Shown here one piece after another: positions 1 to 64,000 of a DNA stretch of 64,000 bases. Both the position numbers and the translations under genes were made by a program. The notes beneath the pieces were generated by a model. That model was not told the DNA's origin and made no database searches. It was given only the letters and a program-made list of their open reading frames with translations. How positions within the stretch are numbered: the first letter of the stretch is position 1; every line of letters begins with the position of its first letter. Source of the stretch: Tersicoccus phoenicis. Its GTDB lineage: Bacteria; Actinomycetota; Actinomycetes; Actinomycetales; Micrococcaceae. The stretch is taken from the NCBI RefSeq assembly GCF_001968835.1, contig NZ_MRDE01000016.1:124001-188000 (forward strand), written 5' to 3'.

Positions 1-1035
1 CCCCGTGGGCCGGGAGTGGCCCTCGGCCGAACCGGCGGCACCGGCGGCACCGGGGACCGGACCGGTGTCCGCGTCCCCGGTCGCGTCCCCGGTCGAGCGG
101 GACACGGTCGCCGTCGAAGCACCGCCGGCCGAGCGGGCCGAACGCGCCGAACCGGCGACCTCGGCCTCCACCTCGGCCCGCGCATCCGCACCCGACTCGA
201 CGGCGTCCGCCCCGGCCGTGGCGGGCGTCCACACCCGCAGCAGCAGCAGGACCGCCACGATGGAGACCAGGCTGGCGAGGACGTCGGTCAGCTCGACCAC
301 GAAGAAGTTGGACGTCAGGAACTGGACCACGGCGAAGGTCACGCCACCGACGACGGCGGCCGGCCAGGTCTGCCGCACACCGCGGCGCCCGTCGACGAGC
401 AGCACCAGCAGGAGCGGGACGAGGAGGGCGAGGAACGGGGTCTGCCGGCCGGCCATGGCGGAGACCGTGCCGAGCGGGATCCCGGTGACGCCGCTGAGCG
501 CGATCACCGGGGACGCCATGGCCCCGAAGGCCACCGGGGCGGTGTTGGCCAGCAGCGAGACCATGGCCGACTTGAGCGGCTTCATCCCGGCCGCCATCAG
601 CATCGCCGCGGTGATCGCCACCGGCGCACCGAATCCGGCGAGCGCCTCGAGCAGCGCGCCGAAGCAGAAGGCGATCAGGACGGCCAGGATGCGCAGATCG
701 CTCGAGATGGACCGGATGGTGGCGCCGAGCACGTCGAACCAGCGCGAGGCGACCGTGAGTTGGTAGACCCAGAGCGCATTGATCAGGATCCACAGGATCG
801 GGAAGATCCCGTAGAAGGCGCCCTCCGCCGTGGCCGAGAGCGTCTGCCCGACCGGCATCCGCCACAGCACCACGGCGAGGAGGATGGACAGGACGAGGCT
901 GGCCACCGCCGCTTTCCACGCCTTGGTCCGGAACACCCCGAGCATCACGAACAGCAGGAGCAGGGGCAGGGCCGCAACGAGGGCGGACAGGGGCAGCGAC
1001 CCGAGCGGGTCCACGAGCTGCTGGAAGGTGGTCAC
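1..1035 (-). CDS. lldP: L-lactate permease (LctP family), 3' end cut by window edge
   Basis: Proton-coupled uptake of L-lactate and related 2-hydroxyacids across the cytoplasmic membrane. Reading from the GTG at 1035, the 345 visible codons give a strongly hydrophobic protein with many membrane segments. Landmarks are the early WILINALWVY segment and the stretch FGALLEALAGFGAPVAITAA, which is characteristic of LctP/GlcA permeases. Family members are about 500-560 residues, so the C-terminal third lies outside the window. The GTG is chosen because AAAGGAG sits five bases upstream and the hydrophobic region begins shortly after. The end of the visible part (about residue 285 on) is a low-complexity, Ala/Gly/Asp/Glu-rich loop. 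An LldR-like operator lies about 115 bases upstream. Family assignment is firm; lactate versus glycolate specificity is not readable. Confidence 0.88.
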   Translation of the reverse strand, partial: MTTFQQLVDPLGSLPLSALVAALPLLLLFVMLGVFRTKAWKAAVASLVLSILLAVVLWRMPVGQTLSATAEGAFYGIFPILWILINALWVYQLTVASRWFDVLGATIRSISSDLRILAVLIAFCFGALLEALAGFGAPVAITAAMLMAAGMKPLKSAMVSLLANTAPVAFGAMASPVIALSGVTGIPLGTVSAMAGRQTPFLALLVPLLLVLLVDGRRGVRQTWPAAVVGGVTFAVVQFLTSNFFVVELTDVLASLVSIVAVLLLLRVWTPATAGADAVESGADARAEVEAEVAGSARSARSAGGASTATVSRSTGDATGDADTGPVPGAAGAAGSAEGHSRPTG

Positions 1036-1147
1036 ACGGGCTCCTTTGCCGATGTTCGCCGGGACGGGCCGCGAGCGCGGCTTCTCGGATGGTGGAGTCA
1101 CCATTCCGAGTCAGTCGAACGCTAGATGTAACGCAGATCATAGTCAA

Positions 1148-1158
1148 TGGTCGGACCA
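1148..1158. promoter_or_regulatory. Putative LldR/FadR-type GntR operator (TGGTCGGACCA)
   Basis: A perfect 11-bp palindrome TGGTCGGACCA lies between the divergent lactate permease and DUF2332 genes. It fits the TNGTNNNACNA pattern described for LldR- and PdhR-like GntR regulators. Its place upstream of a lactate permease supports lactate-responsive control. The regulator gene itself is not in the window. Confidence 0.5.
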
Positions 1159-1224
1159 CAAGGCGGACTACGCGCTGTTACCCGTGCCGCGGCCAACTCG
1201 CCTCCGCAGGCGGAGAATCGACCC

Positions 1225-2313
1225 ATGACGAGCACGCTGTTGACCGACGTCGCCACCCACTTCCGGAACCAGGGGACGGCGTGCGGTCGGCTCGGCTCCC
1301 CGCTCTACGCCACGCTGCTGCCCCGGCTCGCCGATGATCTGCTCGACGGCGGCCCGACCGCGGCGGTGATCGCCGGTCACGAGACACGACCCGAGTCCGA
1401 TGCGCTCTCCCTCCGGCTCCTGGGCACGGCGCATCGGCTGGCCCTGGCCGGGCGGGCCCCCGCCCTGGCGGCGCATCTGCCCAGCTGCGGCGGCGGCGAC
1501 GACGTCGAAGCCGCCTGGGTCGCGCTGCGCGAACTGCTGGAAACCCAGCGGGACGCCCTGCGCCAGGGCCTGGACCTGGCTCCCCAGACGAACGAGGTGG
1601 GCCGTTCCGCCGCCCTGCTCGGCGGGCTGCTCACCGTGCTCGGACGGGGCGACGTCGACCCGCGCACGCCGGTCCGGCTGTACGAGCTGGGCACCTCCGG
1701 GGGCCTGAACCTGCGGGCCGATCACTACCGGTACACGGATGACGACGGCGCCGGTTGGGGCCCGGTCGACTCCCCCGTCCGTCTCTCCGGGGCCTGGACG
1801 TCGGTCCCCGCGGGCGCGCCGGACCGCGTCCACGTCGTCGAACGCGTCGGCGGCGACCTGAACCCGATCGATGCCGCCACGGACGAGGGTGCACTGCGGC
1901 TGATGTCGTTCGTGTGGCCGGACCAGAGCGCCCGGATGGGGCGGCTGCGCGGGGCGATCGACGTCGCCCACCGGGTGCCGGCCCGGCTCGAGCGGGTCAG
2001 CGCCCTGCCGTTCATCGAGGGCATCGAACCCCGGGCCGGGTCCTTGACCGTGCTCTGGCACTCCGTGATGTGGCAGTACATCGAACCGCAGGAGGCCGCC
2101 AACAGCGCGGCGGCGATCGACCGGATCGGTGCCCGGGCCACCGCGGCGGCGCCGTTCCTGCACCTGGCGATGGAACCGGGCGACCGGTTCCGGCACGGCT
2201 TCCCGGTGACCGGCCGGCTGTGGCACGGCGCCGGCGACGATGACGCCGTCCGGGTCCTCGGCACCGCGCCGGCGCACGGCATCCCGACCCGGTGGGAAAC
2301 GGCACAACGCTGA
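1225..2313 (+). CDS. DUF2332 domain-containing protein
   Basis: An uncharacterised cytosolic protein of 362 residues, the usual length for DUF2332. Family hallmarks are YELGTSGGLNLRADHY around residue 155 and VLWHSVMWQYI near residue 280. The first resembles the glycine-rich loop of Rossmann-like or methyltransferase-like folds, but no catalytic activity is established. The ATG at 1225 is preferred over in-frame starts further upstream because a purine-rich GGCGGAG box precedes it and the family begins with a short helical segment. It is transcribed divergently from the lactate permease and converges with the urate permease gene. No functional link to either is visible. Confidence 0.8.
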   Translation: MTSTLLTDVATHFRNQGTACGRLGSPLYATLLPRLADDLLDGGPTAAVIAGHETRPESDALSLRLLGTAHRLALAGRAPALAAHLPSCGGGDDVEAAWVALRELLETQRDALRQGLDLAPQTNEVGRSAALLGGLLTVLGRGDVDPRTPVRLYELGTSGGLNLRADHYRYTDDDGAGWGPVDSPVRLSGAWTSVPAGAPDRVHVVERVGGDLNPIDAATDEGALRLMSFVWPDQSARMGRLRGAIDVAHRVPARLERVSALPFIEGIEPRAGSLTVLWHSVMWQYIEPQEAANSAAAIDRIGARATAAAPFLHLAMEPGDRFRHGFPVTGRLWHGAGDDDAVRVLGTAPAHGIPTRWETAQR

Positions 2314-2320
2314 TCAGTCC

Positions 2321-2350
2321 AGCACTGATCAGCACAGCACTGATCAGCAC
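2321..2350. repeat. 15-bp tandem duplication AGCACTGATCAGCAC
   Basis: Two head-to-tail copies at 2321-2335 and 2336-2350, each holding the palindrome TGATCA, follow directly after the DUF2332 stop codon. Diverged flanking copies extend the patch on both sides. It may be a slippage product or part of a degenerate terminator. Confidence 0.7.
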
Positions 2351-2419
2351 AGCCCTACCGGCACAGCACTGACCGGCCGCCGCGATGGGAGCGACGGCCG
2401 GTCAGGAGGCTGGGTCTTC

Positions 2420-2470
2420 TCAGCGCGCGGTGTTCCTCAGCGCGCGGTGTTCCTCAGTGCGCGGTGTTCC
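2420..2470. repeat. 17-bp tandem repeat running into the permease 3' end
   Basis: Three copies of TCAGCGCGCGGTGTTCC at 2420-2436, 2437-2453 and 2454-2470; the third has one change (TCAGTGCGC...). The third copy contains the stop codon (TGA at 2456-2454) and last codons of the permease, so the array looks like duplication of the gene's own 3' tail. Confidence 0.8.
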
Positions 2471-3992
2471 CGTTGCGGGGCACGCGCTGGATCGCTCCCG
2501 TCTTCACCGCCTCGTCGAACACCGCCGGCGTGACCACCTCGACCACGTTGCCGTCCTTGTCCATCAGCTTCCCGCCCTGGAAGTAGTCGCCCTCCTCCAG
2601 CGCCTCGAGCTCGTCGTCACGGACCATCCGCACCGGTCCCGCGGCGAACACCGAGGCGTCCGGCGTGTTCCCCGCAGTGATCACGTTGAACAGGATGTTG
2701 AGCAGGATAGCCATGATCGCGGCCGAGCTGATGCCCGAGTCGAAGATGGTGGCGAACCAGTCCGGGAACTTGTCGTAGATGGTGGGCCTGACGATCGGCA
2801 GCATGCCGAAGCCCAGGGACACCGCCACGATCACCAGGTTGAGGTTGTTCCGGTACTCGACCTTCGCCAGCGTGCGGATCCCGCTGGCGGCGACGGTGCC
2901 GAACAGGACGACGCCCGCACCGCCGAGCACCGGGTACGGGATGGCGGCGACGATCCGGCCGACCACGGGCACCAGCCCCAGCACCACCAGGATGACGCCG
3001 CCGGCGGTCACGACGAAACGGCTCTTGACCCCGGTGATGGCCACCAGGCCCACGTTCTGGGCGAAGGCGCTCTGCGTGAACCCGTTGAACACCGGCGCGA
3101 CCGTGGAGGCCAGCATGTCGGCGCGCAGACCGTTGCCGACCCGGCGGGCATCCACCCGGGAGCCGGCGATCTCCCCCACGGCCAGAATGTCCGCCGTCGT
3201 CTCGGTCATGATCACCAGCACCACGATCACCATCGAGATGGTGCCGGCGACCGGGACGGTCGGCAGCCCGAACGCGAAGGGCTGCGGGAAGGCAACGACG
3301 GCGCCCGTCCCGACCTTGGAGAAGTCGGCCATGCCGGTGACCGCGGCGATGACCGTGCCGATGATCAGGCCGAGCAGGATCGAGAGCCGGGAGATGGCGG
3401 CGCTGCCGACCTTGGAGAGCAGCATGATGATCAGCAGCGTCAGCCCGGCCATCCCGAGGTTGGCCACGCTGCCGTAGTCGGGTGCCTTCGCGTTGTTGCC
3501 CATGATCCAGTTGCCCGCGACCGGCAGCAGGGACAGGCCGATCGCGGTGATCACGACGCCGTTGACCACGGGCGGGAAGAGGTGGACGACCATGGAGAAG
3601 AACGGGGTGATGAGCAGGCCGATCAGCGAGGCGATCAACACCGCGCCGAAGGCCGCCGGCAGTCCGCCACCGCCGGTGACGATGGCGGTCAGGGTGGCTA
3701 CCGACGCGAACGAGGTGCCCTGGACGAGCGGCAGCTGGGAGCCGAAGAACGGGATGCCGACGGTCTGCAGGATGGTGGCCAGACCACCGACGAAGAGGCA
3801 GCTGGCGATCAGCAGCGCGATCTGATCCGGCGTGACGCCGGCCGCGTTGCCGATGATGATCGGCGGGGCGATGATGCCGCCGTACATGGTCAGGACGTGC
3901 TGCAGGCCGTAGCCGAACGACTTGCCGACCGGCAGCCGCTCGTCCTCCGGGCGCGCCGGGGCCGACGCGCGGGTGGTGCGGGCAGAACTCAT
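2454..3992 (-). CDS. NCS2-family purine/urate permease
   Basis: Nucleobase:cation symporter-2 transporter (512 residues, about 12-14 hydrophobic segments) likely importing urate or xanthine to feed the adjacent uricase. Family features are QTVGIPFFGSQLPLVQGTSFA near residue 65, the NxxTPQ-like stretch around residues 285-310 (TETTADILAVGE, then NGFTQSAFAQNVGL) and a charged cytoplasmic tail. The ATG at 3992 has AGGAGG eight to nine bases upstream. It lies 64 bases after uricase on the same strand and is the last gene of the urate operon. The context favours urate over uracil, but the sequence alone does not prove substrate. Confidence 0.88.
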   Translation of the reverse strand: MSSARTTRASAPARPEDERLPVGKSFGYGLQHVLTMYGGIIAPPIIIGNAAGVTPDQIALLIASCLFVGGLATILQTVGIPFFGSQLPLVQGTSFASVATLTAIVTGGGGLPAAFGAVLIASLIGLLITPFFSMVVHLFPPVVNGVVITAIGLSLLPVAGNWIMGNNAKAPDYGSVANLGMAGLTLLIIMLLSKVGSAAISRLSILLGLIIGTVIAAVTGMADFSKVGTGAVVAFPQPFAFGLPTVPVAGTISMVIVVLVIMTETTADILAVGEIAGSRVDARRVGNGLRADMLASTVAPVFNGFTQSAFAQNVGLVAITGVKSRFVVTAGGVILVVLGLVPVVGRIVAAIPYPVLGGAGVVLFGTVAASGIRTLAKVEYRNNLNLVIVAVSLGFGMLPIVRPTIYDKFPDWFATIFDSGISSAAIMAILLNILFNVITAGNTPDASVFAAGPVRMVRDDELEALEEGDYFQGGKLMDKDGNVVEVVTPAVFDEAVKTGAIQRVPRNGNTAH

Positions 3993-4056
3993 GTGAGTGA
4001 ACCTCCTGGCGGTGGTCGGTGGGTGGACGTGGCCACCCACCGACCGGTGAACGGGA

Positions 4057-4962
4057 TCAGCAGAAGCCGGGAACGGTCGCCCAGACGGCGCTGGCGTCGT
4101 CGGCGTCCTCCCGGCGGATGGTGGCCTCGATGACGCCGTACGGACGGTCGGCGGCGTAGAAGACCACGTTGGGGTTGTCCAGGCCGGCGAAGGAGAGGTC
4201 GACGACGAAGTGGTGGTTGTTCGGCAGGGAGAGCTTGATCTCGGCGATCTCGGGGTGCGCCTCGAGCACCGCACTGCCCATGTCGAACATCGTCTGCTGC
4301 AGGGCGGTCGAGTACTTCTCGCCGAACTTCGCCAGCAGGATGGACGTCACGTCCGTGTACACCGCGTTGAAGTCCACGTCCGTGGTGGTGTACCGCCACC
4401 GGGCCTTCACGTCGGTGGACATGATCCGGTCGTCGGTCTCGGCCAGCGTGGTGTACGTGTCCTTCGGGTACCCCGCGAAGCCGGACCCCGTGGACTTGAG
4501 CACGGTCAGGTCTTCGACGCCCGCGATCACGGTGCGCTGCTGCCCGTCGGCGTGCACGACGGCGGTGCGTACCTCGCGGTTGTTGCGCACGAACGCGTGA
4601 TCGTGATCGTTGATCCGGTCCCAGGCGTACTGCTCGGCCGCCCAGCGACCGCCGGTGACCCAGTCGAAGTCGCCGATGAAGTGGTCGGCCAGCCGCAGCA
4701 ACAACTGCTCGGGAGAGCCGACACCTTCCCGCGCGAACGCGTAGACGGTGTTCTTCTGCGTGTCGGTGGGCACGACGTGCTCGTTGTTGCCCTCGGTGTG
4801 CGCCGAGAGGAAGTCACCGTGCAGCTGCGAGGTGACGTTCAGGTCCTCGATCGCGTGGCGCTCGGTGTCGCGGGTCACACGGACGACGCGCACCTCGGCC
4901 TTGCCGTACTGGTTCTGGCCCAGCACGATCCTGCCGGTCGCGTTGGTGTTCTGCGTGGTCAT
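4057..4962 (-). CDS. pucL: Urate oxidase (uricase)
   Basis: Cofactor-free oxidation of urate to 5-hydroxyisourate with release of hydrogen peroxide. The 301-residue protein has the two tandem T-fold halves of uricases. Motifs are LGQNQYGKAEVRV at the N-terminus with the catalytic Lys near residue 21, VPTDTQKNTVY with the catalytic Thr near residue 67, LKSTGSGFAGYPKD near residue 155, and LPNNHHFVVDLS with the late active-site His near residue 255. Length is normal. It starts three bases after the HIU hydrolase stop codon, so the two are probably translationally coupled. HIU hydrolase and OHCU decarboxylase directly upstream complete stereospecific conversion to S-allantoin. Confidence 0.97.
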   Translation of the reverse strand: MTTQNTNATGRIVLGQNQYGKAEVRVVRVTRDTERHAIEDLNVTSQLHGDFLSAHTEGNNEHVVPTDTQKNTVYAFAREGVGSPEQLLLRLADHFIGDFDWVTGGRWAAEQYAWDRINDHDHAFVRNNREVRTAVVHADGQQRTVIAGVEDLTVLKSTGSGFAGYPKDTYTTLAETDDRIMSTDVKARWRYTTTDVDFNAVYTDVTSILLAKFGEKYSTALQQTMFDMGSAVLEAHPEIAEIKLSLPNNHHFVVDLSFAGLDNPNVVFYAADRPYGVIEATIRREDADDASAVWATVPGFC

Positions 4963-4965
4963 GGT

Positions 4966-5307
4966 CTAGCTCCCTCGGTAGGTGGAATATGCGAACGGAC
5001 TGATGAGCAGCGGGACGTGATAGTGCTGCTCAGGATTCCGCAGGGAAAAGGCGAGCGAGACGAACGGGAAGAACGACTCCGTTCCGTTCCGCTCGAAGTA
5101 CTCGCCGGTGGCGAATTCGATGCGGTAGTCCCCCGCATCGAGCTTTTCGGGGCCGAGGTCCTTGACCCGGCCGTCCGCATCCGTCATTCCTCTGCCGATT
5201 TCCGTCCAGCCGTCGGCCCGCCGGGCCTCGAGCTGGACGCTCACACCGGCCGCCGGCTTGCCGGAGGCGGTGTCGAGAATATGGGTGGTGACGTGGCTGA
5301 CCGTCAT
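4966..5307 (-). CDS. pucM: 5-hydroxyisourate hydrolase (transthyretin-like)
   Basis: Hydrolyses 5-hydroxyisourate to OHCU, the second step of urate breakdown. The protein is 113 residues, typical of the family. It has the N-terminal signature SHVTTHILDTASGKPA with the active-site His, the central R of DYRIEFATGEYF, and the diagnostic C-terminal tetrapeptide YRGS that separates HIU hydrolases from hormone-carrying transthyretins. The ATG at 5307 overlaps the OHCU decarboxylase stop codon by four bases (ATGA), so the pair is translationally coupled. Confidence 0.97.
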   Translation of the reverse strand: MTVSHVTTHILDTASGKPAAGVSVQLEARRADGWTEIGRGMTDADGRVKDLGPEKLDAGDYRIEFATGEYFERNGTESFFPFVSLAFSLRNPEQHYHVPLLISPFAYSTYRGS

Positions 5308-5798
5308 GGCGTCACGATTCCTTCCAGGCGCAGCACGGCGATCTGGCGGAGCTGGTCCGCGATCACCGGCAGTTCTTCTTCGGGGGTGTGGTCCAGGCGC
5401 TCCTGCAGGACGGCGAGGATCTCCTCGGCGCTGCGGCCGGCCGCCCGGATCAGGAAGACCCGACCGAACTTCTCCTCGTAGGCGACGTTGCCCGCCCGCA
5501 GGCGCTCGGTCACGTCGGCGTCGACCACCAGGCCGGCCTGCTCGGACCGGGACAGGTTCGCCTCGGCGCTGCCGCCCTCCGCCCGCTGGCCGATGCGCGG
5601 GTGGTGCGCCAGCGCGCTCTCGAGCTCCGCGTCGGTGAAGGGGTCGGCGGCCCGGCGCGCCTGCGTCAGCAGCTCCTCGACGGAGGCGTACGGCCGGTGG
5701 TCCACCACCGCGTCGACCCAGCGGTCGATGTCGATGCACGGCCGCACGGCGGCCACGGCGGCGGTGTGGTCGAGTCCGTTGAACTCGGCGAGCTGCAT
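5304..5798 (-). CDS. uraD: OHCU decarboxylase
   Basis: Decarboxylates 2-oxo-4-hydroxy-4-carboxy-5-ureidoimidazoline to S-allantoin, the third step of urate oxidation. The 164-residue all-helical protein carries the family motif HHPRIG near residue 67, with the catalytic His, and the conserved EEKFGRVFLIRAAGRS segment near residue 110 that binds the substrate. It is the first gene of the urate operon. The upstream region has an AGGCTCTCC-type ribosome site on the message strand and an IclR-like palindrome about 70 bases before the start. Confidence 0.95.
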   Translation of the reverse strand: MQLAEFNGLDHTAAVAAVRPCIDIDRWVDAVVDHRPYASVEELLTQARRAADPFTDAELESALAHHPRIGQRAEGGSAEANLSRSEQAGLVVDADVTERLRAGNVAYEEKFGRVFLIRAAGRSAEEILAVLQERLDHTPEEELPVIADQLRQIAVLRLEGIVTP

Positions 5799-5863
5799 GG
5801 GGAGAGCCTCCTCGGCCGGACTCCGCCGGCCTCTCGATCGATGCGGTCGCCCGCCCTCATCGT

Positions 5864-5878
5864 TTCTACATCGTGGAA
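5864..5878. promoter_or_regulatory. Putative IclR/AllR-type operator upstream of the urate operon
   Basis: TTCTACATCGTGGAA is a near-perfect inverted repeat (TTCYAC-N3-GTRGAA, one mismatch) in a locally AT-rich patch upstream of uraD. A related half-site, GTGGAA, recurs at 9002-9016 before the malic enzyme gene. Control of allantoin and glyoxylate genes by IclR-family AllR proteins is known in Streptomyces. Assignment of this motif to such a regulator is my inference. The rest of 5799-6057 shows no gene. Confidence 0.42.
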
Positions 5879-6057
5879 TTATGTTTCCGCTGAGATAGTA
5901 GCGCAGCTCACACGTTCGTTGTCAAGAGCACGGGCGCAATGCACCCGGGTGGACCGTCGCGCGGCCGGATGAGACCGGGCCGGACCGGGCCGGACCGGAC
6001 GGGCGCGGCTGCGACGGCGGGCGCGACCGTCGCCGGCGTCAGTCCGGGGTCCCGGCG

Positions 6058-6960
6058 TCAGCTCGGGGGCGCCGGCGGCACCGAGAGCCGCAGCAGGTCC
6101 GCGACGGCACCGGACGGGCGCTGGCTGGGATGCCAGATGGCCCGAAGGGTGCGGGGCATGGTCAAGCCGACGACCGGGACGCGCACGAGGCGGCCCAGGT
6201 CCATGTCCTGGGCGACCGCCAGCACCGAGAGCACCGTCGCGCCGCCGGTCGCCCGCACCGTGTCCCGGACGGCCGCATTGCTGTCCAGAGTCTGCACCGG
6301 CGCGACGTGATCCGTCAGGACGTCGTCCAGGTGCCCGCGTGTGCCCGAGCCGATCTCGCGCAGGATGAGCGGGGTGCTCGCGAGCTCCTCGCGGCTGATG
6401 CCGTTCCGGCGTCGCGCCCAGGGATGATCAGGCGAGACGGCGACGACCAGCTCGTCGTGGGCGACGACGTGGGAGCGGACCGTCCGAGGCACCGAGGGGC
6501 CCTCTACGTAGCCGAGTTGCGCGCGTCCCTGGGTGACCGCCGCGATCGCCGCCTGCGAGTTGCCCGGGAGCACCTGCAGGGCCACGTCGGGGTGTTGACT
6601 GCGGAGCCTGACGGCCCACGTGGGAAGCAGCATCTCCGAGATGGTGCTGCTGGCGGCGACGGTGATCCGGTGCTGCGCGGACCGGACGCCGACCACGCCG
6701 TCGGCCAGGGCCCCTGCCGCCTGCATCACCTCCTGCGCCCAGGACAGCACCAGCTGACCGTCACCGGTCGGTCGGACCCCGGTGGACGAACGCTCGAAGA
6801 CCGCCACCCCCATCACCTTCTCCGCGGCACCGACCCGGGCGCTGACGGCCTGCTGGCTGATGCCCAGCCGACGCGCGGCCTCCCCCATGCTGCCGTAGGC
6901 CGCCGTCGTCGTCAGGGCCTGCAAGTGGTCCAGGGTCGGCACGCGGCTCAGCGAGGTCAT
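6058..6960 (-). CDS. LysR-family transcriptional regulator
   Basis: DNA-binding regulator of 300 residues. An N-terminal winged helix-turn-helix (about residues 8-65: LDHLQALTTTAAYGSMGEAA, then LGISQQAVSARV) is followed by a periplasmic-binding-protein-like effector domain (residues 95-290). The ATG at 6960 places the helix-turn-helix at the usual distance from the N-terminus; longer in-frame starts would add a basic, poorly conserved stretch and cut into the control region. It is divergent from the TDT transporter at 7052, and LysR regulators usually control the divergent neighbour. A candidate ACAA-N7-TTGT box lies between them. Confidence 0.9.
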   Translation of the reverse strand: MTSLSRVPTLDHLQALTTTAAYGSMGEAARRLGISQQAVSARVGAAEKVMGVAVFERSSTGVRPTGDGQLVLSWAQEVMQAAGALADGVVGVRSAQHRITVAASSTISEMLLPTWAVRLRSQHPDVALQVLPGNSQAAIAAVTQGRAQLGYVEGPSVPRTVRSHVVAHDELVVAVSPDHPWARRRNGISREELASTPLILREIGSGTRGHLDDVLTDHVAPVQTLDSNAAVRDTVRATGGATVLSVLAVAQDMDLGRLVRVPVVGLTMPRTLRAIWHPSQRPSGAVADLLRLSVPPAPPS

Positions 6961-6979
6961 CCCCGCATGATAGGCGGAC

Positions 6980-6994
6980 ACAACGCCCGTTTGT
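6980..6994. promoter_or_regulatory. Possible LysR-box in the LysR/TDT intergenic region
   Basis: ACAACGCCCGTTTGT has inverted ACAA/TTGT arms separated by seven bases, compatible with the T-N11-A form of LysR operators. It lies 20 bases before the LysR start and 58 bases before the transporter start. Support is position and symmetry only. Confidence 0.35.
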
Positions 6995-7051
6995 GAGCGG
7001 ACAACGACGGCCCGCCTACCGGACGGCGCCCGGCCGCGCCACGCTGGACTC

Positions 7052-8173
7052 ATGACCACCGTGCCCGCCGCCGTCCACCGGCCCTCGTCCGCCCCTCACG
7101 CCCGGCCCCGTCCGACGGTGCCCCCGGCCGGCCCGGGCTGGTACTCGTCGGTGATGGGCACGGGCATCCTCGCCACCCTCCTCGGGCGGGAGACCGGCCG
7201 GCTCCCGTTCCTGATCGTGCCCGCGGTCGCCCTGCTGGTCGTCGGCGTCGGCCTGCTGGTCGGCCTGACGTCCGCGTTCATGGTGCGGATCGCCCGCGAC
7301 CGGTCCGCCCTCACGTCCACCATCACCGACGCGTCGGTGGTGACGGCGTGGGGCACGGTGTCCATGGGGGTGCTCTCCATCGGCTCGGCGGTGCTGACCG
7401 TGGTGCCGCAGCTGGGCACCCCGGAGGCCACGCACTGGGCGGTGCCGGTGGACGTGGTGCTGTGGACCGCGGGCACCGCGCTCGGCGTGGTGACCGCCTT
7501 CGGGTTCGGTGCCGTGCTGATCAGACGGGACGTCGGGCACCCGATCCCCGCCTGGGGCCTGCCCATCGTGCCGCCGATGGTCTCCGCCACCACCGGCGCG
7601 GCGCTGGTCCCGCACGTCGCCGCCCCGCTCGGGCACCTGGCCCTGCTGGCCGTGACCATCGCGTGCTTCTGGCTCTCGCTGTTCCTCGGCGGGCTGGTGT
7701 TCGCGCTGGCGTATCACCACCACTGGACCGTCGGGACGCTGCCGATCCCGGCGTCGGCGTCGGCCTGGATCCCGCTGGGTGTCGTCGGCCAGTCGATGGC
7801 GGCCGCCCAGTCCATCGCCGCGCAGACCCGGTCCGTGCTCACCCCGGCCATGGCCGACGCCGGGCAGACCCTCGCGGACGTGTACGGCTTCGTCATGCTG
7901 GTGGTCGCGGTGCCCGTGGTGGCGTGGGCGCTCGCCATGACCATCCGCGGGTTCCGGGCGCGGATGCCGTTCAGCCCCGCCTGGTGGGCCCTGACCTTCC
8001 CCCTCGGCACCCTCGCCCTGGGCACCCGGATGCTCGGCCAGGCCACCGGCATCGGTGCCGTCAGCATCGTCGGCGCCGTCAGCATCGTCGGGCTGGCCTG
8101 CACGTGGACGCTGTGCGCGACGGCGACGCTGCGTGCCGTGTGGGAGCACCGACGGGCGGTGCCGGCGGCCTGA
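7052..8173 (+). CDS. TDT-family (SLAC1/TehA-like) transporter
   Basis: Integral membrane protein of 373 residues with about ten hydrophobic segments, assigned to the tellurite-resistance/dicarboxylate transporter superfamily. The segment GPGWYSSVMGTGILATLLG near residue 28 matches the family's N-terminal signature, and a conserved aromatic-rich PAWWALTFPLGTLALGTRML is near residue 308. Members export or import anions such as C4-dicarboxylates, sulfite or nitrate; the substrate here cannot be read. A short internal duplication (GAVSIV twice) lies near residue 337. Divergent pairing with a LysR gene suggests inducible expression. Proximity to malate genes makes a dicarboxylate plausible. Confidence 0.82.
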   Translation: MTTVPAAVHRPSSAPHARPRPTVPPAGPGWYSSVMGTGILATLLGRETGRLPFLIVPAVALLVVGVGLLVGLTSAFMVRIARDRSALTSTITDASVVTAWGTVSMGVLSIGSAVLTVVPQLGTPEATHWAVPVDVVLWTAGTALGVVTAFGFGAVLIRRDVGHPIPAWGLPIVPPMVSATTGAALVPHVAAPLGHLALLAVTIACFWLSLFLGGLVFALAYHHHWTVGTLPIPASASAWIPLGVVGQSMAAAQSIAAQTRSVLTPAMADAGQTLADVYGFVMLVVAVPVVAWALAMTIRGFRARMPFSPAWWALTFPLGTLALGTRMLGQATGIGAVSIVGAVSIVGLACTWTLCATATLRAVWEHRRAVPAA

Positions 8174-8197
8174 GGCCCGCGTCGGGCGAGCCCCGGT

Positions 8198-8941
8198 TCA
8201 GCCCCGGCCGACGAACGGCATCCCGGTCGCCGTAATCACCAGGGAGTCGACGGTGCACTCGGGCGGGAGTGAGGCCATGAAGAGCACCGCCCGGGCCGCC
8301 TCCTCCACCGGGAACGTCGGTTCGGCACGGCGGCTGCCGTCCGCCTGCAGCGCCCCCGACGCCGCGCCGATCCCGGCCAGCAGGCCCGTGGCCGTGTTGC
8401 CGATGTCGATCTGACCGACGCTGATGCCCGCGTCCCGGCCGTCCAGCGACAGGCTCCTGGTCAGCCCGGTCATCGCGTGCTTGGTGGCGGTGTAGGCGGC
8501 GCTGAGCGGGCGCGGCGCATGCGCCGAGATCGAGCCGTTGTTGATGATGCGACCCCCCCGGGGCGTCTGGGCGCGCATGCGCGCGAAGGCGGCTCGAGCG
8601 CACAGCAGGGCACCGGTCAGGTTGACGTCGATCACCTGGCGCCACGCGTCCAGCTCGAGACGGTCGGGAGGGACGGCCGGACCGAAGACTCCGGCGTTGT
8701 TCACGAGCAGGTCCACCCGACCCCACCGCTGGACCACGGCGTCGAACAGGGCCGCCACCTCCGCCTCGTCCGTCACGTCGGTGGGGACCACGAGCGCGGC
8801 CGGGTCCCCGACCGCGCTCTCCGCCAGCGTGTCCTCATGCCGGCCCGCGAGCGCGACCTGCCAGCCCGCCCCCAGCAGCGCCCGGGCGACCGCCCGGCCG
8901 ATTCCGCTTCCGGCGCCGGTGACCACGGCGACACGATCCAT
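8198..8941 (-). CDS. Short-chain dehydrogenase/reductase
   Basis: NAD(P)-dependent oxidoreductase of 247 residues. A Rossmann glycine motif TGAGSGIG is at residues 8-15, NNAG near residue 85, the catalytic Ser in NNGSISAHA near residue 137, and YTATK (Tyr/Lys pair) near residue 150. The aspartate-like acidic residue expected after beta-2 is replaced by AGRHEDT, which suggests NADP preference. It is divergent from the malic enzyme gene across a 143-base region holding the second IclR-like site, so it may share that control. Substrate is unknown. Confidence 0.88.
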
Positions 8942-9001
8942 GACTCCTCCGTTCAGCGGCCTGCACCGCAGCTCTTGAAGTTTCGCTGTTCAGAATCTAT
9001 T

Positions 9002-9016
9002 GTCCATATTGTGGAA
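9002..9016. promoter_or_regulatory. Second putative IclR/AllR-type site, before malic enzyme
   Basis: GTCCATATTGTGGAA shares the GTGGAA half and spacing of the 5864 site; the other half matches TTCCAC at four of six positions. It lies between the divergent SDR and malic enzyme genes in an AT-rich stretch. Shared control with the urate operon is an inference. Confidence 0.38.
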
Positions 9017-9084
9017 ATACCTGTCCGGCAGCAATCGGCCCGGACAGCCGTTCCGAGCATCGCGCCCGACTCTGGAGGTACGCC

Positions 9085-10521
9085 ATGACCACGAGCAATC
9101 CGACGTCCGACCGCCCGGTGGCCACCAGCCCCGGCTATGCGATCACCGTACGCGTCGAGTCGCCGGCCAGTGCCGGCTCCACGCGTGAACTCGCCGCCGC
9201 CGTCGGTGCGGCCGGCGCCGACCTGACCGCGCTCGACGTCGTCGAGTCCACCCACTCCGCCATGGTCGTGGACATCAGCTGCAACACCGCGGACGAGGCT
9301 CACGCGCAGCGGGTCGCCGAGCAGATCGGCGCGCTCGAGGGCGTGCACGTCCACAAGAGCAGTGACCGCACCTTCCTGATGCACCTGGGCGGCAAGCTCT
9401 CCGTCACCCCCAAGGTCCCGTTGCGCAACCGGGACGACCTGTCCCGCGCCTACACCCCCGGCGTCGCCCGCGTGTGCCTGGCGATCGCGCAGGAACCCGA
9501 GGCGGCCCGCCGGTTGACGGTCAAACGGAACACCGTCGCGGTCGTCACCGACGGGTCCGCGGTGCTCGGCCTCGGCAACATCGGCCCGGCCGCCGCCCTG
9601 CCGGTGATGGAGGGCAAGGCGGCCCTGTTCAAGCAGTTCGCCGACGTCGACGCCTGGCCGGTGTGCCTGGACACCCAGGACACCGAGGAGATCATCCGCA
9701 TCGTCAAGGCCATCGCCCCGGTCTACGGCGGCGTCAACCTCGAGGACATCGCCGCCCCGCGCTGCTTCGAGATCGAACGCCGGCTGCGCGAGGAACTGGA
9801 CATCCCCGTCTTCCACGACGACCAGCACGGCACCGCCATCGTGGCCCTGGCCGCGCTGATCAACGCCCTGAAGCTGACCGGACGGTCCATCGACCAGGTC
9901 CGCATCGTCGTCTCCGGCGTCGGCGCCGCCGGGCACGCGATCATCACGCTGCTGCAGGCGCAGGGCGCCCGCCACATCATCGCCTGCGCCCGGAACGGGG
10001 CACTGCACCGGGGCGAGCAGTACGGGGACGCCCACCGGGACTGGATCGCCCGGAACACCAACGCGGCCGGTTTCTCCGGCACCCTCAAGGAGGCGGTACG
10101 CGGCGCCGACGTGTTCATCGGGGTCAGCGCCCCGAACCTGCTCGACGAGGACGACATCGCGGCGATGAACGACGGCGCGATCGTCTTCGCCATGGCGAAT
10201 CCGGACCCGGAGATCGCCCCCGCCGCCGCGGCCCGGCACGCCGCGGTCGTGGCCACCGGCCGCAGCGACTTCCCGAACCAGATCAACAACGTCCTGGCCT
10301 TCCCGGGCCTCTTCCGGGGCCTGCTCGACGCCGGTGCCCGCGACATCACCGAGTCGATGCTGGTGGCGGCCGCGCAGGCGATCGCCGGCGCCGTCGGTGA
10401 CGACGAACTGAACGCGAGTTACATCGTGCCCAGCGTCTTCAACGCCGAGGTGGCGTCTCGCGTTGCCGCCGCCGTGGTCGTCTCGGCAGAATCAGGAGAG
10501 CAACACGCGAGCACATCGTGA
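9085..10521 (+). CDS. NAD(P)-dependent malic enzyme with N-terminal ACT domain
   Basis: Oxidative decarboxylation of malate to pyruvate. The 478-residue protein has an ACT-like regulatory domain at about residues 12-90. The malic enzyme core follows: [12 protein letters not shown] with the catalytic Tyr near residue 130, [26 protein letters not shown] near residue 155 with the catalytic Lys, metal-binding [12 protein letters not shown], and [12 protein letters not shown] Rossmann motif ([11 protein letters not shown]) is near residue 275. The ATG at 9085 follows a TGGAGG box. Malate synthase lies 49 bases downstream on the same strand. The two would turn glyoxylate plus acetyl-CoA into malate and then pyruvate, a sensible sink for purine-derived glyoxylate. 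Confidence 0.95.
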
Positions 10522-10570
10522 CCCGCCGGCACGATCGTCACCCCCATCGTCACTGCACAAGGAGCGCCGC

Positions 10571-12181
10571 ATGACCATCGAGATCACCGACCGCACCCCC
10601 GTCGAGCGCGCCGAGGAGATCCTCACCGACGAGGCCCTCGCCTTCGTCGAGGCGCTGCACACCCGCTTCGCCGCGCGCCGCGACGAGTTGCTCGGCAAGC
10701 GCGCCGAGCAGCAACAGGCCGTGGCCGCCGCCGGCACCCTGGCCTTCGACCCCGCGACCCGCGACGTGCGGGAGGGCGACTGGACGGTCGCCCCGGTCCC
10801 GCCGGCGCTGGCCGACCGCCGGGTCGAGATGACCGGCCCGGCCACCCCGGCCAAGATGGCGATCAACGCCCTGAACTCCGGGGCGAAGGTCTGGCTCGCC
10901 GACATGGAGGACGCGAGCGCCCCGACCTGGCACAACGTCATCGACTCGGTGCTGAACCTGCGGGACGCCGCACGCGGCACCCTGGCCTTCACCTCCCCCG
11001 AGGGCAAGACCTACGCGCTGCGCACCGACGCCCCGTTGGCCACCGTCGTGATGCGGCCGCGCGGCTGGCACCTCGACGAGGTGCACGTGCGCGTCGACGG
11101 CCGGCCCGCCGTGGGCGCCCTGGTCGACTTCGGGCTGCACCTCTTCCACCTCGGCGAGCAGCTGATCGCCAACGGTGAGGGGCCGTACTACTACCTGCCG
11201 AAGATGGAGAGCTACCTGGAAGCCCGGTTGTGGGCCGAGGTCTTCTCCGCCGCCGAGGAGGCCCTGGGCATCGAGCACGGCACCATCCGCGCCACCATGC
11301 TGATCGAGACCATCCCGGCCGCGTTCCAGATGGAGGAGTTCCTCTACGAACTGCGCGAGTACGCCGCCGGCCTGAACGCCGGGCGCTGGGACTACCTGTT
11401 CAGCATCATCAAGTACTTCCGCGACGCCGGTGACCGGTTCGTGCTCGCGGACCGGTCCGCGGTCACCATGACCGCGCCCCTGATGCGTGCCTACACGGAG
11501 CTGCTGGTCAAGACCTGCCACCGGCGGGGCGCGCACGCGATGGGCGGCATGGCCGCGTTCATCCCGTCCCGCAAGGACGAGGAGATCAACCGGGCCGCGT
11601 TCGAGAAGGTCCGCAACGACAAGACCCGGGAGGCCCGGGACGGTTTCGACGGGTCCTGGGTGGCGCATCCGGATCTCGTCCCCGTCTGCCAGGACGTGTT
11701 CGACGGCGTCCTCGGCGAGAAGCCGAACCAGGTGGATCGCCTCCGCGAGGAGGTGCAGGTGACACCGGAGCAGCTGCTCGACGTCCCCTCGGCCGGCACC
11801 GAGCGCACCGAGGCGGAACTGAACGGCAACCTGTACGTGGCCGTCGCCTACACGGCGGTCTGGCTCTCCGGCAACGGGGCCGTCGCCATCCACAACCTGA
11901 TGGAGGACGCGGCGACCGCCGAGATCTCCCGGTCCCAGGTGTGGCAGCAGATCGCCAACGGCGTGGTGTACACGGACACCGGCAACACCGCCTCCCGCGA
12001 GCTGGTCACCGCGGCACTCGAGACCCAGAAGCAGAAGCTGCGCGGCGAGGTGGGCGACGAGCTCTTCACCCGGTACTACGAGCCGGCGGCGTCCATCGTG
12101 GCGGACCTCGTGCTCTCCGAGGACTACGCCGACTTCCTCACCGTCCCGGCGTACGCGTGGGTCGTCGCCGATGGCCGCTGA
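10571..12181 (+). CDS. aceB: Malate synthase A
   Basis: Condenses glyoxylate with acetyl-CoA to malate in the cytosol. The 536-residue length is that of the short A isoform. Signature segments are VWLADMEDASAPTWHN near residue 115, MRPRGWHLDE with an active-site Arg near residue 162, MLIETIPAAFQMEEFLYELR near residue 243 and LNAGRWDYLFSIIKYFRD near residue 270 (catalytic Glu and Asp). The ATG at 10571 has AAGGAG seven bases upstream. The downstream DUF6986 gene begins 11 bases before this stop codon, so translation is coupled. No isocitrate lyase is nearby, which fits glyoxylate from ureidoglycolate rather than the glyoxylate shunt. Confidence 0.96.
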   Translation: MTIEITDRTPVERAEEILTDEALAFVEALHTRFAARRDELLGKRAEQQQAVAAAGTLAFDPATRDVREGDWTVAPVPPALADRRVEMTGPATPAKMAINALNSGAKVWLADMEDASAPTWHNVIDSVLNLRDAARGTLAFTSPEGKTYALRTDAPLATVVMRPRGWHLDEVHVRVDGRPAVGALVDFGLHLFHLGEQLIANGEGPYYYLPKMESYLEARLWAEVFSAAEEALGIEHGTIRATMLIETIPAAFQMEEFLYELREYAAGLNAGRWDYLFSIIKYFRDAGDRFVLADRSAVTMTAPLMRAYTELLVKTCHRRGAHAMGGMAAFIPSRKDEEINRAAFEKVRNDKTREARDGFDGSWVAHPDLVPVCQDVFDGVLGEKPNQVDRLREEVQVTPEQLLDVPSAGTERTEAELNGNLYVAVAYTAVWLSGNGAVAIHNLMEDAATAEISRSQVWQQIANGVVYTDTGNTASRELVTAALETQKQKLRGEVGDELFTRYYEPAASIVADLVLSEDYADFLTVPAYAWVVADGR

Positions 12182-13472
12182 GGGGGCGACCAGCGCCGCA
12201 CTCACCGACTCGCTGTACGACGAGGTGGACGCGGCACTGGCCGCCACGGATACCGCCCTGGCCGAGAACTACCCCGGCGAGGACGGCCGGCGTCAGCCGG
12301 TGCACACCGTGTACGTCCCCGCCGACCGGTACGACGCCGGCCTGCCCGCCGCCTGGGGCGAGCAGGCGCTCGCGCTGGCGGCCGAGCACGGCGGGCTCGC
12401 GGCGGTGGCACGGCTCGTCGGCGTCGACGACGACCTCGCCGACCGGATCGCACCCCTGGTGGAGACCAAGCTGCGGGCCGAGCCGATCGAGGATCTGCGC
12501 ATCGACTTCGAGGACGGTCTCGGTGCGCGCCCCGACGACGTCGAGGACGAGGTCGCGGTGGCGGCGGCACGCACGCTCGCCGGGACGGTCGTCGACGGTA
12601 CCGCCCCGCCCTTCGCCGGCCTGCGGTTCAAGTGCCTGGAGGCGTCCACCCGGCGTCGCGGTCTGCGCACGCTGGACTTGTTCCTCGGTGGGCTGATCGA
12701 CGCGGGCGGTTCGAGCCTGATCGACGCGGGCCGCCTGGTCATCACCCTGCCGAAGGTCAGCACCGTCGATCAGGTCGAGGCCATGGTGACGGTGTGCGAA
12801 GAACTGGAACGCGCCCACGGGTTGCCCACCGGCCGGTTGCGGTTCGAGGTGCAGGTCGAGACGCCGCCGCTGATCCTGGCCGCCGACGGCACCGCCCCGG
12901 TCGCCACCATGCTGCATCGCGCCGGCCGGCGGATCAGCGCGCTGCACTACGGGACGTACGACTACAGCGCGTCCCTGCAGATCGCCGCCGAGTACCAGTC
13001 GATGGAGCACCCCGGGGCCGACTACGCCAAGGAGGTGATGCAGGTGGCCGTCGCGGGCACCGGGGTGACCCTCTCGGACGGATCCACCAACGTCCTGCCG
13101 GTCGGCTCCCCCGACGCGGTGCACGCCGCCTGGCAGTTGCACGCCCGACTGGTCACCCGCAGCCTGCAACGGGGCTACTACCAGGGCTGGGACCTGCACG
13201 CCGCGCAACTGCCCACCCGGTACATCGCCACCTACGCGTTCTACCGGCGCGGCTTCGACGCGGCCGCGACGCGGCTGCGCAACTACGTCACCGGCACCGC
13301 GAGCGCGATCCTCGACGAGCCGGCGACAGCCAGGGCACTGGCGAAGTTCATCGACCGGGGGTACGCCTGCGGCGCGCTGGCCGAGGACGAGGTCCGCGCG
13401 GCCTGCGGCCTCGATCCGGCCACCGTCGCGGCGATCTCGCGGCCGCACTCGAACACCCGGCCGGCGCTCTGA
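12171..13472 (+). CDS. DUF6986 HpcH/HpaI-like aldolase family protein
   Basis: A 433-residue cytosolic protein with a TIM-barrel aldolase/citrate-lyase look. Barrel-like segments are LRIDFEDGLGAR (acidic pair, near residue 107), LRFKCLE near residue 148, LVITLPKV near residue 188, RFEVQVETPPLIL near residue 224 (Glu at a metal-ligand-like position) and ALHYGTYDYSASL near residue 257. These match the DUF6986 group found beside malate synthase in actinobacterial purine clusters. The start overlaps malate synthase by 11 bases, implying stoichiometric production. A role in a C-C bond reaction involving glyoxylate or its condensation product is plausible but unproven. Confidence 0.75.
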   Translation: MAAEGATSAALTDSLYDEVDAALAATDTALAENYPGEDGRRQPVHTVYVPADRYDAGLPAAWGEQALALAAEHGGLAAVARLVGVDDDLADRIAPLVETKLRAEPIEDLRIDFEDGLGARPDDVEDEVAVAAARTLAGTVVDGTAPPFAGLRFKCLEASTRRRGLRTLDLFLGGLIDAGGSSLIDAGRLVITLPKVSTVDQVEAMVTVCEELERAHGLPTGRLRFEVQVETPPLILAADGTAPVATMLHRAGRRISALHYGTYDYSASLQIAAEYQSMEHPGADYAKEVMQVAVAGTGVTLSDGSTNVLPVGSPDAVHAAWQLHARLVTRSLQRGYYQGWDLHAAQLPTRYIATYAFYRRGFDAAATRLRNYVTGTASAILDEPATARALAKFIDRGYACGALAEDEVRAACGLDPATVAAISRPHSNTRPAL

Positions 13473-13554
13473 TCTGAAGGGGCCGGTGCTCGCGCGCCGG
13501 CCCCGCCGCCCATCCAGGCCGGTACCCGGCATCCGACACACGAGGAGACGACGC

Positions 13555-14376
13555 ATGGCCTACTACACTCCCGCGGGCGGTCTGCCGCCCCAGACCCAGC
13601 TGACCACCGACCGGTCGATGTTCACCGAGGCGTACGCGGTCATCCCCCGCGGAGTCTTCAGCGACATCGTCACCAGTTTCCTGCCGGGCTGGGACGGCAC
13701 CCGGCTGTGGGTGATCGCCCGGCCGCTGAGCGGCTTCGCCGAGACGTTCTCCCAGTACATCGTGGAGGTCTCTCCCGGTGGCGGCAGTGACGCCCCGGAG
13801 ACGGAGCCGGGCACGGAGGCCGTGCTGTTCGTCGTCCAGGGGGAGGTCGACCTGACCGTCGACGGCGCCCCCCACCACCTGACCGAGGGCGGGTACGCGT
13901 ACCTGCCGCCGTCGTCGGCGTGGACCCTGCACAACACGAGCGACGCGACCGCCACGTTCCACTGGGTCCGCAAGCGTTACCAGCCGGCGCCCGGCCTGGC
14001 CGAACCCGCGCCGCTCGTCACGAACGAACGCGAGATCGCGCCCACGCCCATGCCGGACACCGACGGCGCCTGGGCGACCACCCGCTTCGTCGACCCGGCC
14101 GACCTGGCCCACGACATGCACGTGACCATCGTGACGTTCCAGCCGGGCGGGGTGATCCCGTTCGCGGAGACGCACGTGATGGAGCACGGCCTGTACGTAC
14201 TCGAGGGCAAGGCCGTGTACCGGCTCAACCAGGACTGGGTCGAGGTGGAGGCCGGGGACTTCATGTGGCTGCGCGCCTTCTGCCCCCAGGCCTGTTATGC
14301 CGGCGGTCCGGGACCGTTCCGGTACCTGCTGTACAAGGACGTCAACCGGCACGCCCCGCTGGCCCCGCCGCGCTGA
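13555..14376 (+). CDS. allE: (S)-ureidoglycine aminohydrolase (bicupin)
   Basis: Releases ammonia from (S)-ureidoglycine to give (S)-ureidoglycolate, a late step of allantoin breakdown. The 273-residue protein has two cupin domains. The first is around residues 60-135 (EAVLFVVQGEVDLTVDGA). The second is around residues 180-265 (PGGVIPFAETHVMEHGLYVLEGKAVY), with the Glu/His metal ligands (ETHVMEHG) and a late Gln in FCPQACYAGG. The N-terminal YYTPAGGLPPQTQL is typical of AllE. The ATG at 13555 follows GAGGAG. It is separated from DUF6986 by 82 bases and likely belongs to the same transcription unit. Its presence shows the strain uses the ureidoglycine route. Confidence 0.92.
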   Translation: MAYYTPAGGLPPQTQLTTDRSMFTEAYAVIPRGVFSDIVTSFLPGWDGTRLWVIARPLSGFAETFSQYIVEVSPGGGSDAPETEPGTEAVLFVVQGEVDLTVDGAPHHLTEGGYAYLPPSSAWTLHNTSDATATFHWVRKRYQPAPGLAEPAPLVTNEREIAPTPMPDTDGAWATTRFVDPADLAHDMHVTIVTFQPGGVIPFAETHVMEHGLYVLEGKAVYRLNQDWVEVEAGDFMWLRAFCPQACYAGGPGPFRYLLYKDVNRHAPLAPPR

Positions 14377-14401
14377 TCGGGTCCGCTCGCCCCGGCCCTT
14401 G

Positions 14402-14424
14402 TTCACCCGGCCGGGGCGGGTGAA
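14402..14424. terminator. Inverted repeat between allE and the YjbR gene
   Basis: TTCACCCG and CGGGTGAA form perfect 8-bp arms around a 7-base loop, 26 bases after the allE stop and 11 bases before the next ATG. There is no T tract. It could be a weak terminator or an operator for the YjbR-like gene. Confidence 0.45.
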
Positions 14425-14434
14425 GACTGCTGGC

Positions 14435-14845
14435 ATGGCCCACCCGCGGATGTTCGACGAGCACGACCCGTACCTCGCGCGCGTCCGCGGCCTCTCCCTG
14501 GCGCTGCCGGGCGCGAACGAACTGATCTCGCACGGCCGGCCGGTGTTCCGCACCGTCAAGGTGTTCGCCATGTACGGGGGTTCGACGCGGGCGGACCCGC
14601 AGACCGGCGTGATCACCCGGTACCAGCAGTCCGTGCTCGTGCACCCGGACCCGTCCGAGCAGGCCTACCTGCTGGCTCAACCCCGGACGTACGCGCCGGC
14701 GTACCTGGCCGCGTCCGGCTGGGTCGGCATCGACCTGACCCACCGGGACGGCGCCGAGGCGGTCGACTGGATCGAGGTCGCCGAACTGATCGACGCCTCC
14801 TGGCGGGTGACGGCGCCACCGATCCTCACCCGCGGGCGCCGCTGA
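14435..14845 (+). CDS. MmcQ/YjbR family protein
   Basis: Small protein of 136 residues resembling the MmcQ/YjbR double-wing fold. An acidic N-terminal helix is followed by the conserved ALPGANELISHGRPVFRTVKVFAMYGG segment (residues 19-45), the LVHPDPSEQAYLLAQ region near residue 70 and SGWVGIDL near residue 92. Members are annotated as DNA-binding-like or phosphoribosylglycinamide-related, but none has a firm role in this form. The ATG at 14435 has only a weak purine stretch upstream. Confidence 0.78.
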   Translation: MAHPRMFDEHDPYLARVRGLSLALPGANELISHGRPVFRTVKVFAMYGGSTRADPQTGVITRYQQSVLVHPDPSEQAYLLAQPRTYAPAYLAASGWVGIDLTHRDGAEAVDWIEVAELIDASWRVTAPPILTRGRR

Positions 14846-14910
14846 CGTCGGGCCGGCGCTGACGCGCCCCGCCGGACCCTCGAGCCCGGGCCGGCACGAC
14901 GCCGTTCGGC

Positions 14911-15384
14911 TCAGGTGTCGAGGCCGAGGTCCCGGCGCAGCTGGGCGACGTGCCCGTCGGCGTTCACGTTGACGTCGGCGACCACGATCGCGGCGTCGTC
15001 GCCGATCACGAACGTCGACCGGAGCGGGCCCACCCGGGTCTCCCCCTGGATCGTCTTCTCGCCCCACGCCCCGTACCGCTGGGCGACGGCGCCGCCCTCG
15101 TCGGAGAGCAGGCCGAAGTTCAGTGCGTACTCGCGGGTGAAGTCGGCCAGCTTCTCCACCGGGTCCCCGGACACGCCGAGCACGGTGTAGCCCGCCCCGG
15201 ACAGGGAGGCCAGGTTGTCCCGGAAGTCGCAGGCCTCCGCGGTGCAACCGGGGGTGAAGGCGGCGGGGTAGAAGTACAGGACGACCCGCTTCCCGGCCAG
15301 ATCCTGCAGGGAGACGGTCGCCCCGGTCGCATCGGGCAGGGAGAAATCGGGGGCGGCGTCACCGGGGGCGAGCTGAGCGGTCAT
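14911..15384 (-). CDS. bcp: Thiol peroxidase Bcp (peroxiredoxin Q)
   Basis: Reduces hydrogen peroxide and organic hydroperoxides. The 157-residue thioredoxin-fold protein has the motif YPAAFTPGCTAEACDFRD near residue 37. The peroxidatic Cys (TPGCT) is followed five residues later by the resolving Cys, the atypical two-Cys arrangement of Bcp. The ATG at 15384 has GGAAGGA upstream. It stands alone, convergent with the YjbR gene. The leader region holds two strong hairpins. Confidence 0.94.
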   Translation of the reverse strand: MTAQLAPGDAAPDFSLPDATGATVSLQDLAGKRVVLYFYPAAFTPGCTAEACDFRDNLASLSGAGYTVLGVSGDPVEKLADFTREYALNFGLLSDEGGAVAQRYGAWGEKTIQGETRVGPLRSTFVIGDDAAIVVADVNVNADGHVAQLRRDLGLDT

Positions 15385-15404
15385 GGGGGTCCTTCCGTAG
15401 ACAC

Positions 15405-15450
15405 GGACGCGCGGCCGGGCCGCGCGTCCGGCGCCGTCCTTTCGGCGCCG
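15405..15450. promoter_or_regulatory. Twin hairpins in the bcp leader
   Basis: Two perfect inverted repeats stand back to back. The first has arms 15405-15415 and 15419-15429 (11 bp, 3-base loop). The second has arms CGGCGCCG at 15429-15436 and 15443-15450 with a 6-base loop. They lie 20-66 bases upstream of the bcp start on its message strand. The rest of 15385-15702 shows no convincing gene. Confidence 0.5.
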
Positions 15451-15702
15451 TCGTCGCGCCCGCGCGAACGACTCCCCCATCCTTGCAGGCATCCGGCCGG
15501 CGCGGCCAACCCGTCTCGACTGGTGGAGGAAGGTCGCGGTCCGGTCCACCGGATCGACGGTGGCCCGGTGTGGCGCCTCGGGACCGGCATAGGCTGGGGG
15601 CCGTGAGAGACGAGCACGCGCGGCCGACGTCGCCGGAGCAGGAACCACCGCGGTGGGGTCAACGCGTCGACGCGGCACCGGCCCGGACCCGGGCGCGAAC
15701 TG

Positions 15703-16317
15703 GTGGGCCGGGAGCTGATGGCGTACCGGCGGATGGCCCGGGGCCTCTCGTTCTCCGCGCTGGTGCTCGCCCTGCTGCTGGGCACCGGCGGGCTGACCGC
15801 GGCCGGTGGTGGGCGGATCGCGCTGCTCGTGCTGGCCGGGTGGTTCGCGGTGGCCGGTGTGACCGGGTACGTCCTGGTCAACTCCGGGCGGCTGCCCCGC
15901 CACGCCGGGGTGAGCGGGCCGTCCCGGGTCCGCACGGTGACGGCCACGACACCGGGCCGGATCGCGATCGGACTCGCTGTCGTCGGGCTCCTCCTGCTCG
16001 GCGCCAGCATCGTGGTGGTCCCCCTGGTGGAGGGCTCCCCGGCGGAGCCGGACGGGACCTCTCTCGTCCTGGCGTGCCTGATGTCCGCCCTCGCCCTGTT
16101 CGTCGCCGCGGCGATCGCGGTGACCATCGCCGTCCTGTCCGAGGGCCAGGACGACGAGCCCGACCCGGACGGGCATGAATTCGAGGGTCACGGGTTCGAC
16201 GAACACGGATTCGACGGGCCCGGCGGCGGGCCGGCCAGCGGTCGGCAGCGTGGCCACGCCGGCGGTCGCGGCCCGGTGAGCTACCGGTCCGACTGGATCA
16301 CCCGTCCGCACCGCTGA
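15703..16317 (+). CDS. Hypothetical membrane protein
   Basis: A 204-residue protein from GTG 15703 (alternative ATG at 15718) with four predicted membrane segments: SFSALVLALLLGTGGLTAA, IALLVLAGWFAVAGVTGYVL, IAIGLAVVGLLLLGASIVVV and LVLACLMSALALFVAAAIAV. A hydrophilic tail rich in Asp, Glu, His and Gly follows (GHEFEGHGFDEHGFDGPG), which could bind metal. No known family was recognised. A plausible N-terminal extension starting with GTG 15603 lies in a different frame, so the true start is uncertain. Its last 20 bases overlap the convergent SGNH hydrolase gene. Confidence 0.55.
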   Translation: MGRELMAYRRMARGLSFSALVLALLLGTGGLTAAGGGRIALLVLAGWFAVAGVTGYVLVNSGRLPRHAGVSGPSRVRTVTATTPGRIAIGLAVVGLLLLGASIVVVPLVEGSPAEPDGTSLVLACLMSALALFVAAAIAVTIAVLSEGQDDEPDPDGHEFEGHGFDEHGFDGPGGGPASGRQRGHAGGRGPVSYRSDWITRPHR

Positions 16318-17122
16318 GGCCGCCGGCCGGCCGGGCCATGCGGGCTCGTGCGAGCCGCTTCATCCCGTCGGCCGGGCGCACCGGCTCCGGCCAGCGCGGC
16401 TCGAGGTGATCGCCGAGCGTCACGCCGCGCAGCTTCCGCCCGGCCATCGGCAGCACCCAGTCGGCCAGCCACTGCCGCTCCGCGCGCACGGCCTCCCGCA
16501 GACCCCGACGCGCCGGGTCGTCGTCGGGCAGGTCCGGCACGTACGTCACGTCGAGCAACTCGAGCACGCGGGCGGTCATGTAGCGGTGGCCCGCGGTGGA
16601 CATGTGCATCCGGTCCGGCTCCCACAGCCGCGGGTCCCGGTAAGCGGTGAAGGACCAGAAGTCGAGCAGGTCCGCGCCGTGTGCCGCGCTGATCCGGCGG
16701 ACCTCGTCGTTGTAGACGCGATGCCGGTGCCGGAACGGCTCGAGCAGCGGGCTGATCTTCAGGTCGTACCCCGTGAACAGGACGACGCGGGCGCCGGTGG
16801 CGGCCAGGGCGGCGACGAACCGCTCGTACTGCTGCATCAGGGCCGTGACGTCGGTGCGCAGGTCCAGGATGTCGTTGCCGCCGGCGTAGAGCGTGACCAG
16901 GGTCGGCCGCAGGTCCAGCGCCGGCTCGAGTTGCTCGGCGGCGATCTGTCGCAGCCGTTTGCTGCGGATCGCCAGGTTCGCGTACTCCCACGCCGGATCC
17001 TGCCGGGCCAACTGCCGGGCCACCCGGTCCGCCCAGCCCTTGACGCCGTTGGGTCGGGCCGGGTTCCAGTCCCCGACGCCCTCGGTGAAGGAGTCACCGA
17101 GGGCCACGAAGCGCTTCGCCAT
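16298..17122 (-). CDS. SGNH/GDSL hydrolase
   Basis: Esterase or lipase-like hydrolase of 274 residues. Block I GDSF (catalytic Ser) is near residue 9, block III GGND (oxyanion Gly and Asn) near residue 82, and block V DRMHMSTAGH with the catalytic Asp and His near residue 187. No signal peptide precedes the GDS motif, so it is probably cytosolic. The ATG at 17122 is chosen because the catalytic block must sit near the N-terminus; longer in-frame starts run into the palindromes upstream. The C-terminal 60 residues are Arg/Pro-rich and outside the core domain. Confidence 0.88.
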   Translation of the reverse strand: MAKRFVALGDSFTEGVGDWNPARPNGVKGWADRVARQLARQDPAWEYANLAIRSKRLRQIAAEQLEPALDLRPTLVTLYAGGNDILDLRTDVTALMQQYERFVAALAATGARVVLFTGYDLKISPLLEPFRHRHRVYNDEVRRISAAHGADLLDFWSFTAYRDPRLWEPDRMHMSTAGHRYMTARVLELLDVTYVPDLPDDDPARRGLREAVRAERQWLADWVLPMAGRKLRGVTLGDHLEPRWPEPVRPADGMKRLARARMARPAGGLSGADG

Positions 17123-17191
17123 GGTGGGCACCCTAGGGACGCGGAGCGACCGGCGCCCGAACGCCGGGTGAACTCCCTGCCCGTCGCGCGA

Positions 17192-17210
17192 GTCCGCGAG
17201 ACTCGCGGAC
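17192..17210. repeat. 19-bp near-perfect palindrome
   Basis: GTCCGCGAG and CTCGCGGAC flank a single A. The site lies about 70 bases upstream of the SGNH hydrolase start and 25 bases from the larger inverted repeat. It could be an operator; no matching copy was noticed elsewhere in the window. Confidence 0.6.
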
Positions 17211-17234
17211 GCACCCCGACGACTGGCGGCCTCT

Positions 17235-17299
17235 ACGTTGACTATCGAATTTCGGGGCTCAAATCGCCGTGCGAGGCCCCGAAATTCGATAGTCAACGT
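17235..17299. terminator. 24-bp perfect inverted repeat with 17-base loop
   Basis: The arms at 17235-17258 and 17276-17299 are exact reverse complements (left arm begins ACGTTGACTATCGAATTTC). The stem is more AT-rich than its surroundings. It begins nine bases after the SDR stop on the message strand, so it can act as that gene's terminator, though no T tract follows. A stem this long and perfect is also compatible with a small palindromic mobile or protein-binding element. Confidence 0.7.
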
Positions 17300-17307
17300 G
17301 GCGCGGG

Positions 17308-18216
17308 TCACGGGGCGGGCATACCGCCGTTGACGTTCAGCGTCTCCCCGATCACGTAGCTGGACTCGGCGGAGGCGAGGAACACGTACGCGGGGGCGAG
17401 TTCGGCGGGCTGACCGGCACGGCCGAGCGGCGTGCTCTTGCCGAACTGCGGCAGCGCCTCCTTCGGCTGGCCGCCGGAGACCTGCAGCGGGGTCCAGATC
17501 GGGCCGGGTGCGACGGCGTTCACGCGGATGCCGCGCTCGGCCAACTGCTGTCCGAGGCCCTTGCTGAAGGAGTTGATCGCGGCCTTGGTCGCGGCGTAGT
17601 CGAGCAGCGTCGGGGACGGCTCGTACGCCTGGATCGACGTGGTGTTGATGATCGAGCCACCGGCGGGCAGGTGCTTCAGCGCCGCCCGGGAGAGCGCGTA
17701 CATGGCGATGATGTTGACGTGGAAGGTCTGCTCGACCTGCTCGTCGGTCAGTTCCTCGAGCGATGCGACGGCCACCTGCTTGCCGGCGTTGTTGACCAGG
17801 ATGTCCAGGCCACCCAGCTCTCCGGCGGCCTGGTCGACGAGGCCGTCCCGGTAGGAGCGGTCCAGCAGGTCACCCGGCAGCAGGACGGCCTTACGACCGG
17901 CGTCCTCGACGAGCCCGGCGATCCGCTCGGCGTCGCTCTGTTCGGCGGGCAGGTAGGCGAGCGCGACGTCGGCACCCTCCCGGGCGAAGGCGATCGCTAC
18001 GGCGGCACCGATACCCGAGTCGGCGCCGGTGATCAGTGCCCGACGGCCGGAGAGCCGATTTGCGCCGGTGTAGGTCGACTCCCCGTGGTCGGCCCGCGGC
18101 GTCATCTCGCTGTCGAGGCCCGGCGGCTCCTGATGCTGCTCCGGCGGGCTGATCGACTCGTGCTGCTCGACCGGGTTCTGCACGGTGGTCTGGTCGGGGT
18201 TCGTGTTCTCGGACAT
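17308..18216 (-). CDS. SDR oxidoreductase with hydrophilic N-terminal extension (YghA-like)
   Basis: NAD(P)-dependent reductase of 302 residues in the subgroup of general-stress SDRs such as YghA. The first 40 residues are polar and Gln/Pro/Glu-rich (PPEQHQEPPGL). The core has ITGADSGIG near residue 62, NNAG near residue 141, the Ser in NTTSIQAYEPS near residue 190 and YAATK near residue 202. The C-terminal ESSYVIGETLNVNGGMP is typical of the group. The ATG at 18216 has GGGAGG seven bases upstream. It stands next to a MarR gene, which fits stress induction. Confidence 0.9.
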   Translation of the reverse strand: MSENTNPDQTTVQNPVEQHESISPPEQHQEPPGLDSEMTPRADHGESTYTGANRLSGRRALITGADSGIGAAVAIAFAREGADVALAYLPAEQSDAERIAGLVEDAGRKAVLLPGDLLDRSYRDGLVDQAAGELGGLDILVNNAGKQVAVASLEELTDEQVEQTFHVNIIAMYALSRAALKHLPAGGSIINTTSIQAYEPSPTLLDYAATKAAINSFSKGLGQQLAERGIRVNAVAPGPIWTPLQVSGGQPKEALPQFGKSTPLGRAGQPAELAPAYVFLASAESSYVIGETLNVNGGMPAP

Positions 18217-18371
18217 GGCACCTCCCATGGGGTCACCGGGTGGGGGAGAAGGTCACCCGGAACGGTCATGCGGACAAGTGATCAGCCTACTGATGACCCG
18301 GACGTGGCGCCACCGGAGGAGAAGGCCGCGCGTGCAGTCCCGGTAGCCGCCTCCGTCCGGCGGGCGCCGGA

Positions 18372-18854
18372 TCAGTCCTCGTCGCGGCGGAAGAACCAGT
18401 GGTCCTCGTCGATGTTCGCCAGGATCTTCCGGCTGACCCGGTCGAGGTCACGCACGTCCTGCTCGTCCAGCGCGTCGAACACCAGCGCCCGCACCCGCGC
18501 CACGTGCCGGGGGGCGAGTCCGGTGAGCAGGTCGAAGCCGACGTCGGTCAGCCTGGCCACGGTCACCCGGCCGTCGTCGGACGAGGCGGAGCGCTCCACC
18601 CAGCCCCGCTTCTCCAGCTTGGTCACCACGTGGGAGAGTCGGGACAGGGACGAGGACGTGCAGGCGGCCAGATCGCTCATCGTGCGGGTCCGGTCCCGCG
18701 CCTCGGAGAGGTGCGCCAGCACGGAGTAGTCGAAGAAGGAGATCCGGGCCGCGCGCTGCAACTGCTGGTCCAGCGCGGCCGGCACCAGCATCGAGGAGAA
18801 CAGGTAGGACAGCCAGGCGTCCCGTTCCCGGGGGGTCAACCACGTCACGGACAT
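18372..18854 (-). CDS. MarR-family transcriptional regulator
   Basis: Winged helix-turn-helix repressor of 160 residues. The recognition region is LSEARDRTRTMSDLAACTSSSLSRLSHVVTKLEKRGWVER (about residues 49-88), followed by the wing SSDDGRVTVARLTDVG. The ligand pocket would lie at the dimer interface between this and the terminal helices. The single Cys in LAACTSS near the recognition helix could be a redox sensor, but this is speculation. The gene follows the ECM4-like reductase on the same strand; the 68-base gap holds TTCAAGCTTCAA, a possible autoregulatory site. Confidence 0.9.
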   Translation of the reverse strand: MSVTWLTPRERDAWLSYLFSSMLVPAALDQQLQRAARISFFDYSVLAHLSEARDRTRTMSDLAACTSSSLSRLSHVVTKLEKRGWVERSASSDDGRVTVARLTDVGFDLLTGLAPRHVARVRALVFDALDEQDVRDLDRVSRKILANIDEDHWFFRRDED

Positions 18855-18922
18855 GCCCCGATGATGCCACGAAGTTCAAGCTTCAACTGCCCACGTGAGC
18901 GGGCGGGTCCGCTGCGGCCGCG

Positions 18923-19981
18923 TCAGGCTCCGTGCCCGGGTGCGACCTCCTCGCCCGGGCGCACCGGACCGGGGGCGGTGCCCGCGCCGAAGGGGGAGCC
19001 GCCGAGCCGCTCGCGCCCGTGCTCGGTGCGCCAGAAGGCGGTGTCGGGACCGACGGGCACGATCTGGGTCGGGTTCAGGTCCTTGTGCACGATGTAGTAG
19101 TGCCGCTTGATCTGGACGAAGTCGACGGTGTCGCCGAACCCGGGCGTCTGGAACAGGTCGCGGGCGTAGGCGGAGAGCACGGGCAGCTCGGAGAGTTTGG
19201 ACCGGTTGCACTTGAAGTGGCCGTGGTAGACGGCGTCGAAGCGGACCAACGTGGTGAACAGGCGCACGTCGGCCTCGGTGATGGTGTCGCCGACGAAGTA
19301 GCGCTGCGTCCGCAGTCGCTCCTCGAGCCAGTCCACGGCGGTGAACAGCCGGTCGTACGCCGCTTCGTAGGCCTGCTGGCTGCCGGCGAACCCGCACCGG
19401 TAGACGCCGTTGTTCACCTCGGTGTACACGCGCCGGTTGACGGTGTCGATCTCCTCCCGCAGATCCTCGGGGTACAGCGCGGGGGCGCCGGGGCGATGAT
19501 GATCGACCCATTCGGTGGAGAAGTCCAGGGTGATCTGGGCGAAGTCGTTGGTGACGACGCCGCCGCTGGGCACGTCGACGATCGCGGGAACGGTGATGCC
19601 GCGCGGGTAGTCGGGGAACCGCGCGAAGAAGGCCTGCTGCAGGCGCTCGATGCCCAGCACGGGGTCCTTCCCGCCCGGGTCCAGGTCGAACGTCCACGAC
19701 CGCGCGTCGTGCGTGGGACCGGGCAGGCCGAGCGAGATGGCGTCCTCCAGCCCCAGCAGCCGGCGGACGATGATCGACCGGTTGGCCCACGGGCACGCCC
19801 GCGCGGCGACCAACCGGTACCGGCCGGCCTCGACGGGCCAGCCGTCCCGCCCGTCCCGGGTGATCCGGTCCTCGATGTAGGCGGTGTCCCGCGTGTACTC
19901 CTCGCCCTCGTGCACGTAGGAACCCTCGGTGCTGTACGCGTCGGCCGACTCGGGGGCCCGCTGCTCGCTCTGCGTGTTCAT
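18923..19981 (-). CDS. Glutathionyl-hydroquinone reductase-like protein (ECM4/YqjG family)
   Basis: Thioredoxin-fold/GST-like protein of 352 residues, the length of ECM4/Xi-class transferases. The active-site segment is RACPWANRSIIVRRLLGLE near residue 59 with the catalytic Cys of the CPWA motif. Other Xi-class landmarks are TVPAIVDVPSGGVVTNDFAQI near residue 135 and the helical domain with YKCGF-like VYRCGFAGSQQAYE near residue 190. Family enzymes remove glutathione from quinols. Actinomycetes mostly use mycothiol, so the thiol partner here is open. The start is four bases after the ald stop, with no clear ribosome site but TAGACT ahead, so a leaderless message is possible. Confidence 0.87.
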   Translation of the reverse strand: MNTQSEQRAPESADAYSTEGSYVHEGEEYTRDTAYIEDRITRDGRDGWPVEAGRYRLVAARACPWANRSIIVRRLLGLEDAISLGLPGPTHDARSWTFDLDPGGKDPVLGIERLQQAFFARFPDYPRGITVPAIVDVPSGGVVTNDFAQITLDFSTEWVDHHRPGAPALYPEDLREEIDTVNRRVYTEVNNGVYRCGFAGSQQAYEAAYDRLFTAVDWLEERLRTQRYFVGDTITEADVRLFTTLVRFDAVYHGHFKCNRSKLSELPVLSAYARDLFQTPGFGDTVDFVQIKRHYYIVHKDLNPTQIVPVGPDTAFWRTEHGRERLGGSPFGAGTAPGPVRPGEEVAPGHGA

Positions 19982-19985
19982 GCCG

Positions 19986-21122
19986 TCAGTCTAGGAGGAC
20001 GCCCGGCCGATCGATCCGCGCCGGTGCCGCGTCACCCGCTGCCGGCAGATCGGGGAAGGCGCGGGCGACGCCGGGATGGACGATGGCACCGTCGGCCACG
20101 TTCAGGCCGGCAGCGAACCCGGGATCGTCGCCCAGCGCCCGGTCCACGCCGTTCGTCAAGCGAACCACGTAGGCAGTGGTGGCGTTGGCGAGGGCGCGTG
20201 TCGCCGTTCGGGGCACCGTACCGGGCATGTTGGCCACGCAGTAGTGAGTGATCCCGTCCACGTCGAAGGTGGGGTCGTCCCAGGTGGTCGGGCGGGACGT
20301 CTCGAAGCAGCCGCCCTGGTCGATGGCGACGTCGACCAGCAGTGCGTGGGCCGGCAGTGTCCGCAGGTGCTCGCGGCGCACGAGTTTCGGGGCTGCGGCA
20401 CCGGGGACGAGGACCGCGCCGATCACGATGTCCGCGTCGGCGATCTGCCGCGCGACTTCGTCGTCGTCACTCATCAGCACCCGTGTGCGGTGACCGAGCA
20501 GGTCGGTCAGCTCGCGCACTCGCGGGCCGCTGGCGTCCAGCACCGTCACGTCGGCCATCATGCCGGACGCGACGAGAGCCGCCTGGGTGCCGACCGCCCC
20601 GCCGCCGATCACGACGACCTTTGCTGCTGCGACGCCGGGCACCCCGCCGATCAGCATGCCTGGGCCGCCCGCGCTCGCCTGCAGGTGATGGGCACCGGCC
20701 TGTGCCGCGAGCCGGCCTGCGATCTCGGACATCGGCTGCAGCAACGGCAGGGTGCGACCGTCCCGTACGGTCTCGAAGGCGATAGCCGTCGTACCGGCGT
20801 CCAGCAGGGCCTGCGTGAGGGGCCGGTCGGCGGCCAGGTGGAGGTAGGCGAACAGCGTGAGATCGCGGCGCAGGAATCTGTACTCCTCGGCAACCGGCTC
20901 CTTCACTTTCACCAGGAGGTCGGCCTGTTCCCAGACGGCGTCGCGGTCGGCGAGCCGGGCGCCCGCCGTGCGGTAGGCGTCGTCGTCGAACCCGGAATGC
21001 CGGCCGGCCCCCGATTCGACGACGACCTGGTGTCCCTCCCGGACGAGCCGGGCCGCACCCGACGGCGTCAGGCCCACCCGCCGCTCCGCCGATTTGATCT
21101 CTGCCGGCACTCCAACGCGCAT
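19986..21122 (-). CDS. ald: Alanine dehydrogenase
   Basis: Reversible NAD-dependent deamination of L-alanine to pyruvate and ammonia. The 378 residues match the family. Motifs are RVGVPAEIKSAERRVGLTPSG with the substrate-binding Arg near residue 15, LVKVKEP with the catalytic Lys near residue 75, HLAADRPLT with the catalytic His near residue 96, VVVIGGGAVGTQAALVASGM (Rossmann motif) near residue 170 and the late DQGGCFETS segment. It is divergent from the M24 gene, and the intergenic region holds the first copy of the island's shared palindrome, so it may belong to that regulon. Confidence 0.94.
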   Translation of the reverse strand: MRVGVPAEIKSAERRVGLTPSGAARLVREGHQVVVESGAGRHSGFDDDAYRTAGARLADRDAVWEQADLLVKVKEPVAEEYRFLRRDLTLFAYLHLAADRPLTQALLDAGTTAIAFETVRDGRTLPLLQPMSEIAGRLAAQAGAHHLQASAGGPGMLIGGVPGVAAAKVVVIGGGAVGTQAALVASGMMADVTVLDASGPRVRELTDLLGHRTRVLMSDDDEVARQIADADIVIGAVLVPGAAAPKLVRREHLRTLPAHALLVDVAIDQGGCFETSRPTTWDDPTFDVDGITHYCVANMPGTVPRTATRALANATTAYVVRLTNGVDRALGDDPGFAAGLNVADGAIVHPGVARAFPDLPAAGDAAPARIDRPGVLLD

Positions 21123-21228
21123 GACCTGCGATTCCTCCTCACCGCGGACGTGACCACGGGTTCGCTGCGGGAGGCGACGACGACGGCGCCTCCCGGGGAT
21201 GAGACGTGCCGACCGTACCGCGACGCGT

Positions 21229-21244
21229 CTATTGTTGACAATAG
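21229..21244. promoter_or_regulatory. Shared palindrome site A (CTATTGTTGACAATAG) with -35 overlap
   Basis: Seven-base arms CTATTGT and ACAATAG flank TG. The TTGACA at 21235-21240 inside it is a consensus -35 box. Seventeen bases later comes GATGAT, and a start point at about 21269 would coincide with the M24 ATG, giving a leaderless message. A repressor bound here would block RNA polymerase. Confidence 0.72.
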
Positions 21245-21268
21245 GCAGGGCTGATTCGATGATGAAGC

Positions 21269-22528
21269 ATGACCACCCCGCGCCTGGGACCCTCGGCCGC
21301 CCCGGATGCCCCAGCCCGACCCAGCTCGTCCACCCCGGATCAGGACGTCCGACCGGCATTGTTCTCCCGCGACGAGTACGACCGCCGTCTGGCCGCGGTT
21401 CGCCGGCGAATGGCGTTCCAGGGTCTCGGTGCCCTGATCGTGACGGACCCCGCCAACCTCTTCTACCTGACCGGCTACGACGCCTGGTCCTTCTACACGC
21501 CTCAGATGCTGTTCGTCCCCGCCGAGGGCGACCTGCTGCTGTTCCTGCGCGAGATGGACGCGAACGGGGCCTTTCGCACCGCCTGGCTGCCGCCCGCACA
21601 GATCATCGGCTATCCCGAACGATACGTACACCGGCCGCACCTGCACCCGTTCGACTGGGTCGCGTTCGCCCTGCGCCGCCGCGGCCTGATCGCCTCCGCC
21701 GGGCCGTGCGTGGGCCTGGAGATGGACGCGCACTTCTTCTCGCCGAAGGGCTACCGGTCCCTGGTCAACGCCCTGCCGGAATGGACGCTGGTCGACTGCT
21801 TCGAACTGGTCAACTGGGTCCGGGCGGTCAAGTCCGATGCCGAGATCCGGTACCTGCGCACGGCCGCCCGCGTCACCACCGCGGCCATGCAGGCGGCGAT
21901 CGATGCCATCGAACCCGGCGTGCCGCAGTACCGGGTGGCGGCACGGATCGCCGCCGCCCAGGTGGAAGGCGTCGACGGCGCGTGGGGCGACTTCCCCGCC
22001 ATCGTGCCCATGCTTCCGACCGGTGCTTCGGCCGACACCCCTCACCTGACCTGGTCCGACCGCGTGCTGCGCGAGGGTGACGCCGTCGTCGTCGAGCTGA
22101 CCGGCGTGCACCGTCGCTATCACGTCCCACTCGCCCGCACCGTCGTGCTCGGCACCCCGTCCGATGACCTGCTGCGGCTGGAGGAGGCGGTGGCGGCGGG
22201 TCTGCGGGCGGTGCTCGACACCGCCGCGCCGGGCGTGCTGGTCCGCGACCTCTCCCGCGCCTGGAACTGGCGGCTCGCGGAGTACGGGCTGGAGAAGCAC
22301 AGCCGGCTCGGCTACTCGGTCGGCATCGGCTACCCACCGGACTGGGGCGAGCGAACCATCAGCATCCGATCCGAGGACGAGACCGTGCTGGCGGAGAACA
22401 TGACCTTCCACGTCATCTGCGGCATGTGGATGACGGGGTACGGCTACGAGCTGTCCGAGACCATCCGCATCGGCGCGAACGGGGCCGAGGCGTTCACGTC
22501 GTTCCCGCGCGCCCTCATCCGGAAGTGA
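21269..22528 (+). CDS. M24-family 'pita-bread' hydrolase, creatinase/ectoine-hydrolase-like
   Basis: A 419-residue two-domain protein: a creatinase N-terminal domain (about residues 35-165) and an M24 pita-bread domain (about 175-410). Segments LTGYDAWSFY near residue 71, DANGAFRTAWLPPAQIIGYP, VGLEMDAHFFSPKGYRSL, LVNWVRAVKSDAE and IGYPPDWGERTISIR near residue 352 recall DoeA-type ectoine hydrolases. The metal-binding Asp pair of true prolidases is missing: the equivalent region reads VELTGVHRRYHVPLARTV (about residues 274-291). That favours a creatinase-like C-N hydrolase over a metallopeptidase. It opens a three-gene operon with the aminotransferase (gap 7 bases) and the M20 gene. The exact substrate is not established. 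Confidence 0.8.
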   Translation: MTTPRLGPSAAPDAPARPSSSTPDQDVRPALFSRDEYDRRLAAVRRRMAFQGLGALIVTDPANLFYLTGYDAWSFYTPQMLFVPAEGDLLLFLREMDANGAFRTAWLPPAQIIGYPERYVHRPHLHPFDWVAFALRRRGLIASAGPCVGLEMDAHFFSPKGYRSLVNALPEWTLVDCFELVNWVRAVKSDAEIRYLRTAARVTTAAMQAAIDAIEPGVPQYRVAARIAAAQVEGVDGAWGDFPAIVPMLPTGASADTPHLTWSDRVLREGDAVVVELTGVHRRYHVPLARTVVLGTPSDDLLRLEEAVAAGLRAVLDTAAPGVLVRDLSRAWNWRLAEYGLEKHSRLGYSVGIGYPPDWGERTISIRSEDETVLAENMTFHVICGMWMTGYGYELSETIRIGANGAEAFTSFPRALIRK

Positions 22529-22535
22529 GCGATTC

Positions 22536-23828
22536 ATGACCACGACCACCAGTCCGCTGACCACCCTCGAGAGCCTCGCCCGTAAACCCACCAGGGGAAT
22601 CGCCGGCGATCCGGCCGACGGGCGCCTACCGCTCGCCGGCCGGGCCGACGGGCTCGTGGGATCCGTCATCGACTCCTCCACGTCCCTGCTCGCAGCGCAG
22701 CAGCACGACATCGTCCGGTTCGCGATGGGCGCCCCCGCGGCGGAGGCGATCCCGACTGCTCAGCTTCGCCGCATCGCCGCCGAGGTGCTCGACGCCTCCT
22801 CCTTCACCTACGGAGCGACCGAAGGCGAACCGGCGCTGATCGACGCGATCGTCGCGCACCGGTCCACCACGCCCGAGCCCACGCGGGCGGAGCGCCTGGT
22901 CGTCACGTCGGGCGGGATGCAGGGCCTGGACCTGGCGTTCAAGCTCTTCGTCGACCCGGGTGATCTCGTGGTGGTCGAGTCCCCCACCTACACGAACGGC
23001 TCCGCCACCGCGCTGAGCTACGGCGCTGACCTGCTCGAGGTGCCGGTCGACGAGGACGGCATGAACGTCGACGCGCTCGAGACGCTGGTCGGGGAAACCG
23101 GCCGGACCCCGAAGGTGATCTACACGATCCCGAACTTCCAGAACCCCTCGGGGACCACCCTGAGCCTGCGCCGCCGTACGCGCTTGCTGGAACTGGCGCA
23201 CCGCTGGGGCGCCATGATCATCGACGACGACCCGTACGGCGCGTTGCGCTTCGCCGGTGAGCACGTCCGCGGCTTCCGCGAGATCAGTCCGGACGACCCG
23301 CTGGTGTTCTCGGTGCGCACCTTCTCCAAGGAGCTCGCCCCCGGACTGCGCGTCGGCTGGGTCGACGCGGACGCCCGGCTGCGCCCGCTGCTGATCGCGG
23401 CGAAGCAGGCCATGGACACGTGCACCAACGTGCCGAACCAGCATCTCGTGGAGCGCTTCGTCAGCCAGGGCGGTTACGACCAGCACCTGGCCGGCCTGCG
23501 GCAGGAGTACCGGACGCGCAAGGAGGCGATGGACGCCGCGATCGCCCGGCACCTGGGTGGTCGCGTGACGACGACCGACCCCGACGGCGGCTTCTTCCTG
23601 TGGGTCACCCTCCAGGGTGAGGACGCGCGGGTCCCGACGCCGCGACTGTTCGAGATCGCCCTCGCCGAGGGTGTGGCCTTCATCCCGGGGCCCGCCCTCT
23701 CCCCGTCCGGTCGGTTCCAGGACGCCTTCCGCCTCTGTTTCGCCTCGACGTCCCCGGAGCGCACGGAGGTCGGCGTCGAGCGTCTGGCCCGCGCCCTGGA
23801 CCGCGCTCGCGTGGAGGTCGACCGCTGA
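22536..23828 (+). CDS. PLP-dependent aminotransferase, class I/II
   Basis: Fold-type I aminotransferase of 430 residues related to LysN/2-aminoadipate and MocR-type transaminases but with no DNA-binding domain. Landmarks are FTYGATEGEPAL near residue 87, VTSGGMQGLDLAFKLF near residue 122, YTIPNFQNPSGTTLS near residue 193, the cofactor-contact DDDPYGALRF near residue 230 and the Schiff-base Lys in SVRTFSKELAPGLRVGW near residue 266. It follows the M24 gene by seven bases. In this context it would accept an amino group from a product of the M24 or M20 hydrolases. Donor and acceptor are unknown. Confidence 0.9.
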   Translation: MTTTTSPLTTLESLARKPTRGIAGDPADGRLPLAGRADGLVGSVIDSSTSLLAAQQHDIVRFAMGAPAAEAIPTAQLRRIAAEVLDASSFTYGATEGEPALIDAIVAHRSTTPEPTRAERLVVTSGGMQGLDLAFKLFVDPGDLVVVESPTYTNGSATALSYGADLLEVPVDEDGMNVDALETLVGETGRTPKVIYTIPNFQNPSGTTLSLRRRTRLLELAHRWGAMIIDDDPYGALRFAGEHVRGFREISPDDPLVFSVRTFSKELAPGLRVGWVDADARLRPLLIAAKQAMDTCTNVPNQHLVERFVSQGGYDQHLAGLRQEYRTRKEAMDAAIARHLGGRVTTTDPDGGFFLWVTLQGEDARVPTPRLFEIALAEGVAFIPGPALSPSGRFQDAFRLCFASTSPERTEVGVERLARALDRARVEVDR

Positions 23829-23866
23829 GCGGGGCGGTCGCGCCTCCGACAGCCGCCGAGCTGGCG

Positions 23867-25039
23867 GTGCTCGAGTTCCTGGACCGGGACGATCTCGTGG
23901 CCCTGACCCGTGCCCTGGTGGACGCCGGCGGTGAGAACCCGGGCGGCAGCGAGCAGAACACCGCCGAGGTGCTGGCCGCCGCCGCCCGGAAGCGGGGCCT
24001 GACCGCACGTCTGGAGCACGTCGCGCCCGGCCGTCCGAACGTGGACGTCGACCTCGAGCCGGGTGGCGCCATCGGTCACGGACCCGGCCTGCTGTTCCTC
24101 GGCCACTCCGACGTCGTACCCGCCGGGCCCGGATGGACCCGGGAACCGTTCCGATCGACGGTCGAGGACGGCCGCCTGTACGGACGGGGATCCACCGACA
24201 TGAAGGGCGGCCTGGCCGCAGTGCTGGTGGCCATGGCGGCGTTGCGGCGCGCCGACGCGCCGCTGGCCGGTCCCGTCCGACTCGCCTGCACCGTTGATGA
24301 GGAGGACCTCGGCCTGGGCATCCGGGCCCTGACCACCCGCGGGCTCGGCCGTCCCTTTCGGGGCTGTATCGTCGCCGAGCCCACCGACCTGCAGACGGTC
24401 GTGGGCTGCCGCGGCGATGCCTACCTCGAGGTCGAGATCAGCGGGGTGGCCGCCCATTCCGGCCGCCCGGCCGACGGCCGCAACGCGATCGACGCGGCTG
24501 CGCGCCTGCTCGATCTGGTCCGCGGCGACCACGACCGGATGCAGCACGACCTGGACCCCCTGCTCGGCGCCGGCACGTGGAATGTCGGGCGGATCGAGGG
24601 CGGCCGCGGCACCTCCGTGGTCGCCCCGTCGTGTCGGCTCTGGCTCGACCGGCGACTGATGCCCGACGAGGATCCGCAGCGGATCGCCGCCGACCTGGTC
24701 GAGGCCGCCGAGGTGGCCGGCATCACGGGAGACGGCATTCACCTGATGGTCGAGGTCACCATGGCGATGCCCGGCTTCCGCACGGACCCGGCCCACCCGC
24801 TCGCCGCCGCCGTGCACGACGCCGTCGACGCCGTCGACGGTCCCGCCTCCATCGGCGGCTGGACCGCCGCATGCGACGGCGGCTTCATCGCTCGCGATCA
24901 CGCCGTCCCGACGGTCGTGATGGGCCCGGGTGGGCTCAACGACCAGGCACACCAGGTCGACGAGTCCGTCGGCATCGACGAGTTGATGCTTGCGGCGCGC
25001 GCCTACGCCCTGAGCGCCTTGCGTCTGCTCGCCGTCTGA
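23867..25039 (+). CDS. M20-family amidohydrolase/deacylase (ArgE/DapE/ACY1 type)
   Basis: Zinc-dependent hydrolase of N-acyl or amide bonds, 390 residues. Metal ligands are the His of FLGHSDVVPAGPGW near residue 80, the bridging Asp of YGRGSTDMKGGLAA near residue 112, the catalytic and ligand acids of VDEEDLGLG near residue 146, and a late His in DQAHQVDE near residue 365. A dimerisation lid domain lies between about 185 and 295. The GTG at 23867 has no strong ribosome site, so it may be translated by coupling to the aminotransferase 38 bases upstream. In ectoine-type pathways a deacetylase acts after the ring hydrolase; an analogous role is possible. Confidence 0.87.
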   Translation: MLEFLDRDDLVALTRALVDAGGENPGGSEQNTAEVLAAAARKRGLTARLEHVAPGRPNVDVDLEPGGAIGHGPGLLFLGHSDVVPAGPGWTREPFRSTVEDGRLYGRGSTDMKGGLAAVLVAMAALRRADAPLAGPVRLACTVDEEDLGLGIRALTTRGLGRPFRGCIVAEPTDLQTVVGCRGDAYLEVEISGVAAHSGRPADGRNAIDAAARLLDLVRGDHDRMQHDLDPLLGAGTWNVGRIEGGRGTSVVAPSCRLWLDRRLMPDEDPQRIAADLVEAAEVAGITGDGIHLMVEVTMAMPGFRTDPAHPLAAAVHDAVDAVDGPASIGGWTAACDGGFIARDHAVPTVVMGPGGLNDQAHQVDESVGIDELMLAARAYALSALRLLAV

Positions 25040-25073
25040 CGCCCACACCACCAATTCTCGGGACGTGGCTGCG

Positions 25074-25115
25074 CGAAGGGCCGGCGAGAAGTGACTCGCT
25101 CTCGCCGGCCCTTCG
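25074..25115. terminator. Bidirectional terminator hairpin (16-bp stem)
   Basis: Perfect 16-bp arms (25074-25089 and 25100-25115, left arm CGAAGGGCCGGCGAGA) surround a 10-base loop. It sits between the convergent M20 and MHS transporter genes, 34 and 19 bases from their stop codons. No long T tract is present. Confidence 0.85.
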
Positions 25116-25134
25116 TCGCGCTGCTCCCACTCAG

Positions 25135-26523
25135 CTAGCGGCTGATCACCGGCATCTTGCCGGTCTCCGGGATCGCGGTGCCCCGCAGCGACGCGCCGAC
25201 CGTCTCACGCATCGTCGACACGGCGATCAGACCGATCACGCAGGCACCCATCATGTAGAACGCCGGGATCAACGGGTTGGCGGTGGCGTCGATCAGCGCC
25301 TGGTTGGCCAGGGGAGCGGTGCCACCGAAGAGTGCCGTCGCGACGTTATAGGTGATGGCGAATCCGGCGAAGCGGACCTGGGTCGGGAACATGGCGGGGA
25401 AGGTCGCGGAGATGGTGGCCAGCTGCGGGATGTACAGCAGACCCAGCACCGCGAAACCGAGCAGCGCCCACCAGAAGCCATTGGCCATCAGCAGGTACAT
25501 CGGCACGGCCAAGACGATGAGACCGATCAGCGAGAGATACCACATCGGCTTGCGGCCGAGCCGGTCGGAGAGTGCTCCCGCGAAGGGGATCACGAGCATC
25601 ATGGCGAACTGCGCCAAGAACATGATGGTCAGTACGGTCTGCGCGTCCATGCCGGTCTGGCCTTCGAGATAGGTGGGCATGTAGCTCAGCAACGTGTAAT
25701 TGACCACGTTCAGGGCGATCACCAAGCCGGCCATTGTGAGCATGGGACGCCAGTACAGCCGGAACAGATCCTTCAAAGCCGTGCCGGCCGACGACTCGGC
25801 GTGACCGATCTCCTCCAGCTCCCGGAACACCGGCGAATCCGCCAGTCTGGTCCGCAGGTACAGTCCGATCAGTCCGAGCGGCCCGGCCAACAGGAATGGA
25901 ATGCGCCAGCCCCACTCCATCATGCCGGCTTCACCGATCGCCAGTCCGGCGAGCAGCACGATCAGCGAGCCCAGGGCGAACCCGGCGAGTGTGCCGAACT
26001 CGAGGAAACTGCCCAGGAACCCGCGCTTCTTGTCCGGCGCGTACTCGGCCATGAACGTCGCGGCACCGCCGTACTCGCCGCCCGTCGAGAAGCCCTGCAC
26101 CATACGTAGCAGCACGAGCAGGATCGGTGCCGCCACCCCGATGGTCTGGACGTTGGGAATGAGACCGAGACAGAATGTCGCGGCCGCCATCAGAATGATC
26201 GTCAGAGCAAGCACCCGTTTGCGCCCCAAACGGTCACCGAGCGGTCCCCAGAACAGTCCACCGAGCGGCCGGACCAGGAAGGAGAGCGCGAAGGTGCTCA
26301 GGGCGAGCAGCGTTCCGCCCTCTCCCGGAAAGAAGTTGTACGTGATGTAGGCGACGGAGACGCCGTACACGCCGTAGTCGAACCACTCCGTCGCGTTGCC
26401 GATGGCCGAGGCCGCCACAGCACGCCGCACGGTGCTCGCATCCGGCACCGGGAGGGTGGTTGCTCGATCCTGGTCGGGATGGGCGTGGGCCGCCGGGGGG
26501 CCGGGGTCGTTCGCGGAATTCAT
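25135..26523 (-). CDS. MFS transporter, metabolite:H+ symporter (MHS/ProP-like)
   Basis: Twelve-segment importer of 462 residues. The MHS signature is clear: ASAIGNATEWFDYGVYG near residue 39, RPLGGLFWGPLGDRLGRKRVL near residue 84, and LLRMVQGFSTGGEYGGAATFMAEYAP near residue 138. The second-half repeat GALSDRLGRKPMWYLSL is near residue 316. Family members take up proline, betaine, ectoine, shikimate, citrate or 2-oxoglutarate. The ATG at 26523 has GGGAGG six bases upstream. Its promoter carries palindrome site B. As the only transporter in the island it probably imports the substrate of the pathway. Confidence 0.92.
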   Translation of the reverse strand: MNSANDPGPPAAHAHPDQDRATTLPVPDASTVRRAVAASAIGNATEWFDYGVYGVSVAYITYNFFPGEGGTLLALSTFALSFLVRPLGGLFWGPLGDRLGRKRVLALTIILMAAATFCLGLIPNVQTIGVAAPILLVLLRMVQGFSTGGEYGGAATFMAEYAPDKKRGFLGSFLEFGTLAGFALGSLIVLLAGLAIGEAGMMEWGWRIPFLLAGPLGLIGLYLRTRLADSPVFRELEEIGHAESSAGTALKDLFRLYWRPMLTMAGLVIALNVVNYTLLSYMPTYLEGQTGMDAQTVLTIMFLAQFAMMLVIPFAGALSDRLGRKPMWYLSLIGLIVLAVPMYLLMANGFWWALLGFAVLGLLYIPQLATISATFPAMFPTQVRFAGFAITYNVATALFGGTAPLANQALIDATANPLIPAFYMMGACVIGLIAVSTMRETVGASLRGTAIPETGKMPVISR

Positions 26524-26600
26524 GAGTCCTCCCTGGACAAGGGCGCGGTGCCCGGTCGGCGGCGCGCAACCTGCACTACAACGTAGAGGGTCGTTCGTCT

Positions 26601-26612
26601 ATCGTCAACGAT
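26601..26612. promoter_or_regulatory. Shared palindrome site B (ATCGTCAACGAT), MHS transporter promoter
   Basis: ATCGT-CA-ACGAT is symmetric. On the minus strand it holds TTGACG as a -35 box, followed after 17 bases by TACGTT, about 55 bases before the transporter ATG. The site overlaps the last codons of the amidase gene. Arrangement matches site A. Confidence 0.65.
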
Positions 26613-28062
26613 CTGACGATTTGATTTGTCCCAGGGAACCGCCATGCGATGGAACCGAGTCGGTCCGGGCCGGGCGCTCGGTCCCCCAGGCCGCCGCCCG
26701 CTCGTACGCGCGGGCCGCCCGCAGCACGGTGCGGTCCGCGTGCCGGGGGCCGACCACCTGGAGAGCGGCCGGTAGTCCGGCAGCGGTGAAGCCGCACGGA
26801 ACGCTCACCGCGGGCTGCTGCGTCATGTTGAAGGGGTAGGTGTAGGGGGTCCAGCTGGTCCAGTCGGGGGATCCCCACCCCTCCGGGACGTCGTCGCCAC
26901 GCTGGAAGGCAGGAATGGGCAGCGTGGGGGTGACCAGCACGTCGTACGTCTGATGGAAGCGACCCATGGTGACGCCCAGGTCCATCCGGACCGCCGTCGC
27001 ATCGAGGAAGTCGGACGCGCTGATCGGGCCCAGACTCTCGATCGACCGGCGCAGACCGGGGTCCACCCGTTCGATGGCGTCGGGTGCGTAGCTGTCCAGG
27101 ACCTTGGCGGCGCCGGCGAACCACAGGACGTGGAAGGCCTCGACCGGGTCGGAGAACCCTGGGTCCACCTCGTCGACGACGGCGCCGAGCTCCTCGAGCG
27201 TCGCTGCGGCGGCGCGGACCAGCGCGTCCACCTCGGGGTCGTTGTGGCCGAAGCCGAGGGTCGGGGAATAGGCCACCCGGAGGCCGGCGACACCGTCGTC
27301 GAGCCCGTCCTGGAAGGACTCGCGAGGCGTGGGCAGAGCTGACCAGTCGCGGGAGTCGAATCCCGTGATGACGTCGAGCAGCAGTGCCGCGTCGGCCACG
27401 GTACGGGTCATCGGCCCGGCGTGGGCCAGGGTGCCGAACGGGCTGGCCGGGTACATGGGGACGAACCCGAAGGTCGGTTTGATCGCCACCGTGCCGGTGA
27501 ACGCGGCCGGGATCCGGACCGAGCCGCCGCCGTCAGTGCCCACCGACCACGGGCCCATGCCGAGCGCCACGGCGGTAGCGCTTCCGCCGCTGGAACCGCC
27601 CGAGGTCAGACGGGGGTCGTACGGGTTGCCGGTCGAGCCGTGGCGCAGTGAGTCGGTCACGCCCTTCCAGGCGAACTCCGGCGTCGTGGTCTTGCCCAGG
27701 AGCACGGCCCCGGTCTCGCGAAGCCGGGCCACGCACGGCGCGTCCTCGTTCCAGGGCTGGTTCTCCTCGATGAGGCGCGTCCCGCGCAGGGTCGGCCAGC
27801 CGCGGGTGTAGAAGATGTCCTTGACGGAGGTGGGGATGCCGTCGCCGGGCCCGAGGGGGGACCCGGCGCACCACCGGGTCTCGGCTGCCCGGGCGGCGGT
27901 CAACGCCGCATCGGCCTCGACGCGGACGAAGGCATTGACCGGGCCGTCCCGGTCCTCGATCGCCTGCAGGGCGGCGCGGGTAGCGTCCACCGGCGAGAAG
28001 TCACCCCGGCGATAACCCTCGATCAGCTCCACGGCCGTCAGATCCACCAGGTCGCTCGACAT
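26605..28062 (-). CDS. Amidase (amidase signature family)
   Basis: Hydrolyses a carboxylic amide, 485 residues. The Ser-cis-Ser-Lys triad is visible: Lys in PTSVKDIFYTRG near residue 80, the cis-Ser in LTSGGSSGGSATAVALGMGPWSVGTD near residue 155, and the nucleophile Ser in DGGGSVRIPAAFTGTVAIKPT near residue 181. The Gly/Ser-rich signature is complete. The C-terminal part is normal for the family, ending in a polar tail. It is divergent from the GntR gene, with two palindromes between them. The substrate could be a carboxamide intermediate or the imported compound. Confidence 0.92.
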   Translation of the reverse strand: MSSDLVDLTAVELIEGYRRGDFSPVDATRAALQAIEDRDGPVNAFVRVEADAALTAARAAETRWCAGSPLGPGDGIPTSVKDIFYTRGWPTLRGTRLIEENQPWNEDAPCVARLRETGAVLLGKTTTPEFAWKGVTDSLRHGSTGNPYDPRLTSGGSSGGSATAVALGMGPWSVGTDGGGSVRIPAAFTGTVAIKPTFGFVPMYPASPFGTLAHAGPMTRTVADAALLLDVITGFDSRDWSALPTPRESFQDGLDDGVAGLRVAYSPTLGFGHNDPEVDALVRAAAATLEELGAVVDEVDPGFSDPVEAFHVLWFAGAAKVLDSYAPDAIERVDPGLRRSIESLGPISASDFLDATAVRMDLGVTMGRFHQTYDVLVTPTLPIPAFQRGDDVPEGWGSPDWTSWTPYTYPFNMTQQPAVSVPCGFTAAGLPAALQVVGPRHADRTVLRAARAYERAAAWGTERPARTDSVPSHGGSLGQIKSSDR

Positions 28063-28111
28063 CGCTCTCCTCGCTCAGCCTGCGAGGTCGCCCTGCGACG
28101 TCGCTTGTAGG

Positions 28112-28123
28112 ATTGTCGACATT
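28112..28123. promoter_or_regulatory. Shared palindrome site C (ATTGTCGACATT), amidase side
   Basis: One mismatch from ATTGT-NN-ACAAT. It lies about 50 bases upstream of the amidase start, in the amidase/GntR divergent region. Confidence 0.55.
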
Positions 28124-28214
28124 CAGCCTAGGACGTATGCCCGCCCGAGACAACGGGCGCTGGTGCTCGCGGGTACGGCGATGCGGTCGATTCTCCGGTC
28201 CGACGCGCCGGTAT

Positions 28215-28228
28215 GATCGTGAACAATC
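28215..28228. promoter_or_regulatory. Shared palindrome site D (GATCGTGAACAATC), GntR promoter
   Basis: GATCGT-GA-ACAATC has one mismatch between arms. It overlaps a good -10 box, TATGAT at 28212-28217, about 40 bases before the GntR start. This placement suggests autorepression. Confidence 0.6.
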
Positions 28229-28267
28229 GCATGACCGCACCGTCATGGGCTCGCCGCTGGAGGAACC

Positions 28268-28948
28268 GTGCCATCCCATCCGCAGACCAAGCTGCTGGAA
28301 CCCGTCGTCCAGGAGACGACGCCCGCACTGATCGCCCGCCAGTTGCGCCGGGCGATCGGCCGGGGGGAACTGGCCCCGGGACAACAGCTGAACGAGACGG
28401 AGCTGAGCCGGAGCCTCGGCGTGAGCCGAGGGCCGCTGCGGGAAGCGATGCAGCGGCTGACGCAGGAAGCCCTGCTCGTGAGCATCCGCAATCGTGGTGT
28501 CTTCGTCGCGGAGGTCACCGACGACGACATGCGAGACATGTATCTCGCGCGGACCGCTGTGGAGCGGGCCGCCGCGACCCGCCTGGTCCAGCTGGACCCG
28601 GCCGCAGCCGCGCCGCAGCTGCTCGCGGTGGTGCAGCGCATGGCCGCGGCGGCGGACCGCGACGACGCGAACGCCCTGACCGAGGCGGACATCGATTTCC
28701 ACGCCCTGCTGGTCTCCCTCGCGGGCAGCCCCCGGCTCGTGCGTATGCACGCCACCCTGATGGTGGAGACGCGGATGTGCATCACGGCCCTGGAGGACCG
28801 CTACAGCTCCCATTCCGTGCGCACGGAGGAACACCGGGCCATCGCCGAGGCCATAAGCGACGCGGACCTCGAACGCGCGGACCGCCTGCTGAAGGCCCAC
28901 ATGGAGGACGCGCTCGACCGCCTCGCCGGCTCGGCCGCCCAGGCGTAG
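28268..28948 (+). CDS. GntR-family regulator (FadR subfamily, FCD domain)
   Basis: Likely the local regulator of the catabolic island. The 226-residue protein has an N-terminal winged helix-turn-helix (residues 18-75: LIARQLRRAIGRGELAPGQQ, then LNETELSRSLGVSRGPLREAM) and an all-helical FCD effector domain (about 85-215). Candidate metal/ligand residues are the Asp of ADIDFHALL with His near residue 144, and later His in TEEHRAIAEA near residue 192. FadR-type proteins bind TNGTNN(N)ACNA palindromes, which the seven ATTGT-NN-ACAAT-like sites of the island fit. GTG 28268 follows GGAGGAA. FCD regulators usually release DNA on binding a small organic acid. Confidence 0.9.
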   Translation: MPSHPQTKLLEPVVQETTPALIARQLRRAIGRGELAPGQQLNETELSRSLGVSRGPLREAMQRLTQEALLVSIRNRGVFVAEVTDDDMRDMYLARTAVERAAATRLVQLDPAAAAPQLLAVVQRMAAAADRDDANALTEADIDFHALLVSLAGSPRLVRMHATLMVETRMCITALEDRYSSHSVRTEEHRAIAEAISDADLERADRLLKAHMEDALDRLAGSAAQA

Positions 28949-29012
28949 ACCGGCCGCGGCTGGGCGCCGACGGCGTACCGTCGGCTGCCGCAGCTGGGCA
29001 CGAACCCGCGCG

Positions 29013-30503
29013 TCAGACCCGCGGCACCGCCAGGTACTTGTACTCGAGGAACTCGTCGATGCCCACGCGGCCGCCCTCCCGGCCGATGCCCGACGCCTTG
29101 ACTCCGCCGAACGGGGCGGCGGGGTTGGAGACGATGCCCGTGTTCAGGCCGACCATCCCCACTTCCAGGCGCTCCCCGACGCGAAAGCTACGGTCCACGT
29201 CCTGCGTGAAGAGGTAGCCGACCAGCCCCCACGGCGTGTCGTTGGCCATCCGGAGAACGTCCTCCTCCGTGTCGAAGGGGATCACCGGGGCGACGGGGCC
29301 GAAGATCTCCTGGTCCATCAACTCCGACCCAGGGTCGACGCCGGAGAGCACGGTCGGCCTGTAGAAGTACCCCGGTCGGTCCGGGCGCGATCCCCCGCAG
29401 ACGACGGTGGCACCACGGGAGACGGCGTCATCGACGAGTTCCTGAACCTTGGTCAGCGCCTTGGGTTCGACCAGCGGCCCCACGTCCGTGCCGTCCTCGG
29501 CCCCGTCGCCCACGGCCAGGTCACCCAGCCGTGCCGCCAGCCGCTGGGCGAAGTCGTCGGCGATGGACCGGTGCACGAACAGCCGGTTCGCGGCGGTGCA
29601 GGCTTCCCCCATGTTGCGCATCTTGGCCGCGACCGCCCCGTCGACGGCCCGGTCCAGGTCGGCGTCCTCGAAGACGATGAAGGGAGCGTTGCCGCCGAGC
29701 TCCATCGAGGACCGCATCACATGCTCGGCGGCCTGCTCGAGCAGACGCACGCCGACGGCGGTGGAGCCGGTGAAGCTGATCTTGCGGGCGATGCCGCTGG
29801 ACATCCAGGGGCTGACCACGGCGGAGGGGTCCGTGGTGGTCACGACGTTGAGCACCCCGTCCGGCAGCCCCGCCTCGACCAGGATGTCGACCAGGGCGAG
29901 GGAGGACAGCGGGGTGAGGTTGGAGGGTTTGAAGACGATGGTGCAGCCGGCGGCGAGGGCGGGACCGATCTTGCGGGTGCCCATGGCCAGCGGGAAGTTC
30001 CACGGGGTGACCAGGACGCAGGGCCCGACCGGTTCGCGGGACACAAGCACGCGGGTCTTCCCGTCACCGGTGCTGGTCTGGTCGCCGCCGATCCGCACGG
30101 CTTCCTCGGAGAACCACCGGAAGAACTCCGCGGCGTAGGCCACCTCGCCCTTCGCCTCCGCGAGGGGCTTGCCCATCTCGGTGGTCATGATCAGGGCCAG
30201 GTCGTTCTGCCGTTCCATGATCGCGTCGTAGGCGCGGCGCAGGATCTCGCTGCGTTCCCGGGGCGCGGTGCGGGCCCACTGCGCCTGGACGCGGCCGGCG
30301 GTCTCGATGGCGCGCCTGGCGTCCTCGGGTCCGCCGTCGGCGACGGTGGCGATGACCTCTTCGGTGGCGGGGTTGACCACGTCGAAGCGAGCGCCGGAGG
30401 CGGCCTCGCTCCACTGGCCGTCGATGAAGACACCGGTGTGGACGCCATCGATCACCTGGCGGGCGCGGTCGGACGTGCGGGCGGTGCCGGTGGGAGCGGT
30501 CAT
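29013..30503 (-). CDS. NAD(P)-dependent succinate-semialdehyde-type dehydrogenase
   Basis: Aldehyde dehydrogenase of 496 residues. TPWNFPLAMGTRKIGPALAAGC is near residue 167, the NAD motif SFTGSTAVGVRLLEQ near residue 242, the catalytic Glu in MELGGNAPFIVFEDAD near residue 268, and the catalytic Cys in NMGEACTAANRLFV near residue 302. The closest familiar group is GabD; ectoine-type pathways use a similar enzyme on aspartate semialdehyde. Its ATG overlaps the stop codon of the upstream FAD/Fe-S gene by four bases, so the two are coupled. With the class III aminotransferase two genes upstream it forms an amine to aldehyde to acid sequence. Confidence 0.92.
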   Translation of the reverse strand: MTAPTGTARTSDRARQVIDGVHTGVFIDGQWSEAASGARFDVVNPATEEVIATVADGGPEDARRAIETAGRVQAQWARTAPRERSEILRRAYDAIMERQNDLALIMTTEMGKPLAEAKGEVAYAAEFFRWFSEEAVRIGGDQTSTGDGKTRVLVSREPVGPCVLVTPWNFPLAMGTRKIGPALAAGCTIVFKPSNLTPLSSLALVDILVEAGLPDGVLNVVTTTDPSAVVSPWMSSGIARKISFTGSTAVGVRLLEQAAEHVMRSSMELGGNAPFIVFEDADLDRAVDGAVAAKMRNMGEACTAANRLFVHRSIADDFAQRLAARLGDLAVGDGAEDGTDVGPLVEPKALTKVQELVDDAVSRGATVVCGGSRPDRPGYFYRPTVLSGVDPGSELMDQEIFGPVAPVIPFDTEEDVLRMANDTPWGLVGYLFTQDVDRSFRVGERLEVGMVGLNTGIVSNPAAPFGGVKASGIGREGGRVGIDEFLEYKYLAVPRV

Positions 30504-33500
30504 GGGGTGTCCTCGTTTCCGTTCGTGGGGTCATCGCTGATCGGGGTGGCCGCACCGGCGTGCACCGGTGCACCGGGATCGAGAATCTGCGCCAGGTGCC
30601 GCCCGGACCGCGTGGAATCGAGCTGCTCGATCTGCCGGGCGCAGGAGAAGCCGTCGGTGAGCACTACCGCGCCGGGACCGGACTCCCGGAGGGCGGGAGC
30701 GAGAGCATTCTCCGCGACCTGCATGCTGATCTCGTGGTGCTGTGCCTCGAATCCGAAGTTGCCGGCCACTCCGCAGCACCCAGTGGCATCGTGGATCTGC
30801 TGCACGCCCGCGGCGGTCAGGGCGGCGCGCTGCGGGCCGGCCCCGAACGCCGAGTACTCGTGGCAGTGGGTCTGCAGCACCACCCGCTCGGGTACGGGTC
30901 GACCCGGTGCCGGGGTCCAACCGGTCGCCGCGCGCTCGGCCACGTGGGTGGCGAAGCTGCGGACCCGGGCGGCAACGCGACGGGCCTGTTCGGTGGGCAC
31001 GAGCTCGGGCAGATCCGTGTGCAGGGCCGCCGCGCAACTGGGCTCGACGACGACGATCGGCCGGTTCGTGCCGTCGTCGAGAGCAGCGGCCGCCTTCGCC
31101 AGGCGCTTCCGTGCGGTGTCCAGCTGCCCGGTGGAGATCCAGGTCAGCCCGCAGCAGGCGTCGGCGGCGCAGGTTACGGGCTCGCCCGCTCCGGCGAGCA
31201 CGCGGGCGGCCGCACCGGCCACCTCCGGGCGGAAGCCGCGGGTGAAGGTGTCGATGAACAGGACCGCGCCGGCGTCCCGGTCACCGTGCGCGCCCGCGGG
31301 CGACACCCCGGCCGCCGCCACCTCCCGGCACCACGCGTCCGCGGGGGCGAACCGGGGCAGGCGGCGTTTTGTGGTCAACCCGCCGGCGACGGCGGCCAGC
31401 TTCCCCAGCGGCGTGGCCAGCACCGCGTTGACGAGCGGGGCGACCCGGCCGGTGAGCACCAGCCAACGGGGCAACCAGCCGAGGGAGAAGTGCGAGGCCG
31501 GGCGGAGCCGGCGCCGGTAGTAGTGGTCGAAGAACTCGGCCTTGTACGTGGCCATGTCGACGCCGGCCGGACAGTCGGTGGCGCATGCCTTGCAGGACAG
31601 GCACAGGTCCAGCGCCTCGCGGACCTCCGGGGAGCGCCACCCGTCACCCGTCGTGCGAGCTCCGCGGACCATGTCCTGGAGCACGCGGGCTCGGCCGCGG
31701 GTGGAGTCCTTCTCGTCGCGGGTCGCTCGGTAGCTCGGGCACATCACGCCGCCGGTGTCGGCGCGGCACCGGCCGACACCGATGCACCCCTGGACGGCGT
31801 GCACCCACGGGTCGGGCGCGGAGGCGGTCGCTTCCGTCGGCTCGCTTCCGGCACCGACCGCCCGCAGGTCGAAGCTCGTGCGCCAATCGCGCGCCGGGAC
31901 GCCCTCGAGCGCCAGGTGCGCGTCGAACGCGTCGGGCTCGGTCATCGATCCCAGGTTGAGGATGCCGACCGGGTCCCATAGCCGGCGGTAGTGCTGGAAG
32001 GCGGCGAGCAGATCGGCGGAGTACATCAGCGGGAGCAGTTCGGACCGGGCGCGCCCGTCGCCGTGTTCGCCGGACAGGGAGCCGCCGTGGCGGACCACCA
32101 GGCGGGCCGCGGCCCGGGTGAACGCGCGGAACACGGTGCGGCCCTGCTCGGTACGCAGGTCGTAGGTGATCCGGATGTGCAGGCAGCCGGCACCGAAGTG
32201 CCCGTACATCACGCCGGTCAGGCCGTGCTCGGCCAGCAGCAGGCGCAGGTCCCCGAGGTAGTCGGCAAGTCGGTTGGGGCTGACCGCCGAGTCCTCCCAG
32301 CCCGGCCAGGACTCGCCACCGCCCGCGAGCCGGGAGGAGAGCCCGGCGCCGTCCTCCCGCACGCGCCACAGGGAGGCCCGGTGTCCGAGGTCCGGCACCG
32401 CGCGGCCCTCCACCAGCCGACCGTCGGTGGCCAGCCGGACGAGCAGCCGGTCCGCCTCCGCGGCGACCGCGGCAGCGTCGTCCCCGTCCAGGTCGACGAA
32501 CAGCCACGCGTGCCCGGCGGGCAGCCCCAGCACCGAGTCCGGCCCACGCCGGAACCGCATCGTCTCGACGATCGCCTCGTCGGTGCCCTCCACGGCCGCC
32601 GGGGAGAACTCGAGGATGGTGGTGACATCCCGGGCGGCGTCGACGATGTCGTCGTAGCCGAGGCAGACCAGCAGGGCGGTGGCCGGCTTGGGCACGAGCG
32701 TCATCCGCGCGCCCACGACGACGGCGCACGTGCCCTCCGAACCCACCAGGGCGCGTGCCACGTCGAACTCCCGCTCCGGCAGCAGATGCTCCAGGTGATA
32801 GCCGGAGACCTGCCGCTGGATCCGACCGAGCTCGAGGCGGAAGGTGGCCAGATTGTCCTGGGCGAGCCGGCGCAGCGATGTGGTCAGCTCCGCGGCGCGG
32901 GCGATGGAGACACGGTCGTCCGGGTCGGTCGCCCGCAGCCCGGTGCGGTGCGCGGTGAGGCGCGCCCCGTCCACGGTGACGACATCGATCTCCTGCACGT
33001 GGTCCGAGGTCCGCCCGTAGCGTACAGAGTGGTTGCCGCACGCGTCGTTGCCGATCGACCCGCCCACCGTGGCGCGCGTCTTCGACGAGGGGTCGGGGGC
33101 GAACGTCGCCCGGCCGTCCGTCACCTCCTCCACCCGCCGAGTGAGGTCCGCCAGCACGACGCCGGGGTCGACGTCCACCGTGCCGGCGGCCTCGTCGACT
33201 CCGCGGATCCGGTTCAGATGCCGGGAGAAGTCCAGTACCACGCCGGGGCCGATCGCGTTGCCGGCCATGGAGGTGCCCCCGCCGCGCGCGGTCAGCGGCG
33301 TGCCGGTTTCCCGGCACGCCCGCACCGTGGCCACCACCTCGTCCACGTTGCGCGGGAAGACGACGGCCACCGGTGACACCCGATAGTTGGACGCGTCATA
33401 GGCGTACTCGGCCAGCCGGCGGGACGACGCGTCGGCGTCGACCCCCAACTCGCGGAGTCGGCCCAGCAGTGCGCCGTCGACACGTTCGGTGGCCGCCCTG

Positions 33501-33526
33501 CCGGGTGGCGTCTGGACGTGGCTCAC
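30500..33526 (-). CDS. FAD-binding and 4Fe-4S D-2-hydroxyacid dehydrogenase-like protein (YdiJ type)
   Basis: A 1008-residue fusion. The N-terminal PCMH-type FAD domain spans about residues 40-270 (PLTARGGGTSMAGNAIGPGVVLDFSRHLN; DPSSKTRATVGGSIGNDACG). An FAD-oxidase C-terminal domain follows to about 560. Two Cys clusters form a ferredoxin-like region: GCIGVGRCR with MCPSYRATRDEKDSTRGRAR, and LCLSCKACATDCPAGVDMATYK near residue 640. Two CCG domains end the protein (ADACCGLTWIST near 805; DATGCCGVAGNFGFE near 920). This architecture is that of D-2-hydroxyglutarate/D-lactate oxidising enzymes that pass electrons to the respiratory chain. GTG 33526 starts eight bases after the aminotransferase stop. 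Confidence 0.9.
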   Translation of the reverse strand: MSHVQTPPGRAATERVDGALLGRLRELGVDADASSRRLAEYAYDASNYRVSPVAVVFPRNVDEVVATVRACRETGTPLTARGGGTSMAGNAIGPGVVLDFSRHLNRIRGVDEAAGTVDVDPGVVLADLTRRVEEVTDGRATFAPDPSSKTRATVGGSIGNDACGNHSVRYGRTSDHVQEIDVVTVDGARLTAHRTGLRATDPDDRVSIARAAELTTSLRRLAQDNLATFRLELGRIQRQVSGYHLEHLLPEREFDVARALVGSEGTCAVVVGARMTLVPKPATALLVCLGYDDIVDAARDVTTILEFSPAAVEGTDEAIVETMRFRRGPDSVLGLPAGHAWLFVDLDGDDAAAVAAEADRLLVRLATDGRLVEGRAVPDLGHRASLWRVREDGAGLSSRLAGGGESWPGWEDSAVSPNRLADYLGDLRLLLAEHGLTGVMYGHFGAGCLHIRITYDLRTEQGRTVFRAFTRAAARLVVRHGGSLSGEHGDGRARSELLPLMYSADLLAAFQHYRRLWDPVGILNLGSMTEPDAFDAHLALEGVPARDWRTSFDLRAVGAGSEPTEATASAPDPWVHAVQGCIGVGRCRADTGGVMCPSYRATRDEKDSTRGRARVLQDMVRGARTTGDGWRSPEVREALDLCLSCKACATDCPAGVDMATYKAEFFDHYYRRRLRPASHFSLGWLPRWLVLTGRVAPLVNAVLATPLGKLAAVAGGLTTKRRLPRFAPADAWCREVAAAGVSPAGAHGDRDAGAVLFIDTFTRGFRPEVAGAAARVLAGAGEPVTCAADACCGLTWISTGQLDTARKRLAKAAAALDDGTNRPIVVVEPSCAAALHTDLPELVPTEQARRVAARVRSFATHVAERAATGWTPAPGRPVPERVVLQTHCHEYSAFGAGPQRAALTAAGVQQIHDATGCCGVAGNFGFEAQHHEISMQVAENALAPALRESGPGAVVLTDGFSCARQIEQLDSTRSGRHLAQILDPGAPVHAGAATPISDDPTNGNEDTP

Positions 33527-33534
33527 GGGTGCGC

Positions 33535-34815
33535 TCAGGCGCCCGTGGTGCCCGCGGGGACGGCACCGCTGACGGCGGCCACCGCGGCCTCGAATCGCTC
33601 CAGTCCCGTGGCGATCTCCTCCTGGGTGACGACGAGCGCGGGGATCAGCCGCACCACGTTGCCCGCGGGACCGCAGGTCAGGGTGAGCAGACCCTGGCTG
33701 GTCGTGCCCTGCTGCACGGCGGTCGCAGTCGCGGCGTCCGGGGTTCCGTCGGCCGCGGTGAACTCGATGCCCTGCATCAGGCCGAGCCCGCGGACGTCGC
33801 CGATCGCCGGGAAGCGGGCCTGGATCTCTTTCAGTCCCGCCTGGAGCTGATCGCCGCGGACCCGGGAGTTCTCCACCAGGTCCTCCTCCTCGATCACGTC
33901 GAGGGTGGCGACGGCGGCCGCGGCGGAGACCGCGTTGCCCCCATAGGTGCCACCCTGCGACCCCGGCCAGGCCTTCGCCATCATTGCGGTCGGCGCCGCG
34001 ATCGCGGAGATCGGGAACCCGGAGGCGATGCCCTTGGCGGTGATGAGGATGTCGGGCGTGGCCGAGGAGTGCTGGTGGCCCCAGAAGCGTCCGGTGCGGC
34101 CCACCCCGGCCTGCACCTCGTCGAAGATCAGCGCGATCCCGTGCCGGTCGGCCCGCTGGCGGAGCCCCTCCATGAAGGCCGGCGGCGTGGGCAGGTAGCC
34201 ACCGTCGCCCAGCGCGGGCTCGATCAAGAAGGCCGCGGTGTCGGCGGGAGCCGTGCGGGTCTCGAGCAGGTAGTCGAGTTCCTGCAGGGCGAAGGCGACG
34301 GCCGTCTCCTCGTCCCAGCCGTACCGGTAGGCGTAGGGGAACGCCGACATGTGCACCCCGGCCATCAGCGGTGCGAAGCCGGCGGAGAACTTCGTCCCGG
34401 CGGTGGTCAGGGAGGCGGCCGCCACGGTACGGCCGTGGAAACCGCCCTGGAAGACGACGATGTTGGGCCGTGCCGTGGCCATCCGGGCGAGGCGGATGGC
34501 GGCCTCGACGGCCTCCGAGCCGGAGTTGGCGTAGAAGACGGAGTCGAGTCCGGCGGGGAGCACGTCCCCGAGTTTCTCCGTCAACTCCAGCAGGGGCGGG
34601 TGCATGACGGTGGTGAACTGCGCGTGGATGACCTTTCCGATCTGCTCCCGAGCGGCCGCCACGACCCGGGGGTGGCAGTGGCCGGTGCTGGTGACGCCGA
34701 TGCCAGTGGTGAAGTCGAGGTAGGCCCGGCCGTCGGTGCCGTGGATCCAGCTGCCGAGCGCGTGGTCCACCACCACCGGGGTCGCCTGCTTCAGTACGGG
34801 GCTCAGAGATGTCAT
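33535..34815 (-). CDS. Class III aminotransferase (GabT/ectoine-pathway Atf-like)
   Basis: PLP enzyme of 426 residues that transfers an omega-amino group. Landmarks are GIGVTSTGHCHPRVV near residue 38, FYANSGSEAVEAAIRLAR near residue 93, FHGRTVAAASLT near residue 125, the cofactor Asp in IALIFDEVQAGVGRTG near residue 225, and the Schiff-base Lys in ITAKGIASGFPISA near residue 265. It is the first gene of an operon with the FAD/Fe-S enzyme and aldehyde dehydrogenase, under palindrome site E. ATG 34815 has AAGGATG upstream. GABA, diaminobutyrate or a related omega-amino acid are plausible substrates. Confidence 0.92.
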   Translation of the reverse strand: MTSLSPVLKQATPVVVDHALGSWIHGTDGRAYLDFTTGIGVTSTGHCHPRVVAAAREQIGKVIHAQFTTVMHPPLLELTEKLGDVLPAGLDSVFYANSGSEAVEAAIRLARMATARPNIVVFQGGFHGRTVAAASLTTAGTKFSAGFAPLMAGVHMSAFPYAYRYGWDEETAVAFALQELDYLLETRTAPADTAAFLIEPALGDGGYLPTPPAFMEGLRQRADRHGIALIFDEVQAGVGRTGRFWGHQHSSATPDILITAKGIASGFPISAIAAPTAMMAKAWPGSQGGTYGGNAVSAAAAVATLDVIEEEDLVENSRVRGDQLQAGLKEIQARFPAIGDVRGLGLMQGIEFTAADGTPDAATATAVQQGTTSQGLLTLTCGPAGNVVRLIPALVVTQEEIATGLERFEAAVAAVSGAVPAGTTGA

Positions 34816-34843
34816 GCGGTCATCCTTGCGGTCGAATCGCCCG

Positions 34844-34855
34844 ATTGTCAACAAT
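34844..34855. promoter_or_regulatory. Shared palindrome site E (ATTGTCAACAAT)
   Basis: Perfect ATTGT-CA-ACAAT between the divergent class III aminotransferase (start 34815) and D-2-hydroxyacid dehydrogenase (start 34873). On the minus strand it contains TTGACA. On the plus strand TACAGT at 34861-34866 is a -10 candidate whose start point would fall at the GTG codon. Confidence 0.72.
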
Positions 34856-34872
34856 AAGCGTACAGTGATGAC

Positions 34873-35889
34873 GTGAGTGAGTTCGCGCCGTTCCCCACCA
34901 CGCCCGACGGTTCCGCGGCCCGGCGGCCGACGGTGGTCGTCCTGACCGCGCCGGGCACGGCACCGCCCACCAACACCGCGGCGCTGGAACGCCACGCCGA
35001 GCTCGTGTTCACCGACGCCGCCGGTCTTCCCGCCGCTCTGCCGGGCGCCTCCGTCCTGTTCGTGTGGGACTTCTTCTCCACCGCGCTGCGGGACGCGTGG
35101 GTGCACGCGGACGCCCTGGAATGGGTGCACGTGGCCGCGGCCGGCGTCGACTCGCTGTTGTTCGACGGGTTGCGGGACTCGGGCGTGACGGTGACCAACG
35201 CGCAGGGGGCGTTCGACGGGCCGATCGCCGAGTTCGTGCTGGCCTCGGTCCTGGCTCACGACAAGCAGCTGCACCAGAGCCGGCGGCTGCAGGACCGAGC
35301 CGTCTGGCGGCATCGTGAGGTGCAGCGCAGCGCGGGCCGACGGGCCCTCGTGGTGGGGACCGGTGGAATCGGACGAGCCACCGCCCGACTGCTGCGCGCG
35401 GTCGGCATCGAGGTCCGCGGCGCCGGCCGCACCGGCCGCGACGACGACCCCGACCTCGGCCTCGTGGTGCCCAGCGCCGAACTGGCCGACCACGTCGGAT
35501 GGGCCGACCACGTGGTGCTGATCGCGCCGCTGACGGCGGCCACCCGCGGGCTCGTGGACGCCCGGGTGTTGGCCCGGATGAAGCCGACGGCCCACCTGGT
35601 CAACGTCGGGCGTGGCGCCCTGCTGGACGAACCGGCCCTGGTGACGGCCCTGCGGACCGGTACGATCGCCGCCGCCTCCCTGGACGTCTTCACCGAGGAG
35701 CCGCTGCCGGCGGACCACCCCTTCTGGCGCCTCGAGAACGTGCAGGTCTCGGCCCACATGAGCGGGGACGTCGTCGGGTGGCGGGACACGCTCGCCCAGC
35801 AGTTCGAGGACAATCTCCTCCGGTGGTGCGCCGGCACCGGCCTGCGCAACGTCGTCGACAAACAGGTCGGCTACGTACGCAGCAGCTGA
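34873..35889 (+). CDS. D-isomer-specific 2-hydroxyacid dehydrogenase
   Basis: NAD(P)-dependent interconversion of a 2-oxoacid and its D-2-hydroxyacid, 338 residues. VDSLLFDG precedes the nucleotide-binding motif VVGTGGIGRATARLL near residue 161. The catalytic residues are Arg in VNVGRGALLDEPAL near residue 243, Glu in FTEEPLPADHPFW near residue 274, and His in VQVSAHMSG near residue 296. The start GTG 34873 has no ribosome site but lies one promoter length from site E, so a leaderless message is likely. Paired with the FAD/Fe-S oxidase it could run a 2-oxo/2-hydroxy step; glyoxylate-type substrates are also possible. Confidence 0.9.
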   Translation: MSEFAPFPTTPDGSAARRPTVVVLTAPGTAPPTNTAALERHAELVFTDAAGLPAALPGASVLFVWDFFSTALRDAWVHADALEWVHVAAAGVDSLLFDGLRDSGVTVTNAQGAFDGPIAEFVLASVLAHDKQLHQSRRLQDRAVWRHREVQRSAGRRALVVGTGGIGRATARLLRAVGIEVRGAGRTGRDDDPDLGLVVPSAELADHVGWADHVVLIAPLTAATRGLVDARVLARMKPTAHLVNVGRGALLDEPALVTALRTGTIAAASLDVFTEEPLPADHPFWRLENVQVSAHMSGDVVGWRDTLAQQFEDNLLRWCAGTGLRNVVDKQVGYVRSS

Positions 35890-35933
35890 TCCGCACCGGC
35901 CCCGGACCCCGGCGCGGGACCCCGGGGCGATGC

Positions 35934-36437
35934 TCAGGCGTCGGCCGCTCGGGCGAAGGCCAGCGTCTCGCCTCGCGCGCCGCCCATCCAGACGTCCTGA
36001 CAGGCGGCGGCCAGCTCGTCCAGCCCCTGCTCGATGGTCGCGAACACGTTGCCGGGCACCCAGCCGACATCGCCGTTGAGGAGCAGGTTGTTCCGCCCGT
36101 AGAAGACGGCCAGATCGATGAGCAGCCGGTTCTCCGCGGTGCCCGCGGAGGCGTCGTACCCGTAGGCGGGATTGTCGAGGACGCCCTCGAAGCTGAAGTA
36201 GCAGAGGTCCCCGGGAATCGGCGTCACCGTCTGGTTCTCCGGTCCCGGTTCCTGCTCGGCGAACGCCGGCACCAACGTGTAGATCTCGTTCCGAGCGAAC
36301 TTGCCGTGGAACACCTGGCCCGCGGTCGGCAGGGCCTGCCACACCGCTTCGGCGGTGCGTGGCGCCTCCGCGTCGAGCAGTCGGGCCCGCGCCGAGACGC
36401 CGCGCTGCTGAAGGGTGATCGTGATGTATCGGCTCAT
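35934..36437 (-). CDS. DUF3830 family protein (cyclophilin-like fold)
   Basis: A 167-residue protein of unknown function. It matches DUF3830 in length and in the blocks EAPRTAEAVWQALPTAGQVF (residues 24-43), HGKFARNEIYTLVP, TVTPIPGDLCYFSF near residue 85, LAVFYGRNNLLLNGDVGWVPGN near residue 115 and a C-terminal helix with QDVWMGGARGE. The family has a cyclophilin-like barrel, and no activity is known to me. Conserved Arg, Glu, Tyr and Asn residues cluster in these blocks as an active site would. It is divergent from the first racemase-like gene with palindrome site F between them, so it belongs to the regulon. Confidence 0.85.
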   Translation of the reverse strand: MSRYITITLQQRGVSARARLLDAEAPRTAEAVWQALPTAGQVFHGKFARNEIYTLVPAFAEQEPGPENQTVTPIPGDLCYFSFEGVLDNPAYGYDASAGTAENRLLIDLAVFYGRNNLLLNGDVGWVPGNVFATIEQGLDELAAACQDVWMGGARGETLAFARAADA

Positions 36438-36481
36438 GCGCGTCTCCGCTCGTCATCGGATCGTTCCGAGCATTCTCGAAC

Positions 36482-36495
36482 GATTGTCTACAATC
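36482..36495. promoter_or_regulatory. Shared palindrome site F (GATTGTCTACAATC)
   Basis: Perfect six-base arms GATTGT and ACAATC around CT, between DUF3830 (start 36437, minus) and the racemase-like gene (start 36550, plus). Confidence 0.7.
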
Positions 36496-36549
36496 CAACT
36501 GTAAGCTTTCCATCGAGGGATGCAACCGTCGAGAAGGAGTGCCCGCGCC

Positions 36550-37263
36550 ATGCACACGATCGCCATCCTCTACCCCGGCCACAGCGCGGAGGACGAGTTC
36601 GCCGCCCTCGAATCCGTCATCCCCGACAGCGCCTTTCCCGTCGTCCACACCTGGGAGGGGGCCACCGACCACGACGTTCAGGCCCTGCTCGATCTCGGCG
36701 CCCGGGACCAGCTGGAGCCGGCCGCTGAGCAAGCCCGCGCCGTCTCCCCCGACGCGGTGATGTGGGCGTGCACCTCCGGGAGCTTCGTGTACGGGAGCGA
36801 GGGCGCCCGGGAGCAGGCGAGTTGGGTCGAGCAGGCGGCGGGCGTCCCGTCCTCGTCGACGTCCCTCGCCTTCGTGGCGGCGGTGCACCGGCTCGGCCTT
36901 CAGCGCGTCGCGGTGGCCGCAACGTATCCCGCCGCGGTTGCCGCCCACTTCTCCGGGCTGCTCGAGCAGGACGGGATCACCGTCACCTCCCTGTCCACCT
37001 ACGACGTGCCCAGCGGGGAGGACGCCGGACGGCTCGATGCCGCGTGGGTGTTGGACACGGCGCGTACCGCCGATCTCACCGGCGCGCAGTGCGTGCTGAT
37101 CCCCGACACCGCCCTGCACACCATCGCCGTGTTGCCCGAGCTCGAGGCCGCCCTCGGCCTGCCGGTCCTGACCGCGAACCAGGTCACCGCCTGGCAGGGG
37201 CTCGTGCTCGCCGGCCATCCGGCGCGGGCCGACGGGCTCGGCGCCCTCTTCGCTGCCGCCTGA
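36550..37263 (+). CDS. Asp/Glu racemase-superfamily protein, second catalytic Cys replaced
   Basis: A 237-residue member of the Asp/Glu racemase, maleate isomerase and arylmalonate decarboxylase superfamily. The first active-site loop is intact, MWACTSGSFVYGSEGA near residue 78. The second reads LIPDTALHT near residue 189 where the island's other paralog has VSCTNLPT, so the second Cys is an Asp. The following segment GLPVLTANQVTAWQGL is shared by both. Loss of one Cys rules out a symmetric two-Cys racemase and suggests a lyase, decarboxylase or isomerase with one nucleophile. ATG 36550 has AAGGAG nine bases upstream. It converges with the paralog, 27 bases apart. Confidence 0.85.
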   Translation: MHTIAILYPGHSAEDEFAALESVIPDSAFPVVHTWEGATDHDVQALLDLGARDQLEPAAEQARAVSPDAVMWACTSGSFVYGSEGAREQASWVEQAAGVPSSSTSLAFVAAVHRLGLQRVAVAATYPAAVAAHFSGLLEQDGITVTSLSTYDVPSGEDAGRLDAAWVLDTARTADLTGAQCVLIPDTALHTIAVLPELEAALGLPVLTANQVTAWQGLVLAGHPARADGLGALFAAA

Positions 37264-37290
37264 CGTGCTGGCGACCGGGCTCGGGGTCGG

Positions 37291-38031
37291 TCAGACGGCG
37301 CCGAGGCGCTGGTCCGGTGCCGCCAGCCGCAGTCCCAGTCGGCGCAGCCCGGCCCACGCGGTCACCTGGTTGGCGGTGAGCACCGGTTTGCCGAGTTCGT
37401 CCTCCAGCGCGGTGATGATGGCGAAGGTCGGCAGGTTGGTGCAGGAGACGAACACGGCCTCGGCGTCGGGATGGTCGGCGTCGCGCACGAGATCGGCCGT
37501 CACCGAGTAGGGCACGTGCCAGATCAACCGGTCGAGACCGAGGCCGGCCGTGCGGACCACGGTACGGTCGTCGACCTGGAGGAAGTCCTCGAGCAGGGCG
37601 GTCAGTCGGGCGACGTACGGCGTGGCGATGGCCAGGCGTTGGACGCCGAGCACGTCGAGCGCCTCGAGCAGAGCCTCCGACGTGGTCACCGCGGGGGCGG
37701 ACGTCTCTTCGGTGATGGCCTGCGCGATCCGCCGAGCCCCGGCGACGCCGTTGACGAAACTGCCCGAGGTGCAGGCGAAGACGACGGCCTCGGGTTCGAC
37801 GGCGGCCAAGGAACGCGCGGTGGCCCGAATCTCGGCATCGTCACCGAGAGCACTGGCCATCAACTCGTCCACCGCTAGCGGATGATGGGGCGTCCGCGCG
37901 ACCACGAGGGACACGTCGTCCGGCATCCAGCGCCACAGTTCCCGGTCCAACGCCATGTCGTAGGGGTTGACGACCCCGATCACCCGATCCGGGCTCGGGC
38001 CGTCGGGGATGAAGCGCTGCACCGTGGGCAT
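37291..38031 (-). CDS. Asp/Glu racemase-superfamily protein (maleate isomerase-like), both Cys present
   Basis: A 246-residue protein with the two active-site Cys of maleate isomerases and racemases: VFACTSGSFVNGVAGA near residue 87 and VFVSCTNLPTFAIIT near residue 197. GKPVLTANQVTAWAGL follows. EutA-type members of this superfamily occur in ectoine utilisation clusters. ATG 38031 is preferred to ATG 38046 because the -10-like CAGTAT at 38050-38045 would put the start point between them. Palindrome site G lies just upstream. The presence of two diverged paralogs in one regulon suggests successive or joint action. Confidence 0.87.
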   Translation of the reverse strand: MPTVQRFIPDGPSPDRVIGVVNPYDMALDRELWRWMPDDVSLVVARTPHHPLAVDELMASALGDDAEIRATARSLAAVEPEAVVFACTSGSFVNGVAGARRIAQAITEETSAPAVTTSEALLEALDVLGVQRLAIATPYVARLTALLEDFLQVDDRTVVRTAGLGLDRLIWHVPYSVTADLVRDADHPDAEAVFVSCTNLPTFAIITALEDELGKPVLTANQVTAWAGLRRLGLRLAAPDQRLGAV

Positions 38032-38053
38032 GGTCCATTCTGGCATACTGTCT

Positions 38054-38067
38054 GATCGTCGACAATC
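38054..38067. promoter_or_regulatory. Shared palindrome site G (GATCGTCGACAATC)
   Basis: GATCGT-CG-ACAATC, one mismatch between arms, between the divergent second racemase-like gene (start 38031) and class I/II aminotransferase (start 38128). Confidence 0.65.
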
Positions 38068-38127
38068 GATAGGGCGGCGGTCATCAGCGTCCGCGATGCC
38101 ACGCAACCCGTCGTTAGGCTGGGCGGC

Positions 38128-39372
38128 ATGAACTCCCCGCTTCCCGACGCCCGCACCCGACTCGCCGATGCCCACCGGCACGAGGCACTGCTCTCGGAGC
38201 GTGCGCTGCACATCAAGCAGTCGGCGGTGCGCAACGTCTTCGACATCTCGATGCGGCCGGGACTGATCTCGCTCGCCGGAGGCAACCCGTTCGTGCAGAC
38301 CCTGCCCATGGCAGAGCTCGGGGACATCGCCCGTGAGCTGATCGCCCACCAGGGACCCGTCGCCCTGCAGTACGGCAGCGGCCAGGGCACCGAGGAGCTG
38401 CGCCGGGCGATCTGCGGCGTGATGGCCGAGGAGTCGATCACGGACGCCGTGCCGGAGAACGTCATCGTGACCGCCGGCGCCCAGTCCGCCCTCGACGCCT
38501 GCACGCGCATCTTCTGCGACCCCGGTGACGTCGTGCTGACCGAGGATCCGACCTACGTCGGCGCCCTGAACACGTTCGAGGCGTACGAGGTGGACGTCCG
38601 CCCGGTCCCGTCCGATGAGCAGGGTCTGCTGCCCGACGAGCTGGAGCGGGCCATCACCGCCGTGCGAGCGGAGGGGAAGCGGGTCAAGTTCCTCTACACG
38701 ATCCCGTCGTTCGCCAACCCGTCCGGCGCCGTGCTGGCCCCGCAGCGGCGGCAGCGGGTGGTGGACGTGTGCCGGGAGGCGAACGTGCTCGTCGTGGAGG
38801 ACAACCCCTACGGGATGCTCGCGTTCGACGGCGACCCGGCCCGTCCGCTGCGGGCGGACAACCCGGACGACGTCGTCTACCTCGGCACATTCTCGAAGAT
38901 CTTTGCCCCGGGCCTCCGGCTGGGCTGGTTGCTCGCACCGGCACACCTGAAGCAACGCCTGTACTTGGCGAACGAGTGCGTGGTGCTGTGCCCGCCGGCG
39001 TTCAACCAGATGCTCGCCGTCGAGTACCTGCACCGGTTCGACTGGGTGGCGCAGGTCGATTCCTACCGAGAGGTCTACCGGAAGCGCGCGGAGGCGATGG
39101 TCGCCGCACTGGCGGACACCATGCCGTCGGGCGTGCACTGGACGACCCCCACCGGCGGCTTCTTCGTCTGGTTGACCCTGCCGGAGCAGCTGGACGCGGA
39201 GGCCCTGCTCGGCCCGGCCATCGAAGCCGGCGTCGTCTTCGTGCCCGGCAGCGCCTTCACGGCAGCGGACGGCCCCAGCCCGAACCTGCGGCTCTCCTTC
39301 AGCGCTGTCGAGGAGGACGAGATCGCCGAGGGGGTGCGGCGCTTAGCGGCAGTGATCCGCGCCGCGCTGTAG
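38128..39372 (+). CDS. PLP-dependent aminotransferase, class I/II (LysN-like)
   Basis: Fold-type I aminotransferase of 414 residues without a DNA-binding domain. Landmarks are LISLAGGNPFVQTLP near residue 46, LQYGSGQGTEELR near residue 78, VTAGAQSALDACTRIFCDPGD near residue 114, YTIPSFANPSGAVLAP near residue 190, EDNPYGMLAFDG near residue 223 and the Schiff-base Lys in GTFSKIFAPGLRLGW near residue 257. It is a distant paralog of the aminotransferase at 22.5 kb and the last gene with the shared palindrome. The 167 bases after it show no gene. The start ATG is divergent from the second racemase-like gene. Confidence 0.9.
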   Translation: MNSPLPDARTRLADAHRHEALLSERALHIKQSAVRNVFDISMRPGLISLAGGNPFVQTLPMAELGDIARELIAHQGPVALQYGSGQGTEELRRAICGVMAEESITDAVPENVIVTAGAQSALDACTRIFCDPGDVVLTEDPTYVGALNTFEAYEVDVRPVPSDEQGLLPDELERAITAVRAEGKRVKFLYTIPSFANPSGAVLAPQRRQRVVDVCREANVLVVEDNPYGMLAFDGDPARPLRADNPDDVVYLGTFSKIFAPGLRLGWLLAPAHLKQRLYLANECVVLCPPAFNQMLAVEYLHRFDWVAQVDSYREVYRKRAEAMVAALADTMPSGVHWTTPTGGFFVWLTLPEQLDAEALLGPAIEAGVVFVPGSAFTAADGPSPNLRLSFSAVEEDEIAEGVRRLAAVIRAAL

Positions 39373-39539
39373 GCGGAACCAGGCTTCGGCCGGGAACTCC
39401 GATGCCGGGCGCTTCGGCAGAAGGGACAGAAACTACCGATCTGGGCGGGAAGGAAACCGCCCCAACGGGAGTAACTGTCCCACTGAGGAGGTGCGACTGT
39501 CGGCGGTGCCGGGTGTGAGTGTGACCGGCCTGAGTCGGT

Positions 39540-40439
39540 TCAGGCCGTCGTCGGCTGGACCACGATCGGCTTCGTGGTCGGCGCTGGCGAGCCTCCGGCC
39601 GGCTCGACGGTCAGGCCGATGTGCGTGGCGCCGTCGAGTCGGCCCTCCAGCGCGGTGTAGGTCACGCCGGTGGAGGCCGTGAACGTGCCGGCCGGCCGCG
39701 CCTGCTGACCTGCGATGTACCAGAGTTCGTATGTCTTGTCCGGAGCCAGCGCGGGCAGGTCGCGGCTGATCACGGCAGACCGGTTCAGTGACTTCGACGA
39801 CGCGACGCTCACCGAACCCCCGTTGCCGGCCTTCCCGGCGCGGATCACGGCGTCCGGCGCGGTGAACACGCTCAGGGCCGCGTCGCGCTGCGCGTTCTGG
39901 GTGGTGAGCTGCTGCTCGGCCGCGATCCGTTGCTGGTTCAGGTTGGCCGCCCAACCGCCGAGCACGACGCCGGCGACGAGCAGGACGGCGGCGGCGGCGC
40001 CGAGCCACGCCGCGGTCCGCCGCCAGCGCCTGAGCTGGACGACGGTGTCGCGGTCGTCGGGATTGTCGCGATGCTCGCGGTCGTCACGGTCGTCGCGGTG
40101 CCGGTCGTCGCGGTGCCGGTCGTCGCGGTGCCGGTCGTCGCGGTGCTCGCGGTCGTCGCGGTGCCGAGCGGAAGCGCCCCGTTGGCCGACCACCGTCCGG
40201 CCGGACGCGGGCACCTGGCCGTCATCGGCCGCGGCGACCGGGACGTCATCGGCCGCGGCGACCGGGACGTCATCCGACGCAGCAACCGGGCCGGCGGGCC
40301 GCTGCGGCAGTTCCGCGATCGCGGCCATGACCCGCGCCTTGACTTCCGAGCGCGGCTGAACCGGAGGCAGGGCGAGGCCGAGTTCGGTCTCGACGTCGGA
40401 GAAGTCCGGTTCGCGTTCGTCGTCGTGGTGGTCGCTCAT
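39540..40439 (-). CDS. RskA-like anti-sigma factor with charged repeat insert
   Basis: Single-pass membrane anti-sigma factor, 299 residues, predicted to hold SigK-type sigma at the membrane. The N-terminal part has LALPPVQPRSEVKARVMAAIAE (residues 22-43) as in RskA. A linker holds VPVAAADD repeats and RDDRH pentapeptide repeats (about 60-130). One membrane segment (TAAWLGAAAAVLLVAGVVLGG, near 145) follows, then the extracytoplasmic RskA domain (SVFTAPDAV to LTVEPAGGSPAPTTKPI). The usual first anti-sigma helices with the zinc-binding HxxxCxxC are absent. ATG overlaps the sigma factor stop codon by four bases. Regulated proteolysis is expected for the family. Confidence 0.85.
   Translation of the reverse strand: MSDHHDDEREPDFSDVETELGLALPPVQPRSEVKARVMAAIAELPQRPAGPVAASDDVPVAAADDVPVAAADDGQVPASGRTVVGQRGASARHRDDREHRDDRHRDDRHRDDRHRDDRDDREHRDNPDDRDTVVQLRRWRRTAAWLGAAAAVLLVAGVVLGGWAANLNQQRIAAEQQLTTQNAQRDAALSVFTAPDAVIRAGKAGNGGSVSVASSKSLNRSAVISRDLPALAPDKTYELWYIAGQQARPAGTFTASTGVTYTALEGRLDGATHIGLTVEPAGGSPAPTTKPIVVQPTTA
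40087..40146. repeat. Four perfect 15-bp tandem copies inside the anti-sigma gene
   Basis: Unit CGGTCGTCGCGGTGC repeats four times without change at 40087-40146, with diverged units on both sides. On the coding strand each encodes the pentapeptide HRDDR in a rotated frame. A second 24-bp repeat (VPVAAADD) lies at about 40220-40275. Confidence 0.9.
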
Positions 40440-41017
40440 GTCCTCACCCCCAATCTCGTTCGTAGTCTCTTCATGCCGTCCCGGATCCTGGTCTTGACCG
40501 TGCCCAGAGGCAGATCGGTGATCCGGGCGATCTCCTGCTGCGTGTACCCGCCGTAGTAGGCGAGCTTGATGACGGTCACCTGTCCGGTGTTCAGGTCCTC
40601 CATCGCGCGGTCGACCCGTTCGGACTCCAGCCGGGTGGTCACCGTGTCCTCGACGTCGTCGTACGACTCCTGGTACTCCTTCGCACCCTGGGCGAGCTCA
40701 CGCTCCCGGCTGGCCCGGACGGACCGCACCCGATCCACGGCACGCCGGTGCGCCAGGGTCAGGCACCACGTGATGACTCGCCCCCGGCCGGCCTCGTACG
40801 CACCGGCATTCTGCCAGATCTGCACGTACGCATCCTGGAGCACCTCTTCGCTGAGGGCCCGATTCCGGAGCACCCGCTCGATCACGGCGAACATGTGGCC
40901 GGAGGTGGCGTCGTACAAGGCGCTGAACGCGTCCTGGTCGCCGCTCGCGACCCGGTCCATCAGCGTCTCGAGGTGCGCGTCGGAACCGCGGGCAGGTTCC
41001 GGCGACGTCGTCATCAT
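40436..41017 (-). CDS. sigK: ECF RNA polymerase sigma factor, SigK type
   Basis: Sigma factor of 193 residues. Region 2 is at about residues 25-95 (DAFSALYDATSGHMFAVIERVLR; EEVLQDAYVQIWQNAGAYEAGRGRVITW). Region 4 is at about 130-188 (DRAMEDLNTGQVTVIKLAYYGGYTQQEIARI; DLPLGTVKTRIRDGMKRLR) with its helix-turn-helix. The LDR/Tyr-Gly-Gly-Tyr region 4 pattern is that of SigK/SigL. The RskA-like gene downstream overlaps by four bases, the normal layout for this pair. Start may be the first or second Met of MMTT. Confidence 0.92.
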   Translation of the reverse strand: MMTTSPEPARGSDAHLETLMDRVASGDQDAFSALYDATSGHMFAVIERVLRNRALSEEVLQDAYVQIWQNAGAYEAGRGRVITWCLTLAHRRAVDRVRSVRASRERELAQGAKEYQESYDDVEDTVTTRLESERVDRAMEDLNTGQVTVIKLAYYGGYTQQEIARITDLPLGTVKTRIRDGMKRLRTRLGVRT

Positions 41018-41321
41018 CCCAGCATGTCACCTGGCGGCGCGCCGACCGAACACCACCACACCTCCGCCTGCGGGGTCGGCACGATGCGCCGAGCGGCCCC
41101 ACACTCCGCCCGACGCAACGCGCGCCCCCCGCGCAGTCCCGCTCGACCCCCGCGGGACGTCCTCGGATCCGCTGGGCGCCCATGTCCCCACCTCCACGTC
41201 TCGGCACCGGTTCACGCTCCGCGCCGACTGCGCACTGCACTGCGCACGTCGGCGTCATGATGTGTTCGGAACAGCGCCACCGGGCGGATTGGGGCGACAC
41301 CGCGCCTCAGGAGAGGACGGG
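41018..41321. other. Intergenic region between sigK and malQ, with hairpin
   Basis: No convincing gene in these 304 bases. A strong inverted repeat at 41222-41254 (13-bp arms with one bulged C, 6-base loop, left arm CGCCGACTGCGCA) lies about 68 bases after the malQ stop on its message strand and probably terminates it. The part next to 41017 should hold the sigK promoter, but no clear SigK-type box was recognised. Confidence 0.6.
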
Positions 41322-43466
41322 TCAGCGCAGGGCGTGGGCGACGGCGGCGAACAGGGCCCGGGCACGACGGCTGGCGGCCAGGTCCTCCACCAGCACGGCG
41401 TTGCCGTCGGCGTCGGCGAGCGGAACCCGCCAGTTGGGGTACTCGTCGGTGGTGCCCGGTTGGTTCTGGACGCGCTTCTCCCCCACCGCGTCGACGAGGG
41501 AGACGCCGAGCAGGCAGGCCGGTGAGGCGGCGAGCAGCTCGTACAGGGCGGCGATGGTGCGCTCCTCGTCGGCGCGCTCGGGCAGCAGGCCGCGCTCGGC
41601 CGCCAGGGCCAGGAACGCGCGTTGTTCCCGCCGGTCCGCGGCCAGCTCCTCCTCCAGCGGCGCGTCGAGCATGCCGAGCCGCTCCCGGAGCCGGATGTGC
41701 TCGCCGCTGAGGTAGCCGGCCGTGGGCGGCAGGTCGTGGGTGTTGACGCTGGCCAGGCACAGCCGCCGGTACTGCTCGACCGGCAGCGGGTCGTGCTGCT
41801 CGTCGAACTCGAACCAGAGGATCGACGTGCCGAGGATGCCGCGGTCGGCCAGGTATTCACGCACCCACGGTTCGAACAGGCCCAGGTCCTCGCCGATGAC
41901 GACGGCGCCGGCACGCTGCGCCTCCAGCGCGAGCACCCCGATCAGCGCCTCATGGTCGTAGCCGACATAAGTGCCGTCGGCCGCCACGGTGCCGTCCGGC
42001 ACCCACCACAGCCGGAACAGTCCGAGGATGTGATCGACCCGGATGCCACCGGCGTGCCGCAGGATCGTGCGGAGCATGTCGCGGAACGGGACGTACCCGG
42101 CCTCGGCCAGGCGCTCCGGATGCCACGGCGGCTGGTTCCAGTTCTGCCCCAGGGCGCTGTACATGTCGGCGGGAGCGCCCACGGTCACCCCCGGGGCCAG
42201 CACGTCGCGCAGGGTCCACGCGTCGGACCCCTGCCGGTGCACCCCGACGGCGAGGTCGTGCAGGATGCCGACACCCATCCCCGCGTCCGCGGCGACGCGC
42301 TGGGCGGCGGCGAGCTGCTCGTCGCAGACGAACTGCAGCCAGCAGAAGAAGTCGATCTCATCGGCCAGCTCGCCGCGGTACCGGCTGATCTCGTCGTCGG
42401 TCAGGTCGGGGTTGACCCACTCCCCGGCGTCCGGGTCGTGCCGCTCGCGCAGGGCGCACCACAGGGCGAAGTCCCGCAGGCCGGCACCCTCCCGACGGAC
42501 GAACGCGGTGAACGCCGCCTGCCGCCACGGGCTGGGCTCGACGGCGTGGACCAGCCGGAGCGCCTCGAGCTTGGCCGCGTACACGGGGTCCCGGTCGATC
42601 GCCTCGACGCTGGTGTTCTGTGCGGAGCACCGAGCGGCGAGTTCGGCGACGCGCGTCCGGTCCTCCGCCGGCAGGTAGGCGAACTCGGGCACGTTCTCGA
42701 CCCGGATGTACAGGGGGTGGAAGAACCGGCGGCTGGTGGGCAGGTAGGGCGAGGGCTCCACCGGCGGAGCCGGCTCGGCGGCGTGCAGCGGGTTGATCAG
42801 CAGCCAACCGGCGCCCTCCTGCCCGCTGATCGCGGTCAGGTCGGCCAGGTCGGCCAGGTCGCCGACGCCCCAGGACCGGCGGGAGCGCACGGAGTACAGC
42901 TGGGTCATCAGCCCCCACTGCCGGGTGGCGCCGACGACGTCGGCCGTCGCGAGGCGCCGGGGCGTGACGATCAACCGGCAGCTGGCCAACCGGGCGCCGG
43001 ACTTCGCGCCCACGGTGTGCCAGCCGAGCGGCAGGCCCGCGGGGACAGCGAAGGTCGCCCGGCCGGTGAGCTGACCGTCGACCTCCCGGGGATCGGCCCA
43101 CTCGTCGCGCTGGGGGACCGGGACGTTGCGGCCGTCCTCCGTCTCCACCCACACGGCGACGTCCTCACCGTGTGGCAGGTGCACCGGGAAGGTCCGCTCC
43201 TCGCCCTCGGTGACGACGAGGACGGGCGGCAGCAGCCGCCGCCAGGGGGCGAGTTCGCGGTCGATCAGGGCCGCGTCCACCTCGGCGTCCGTGTCCACGG
43301 TCACCCCGAGCGCGGCGAGCACCGCGACCAGGGTGGTGGCGGGGATGTCCCGGGTGACGCCGTCGAACCCGGTGACCGTGGTGTCCACCCGCCAAGCCCG
43401 GGCGAGGGCCTGGAGCCGGTCGAGGGAGAGGTCGGTGGTCGCGGGATGCTCGGGAGTAGCGCTCAT
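41322..43466 (-). CDS. malQ: 4-alpha-glucanotransferase (amylomaltase)
   Basis: Glycoside hydrolase family 77 enzyme that transfers alpha-1,4-glucans between oligosaccharides, 714 residues. The long actinobacterial form has an N-terminal extension with sandwich-like domains (residues 1-165). The catalytic barrel includes WGLMTQLYSVRSRRSWGVGDLADL near 183, INPLHA near 222, the nucleophile Asp in GGIRVDHILGLFRLWWVP near 475, the acid/base Glu in VVIGEDLGLFEPWV near 520 and the His-Asp in VNTHDLPPTAGY near 570. ATG 43466 is chosen because CAGGAT precedes it and the protein then begins at the conserved extension. It acts in glycogen or maltodextrin use and stands alone. Confidence 0.95.
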   Translation of the reverse strand: MSATPEHPATTDLSLDRLQALARAWRVDTTVTGFDGVTRDIPATTLVAVLAALGVTVDTDAEVDAALIDRELAPWRRLLPPVLVVTEGEERTFPVHLPHGEDVAVWVETEDGRNVPVPQRDEWADPREVDGQLTGRATFAVPAGLPLGWHTVGAKSGARLASCRLIVTPRRLATADVVGATRQWGLMTQLYSVRSRRSWGVGDLADLADLTAISGQEGAGWLLINPLHAAEPAPPVEPSPYLPTSRRFFHPLYIRVENVPEFAYLPAEDRTRVAELAARCSAQNTSVEAIDRDPVYAAKLEALRLVHAVEPSPWRQAAFTAFVRREGAGLRDFALWCALRERHDPDAGEWVNPDLTDDEISRYRGELADEIDFFCWLQFVCDEQLAAAQRVAADAGMGVGILHDLAVGVHRQGSDAWTLRDVLAPGVTVGAPADMYSALGQNWNQPPWHPERLAEAGYVPFRDMLRTILRHAGGIRVDHILGLFRLWWVPDGTVAADGTYVGYDHEALIGVLALEAQRAGAVVIGEDLGLFEPWVREYLADRGILGTSILWFEFDEQHDPLPVEQYRRLCLASVNTHDLPPTAGYLSGEHIRLRERLGMLDAPLEEELAADRREQRAFLALAAERGLLPERADEERTIAALYELLAASPACLLGVSLVDAVGEKRVQNQPGTTDEYPNWRVPLADADGNAVLVEDLAASRRARALFAAVAHALR

Positions 43467-43543
43467 GATCCTGCCCTGTCGACGTGTGACGACGCCGGCG
43501 GCTGTCGGCATCGGACGGCCCGGTGGCCCCGACTCACCCTATG

Positions 43544-44503
43544 TCAGGGCCGGTCCGGGCCGGGGCCTCCGGCCGTCCCGGCCGTCAGCCGGGCCAGCCG
43601 CCGGCGGGCGCTCGTCTCGGTGGGCCCCCGGCGGCCGAGCACCAGCCGGACGCCGGCCAGGACGAGGCGGGTGGCGGCGACCGTGGGCAGCCGGACCGGG
43701 CCGAGGCGCGGGACCGGTAGGCCGAGCAGCCGGCGGTACGGCTCCCGCAGGCTTGCGATCGCGCCGGCGTACAGCACCCGGTACCCGGGCCGGAGCGCCG
43801 GGCTCAGTCCCGGCGAGCGGAGGAACCGCATCACCTCGTCGAGCCGGTCGCTGTGTGCCAGCTTGCCGTCGGTCAGGTACGTATCGAGCTGGCGGCGCAA
43901 CTCGGCGGCCGTGCGCGGCGGGTCGACCACGCCCATCAGCTCCCCGGCGACGGCCCACTCGGCGACGTAGGCGTCCGCGCCGCCCGGGATCGCGCCCGGG
44001 CCACCCCAGGTGGAACCCCAGATCTGGTGCGCGGTCAGGAACGAGTCCGTGAAGGCCAGGTGCACCCAGCGCAGCAGGTCCGGATCGTTGGCGGCGTAGG
44101 GCCGCTGCCTCCCGGTCGCGTCGAGATAGGTGCCGGTGACGGCCCGGTGCAGGCCGAGCACATACGACGACGCGGCGCGGGCGGTGCGGGTGTCCCCGTA
44201 GGTGACGGTGAAGATCCACCGGATGGTGCCGGCGAGCCTGCCGAGCGGGTCCTCCCGGAACCGGGAGTGCTCGTAGACGCCGGCCAGGGCACCGGGGTGC
44301 AGCGCCTGCATCATCAGGGCGCGCACGCCGGCGACGATGGGCGCCATCGACCCGTGCACCGCCCAGGCGGCGGAGCCGGGGCCGAGGAAGCCGGCGTCGT
44401 CGCCGTCGGCGAGCGCGGCCGACCAGTCCGGCTCCCGCCCGGGGCTACCGGTGAACGTCAGTTGCAGCTCGCGGCGGATCACGCCGAGCGGGTCGTGGGC
44501 CAT
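43544..44503 (-). CDS. Oxygenase MpaB-family (DUF2236) protein
   Basis: A 319-residue member of the MpaB/latex-clearing-protein group, proposed haem-dependent oxygenases. The conserved blocks are MQALHPGALAGVYEHSRFREDPLGRLAGTI near residue 65 (His of the HPxxxAGV motif), RWVHLAFTDSFLTAHQ near residue 144 (second His, haem-ligand candidate) and YVAEWAVAGELMGV near residue 177. No signal peptide or membrane anchor is seen. It ends the minus-strand run that begins with the bkd operon, starting four bases after the E2 stop codon, so it may be cotranscribed. Substrate is unknown. Confidence 0.83.
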   Translation of the reverse strand: MAHDPLGVIRRELQLTFTGSPGREPDWSAALADGDDAGFLGPGSAAWAVHGSMAPIVAGVRALMMQALHPGALAGVYEHSRFREDPLGRLAGTIRWIFTVTYGDTRTARAASSYVLGLHRAVTGTYLDATGRQRPYAANDPDLLRWVHLAFTDSFLTAHQIWGSTWGGPGAIPGGADAYVAEWAVAGELMGVVDPPRTAAELRRQLDTYLTDGKLAHSDRLDEVMRFLRSPGLSPALRPGYRVLYAGAIASLREPYRRLLGLPVPRLGPVRLPTVAATRLVLAGVRLVLGRRGPTETSARRRLARLTAGTAGGPGPDRP

Positions 44504-44507
44504 CGGT

Positions 44508-46052
44508 TCACTCCAGCAGCAGGGCCGGTTCTTCCATGATGGCGGCGACGTCGGCCATGAACCGGGCGGAGAGGTCGCCGTCGACGACGCGGTGGTCGAA
44601 GGAGCCGCCGAGCGTCGTGATCCAGCGGGGGATCACCTCGCCGGAGACCACCCACGGCTTCTGCCGGATGGTGCCGAACGCGACGATCGCCACCTCGCCG
44701 GGGTTGATGATCGGGGTACCGATGTCGATGCCGAGCACCCCAATGTTGGTGATGCTCAGGGTGCCGCCCTGCATGTCCGCCGGTTTCGTCTTCCCGGCCC
44801 GGGCGGTGGCGGCCAGATCGCCGAGGGCGACGGCCAGCTCCTTCAGGGTGAGGTCCTGCGCGTTCTTGAGGTTCGGCACCATCAGGCCGCGCGGGGTGGC
44901 GGCCGCGATGCCCAGGTTCATGTAGTGCTTGATGTGGATCTCGTCGCCGTCCTCGCCCGGCACCCAGCTGGCGTTGACCTGCGGATTGCGGGCCGCGGCC
45001 CAGATCACGGCCTTGGCCAGGATCAGCAGCGGGGAGACCTTGATGCCCGCGAAGTCGCGGGAGGCCTTGAGCCGCTGCACGAACTCCATGGTCCGGGTGG
45101 CGTCGACGTCCACGAAGATCGACACGTGCGGCGCCGTGAACGCGGACTGCACCATCGCGGCGGCGGTGGCCTTGCGCACGCCGCGGACCTTGATCCGCTC
45201 GATCCGGCCCTGACCGGCGTCCCAGAACTGCGGGGCGCGGGCCTGGTTCCGGGCCACCTGCTCGGCGTAGGAGAGCAGGTCGTCGCGGGTGACCTCACCG
45301 CCGACGCCGGACGCGGTCACGTCGGCGAGGTCGATGCCGAGGTCCTTGGCGGCCTTGCGGACCGGCGGCTTGGCGAGCACCCGCTGCACCAGCCGCTCGA
45401 TCGGGTTCCGGGCGGCGTGGGGCCGGGCCTCGGTGCCGGACGGTATCGCGCTCGGCGCGGCGGCGGACCGGGGGGTGGCGGGTGGTGACGGCGGGACCTG
45501 CGGTTGGGGGCTGGGGGCAGGGTCCGCGGATCGCGGCGACTGTTCCGGGGCCGATGGTGCCGCCGCCGGCTCTGTAGCCGGTGCTGTCGCCGTCGGCTCC
45601 TGCTGCGCCGGCCGGCCGCCGGTCGTGGGGTGCGGCCGGGTTCCGGTGTGCCGGGCACGGCGCTTGACGGCGTCGGCGCGGGGGCCGGAGCCGACCAGCG
45701 GCCCGGGCGGCGCCGGCTGCGGGCCGACGTCGGGCGGGGTGGGGTCCTCGTGCTCCGCGGCGTCTCCCGCAGCTCCCGCGGTTCCCGTCGCGGAAGCGGT
45801 GCCGGGCGTCTCCCCGGCGTCGAGCACGGTGATGATCGGGGTCCCGACCTCCACGGTCACCCCCTCGGCGACGAGCAGCTCGCCGACGACGCCGGCCCAG
45901 GGGCTGGGCAGCTCGACCAGGGACTTCGCGGTCTCGATCTCGACGAGCACGTCGTTGACCGCCACGGTGTCGCCCGGCGAGACCTTCCAGGAGACGATCT
46001 CCGCCTCCGTCAGTCCCTCACCGGCGTCCGGCAGGTTGAACGTCTGGGCCAT
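44508..46052 (-). CDS. bkdC: Branched-chain 2-oxoacid dehydrogenase E2 (dihydrolipoyl acyltransferase)
   Basis: Core subunit that transfers the acyl group to CoA, 514 residues. One lipoyl domain is at residues 2-77 with the lipoylated Lys in [17 protein letters not shown] long Pro/Ala-rich linker spans about 85-205. The E1/E3-binding domain follows ([38 protein letters not shown], about 217-265). The catalytic domain ends with [15 protein letters not shown], where the HRxxDG His is the general base. A single lipoyl domain and the E1 alpha/beta neighbours favour branched-chain over pyruvate dehydrogenase. No E3 gene is adjacent. Confidence 0.93.
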
Positions 46053-46061
46053 GTCCGCTCC

Positions 46062-47084
<1,023 letters not shown>

Positions 47085-47098
47085 GTGTCGAATCCCCT

Positions 47099-48412
47099 TC
47101 AGTGGGTGCCGTCGCGGGCGTCGTCGTCGAAGGACGCCTCGTACTGCTCGTGCCAGCGCCGTTCCTCCTCGACCAGGGGGTGCGGCTGGCCGTAGACGGT
47201 CGCGAACGCGGTGTCGAGCCCGGACAGGGACATGGCCAGGGTCGCCTCGCGCACGTGCGCGGCGACGGCGTCGCCCTCGGCCGCGACGTCGGCGAAGAAG
47301 GCGTCATCGGCCAGCCCCTGGCCGCGCAGGTAGCGCTCGAACCGGTGCAGCGGGTCCTTCTGCGCCCATTCCTCCTCCTCGGAGGCGAGCCGGTACTTGG
47401 TCGGATCGTCCGCGGTGGTGTGGGCGCCGAGCCGGTAGGTGAACGCCTCGACGAGCGTGGGCCCAGAGCCGGTGTGCGCCCGTTCCAGGGCCCACCGGGT
47501 GACGGCGTGCACGGCGAGCACGTCGTTCCCGTCCACCCGGACGCCCGGGAAGCCGTAGCCGGCGGCCCGGCGGGAGAGCGGGACCCGGGACTGCACGTCG
47601 AAGGGCACCGAGATGGCCCACTGGTTGTTCTGGCAGAAGAACACGATCGGGGCGGTGAACGAGGCGGCGAACACCATGCCCTCGTGCACCTCGCCCTCGG
47701 TGCTGGACCCGTCGCCGAAGTACCCGATCACCGCCTCGTTGCGGTCCGGCTCCTCGTTGCCGACCGCGCCGTCCCGGGCGATCCCCATCGCGTACCCGAC
47801 GGCGTGCGGCACCTGGGCGGCCAGCACCAGCGTGTAGACGTGGAAGTGGTGCTCCCGGGGATCCCAGCCGCTGTTGGAGACCCCCCGGAACAGGCGCAGG
47901 ATGTCGGCGAAGTCGACGCCGCGGGTGCGGGCGACGGCGTGCTCCCGGTAGGTGGGCACGAGGTAGTCCCGGGGCGCGGCGGCCCGGCCGGAGCCCACCT
48001 GCGCCGCTTCCTGTCCCCGGGCCGAGACCCAGAGGGCGAGCTGGCCCTGCCGTTGCAGGGCGGTGGCCTCCTCGTCGAAGCGGCGGGTGACGGCCATGTC
48101 GCGGTAGAAGGTGCGCAGGTCCTCGTCGGTGACGTCGGTGAGGAAGTCGTCGAAGAACGGGTGCGGCTGCCGGTTGCCGTGCTCGTCGAGGAGCTGGATC
48201 ATCTCGTCCGCGCCGGGCAGGTCGGGCAGCTCGACCGTCGCGTCGTCACCGGGCACGCCCGCGGGCTGCTGGTCCGGCCGGCTGCCGTCCGGCCCGGGGT
48301 TCGGCCGGCCGTCGGGATCCGGCCCGGGGTTCGACGGCCCGTCCGAGGTCCGCTCGGGCGCCGCTGGACCCGGCGTCGGCTCGGGGATACCCGTGGTGCC
48401 GCGGGAAGACAT
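47099..48412 (-). CDS. bkdA: Branched-chain 2-oxoacid dehydrogenase E1 alpha subunit
   Basis: Alpha subunit of the thiamine-diphosphate E1, 437 residues. A Pro/Gly/Asp-rich disordered tail of about 60 residues precedes the core. The diphosphate-binding motif is GYFGDGSSTEGEVHEGMVFA near residue 225, ending with the NN of FFCQNNQWAIS. Other blocks are VSARGQEAAQVGSG near residue 128 and the phosphorylation-loop-like YRLGAHTTADDPTKYR near residue 327. First gene of the bkd operon. In this lineage it supplies branched acyl-CoA primers for fatty acids and degrades Val, Leu and Ile. Confidence 0.95.
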   Translation of the reverse strand: MSSRGTTGIPEPTPGPAAPERTSDGPSNPGPDPDGRPNPGPDGSRPDQQPAGVPGDDATVELPDLPGADEMIQLLDEHGNRQPHPFFDDFLTDVTDEDLRTFYRDMAVTRRFDEEATALQRQGQLALWVSARGQEAAQVGSGRAAAPRDYLVPTYREHAVARTRGVDFADILRLFRGVSNSGWDPREHHFHVYTLVLAAQVPHAVGYAMGIARDGAVGNEEPDRNEAVIGYFGDGSSTEGEVHEGMVFAASFTAPIVFFCQNNQWAISVPFDVQSRVPLSRRAAGYGFPGVRVDGNDVLAVHAVTRWALERAHTGSGPTLVEAFTYRLGAHTTADDPTKYRLASEEEEWAQKDPLHRFERYLRGQGLADDAFFADVAAEGDAVAAHVREATLAMSLSGLDTAFATVYGQPHPLVEEERRWHEQYEASFDDDARDGTH

Positions 48413-48549
48413 CGATCCGGCTCCTGTCCGGGCGTGGGGCCCTGGGATGGTGACAACGGCGCCGACGGGCGACGACCCGTGTATTCCGCTCGGCGCATAC
48501 GACCTGGCTTGACCGGCCTAGCCTAGCGAGCGCCTCCGGCCGCGACCAT

Positions 48550-49710
48550 TCATCGGGCGATTCCACGTGCGCCGAACGACCGGCAGAGCTCGATGAACCG
48601 GGTGTTGGCGTCGACCTCGCCGATGCTGACCCGAACGCCCTCGTCACCGAAGCGGCGGACGGCCAGGGCCCGCTGCTCGGCGGCCTCGGTGAACGCGCCG
48701 CATCGGCCCCCGAGCCGCAGCCAGACGAAGTTGCCCTCCGCCTGCGGCAGGTCCCACCCCGCGTCGGTCAGCGCGGCGACGACGCGTTCGCGTTCGGCGA
48801 CCAGCGTGTCGACCCGGGCCAGCACCTCGTCGAGGTGGTCCAGCGAGGTGACGGCCGCCTGCTCGCCCACCGAGGAGACCGCGAACGGCACGGCACTGAC
48901 CCGCAGGTTCTCCGTGATGTTCGGCTGGGCCACGGTGTACCCGACCCGCAGGCCGGCCAGGCCGTGCGCCTTGGAGAAGGTGCGCAGCAGCACCAGATTC
49001 GGGTACTCGCGGTAGAGCCCCAGACCGTCGACGGCGTCGGGGTCGCGCACGAACTCGAGGTAGGCCTCGTCGAGCACGACGACGACGTCGTTGGGCACGC
49101 GGGCGAGGAAGGAGACCACCTCGTCGCGGGTGAGGATGGGCCCGGTGGGGTTGTTGGGGGTGCAGAGCAGGATGACGCGGGTGTTGCCGGTGACGGCCTC
49201 GGCCATCGCGTCGAGGTCGTGCCGGCCGTCCGGCAGCAGCGGCACCTGCACGCTGGACGCGCCGGACAGGCCCACCGAGATGGGGTACGCCTCGAAGGAG
49301 CGCCAGGCGTAGACCACCTCGTCGGGGGCGCCGAAGTCGTTCTGCCCCGCGTAGGTGGCGAGCACCTGGTTCAGCGCGCCGAGGCTGCCGCCGCCGGTGA
49401 CGATGTGGTCGGCGGGCACGTCCAGGTGTTCGGCGAGCCGTTCCCGCAGCCGGGTGCTGACCGCGTCGGGGTACCGGTTGATGGACGTGCAGTCCCGGAT
49501 GGCGTCCAGGACGGCGGGGATGGGTGTCAGCGGGTTCTCGTTGGAGGAGAGTTTGAAACTCTGCAGGCCCTCGACGACGGTGGCCGGGCGGCCCGCGGCG
49601 TACCGGGGCAGCGCGTCCAGCACCGCTCGCGGCCGCACGCCCGGCACGGGATCCGGGCCGCCGGACGCGGCAGCAGGGGCGGGACGAGGCTCGGTCGACG
49701 TCATACCCAC
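48550..49710 (-). CDS. Histidinol-phosphate/aromatic aminotransferase
   Basis: Fold-type I aminotransferase of 386 residues in the HisC/Pat group. FKLSSNENPLTPIPAVLDAIR is near residue 51, NRYPDAVSTRLRERLAEHL near residue 75, LLCTPNNPTGPILTRDE near residue 180, VLDEAYLEFV near residue 210 and the Schiff-base Lys in LLRTFSKAHGLAGLRVGY near residue 240. No other his genes are nearby, which favours the aromatic aminotransferase role (Pat) common in actinomycetes. The start could be the first Met (49710) or the third (49704). Confidence 0.9.
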   Translation of the reverse strand: MGMTSTEPRPAPAAASGGPDPVPGVRPRAVLDALPRYAAGRPATVVEGLQSFKLSSNENPLTPIPAVLDAIRDCTSINRYPDAVSTRLRERLAEHLDVPADHIVTGGGSLGALNQVLATYAGQNDFGAPDEVVYAWRSFEAYPISVGLSGASSVQVPLLPDGRHDLDAMAEAVTGNTRVILLCTPNNPTGPILTRDEVVSFLARVPNDVVVVLDEAYLEFVRDPDAVDGLGLYREYPNLVLLRTFSKAHGLAGLRVGYTVAQPNITENLRVSAVPFAVSSVGEQAAVTSLDHLDEVLARVDTLVAERERVVAALTDAGWDLPQAEGNFVWLRLGGRCGAFTEAAEQRALAVRRFGDEGVRVSIGEVDANTRFIELCRSFGARGIAR

Positions 49711-49786
49711 ACCCTAGCCACCGGGCTCCTCCGTCGAGCCCGGTGCCCGGTAGGAGTGGACCGGGGCCGGCGGTACTCTGCACGCC

Positions 49787-50248
49787 GTGGACAACCCATG
49801 GCACGATGGTGCTGTGAGCCGGTTCCTGTTCCGCTGGGTGATCAACGCCCTGGCCCTCGCCGTCGCCGCCTGGCTGCTGCCCGGACTGCGGATCACGGCC
49901 GACGCCGCCATGGTCAGCACCTTCGGCAGCGCACAGGCTGCGACCATGGCCGCCTACATGATCATCAGCCTCATCTTCGGCCTGGTGAACGCGTTCATCC
50001 GGCCGGTGCTGGCGTTCCTGTCCATCCCGATCACCTGCCTGACCCTCGGCCTGTTCAGCATCGTCATCAACGCCCTGATGCTGTGGCTGACCGCGTGGCT
50101 GAGCACGTTCACGCCGGCGAAACTGATGATCGACTCGTTCTTCTGGACGGCGATCCTGGCCGCCCTGATCATCGGCGTGGTCTCCCTGCTGACCGGGTGG
50201 TTGAGGCCCTCGGAGCGGCGCCCGTCCCGGCGCTCCGTCCGGGACTGA
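49787..50248 (+). CDS. Phage holin family (DUF360-type) membrane protein
   Basis: Small membrane protein of 153 residues with four hydrophobic segments: WVINALALAVAAWLLPGL, AYMIISLIFGLVNAFIRPVL, TCLTLGLFSIVINALMLWL and FFWTAILAALIIGVVSLL. The NAFIRPVLAFLSIPITCLTLGLF pattern is diagnostic of the phage_holin_4_2 family. Despite the name it is a chromosomal protein of unknown role in most actinomycetes. GTG starts at 49787 or 49815 are possible. No phage genes are nearby. Confidence 0.85.
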   Translation: MDNPWHDGAVSRFLFRWVINALALAVAAWLLPGLRITADAAMVSTFGSAQAATMAAYMIISLIFGLVNAFIRPVLAFLSIPITCLTLGLFSIVINALMLWLTAWLSTFTPAKLMIDSFFWTAILAALIIGVVSLLTGWLRPSERRPSRRSVRD

Positions 50249-50315
50249 CCGACTCGGCAGCCTCGCACGGCCTGTGGAAACTGGGCGTGACAGATGGTCG
50301 GACGCGCGGCGGCCT

Positions 50316-51184
50316 TCATCGCTGCTCCTTCGGGGGCGTACTGATCTCAAGAGCCCGGACGTAGAGCTGTCGGGCCGCGGCCATCGCTCCGGTGAGTGTG
50401 CGGGCGGAGATCAAGTGGTCCGCGGCCATGACGGCATAGTCGAGTTCCATGCGGCAGGCGGATCGGGGAGATCCGGAGGCGGCGGTGCTCCGTTGCGCGC
50501 CTCGAAGACTGCTCGAAGCCGGGCGTGGAGGCGCTGCTCGTCGAGCACTCCCGCCTCGGATACGAGCATGACATCGATCAGGTCCTTGACCCGGGTGGAC
50601 GGACGTGGGTGTGCGTCCACAGCCGTGAGAGCGTGAAACTTCTCGGCGACGTGCTGAGGTAGGTCGACCGCCGTGACCGTGACCGGTACCCATTCCGGCT
50701 CCGTCACGACGACGGGCAGCGTCACCCGCTCCGTACCACCACCGATCTCTCGTTGCCGCGCGACCACGTCGATCCTGATGTTGGCGAAGGTGCGTCCGGC
50801 CAACAGAGCCGTCACTGAGAATCGGGCACCAGGGCCGCCGAGCTGCTCGACGTCGGCCAGGTGCGGTCGAGCCGCGCTGATCCGGAACACGAATCCGTCC
50901 TGGTCGACGTCGACCTGGAGTGCTTCAGTCAGCGCGTCGGCGAGATCATCGGCGGTGCCGACCAAAGCAAGATCGAGGTCCCTCGTGGCTCGAGCACGGC
51001 TCCCCAGCCTGGCTTCCAACAGGTATCCGCCCTTGAGTACCCAGGACTCGTCGAGTCGACGCAGCACCCGCTGGAACGTCAAGTGCCGTCGCAGGCGGTT
51101 GACGTCCTGTGCCCGGTCGTGAGCAAGCATTTGCAGGCGCGCGTCGAGGCTGGCCCGGAGCGCACGCGGCTCCCGCGGATTCAT
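50316..51184 (-). pseudogene. AbiEii/AbiGii-type nucleotidyltransferase toxin, frameshifted near 3' end
   Basis: Type IV toxin-antitoxin toxin. The intact frame from ATG 51184 has the nucleotidyltransferase signature VLKGGYLLEARLGSRARATRDLDLAL near residue 49, including GG and the DLD metal ligands, and the later VAEKFHAL near residue 180. It stops early at 50411 after PPAAW. The missing tail (ELDYAVMAADHLISARTL through PPKEQR) continues in the neighbouring frame down to 50316. One extra G at the CC of 50447-50448 (plus strand) would join W to ELDY. Either a real inactivating deletion in a short G run or a sequencing error explains this. ATG overlaps the antitoxin stop codon. Confidence 0.85.
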
Positions 51185-51771
51185 CCTTCCTCCCCCGCAG
51201 TCAGCGCCCGTTCGATGCGCAGGGCGGCACGGTCCCCGAAGGCGTCGGCGCGCAGACGCAGTGCCCGGCGCGAGACGAGGCCGCGGGCGACCGCTTCTGT
51301 CACAATGTCGTCGACGACCTCCTGCCGCTCATACGCCGAAGCATCGAGCAGCGTGCGAAGCGGCGTGGTCACGCGGTAACCTTCCCGCTCTTCGACGTCG
51401 TCAGTCGCCAGAGTTCCCGTGAAGGTACGGACCGCCGGCGTGCTGGCCCGGAAACCGGGCGGAACGGTCATGGTCACTGTGCCCGGGTCGAGGACACCGA
51501 GGTCGTGGACAGCCAGCGCGCTGGCGTGGGAGATGACGCCGCGGTGCCGACTCCAGAGCGTCCACAGCACGAGAGCGTCGTCGACGGACGCGGGCCAGTC
51601 CCGCAGGCGAAAGATGCCACGCTCGATTCGAAGCCAGTTGCCGCTGTCGACGTGATACTTCTGCGCCTGGTAGCTGAATCCCGCCTTGACCGCCTGAGCG
51701 GCGGAGAAGTATCCCGCTTGCCGATAACCCAGGGCCTGCAGCGCCTGGAGGGAGTCTCGTCGCTGCGCCAC
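51181..51771 (-). CDS. AbiEi-family antitoxin/transcriptional regulator
   Basis: Antitoxin of 196 residues that in the family represses the operon and neutralises AbiEii. An N-terminal winged helix-turn-helix (residues 8-60: LGYRQAGYFSAAQAVKAGFSYQ; GNWLRIERGIFRL) is followed by the AbiEi C-terminal domain (RHRGVISHASALAVHDLGVL near 74; TPLRTLLDAS near 135). The start is GTG 51771. It overlaps the toxin start by four bases. An AT-rich promoter patch lies just upstream. Confidence 0.87.
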   Translation of the reverse strand: MAQRRDSLQALQALGYRQAGYFSAAQAVKAGFSYQAQKYHVDSGNWLRIERGIFRLRDWPASVDDALVLWTLWSRHRGVISHASALAVHDLGVLDPGTVTMTVPPGFRASTPAVRTFTGTLATDDVEEREGYRVTTPLRTLLDASAYERQEVVDDIVTEAVARGLVSRRALRLRADAFGDRAALRIERALTAGEEG

Positions 51772-51785
51772 ATCATCAGCTTAGA

Positions 51786-51825
51786 CCTAGATCCTAAAAC
51801 TTTACTTTAGTTTGAGGGGCATCGG
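51786..51825 (-). promoter_or_regulatory. AT-rich promoter/operator of the AbiE operon
   Basis: Markedly AT-rich for this genome. On the plus strand CTAAA and TTTAG flank ACTTTAC near 51794-51810, an inverted repeat of the kind AbiEi antitoxins bind. Minus-strand TAGGAT could be the -10 box. The base composition suggests the pair was acquired. Confidence 0.5.
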
Positions 51826-51893
51826 TTGAGTCATCCTCAAACAGCTACCCGCGTTGCGGTCGTGCTGGAGAAGGAGCATACCGATGACCTCCG

Positions 51894-53573
51894 TCACGAC
51901 AGGCCGAGGATCGTCCCGTCGTCGGCGAGATCGATGTGGGCGGCGGCCGGCGCGGCGGGCAGCCCGGGCATCGTCATCATGTCCCCGCACACGACGACGA
52001 CGAAGCCGGCCCCGGCGGAGAGCCGCACCTCTCGCACGTGCAACTCGTGGCCGGACGGCGCGCCGACCGCGGTCGGGTCGGTGGAGAACGAGTACTGAGT
52101 CTTCGCCACGCACACCGGCAGGCTCCCGTACCCGTCGCGTTCGATCCGCTGCAGCCGGCGTCGCGCCCGCGCGTCCCAGGTGACCAGCGACGCCCCGTAG
52201 AGCCGGGTGGCGATGGCCTCGACCTTCGCCGTCAGGGAGAGGTCGTCGTCGTAGGTGTAGGAGAAGGTGAACGGCGACGGTTCGTCCAGCGCCTGCAGCA
52301 CCCCGGTCGCGAGCTCGCGGGCCCCCGCGCCGCCGTCGGCGAAGTGGGTGGCGGGGAACGCGCGGACACCCTCGGCGGCCACCAGGTCGACGACGGCGCC
52401 GATCTCGGCGTCGGTGTCGGTGGGGAACCGGTTCACCGCGACCACGCACGGGATGCCGTACACGCCGCGCACATTGGCCAGGTGGCGGCGCAGGTTGACC
52501 ATCCCGGCCTCGACGGCGGCCACGTCCTCGGTGCCGAGGTCAGCCAGCGCCACCCCGCCGTGATACTTCAGGGCCCGTACCGTGGCGACGACGACGGCGA
52601 CGTCGGGCCGCAGCCCCGACTTGCGGCACTTGATGTCGACGAACTTCTCCGCGCCGAGATCCGCACCGAAGCCGGCCTCGGTGACCACATAGTCCGCCAG
52701 CCGCAGGCCGGCACGGGTCGCCGCGACGGAACTGCAGCCGTGGGCGATGTTGGCGAAGGGACCACCGTGCACGAAAGCGGGCGCCCCCTCGAGGGTCTGC
52801 ACCAGGTTCGGGGAGAGCGCGTCGCGCAGCAGCGCGGCCATCGCGCCGTCGGCCTGCAGGTCGCGCGCCGTCACCGGGCCACCCGACCGGTTGTAGCCGA
52901 CGACGATGTCACCGATCCGGCGTTTCAGGTCGGCCCACGATTCGGTCAGGCAGAAGATCGCCATCAGCTCGGAGGCGACGACGATGTCGAAACCGTCCTC
53001 GCGCGTGAAGCCGTTGGCGTGGCCGCCGAGACCGACCACCACCTCGCGCAGGGCACGGTCGTTGACGTCGAGCACGCGCCGCCAGGTGATGGTGCGGATG
53101 TCCAGATCCAGGGCATTGCCGTGGTGGACGTGATTGTCGATCAGCGCGGCGAGCAGGTTGTTGGCGGCGGCGATCGCCGCGAAATCGCCGGTGAAGTGCA
53201 AGTTGATGTCGGTCATCGGCACCACCTGGCTGTACCCGCCGCCGGCCGCACCACCCTTCATGCCGAACACCGGGCCCATCGACGGCTCGCGCAGGCAGGC
53301 GACCGTGCGGTGCCCGAGCCCGTGCAGCGCGTCGGTCAGGCCGACGGTGGTCGTCGTCTTGCCCTCCCCCGGCGGGGTGGGCGAGAGCGCGGTGACCAGG
53401 ATCAGCTTGCCGAGCGGCCGGTCGGCGAGCGTGGCCAGATAGCCAAGGTCGACCTTGGCCTTGTGCCGCCCGTAGGGGACGAGATGCTCCTCCTCGATGC
53501 CGAGCGTCTCGGCCGCGACCTCGCGGATGGGCCGCAGGTCGGCGGCGTTGGCGATCTCGATGTCCGACAGCAT
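51894..53573 (-). CDS. fhs: Formate-tetrahydrofolate ligase
   Basis: ATP-dependent formation of 10-formyltetrahydrofolate from formate, 559 residues as usual. The phosphate-binding loop is [16 protein letters not shown] near residue 64. Family signatures are [27 protein letters not shown] (near 103) and [33 protein letters not shown] (near 282). The protein ends [22 protein letters not shown], also diagnostic. The start is ATG 53573. It stands alone between the AbiE pair and the hydrolase. Confidence 0.96.
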
Positions 53574-53714
53574 CGTCGTGACCTCCCGTGATGTGGTCCG
53601 CTGGTGTGGTCCCGTTCACACCGTAGCGGAGGCGCCGAGGACACGGCCGGGCACCGCGGGTGGACGGCGCGTCAGGAAGCGGGTGGCCGGGGGTAGCAAG
53701 CGGGCGGCCGGGTG

Positions 53715-55421
53715 TCAGTGGGCGAGGGGTCGGCCGGGCGGCGCGCCGCGGGAAGGCGGCAGGTCCCGGCCGGGCGGCGCATCACTGCCGGGCGGCGCGC
53801 CGCGGGAAGGCGGCCGGTCCCGGCCGGGCGGCGCATCACTGCCGGGCGGCGCGCCGCGGGAAGGCGGCAGGTCGCGTCCCTCGTAGACCCACACGGTCTG
53901 CCGGTTCACGCCCCGGGTGAGCCCGCGCAGGGACTCGCGTTGGTCGCGCAGGCTTCCCTCCGTCGAGCGGTCGGCCGCCGCCGCCATCCGCTGGTAGGTG
54001 GAGAGCCGGTGGGCGGCCGCGACGGTCTGTTGCGGTCCCACGGCCCCGGTGGGCGTCGCGCCGGTGACGGTGACCCGGTTCCGGGCATCGGGGTTGGCCC
54101 GGCCGTCGAGGGCGGGCACGACGTCGTCCCGATGCTCCAGGCTCAGCACCGCGGTGCTCGCCGGCACGGTGAAGCCGGCGATCGGGGCACCGGCGGTCAG
54201 CACCTGCCGCACGTCGTACCGGCGGCGGAACGCCGGGTCGGCGGCCAGGGCCGTCGCGTGGATGCCGCCCTGGCTGTGCCCGGCGAGGATCACCCGGGCG
54301 CCGCGCGGTGCACCGGCGGCGGCCAGGGCGGCGGTGACCAGGGCACCGACCTGGGTGGGCCGGACCGTGCTGCCGGCGTCGTCCATCGCCGTCATCGCCT
54401 CGGCATTGCCCTCGAGGTCGAACAGGCCGGGCCCGTCCGTGAGAGCCCACCCGGTGGTGCCGGGGATGTCGACCTCCCAGACCGGGTTCGTGCCGCCGTC
54501 GAACCGGCGCACGGTCACGGTGCTGCGCGGAACCCCGTCCGACCCGGCCCGGGACTGTTCCGTGGCGGTCCGCAGGTCCGCGATGAGCGAGGTCAGCGAG
54601 GCGGGGGTCGCCGGCTCGGTGGTGGGAGCGCCGACCGCGGCGACGGTCAGGGTGCCGGGGGTGATGACGCCGCCGCGCCGGCCGGCGGCGACGGCGGCCA
54701 GGGTGATCCATCCGAGGGCCCCGGTGCCGTCGCCGGATTCGCGCAGCAGCACGTCGAGGGCCGGCAGCACCAGCGGCGGATCGGTGGGGTCGATCAGCCG
54801 GGGCAGGGTCGCCAGCTCGTCCTGTACCGCATCCCGGTACCCGACGGTCTGTGAGCGGACGGCGAGCGCCGCCAGCCAGCCTGCCAGGCCGGTGCCGACC
54901 AGCCCGGCGGTGACGCCGACCAGCGGGCCGGCAACCGGCAAGGTGGCGGCAGCACCCCCGACGAGGCGCAGGCCGGTGAGCTCGAGGCGCTGCCGGGCCG
55001 CGACCGCCGCGAGTGCCATCAGTTCGCTCTGCTGGTAGGTCGCCCGGGCGGTGCGGACGCCGGCGGCCAGGTCGAGCAGTCGGGTCCCGAGCGTTCCCGT
55101 CGCCAGTTGCGCGGAGCCGCCGGCGAGCCGGGCGGCCGTCGCGGCCACCTGGGCGACGGCCGGCAGCTGCCAGAGGTCGGTGGTGACGGCGGCCAGTGCC
55201 GCGCTCAACCGGCACAGGTCCTGCGCGATGAGCTGGACGCGAGCAGCCGCCTGGTCGAGTTCCTCGAGGCTGTAGGCGATCCCGTTCACGCCGCCGCGCA
55301 CGGTCAGCGTGCCGCTGGAGGTACCCGCCGCGGGTGGAAGGGCCGGGACGAACGTGGCCGCACCGCTGCGGTCACCGCCAGCGGGACCCAAGACCCCGAC
55401 GGGGTCCCACGAGTAGCTCAT
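53715..55421 (-). CDS. Alpha/beta-hydrolase-like protein with helical N-terminus and repeat tail
   Basis: A 568-residue protein. Residues 45-200 are Ala-rich helices (LEELDQAAARVQLIAQDLCRLSAALAA) of the type seen in WXG-linked proteins, followed by a hydrophobic stretch (LPVAGPLVGVTAGLVGTGLAGWLAALAV). The hydrolase core from about 300 has the nucleophile elbow LAGHSQGGIHATALA near residue 380 and a probable His in HRLSTYQRMA near 470. The last 60 residues are an 18-residue Pro/Arg/Gly repeat. ATG 55421 begins MSYSWDP; it is 22 bases after the small upstream gene, so the two are an operon. A type VII secretion link is possible but no secretion genes are visible. Confidence 0.7.
   Translation of the reverse strand: MSYSWDPVGVLGPAGGDRSGAATFVPALPPAAGTSSGTLTVRGGVNGIAYSLEELDQAAARVQLIAQDLCRLSAALAAVTTDLWQLPAVAQVAATAARLAGGSAQLATGTLGTRLLDLAAGVRTARATYQQSELMALAAVAARQRLELTGLRLVGGAAATLPVAGPLVGVTAGLVGTGLAGWLAALAVRSQTVGYRDAVQDELATLPRLIDPTDPPLVLPALDVLLRESGDGTGALGWITLAAVAAGRRGGVITPGTLTVAAVGAPTTEPATPASLTSLIADLRTATEQSRAGSDGVPRSTVTVRRFDGGTNPVWEVDIPGTTGWALTDGPGLFDLEGNAEAMTAMDDAGSTVRPTQVGALVTAALAAAGAPRGARVILAGHSQGGIHATALAADPAFRRRYDVRQVLTAGAPIAGFTVPASTAVLSLEHRDDVVPALDGRANPDARNRVTVTGATPTGAVGPQQTVAAAHRLSTYQRMAAAADRSTEGSLRDQRESLRGLTRGVNRQTVWVYEGRDLPPSRGAPPGSDAPPGRDRPPSRGAPPGSDAPPGRDLPPSRGAPPGRPLAH
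53734..53871. repeat. 54-bp tandem repeat in the hydrolase C-terminal tail
   Basis: Copies start at 53734, 53788 and 53842; the third is partial. The unit encodes 18 residues of the type GRDLPPSRGAPPGSDAPP. One copy reads R for L. Near identity of copies shows recent expansion. Confidence 0.9.
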
Positions 55422-55443
55422 CGACCACCCCGCTGCCGGGCCG

Positions 55444-55845
55444 TCACGGCCAGGCCCCGGGGGTTGCGTACGCCCGCAGAACCGCGTCGACCACGCGCGT
55501 CTGGGCATCGACGAGGTCGCCCGTCCGGCCGTACCGCAGGTCCTCGGCCAGCCGGACCAGGTGGACGCCGAACCCTTGGGTCTCGGTCTCCGCGTTCGCC
55601 AGTGCGCCGGCCAGGGAGAGCAGCGCGTCGCGGTATCCCTGCGCCGCCGTGGACTGCCACGCCGTGCAGCCTGCTCGGGCCAGCTCGACCCGCTGGTCGG
55701 CCACGTCCGTGAGAAGGTACCGCACCCGGTCGACCAGGTCCTCGACCAGTGCGGCGGCCATCAGCCGCTCGCCGCTCGGACCGGCCGCCGGCCCGTCGCC
55801 CGGTCCCATCGCCGGCCCGGCCGACCCACCGGTCACGCCGCTCAT
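55444..55845 (-). CDS. WXG100-like small helical protein
   Basis: A 133-residue protein from ATG 55845. A Gly/Pro-rich start is followed by long helices: LVEDLVDRVRYLLTDVADQRVELARAG, then CTAWQSTAAQGYRDALLSLAGALANAE. The W-Q-S-x-A-A-x-x-Y motif between helices resembles the WXG turn of type VII substrates. A C-terminal helix ends RAYATPGAWP. It directly precedes the hydrolase gene, as WXG-type partners do for their effectors. Secretion is not shown. Confidence 0.6.
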   Translation of the reverse strand: MSGVTGGSAGPAMGPGDGPAAGPSGERLMAAALVEDLVDRVRYLLTDVADQRVELARAGCTAWQSTAAQGYRDALLSLAGALANAETETQGFGVHLVRLAEDLRYGRTGDLVDAQTRVVDAVLRAYATPGAWP

Positions 55846-56040
55846 CCTGTCCGCCCCTCCTGCCCGCCCCTGCGGGCCCCTCCCGTCCGCCCCTCCGGGC
55901 ACCGTGCCCGGTGGCGCCCGGTGCCGACGCTAGACCGGCCCGGGGACGTTGAAAGCGTGCGCACCGACAGCGGTGGACAACGGCCGGGGACGCGCGTCGC
56001 TGTGGAGGGAGAAGGTCCTGCCTCAGCACGGGTGGCGGTA

Positions 56041-56129
56041 GCGGCCCGCGTCAGCGGGCATGATGTCAGGAGCGGCAGCGGCCCGCGTCAGCGGGCATGA
56101 TGTCAGGAGCGGCAGCGGCCCGCGTCAGC
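56041..56129. repeat. 37-bp direct repeats in the 55,846-56,177 gap
   Basis: Copies begin at 56041, 56078 and 56115; the first two are identical and the third is cut after about 15 bases. Each contains CCCGC-GTCA-GCGGG, a small hairpin. No gene is seen in this 332-base gap; the remainder shows nothing else. Confidence 0.85.
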
Positions 56130-56177
56130 AGGCGTCACTGCAGCAGCACCTGCACGCGCGCCCGGCGAAGAGGCCGG

Positions 56178-57056
56178 CTACGGGCTCGGTGAGACCTCGG
56201 CCGCCCGGGTGGCCTGCCAGCTGGCCAGCAGTCGCAACCGTTCCGCAGAGTCCGACCCGGGCTCGGCCGTGTAGATCAACAGCATCCGGCCGGCCTCGGC
56301 GGTGAGGGCGAGCTCCTCGTACGTGAGCGTGAGCTCCCCGACCACCGGATGCCGGAAGCGCTTGAGCCCGGAACCGTGCGTCCGCACGTCGTGGGCACCC
56401 CACAGCCGGCGGAACGTCTCACTGCGGGTGGAGAGCTCCCCGACCAGGTCCTGGAGTTCTTTGTCGTGCGGGTCGCGGCCGGCCTCGGCACGCATGATGC
56501 CGACGCACATCTGGGCGAACAACTCCCAGTCCGGATAGAAGTCGTGCGAGGCGGGGTCCAGGAACTGGAACCGCGCCAGGTTCGGTGTCCGCCCGCCGTC
56601 GCCGATCACCGGCGAATAGAACGCCCGGCCGAGCGCGTTGGTGGCCAGCAGGTTCTGGCGGGGGTCGCGGACGAACGCGACACCGTCGGTGATGGCGTCC
56701 AGCGCCCACTGCAGTCCGGTGCGCGCGGCAGGCGGCGGAGCGGCGCGGCGCCGTGGGCGCCCGGAGGTGGGGATGCCGTCCGCCGCGCGGGCCAGGTCGA
56801 ACAGGTGGGCACGCTCGGTGTCGTCCAGACGCAGGGCCCCGGCGACGGCGTCGAGCACGGACGCGGAGGCACCCGCGATCGCCCCGCGCTCCAGCTTGGC
56901 GTAGTACTCGACGCTGACACCGGCGAGCATTGCGACCTCCGTCCGGCGCAGTCCCGGTACCCGCCGGTTGCCGCCCGGCAGCAGTCCGGCGTCCTCGGGC
57001 GAGAGCTTCGCCCGGCGCGACATGAGGAACTCCCGTACCTCGGCCCGATGATCCAT
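56178..57056 (-). CDS. Helix-turn-helix regulator with MmyB-like ligand domain
   Basis: Transcription regulator of 292 residues. An XRE-type helix-turn-helix is at residues 25-80 (GLRRTEVAMLAGVSVEYYAKLERG). The MmyB-like PAS-type ligand domain follows (LQWALDAITDGVAFVRDPRQNLLATNALGRAFYSPV near 120; HPVVGELTLTYEELAL near 247). ATG 57056 gives the standard N-terminus DHRAEVREFLMSRRAKLSPEDAGL. It is divergent from the alcohol dehydrogenase, a pairing common in actinomycetes, and probably controls it through the inverted repeat at 57095-57120. Confidence 0.9.
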   Translation of the reverse strand: MDHRAEVREFLMSRRAKLSPEDAGLLPGGNRRVPGLRRTEVAMLAGVSVEYYAKLERGAIAGASASVLDAVAGALRLDDTERAHLFDLARAADGIPTSGRPRRRAAPPPAARTGLQWALDAITDGVAFVRDPRQNLLATNALGRAFYSPVIGDGGRTPNLARFQFLDPASHDFYPDWELFAQMCVGIMRAEAGRDPHDKELQDLVGELSTRSETFRRLWGAHDVRTHGSGLKRFRHPVVGELTLTYEELALTAEAGRMLLIYTAEPGSDSAERLRLLASWQATRAAEVSPSP

Positions 57057-57094
57057 GCGCTCCAGCGTAGAGACACGCCGCACACCGTGGGGTG

Positions 57095-57120
57095 CTCTGG
57101 CGGTACACCTCTCACCAGAG
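57095..57120. promoter_or_regulatory. Inverted repeat in the regulator/dehydrogenase divergent region
   Basis: CTCTGG and CCAGAG arms separated by 14 bases, 39 bases upstream of the regulator start and 66 upstream of the dehydrogenase start. A likely operator by position. Confidence 0.45.
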
Positions 57121-57185
57121 AGTCCTCACCGACCGCAGGACGCGGTTGGATAGGAAGGAACACACACGACCGAAGGAGAAACCCC

Positions 57186-58205
57186 ATGCGCGGAGTCATC
57201 ATGCACGGTCCCGGCGACGTCCGGGTCGAGGAACGCGAGCACCCCGTCATCGTCGAGCCGACGGACGCCATCATCAAGCTGGCCGCCAGCTGCATCTGCG
57301 GGTCGGACCTGTGGCCCTACCGGGGTGCGGACGAGGTCGACGGCGCCCCGATGGGCCACGAGTACGTCGGCGTCGTGACGGAGATCGGTGACGCCGTCAC
57401 CACCGTCAAGCCCGGCGACTTCGTCGTCGGCTCGTTCATGGCCTCGGACAACACCTGCGAGATCTGCCGGGCCGGGTACCAGTCCCGCTGCGTGCACGTG
57501 GTCCCGATGGGCCGCGTGGGCACCCAGGCCGAGTACGCCCGGATCCCCCTGGCCGACGGCACGCTCGTCGCGACGCCCGGGCAGCCGGACGAGGACCTGA
57601 TTCCCTCCCTGCTCGCCGCCTCCGACGTGCTCGGCACGGGCTGGTTCGCGGCGGTCGCCGCGGAGGCCGGGCCGGGCAGGACCGTCGCGGTGGTCGGCGA
57701 CGGCGCCGTCGGGCTGCTCGGGATCCTGGCCGCGAAGCAGTTGGGCGCGGAGCGGATCATCGCCATGAGCCGGCACGCCGACCGGCAGGAGCTGGCGCGG
57801 CGGTTCGGTGCCACCGACATCGTCGACGAGCGGGGCGACGCCGGCGTCGAACGGGTCAAGGAGCTGACGGACGGGCTCGGTGCGCACTCGGTGATCGAGG
57901 CGGTCGGCACTCAGGAGTCCATGATGCAGGCGATCCGCTCGACCCGGCACGGCGGGCACGTCGGCTTCGTTGGCGTGTCCCACGACGTCGAGCTGCCCGG
58001 CGGGGAACTGTTCGGCTCGATGGTGCACCTGCACGGCGGTCCGGCGCCGGTGCGGCGGTTCCTGCCCGAGCTGATCCAGCTGATCTGGGACCGGAAGATC
58101 GACCCGGGCGTGGTGTTCGACCTGACGCTGCCCCTGGCGGAGGCGGCCGAGGGTTACCGCGCGATGGACGAGCGCCGCGCCACCAAGGTGCTGCTCACGG
58201 TCTGA
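57186..58205 (+). CDS. Zinc-type alcohol dehydrogenase (MDR family)
   Basis: NAD(P)-dependent medium-chain dehydrogenase, 339 residues. The catalytic-zinc Cys is in SCICGSDLWPYRG near residue 38 and the GHE motif in PMGHEYVGVV near residue 58. A partial structural-zinc lobe reads DNTCEICRAGYQSRC (residues 87-101), one Cys short of the usual four. The nucleotide motif is VVGDGAVGLLGILAAKQLGA near residue 168. ATG 57186 follows AAGGAGAAA. It ends in a strong terminator. Substrate is unknown. Confidence 0.93.
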   Translation: MRGVIMHGPGDVRVEEREHPVIVEPTDAIIKLAASCICGSDLWPYRGADEVDGAPMGHEYVGVVTEIGDAVTTVKPGDFVVGSFMASDNTCEICRAGYQSRCVHVVPMGRVGTQAEYARIPLADGTLVATPGQPDEDLIPSLLAASDVLGTGWFAAVAAEAGPGRTVAVVGDGAVGLLGILAAKQLGAERIIAMSRHADRQELARRFGATDIVDERGDAGVERVKELTDGLGAHSVIEAVGTQESMMQAIRSTRHGGHVGFVGVSHDVELPGGELFGSMVHLHGGPAPVRRFLPELIQLIWDRKIDPGVVFDLTLPLAEAAEGYRAMDERRATKVLLTV

Positions 58206-58254
58206 GCCTCTCCGTCGGAGCCTCTCCGTCGGAGTCTCGACGAACCGCCTCACC

Positions 58255-58301
58255 GACACGACGAAGGCCCCCGGCATCGCGCCGGGGGCCTTCGTCGTGT
58301 C
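58255..58301. terminator. Terminator hairpin, 21-bp perfect stem
   Basis: Arms 58255-58275 and 58281-58301 are exact reverse complements with a 5-base loop ATCGC. It lies between the convergent alcohol dehydrogenase and CstR-like genes and would serve both. Confidence 0.9.
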
Positions 58302-58348
58302 CGCGCTCAGGCCCGGGGACTCAGGCCAGGGGACTCAGGCCCGGGGAC

Positions 58349-58606
58349 TCAGGCCAGGGACAGGAACAGCCGCTCCAGGTCCTTCGTGTCCGGGGCTCCG
58401 TCCGGGTTGCTCAGGCACTGCTGCAGACCGGAGGCGATGATCGCGAAGCCGGCCCGGTCCAGGGCCTTGGACACCGCGGAGAGCTGGGTGACGACGTCCT
58501 TGCAGTCCCGGCCCTCCTCGATCATCCGCACGACACCGGCAAGCTGCCCCTGTGCGCGCTTGAGCCGATTGATCGTGGGCGTGAGGTCGGTGGTGTCCAG
58601 CTGCAC
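58349..58606 (-). CDS. CsoR/CstR-family repressor, probably persulfide-sensing
   Basis: A DUF156 four-helix repressor of 85 residues. Cys35 (EEGRDCKDVV) and Cys64 (SGLQQCLSNP) are present. The His that completes the copper site in CsoR, four residues before the second Cys, is Gly60. That points to the two-Cys persulfide sensor CstR. It is divergent from a rhodanese-TauE-persulfide dioxygenase operon, exactly the CstR target set. GTG 58606 follows GGAGGAA. Two GC-centred palindromes in the intergenic region are the likely operators. Confidence 0.9.
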   Translation of the reverse strand: MQLDTTDLTPTINRLKRAQGQLAGVVRMIEEGRDCKDVVTQLSAVSKALDRAGFAIIASGLQQCLSNPDGAPDTKDLERLFLSLA

Positions 58607-58641
58607 GGGTTCCTCCAGAGATTGTCGAGTCGGCTCACATC

Positions 58642-58680
58642 GTATACCCCAGGGGGTTACTTGCATACCCACAGGGGTAT
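58642..58680. promoter_or_regulatory. Twin CsoR/CstR-type operators
   Basis: GTATACCCCAGGGGGTTAC (58642-58660) and ATACCCACAGGGGTAT (58665-58680) match the ATACCCC-GGGGTAT form bound by CsoR-family repressors. They sit 45-80 bases before the rhodanese start and 36-74 bases before the repressor start. Confidence 0.85.
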
Positions 58681-58724
58681 CTGCCATGCTGGGGAGACAC
58701 CCACCGATCCATCGAGAGGACCGT

Positions 58725-59312
58725 ATGCCTTCCCCCACCGTCACCACCGTCGCCCCCCAGGTCCTGCGGGAGTGGATGGATCAGCACGAGGACCTCGTCG
58801 TCATCGACGTCAGATCCGCCGCCGAGTTCGAGAGCCTGCACATCCGCGGGTCCTACAACGTTCCCCTGCCGCTGTTGACCGAGCATGCCGCGGATCTCGC
58901 CTCCCGGCTGGGTGAGCGGGTCGTGCTGGTGTGCCAGTCCGGCGTCCGAGCCGAACAGGCGCGCCAGAAGCTCGCGACGGCGGGCGTTGACACCGCCGCT
59001 GTCCTCGACGGCGGCGCTCCCGGCTTCGCCTCGGCCGGCGGCGACGTCGTGCGCGGCCGGTCGACCTGGGGAATGGAGCGGCAGGTCCGGATGGCCGCCG
59101 GCTCGCTCGTGCTGGCCGGACTGGCGGGGGGCCGATTCGTCTCCCCGAAGCTGCGCACGGTTGCCGGGGCCATCGGCGCCGGCCTCGCGTTCTCCGCCGC
59201 CTCCAACACCTGTGCCATGGCCCGTGCCCTCGGTGTCCTGCCGTGGAACCGCAGCGCCGACGAGCCGACGGCCGCCACCGCGATCAACCGGATCCCCCGG
59301 TCCGCGGCCTGA
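58725..59312 (+). CDS. Rhodanese with C-terminal DUF2892 membrane domain
   Basis: Sulfurtransferase of 195 residues. The rhodanese domain (residues 8-110) has VIDVRSAAEFESLHIRGSYNVP and the persulfide-carrying Cys in VLVCQSGVRAEQA near residue 69. Two short hydrophobic segments follow (MAAGSLVLAGLAGGRF; TVAGAIGAGLAFSAAS), matching DUF2892. It would accept sulfane sulfur near the membrane and pass it on within the cst-type pathway. ATG 58725 has GAGAGGA upstream. Confidence 0.88.
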   Translation: MPSPTVTTVAPQVLREWMDQHEDLVVIDVRSAAEFESLHIRGSYNVPLPLLTEHAADLASRLGERVVLVCQSGVRAEQARQKLATAGVDTAAVLDGGAPGFASAGGDVVRGRSTWGMERQVRMAAGSLVLAGLAGGRFVSPKLRTVAGAIGAGLAFSAASNTCAMARALGVLPWNRSADEPTAATAINRIPRSAA

Positions 59313-59379
59313 ACCGAACCGTGCCTGAACCACATCGCGCCTGAACCCGAGCTGAGCCGATCGAGGAGACACCACCACG

Positions 59380-60240
59380 ATGTTGACGCTCACCCTGATC
59401 CTCGCCGCGTTGATCGGTCTGCTGCTCGGACTGCTCGGCGGTGGTGGATCGATCCTGACCATCCCGGTGCTCACCTGGGTGGCGGGGTTCTCCCCCGCCG
59501 AGGCGATCACCGCCTCCCTGGTGGTGGTCGGGACGACGTCGGCGGTCAGCACGGTAGCACACGCGCGGGCAGGCCGGGTGGCGTGGCGCGCCGGGCTGCT
59601 GGTCGGGGCCACCGGCGTCGTCGGCGCGTTCGGTGGCGGGTTGCTGGCCCGGTTGATCCCGGGCTCCGTGCTGATGCTGCTGTTCGCGGTCCTGATGCTG
59701 GTGGCTGCGGCCGCCATGATCCGTGGTCGCCGTTCCGAAGCGGACACCGCGGCCGGCGGCTCGAGGTCTCCCGCCTGGCTGCTCGCCGGCATCGGCCTCG
59801 GCGTCGGCGTGCTCACCGGGCTGATCGGTGCCGGCGGCGGATTCCTCATCGTGCCCGCCCTGGCTCTGTTCGCCGGCCTCGCCATGCCGCAGGCGGTGGG
59901 CACCTCGCTGCTCGTCATCACCGTCAACTCCGCCGCGGGGTTGGCCGGTCACCTGACGTCCAGCACCAGCCTCGACTGGCCGCTGGTCGCGGCGGTCACC
60001 GTCGTCGCGATCGTCGGCTCCCTCGCGGGGGCACGGCTGGTCGCCCACATCCCGGCGGCCGCGCTGCGCCGGTGGTTCGGCGTCTTCGTCCTGGTGATGG
60101 GCGTGCTGGTCCTGGCCCAGAACCTGCCCGGCACTGCCGGCCCGCTCGTCGTCGGTCTCGCGGCCGTGCTCGCTCTCGGCGCCGTCGTGTGCTGGTTCGC
60201 GGTGCCGCGCTGCCCCGTCCGCCGCACGCTCACCACCTGA
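59380..60240 (+). CDS. TauE/SafE-family sulfite exporter
   Basis: Membrane protein of 286 residues with about eight segments. The family repeats LGLLGGGGSILTIPVLTWVAGFSPAEAITASLVVVG near residue 15 and GLIGAGGGFLIVPALALFAGLAMPQAVGTSLLVI near residue 147 are clear. In this operon it probably exports sulfite or thiosulfate made by the downstream persulfide dioxygenase. The gap to the rhodanese gene is 67 bases. Confidence 0.92.
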   Translation: MLTLTLILAALIGLLLGLLGGGGSILTIPVLTWVAGFSPAEAITASLVVVGTTSAVSTVAHARAGRVAWRAGLLVGATGVVGAFGGGLLARLIPGSVLMLLFAVLMLVAAAAMIRGRRSEADTAAGGSRSPAWLLAGIGLGVGVLTGLIGAGGGFLIVPALALFAGLAMPQAVGTSLLVITVNSAAGLAGHLTSSTSLDWPLVAAVTVVAIVGSLAGARLVAHIPAAALRRWFGVFVLVMGVLVLAQNLPGTAGPLVVGLAAVLALGAVVCWFAVPRCPVRRTLTT

Positions 60241-60285
60241 TCCACACCCACCCGATCCACAAGGAAACAAACAAGGAGGAATCCC

Positions 60286-61638
60286 ATGCAGGTCACCACC
60301 ATCGAGACCCCGCAACTCGGGGACCGCAGCTACCTCGTCCACGACGGCACCACCGCCATCGTGATCGACGCCCAACGCGACATCGACCGGGTCGAGGCCG
60401 CGGCGGCCGCCGCCGGCGTCACCGTCACCCACGTCGCCGAGACCCACATCCACAACGACTACCTCACCGGCGGCCTGGCGTACGCCCGCAAGCACGACGT
60501 CGTCTACCTGGTCAACGCCGCCGACGACGTCGCCTTCGAGCGCACGCCGATCGCCGACGGCGAGACCGTGCGGGTGGGTGAACTGAACGTCAAGGCGGTG
60601 GCGACACCCGGGCACACACATCACCACCTGTCCTACGTGATCACCCACGGCGAGGAGCAGGCGGTGTTCTCCGGCGGCGGCGTCCTGTACGGCTCCGTGG
60701 GCCGGACCGACCTGGTCGGTGAGGAGCACACGGAGGGCCTGACCCACGACCAGTACGCCTCGGCCCGCCGCCTCGCGCAGGAGGCCGCCCAGGACGCCGC
60801 GCTCTACCCGACGCACGGCTTCGGCTCGTTCTGCTCGTCGGGCCCCGCCACGGGTGCCTCGGAGTCCACCCTCGGTGAGCAGATCGCGAGCAACCACGTC
60901 TACACCGATCAGGACGAGGAGCACTTCGTCCGCGAGCTGATCGCCAACCTCACCGCCTACCCCAGCTACTACGTGCACATGAGCCCGGGCAACACGGCCG
61001 GGCCGACCGAGCCGGAGCTGACGGTGCCCGATTCCCTGGACCCTGCCGAGCTGAGGGCCCGGCTGGACCGCGGCGAGTGGGTGGTGGACCTGCGGGAGCG
61101 CGTGGCCTACGCGGCCGACCACCTGACCGGCACGGTCAGCTTCGAGTACGGGAACGGTTCCAGCTTCACCACGTTCCTGGGCTGGGTGTTCCCGTACGAC
61201 CGGCAGCTGACCCTGGTCGGCTCCCGTGCCGACGTCGAGAACGCCATCCGCGACCTGTCCCGCATCGGGATCGACTCCCCCGACGCGGCCCTCGGCGAGG
61301 ACCCGCGACAGCTGGCGCCGGGCGCCGGCGTGTCGTCCTACCCGCGGGTGGATTGGCAGGGCTTGATCAGCCAACGCCCAGCACACGATGCCATCCTTGA
61401 CGTGCGGCGCGACGAGGAGTACGCCGCCTCCCATCTCGAGGGCGCGGTTCACATCCCGTTGCACGAACTGGTCGACCGGATGGGCGAGGTTCCCGAAGGC
61501 CGCGTCTGGGTTCACTGCGGTTCCGGGTACCGGGCCGGGGTGGCGGCATCGTTGCTCCAGCGGGCCGGGAAAGACCCGGTTCACATCGACGCGGCGTTCG
61601 CTGATGCGAAGGCCGCCGGGCTGCCGATGGCCGACTGA
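60286..61638 (+). CDS. Persulfide dioxygenase-rhodanese fusion (CstB-like)
   Basis: Oxidises low-molecular-weight persulfides to sulfite, 450 residues. The metallo-beta-lactamase fold holds the non-haem iron: THIHNDYLTGG near residue 61, TPGHTHHHLSYV near residue 109 and the YPTHGFGSFCSSGPAT segment near residue 170. Two rhodanese domains follow. The first (about 260-345) has LVGSRADV where the active Cys would be, so it is inactive. The second (about 355-450) keeps the Cys in VWVHCGSGYRAGVA. ATG 60286 has AAGGAGG upstream. This is the effector gene of the sulfide/persulfide operon. Confidence 0.92.
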   Translation: MQVTTIETPQLGDRSYLVHDGTTAIVIDAQRDIDRVEAAAAAAGVTVTHVAETHIHNDYLTGGLAYARKHDVVYLVNAADDVAFERTPIADGETVRVGELNVKAVATPGHTHHHLSYVITHGEEQAVFSGGGVLYGSVGRTDLVGEEHTEGLTHDQYASARRLAQEAAQDAALYPTHGFGSFCSSGPATGASESTLGEQIASNHVYTDQDEEHFVRELIANLTAYPSYYVHMSPGNTAGPTEPELTVPDSLDPAELRARLDRGEWVVDLRERVAYAADHLTGTVSFEYGNGSSFTTFLGWVFPYDRQLTLVGSRADVENAIRDLSRIGIDSPDAALGEDPRQLAPGAGVSSYPRVDWQGLISQRPAHDAILDVRRDEEYAASHLEGAVHIPLHELVDRMGEVPEGRVWVHCGSGYRAGVAASLLQRAGKDPVHIDAAFADAKAAGLPMAD

Positions 61639-61675
61639 CGTCGGTCCGTCGGGCAGTTCCCCGAACCAGTCGGGG

Positions 61676-61804
61676 CGGGTTCCCCCACCCGTTCCGACTG
61701 CCACCGTGTCGGGCAGGTATCCCCCACCTGTCCCGGCCCCCGGTCGGAACCGGTGACCCCCACGTGTTCCGACCACCGCCGGGTGTGTCCCCCAGCATCC
61801 CCGG
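61676..61804. repeat. Array of four short hairpins with a common CCCCCA loop
   Basis: Elements at 61676-61691, 61711-61734, 61742-61774 and 61779-61804 each have a different GC stem, but each loop contains CCCCCA. Stems are 5 to 9 bp; the third is GGTCGGAAC/GTTCCGACC. They fill most of the gap after the persulfide dioxygenase gene. Function is unknown. Confidence 0.6.
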
Positions 61805-61805
61805 C

Positions 61806-61839
61806 GCGCCGGGGCGGGTCTGAGACCCCGCCCCGGCGC
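61806..61839. terminator. Bidirectional terminator hairpin (13-bp stem)
   Basis: Arms GCGCCGGGGCGGG (61806-61818) and its exact complement (61827-61839) around an 8-base loop, between the convergent persulfide dioxygenase and amidohydrolase genes. Confidence 0.8.
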
Positions 61840-61867
61840 CTCACTCTTCTCCTGCTTCCGAGGTATC

Positions 61868-63034
61868 TCAGCTCGTGGGCGTGGCGTACCGGTAGACCCG
61901 CTCCCCGCCGATGTACACCTGTTCGGCCCGGGAGTACAGATCGAGCGGGTCCCCGGACCAGAGCACCAGGTCGGCGTCCTTGCCCGGCGCCAGGGAGCCG
62001 AGCCGGTCGTCGACGCCGAGCACCCGGGCCGGGTGCAGCGTGATGGCCCGGAGCGCCGTCGCCGGGTCCAGCCCCTCCTTGACCGCGAGCGAGGCCTGGT
62101 GGACGAGGAAGTTGATCGGCACCACCGGGTGATCGGTGATGATGGAGATCTCCACGCCCGCCGCGGCCAGCAGGCCCGGGTTGCGCAGCGACCGGTTCCG
62201 CAGTTCGACCTTGGAGCGGGAGGTCATCAGCGGGCCGATCAGCACCGGGATGCCCCGCTCGGCGAGCAGGTCGGCCACCAGGTGGGCCTCGGTGCCGTGG
62301 TCGATCACGAGCCGGTAGCCGAACTCGTCGGCGATCCGCACGGCGGTCGCGATGTCGTCCGCCCGGTGACAGTGCTGCCGCCACGGGATCTCTCGGTCGA
62401 GGACCATCGTCAGCGCCTCGAGTTTGAGGTCCCGGCCGGCGAAGGCCTCCCCCGCCGCGTCCCGGGTGGAGCGGTAGTTGGCCGCGTCCACGAACGCCTG
62501 CCGGATCACCGCGGCGACCCCGAGCCGCGTGCTCGGCATCTTCTTCTGCTCGCCCCACACGCGCTTCGGGTTCTCCCCGAGCGCCGACTTCAGGCCCGAC
62601 GGCGACTTGAGCACCATGGCGTCGACCGTGTGGCCGGCGGTGTGGATGGCGACCGCGAGGCCCCCGATCGGGTTGCCCGAGCCGGGGTTGACGTTGACCG
62701 TCGTCACGCCGCCGGCCAGGGCGTCGCCGAAGCCGAGGTCCGCCGGGTTGATCGCGTCGATCGCCCGGACCTGCGCGGCCACCGGATCGGTCATCTCGTT
62801 GGTGTCGTCACCGGCCCAGCCCTCCGCCTCCTCGTGCGTGCCCAGGTGCACGTGCGCGTCGACGAAGCCGGGCAGGATCCACTTCCCCGTCGCGTCGACG
62901 ACGTCGGCGTCCGCGGGGGCCTGGACGTTCGGGCCGAGCTCGGTGATGGTGCCGTCGGTGACCAGGACGGTGCCGTCGAAGGGATCGCCGTCGACGGGGA
63001 CGACGTGGGCATGGGTGAACACAGTGGTTGACAT
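61868..63034 (-). CDS. Amidohydrolase (imidazolonepropionase-like)
   Basis: Metal-dependent hydrolase of 388 residues. The first metal motif is GFVDAHVHLGTHEE near residue 58 (HxH). Later ligands are His in RQHCHRADDIATA near residue 222, His in LVIDHGTEAHL near residue 243 and Asp in ISIITDHPVVP near residue 295. The composite N- and C-terminal beta-sandwich (LVTDGTITELGP; GSLAPGKDADLVLW) is typical. Other family members act on cyclic amides, aryl amides or dipeptides; substrate is open. ATG 63034 is chosen since the sandwich strand begins at once. Confidence 0.9.
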   Translation of the reverse strand: MSTTVFTHAHVVPVDGDPFDGTVLVTDGTITELGPNVQAPADADVVDATGKWILPGFVDAHVHLGTHEEAEGWAGDDTNEMTDPVAAQVRAIDAINPADLGFGDALAGGVTTVNVNPGSGNPIGGLAVAIHTAGHTVDAMVLKSPSGLKSALGENPKRVWGEQKKMPSTRLGVAAVIRQAFVDAANYRSTRDAAGEAFAGRDLKLEALTMVLDREIPWRQHCHRADDIATAVRIADEFGYRLVIDHGTEAHLVADLLAERGIPVLIGPLMTSRSKVELRNRSLRNPGLLAAAGVEISIITDHPVVPINFLVHQASLAVKEGLDPATALRAITLHPARVLGVDDRLGSLAPGKDADLVLWSGDPLDLYSRAEQVYIGGERVYRYATPTS

Positions 63035-63105
63035 GGGTTCCACCGTAGAGCGACGCACGTCACGGTGGGAGTGTCCACGCCGTCGTCGTCGGGACGGGTC
63101 CAGGG

Positions 63106-63990
63106 TTACTGCGGGCGAGGCCCACGAACGTCCTGCTCGTTGAGGCCACGAGGTACAGCAGTGAGGTACTCACCCAGTGCGCGCTTGTACACGTGCGGAC
63201 CGGCGCCGTCAGCCGAGACTGTAAGTTCGAGAGTCTCGAACACCGAGGCAGCGTCTGACGTGAAGAAGTGGACGGCGTTCTCGTTGCATCGCGAGTGACG
63301 CTCGTTCTCGTTGTACAGACTCTCGATAGCTGCGCGTGGAGTGAAGCGTCCCCCACGAGGGTCGCGGCCCTCAGCGGCGGCCTGTCTGCCTCGTGCCCAG
63401 CGAAGGTAAGCGCGGTCCAGTGCGATGTCCCGGGGGACCTCCACGTCTATGACACGCACGTCGTGGTAGTCGTGGAGGCCGAGTCGCTTGAGATTTTCCT
63501 CCACGGTCCCGGGCCATGACAACGTTCCCACGATCACGACATTCTCGCCGGCCTCGATGGAACGTTCGGCCATGCGGTCTGCGAGTCTCGCGCTTTCCAC
63601 ATGGACGAGAGTGGACAGCTCGTTGAGCCGGACCGGAAACCCGTCCACCAGAACTGTGTCCAGCGCGACCGAGAACCGTCCGTCGACCCTGCCGTCCTCG
63701 AGCAGCCTGACTTTGATGTCATCCGCATCAATGACCCGCCACCCATCGAGCACCAGCCCAGCAACAGCTGTCGACTTTCCGGCGCCCGGTGGGCCAGCCG
63801 TGAGGACGACCGATCGACCCTCTCGCGCTACATCGCTCTGGTCCGCCTCGAACAATTCGTCAAGCAGGCATCTCTGGTAGCGCAATCGTTCTGGTTTCAC
63901 CGGTGAGGTCCATGACTGCGTGGCAAGAGTGGACGACCATGCCCCGCGGAGGCCTACGAGGGTCTCGAGCTGATCCGCGACCCTCCCCAT
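63106..63990 (-). CDS. Zeta-toxin-like P-loop kinase
   Basis: A 294-residue protein of the zeta toxin/UDP-N-acetylglucosamine kinase type. It has a Walker A motif AGPPGAGKSTAVAG near residue 67, the acidic DADDIK near residue 91 and a distal basic region (DRAYLRWARGRQAA near 195). Zeta toxins phosphorylate a peptidoglycan precursor and block wall synthesis; P-loop genes of this look can also be non-toxic. The start ATG 63990 is ten bases from the window edge and no ribosome site is seen, so a start further upstream is possible. A cognate antitoxin, if any, would lie outside. GC is lower than neighbours. Confidence 0.78.
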   Translation of the reverse strand: MGRVADQLETLVGLRGAWSSTLATQSWTSPVKPERLRYQRCLLDELFEADQSDVAREGRSVVLTAGPPGAGKSTAVAGLVLDGWRVIDADDIKVRLLEDGRVDGRFSVALDTVLVDGFPVRLNELSTLVHVESARLADRMAERSIEAGENVVIVGTLSWPGTVEENLKRLGLHDYHDVRVIDVEVPRDIALDRAYLRWARGRQAAAEGRDPRGGRFTPRAAIESLYNENERHSRCNENAVHFFTSDAASVFETLELTVSADGAGPHVYKRALGEYLTAVPRGLNEQDVRGPRPQ

Positions 63991-64000
63991 GATCGCGTGT

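Follow-up and report, generated by a model that had tools for sequence, protein, structure and literature searches.

The 64,000-nucleotide window analyzed here, which belongs to contig NZ_MRDE01000016.1 of Tersicoccus phoenicis, raises the question of what two convergent genes of the Asp/Glu racemase superfamily do side by side when one of them has no Cys at the second catalytic position. The plus-strand gene (36550..37263), preceded by an RBS-like AAGGAG about 10 nt 5' of its ATG, encodes protein A of 237 aa, and the minus-strand gene (37291..38031) encodes protein B of 246 aa; 27 bases (37264-37290) separate the two stop codons. The initial annotation had described them as superfamily paralogs that end 27 bases apart, and the coordinates, a BLASTP alignment (39% identity over 181 aa, E 7e-30) and a profile-profile comparison of 70 A and 62 B sequences (probability 100%, E 4e-43, 235 columns) bear this out. 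Its account of the motifs also holds. B carries both Cys loops, FACTSGSF (C87) and VSCTNLPT (C197), and thus a Cys on both faces of the site, whereas A has WACTSGSF (residues 72-79, tgg gcg tgc acc tcc ggg agc ttc, with the Cys74 codon at 36769..36771 of the plus strand) but IPDTALHT at the second site, where the second catalytic Cys of the segment VLIPDTALHT (ctg atc ccc gac acc gcc) is replaced by Asp186 (37105..37107, plus strand). The stretch PVLTANQVTAW is present in both proteins, as had been noted. A 1227-codon open reading frame opposite gene A (33535-37218, minus strand) was rejected as a high-GC artefact that continues into the aminotransferase gene.

Both proteins are members of the Pfam Amdase family PF17645 (84 bits for A and 96 bits for B; cut-off 25.9), and both fail the more specific NCBIfam models for arylmalonate decarboxylase (AMDase; equivalog NF052327, 84.4 and 85.8 bits versus a cut-off of 225) and EutA (TIGR02990, 71 and 108 bits versus 318). 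An AMDase identity is excluded by the NF052327 scores together with the residue pattern, which is Cys/Asp in A and Cys/Cys in B versus Gly74/Cys188. AlphaFold predicts a pseudo-symmetric two-domain fold (mean pLDDT 97.2 for A and 95.0 for B); the best PDB matches of the A model in Foldseek were maleate isomerase (TM 0.90) and AMDase (0.86-0.87), and the models of A and B both match these two enzymes at TM values of about 0.8-0.9. In the profile-profile alignment, P185-D186-T187 of A fall on S196-C197-T198 of B without a gap, so that the second Cys has been substituted in A; a shift of this Cys, which the initial annotation had left to be checked by alignment, is thereby ruled out. The alignment of A with AMDase agrees, since C74 corresponds to residue 74 and D186 to Cys188.

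The Asp is a feature of the whole A lineage and did not arise by chance in this strain. When 297 genomes of the order were searched with the whole protein, 20 A genes were retrieved, one of them that of the window and the remaining 19 with 45-58% identity; all members of this motif-unbiased set possess WACTSGSF and PDTA[ML], with Asp186 invariant. The same residue is invariant in 70 aligned A sequences, a set that is motif-biased as most of it stems from a motif scan; further invariant residues of this alignment include E14, H41, C74, T75, S76, and Y126. Loci of the contig scan had been found via motifs containing WACTSGSF/PDTA, and motif conservation was judged instead on loci from whole-protein and profile searches. 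B orthologs retain both Cys. In a 58-sequence tree, a quick reconstruction with long branches in which fine placements are uncertain, A and B form separate clades (SH-aLRT 98 and 99%). The A clade contains a Nitratireductor plasmid protein with the Cys/Asp signature of A and a Rhizobium protein with a Cys/Cys pattern (PCTA at the Asp position of A). The depth of the two clades and the proteobacterial members within that of A indicate an old split and exclude a recent tandem duplication as the origin of the pair. An origin from phages or plasmids was also discarded, as there were no phage matches and the plasmid relatives are remote. Variation within the A clade does occur. In family f34 (loci L167 and L170-L172), A has a Ser for Cys74 (SSTSASF), keeps Asp186 and adjoins a normal two-Cys B; the Cys is consequently not essential in this family, and the Asp may matter more. 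Another A-clade protein, encoded by ORF 1249-2049 of locus L023 (genome G222), has FGVTSASF and VPETALHT, i.e., no Cys at all and a Glu instead of Asp186.

A and B are also tightly associated in genomes. At 86 of 95 A loci, B was found inside the examined flanks, mostly in tandem B->A arrangement (59 loci) or convergent (22 loci), with a median gap of 99 bases, and 19 of the 86 pairs are 0.5-10 kb apart. Of the 9 loci with no flanking B, 8 belong to genomes with a strong B elsewhere, so that a true absence of B at these loci is mostly wrong; a few lineages retain just one of the two genes. The pair has a frequent companion, the DUF3830 (PF12903) protein, which is encoded next to A in the window (35934..36437, minus strand), occurs at 74 of 88 mapped A loci and has an uncharacterized structural representative (PDB 3kop). 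Counted over the rows listed for a phylum-wide set of 397 genomes, A is present in 24, a large-type DUF3830 in 19 and both in 18, and all 18 have B as well. The six genomes with A alone belong to one genus, g95, which is probably Streptomyces, judging by synteny with named contigs. In genome G498, B and DUF3830 occur but A does not. A second, weaker-scoring type of DUF3830 (E about 1e-23 to 1e-33) was seen in the phylum sample, chiefly in f34 genomes and mostly where A is lacking. Since A, B, and DUF3830 are the only genes found together at five Nesterenkonia loci besides the window, this trio is the smallest recurring unit. A tblastn search for DUF3830 in plasmids gave no match, and the domain is not named in any paper found by our literature search.

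The surrounding genes point to a catabolic pathway. The typical cluster comprises, in addition to the trio, an amidase (in the window at 26605..28062, minus strand, exceeding the NF004815 cut-off; 69 of the 88 mapped loci), a D-isomer-specific 2-hydroxyacid dehydrogenase (34873..35889, plus; 63/88), a GntR/FCD-family regulator (28268..28948, plus; 69/88), a class-III aminotransferase of the GABA/DABA type (33535..34815, minus; 55/88), and a succinate-semialdehyde-dehydrogenase-like (SSADH) aldehyde dehydrogenase (29013..30503, minus; 45/88). Less constant are a ProP-like MFS transporter of the compatible-solute type (25135..26523, minus; 31/88) and a fused FAD-linked oxidase/Fe-S protein resembling YdiJ/GlcD-GlcF (30500..33526, minus; 14/88). 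A DoeA/EutD-like M24 ectoine-hydrolase homolog (21410..22525, plus; DoeA-like at 20/88), a class-I/II aminotransferase-like PLP protein, AT12 (22536..23828, plus; class-I/II aminotransferase at 21/88), and, following them, an M20 ArgE/DapE-type deacylase (23867..25039, plus; M20 at 23/88) form a collinear trio (21410-25039), which is seen repeatedly, at about 20 A loci; a second class-I/II aminotransferase (38128..39372, plus), of the same cluster family as the gene at 22536-23828, adjoins B. Ehu permease/ATPase genes are present at about 18 of the 88 loci, and EhuA, B, C, and D scored above the NCBIfam ectoine equivalog cut-offs in the sampled loci. The genome of the window has no EhuB above the cut-off, only the ProP-like transporter. 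From these Ehu and ProP carriers and the nearby DoeA-like hydrolase, the substrate of the A/B pathway is probably ectoine, 5-hydroxyectoine, or a similar solute. EutABC are required for the use of 5-hydroxyectoine, by reactions whose exact nature is unknown (PMC8739950). For Gram-positive bacteria, the breakdown of ectoine is so far only a prediction (PMC13188858). By tblastn, EutC was found at 0 of 96 loci and EutB at 2 of 96, and the genome of the window has no OCD-family (EutC-type) gene; these searches exclude that EutB or EutC had been overlooked. A related observation concerns a Sinorhizobium plasmid (L140, 536363-537127), on which a gene annotated as arylmalonate decarboxylase adjoins EhuABCD, a DABA transaminase, and an aldehyde dehydrogenase; the product has both Cys and resembles B closely, so its annotation is probably wrong.

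Our best explanation, with a rough probability of 0.4, is that A and B are anciently diverged enzymes of a single catabolic pathway for ectoine, 5-hydroxyectoine, or a related cyclic amidine, in which B would be an epimerase or isomerase and A a lyase or dehydratase. As A and B travel together through the Actinobacteria in an apparently ectoine-type pathway, A is probably a distinct, cofactor-free enzyme and not a broken copy. Points against the explanation are that the DoeA-like gene is present at just 20 of the 88 loci, its copy in the window being 46% identical to an annotated DoeA but falling short of the equivalog cut-off (398 versus 613 bits), that the genome of the window lacks an EhuB above the cut-off, that C74 is replaced by Ser in f34, that the decay of A in genomes without B is no more than suggestive once corrected for the tree, and that the Ehu models might accept transporters for other solutes. 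This last point leads to the alternative that the pathway does not serve ectoines and that A and B act on another small amide or lactam imported by Ehu or ProP, which we regard as a real possibility, though short of an even chance. The amidase, DUF3830, and the 2-hydroxyacid dehydrogenase are more constant members of the cluster than DoeA, and an Aminobacter plasmid carries Ehu-labelled permeases with sarcosine oxidase genes; against this stand the above-cut-off scores of EhuA, B, C, and D in the loci tested and the very recurrence of the DoeA-like gene.

If the pair does serve ectoine-type catabolism, the pathway would run without EutB and EutC. B would catalyze a 1,1-proton transfer, as an epimerase or racemase, or a cis-trans isomerization. 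The roles that we infer for C74, D186, and H41 of A would fit a different reaction: A retains T75, S76, and Y126, the hole for the substrate carboxylate, C74 could give an enediolate or a covalent Cys adduct, and Asp186, on the opposite face, might act as a general acid/base that directs the intermediate away from reprotonation and towards elimination or addition, as in a dehydratase or lyase. A more specific version, in which A founds a Cys/Asp class and, needing no cofactor, performs an elimination on an acid derived from hydroxyectoine, while B provides the right epimer and DUF3830 and the amidase replace EutB/EutC and DoeB in an actinobacterial pathway for ectoine and hydroxyectoine, is speculative and, taken as a whole, unlikely. 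It is somewhat unlikely that A is instead a racemase or isomerase with an unbalanced Cys/Asp pair, so that A and B would be two epimerases or isomerases for different substrates or directions. A precedent is EcL-DER, which is cited in PMC12661438 as a natural one-Cys Asp/Glu racemase with an unbalanced acid/base pair (Thr83/Cys197), and in maleate isomerase the first Cys, which A has kept, forms a covalent succinyl-cysteine in the C194S mutant (PDB 2xed title). An Asp would, however, presumably be poorer at carbon-proton transfer in this scaffold, and our literature search found no described member that uses one.

Genomes that have lost B provide further information on the function of A. From the Streptomyces-like genus, 118 A genes were inspected at five sites (H41, C74, T75, S76, and D186). 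All five are intact in 75 of 77 A genes with a linked B, as compared to 3 of 41 genes with none, and one of these three has B on another contig; the Fisher test (p 6e-25) is not tree-corrected. After tree correction, 8 independent contrasts remain, of which about 5 go in the expected direction and 0 in the opposite (sign test, p ~0.06), a suggestive signal that is consistent in direction but based on few events. The decay is selective: A sites that are at least 97% conserved in B-linked genes are still 84% retained where B is missing, and the structural glycines and prolines persist, so the B-less A proteins are folded but have a decayed active site. The B-less loci that span at least 12 kb have no DUF3830 in 35 of 35 cases and no amidase in 33 of 35, but EhuB and EhuD are kept in 34 of 35. 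The loss of the catalytic residues alongside B, DUF3830, and the amidase suggests that these residues are selected only while that unit exists, and the Cys/Asp site of A seems to be used only in the pathway of B. At loci L155-L160 and some 35 others of the Streptomyces-like group, the B-less A is kept as an open frame with its fold core, with catalytic residues gone and Ehu retained beside it; this form of A may be decaying slowly or serve a second purpose other than catalysis.

The same data make it improbable that A is a pseudo-enzyme that has little or no catalytic activity and joins B as a subunit in a hetero-oligomer, an association that the initial annotation had named as one option. The near-obligate pairing and the replacement of Cys74 by Ser in f34, where B remains Cys/Cys, would suit such a role, but a silent subunit needs none of the five residues, which are near-invariant in the presence of B and among those lost in its absence, and the separation of the two genes by 0.5-10 kb in 19 of the 86 pairs also argues against it. 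Least probable of all is that A is a one-Cys decarboxylase for malonate-type acids, and thus a naturally occurring equivalent of the (S)-selective AMDase variant G74C/C188S that was obtained by engineering, because the AMDase fold and family, the Cys at position 74, the conserved T75/S76/Y126, and the presence of the mutant structure 3ixl among the top fold matches are set against the score of 84 versus 225 bits, an invariant charged Asp where engineered enzymes carry small neutral residues, a 20,000-fold lower rate of G74C/C188S than of the wild type (PMC12576825), and the absence of malonate-type pathway genes from the cluster. The earlier proposal of two diverged enzymes therefore stands in part: Cys/Cys and Cys/Asp paralogs are co-maintained by selection and the Cys has been replaced, but the link to AMDase through the loss of one Cys is unsupported, as wild-type AMDase lost the first Cys, the reverse of A, and both proteins score only 84-86 bits.

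The fold, the superfamily, and the existence of one-Cys members were already known, whereas the literature searched, which covered few subscription journals, yielded no conserved Cys/Asp subfamily that goes together with a Cys/Cys enzyme. A widespread gene pair that differs at one catalytic position offers two comparable proteins for assay. The pair would show how a racemase scaffold gains new chemistry and would suggest a function for DUF3830, and A, as a natural one-Cys scaffold, is also of interest for biocatalysis.

Likenesses and differences emerge between this pair and known systems. AMDase (NF052327; PDB 3dg9 and 3ixl) shares with A the Pfam family, the fold, and the residues T75, S76, and Y126, which form its carboxylate-binding (dioxyanion) hole (PMC4996985), but the wild-type enzyme has Gly74/Cys188 (PMC4996985), so that A is its mirror image and B, with Cys/Cys, differs from both. 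EcL-DER, too, has lost the first Cys, whereas A lost the second (PMC12661438). Maleate cis-trans isomerase (PDB 2xec, 2xed, and 4fq7) is the best fold match of A and a close one of B and has the first Cys in common with them; it differs from A in having two catalytic Cys, its identity to A and B is just 16-26%, and no nicotinate-type maleate pathway genes were identified in the A/B cluster. EutA, the activity of which is itself unknown (PMC8739950), has the same fold and superfamily and two Cys as in B; B scores 108 bits with the EutA model and 86 bits with that of AMDase, and is thus nearer to EutA. Like the A/B loci, with their DoeA-like (21410-22525 in the window) and Ehu (about 18/88) genes, eutA is located with ectoine transport and hydrolase genes; it differs in that its partners eutB and eutC are absent from almost all A/B loci, that there is one copy per operon and not two paralogs, and that A has an Asp for the second Cys. 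The proline-racemase superfamily, which has another fold and no homology to A and B, provides an analogy only: it contains Cys/Cys racemases as well as the Cys/Thr trans-3-hydroxy-L-proline dehydratase, and there the exchange of one catalytic Cys converts the scaffold of a racemase into that of an enzyme for beta-elimination.
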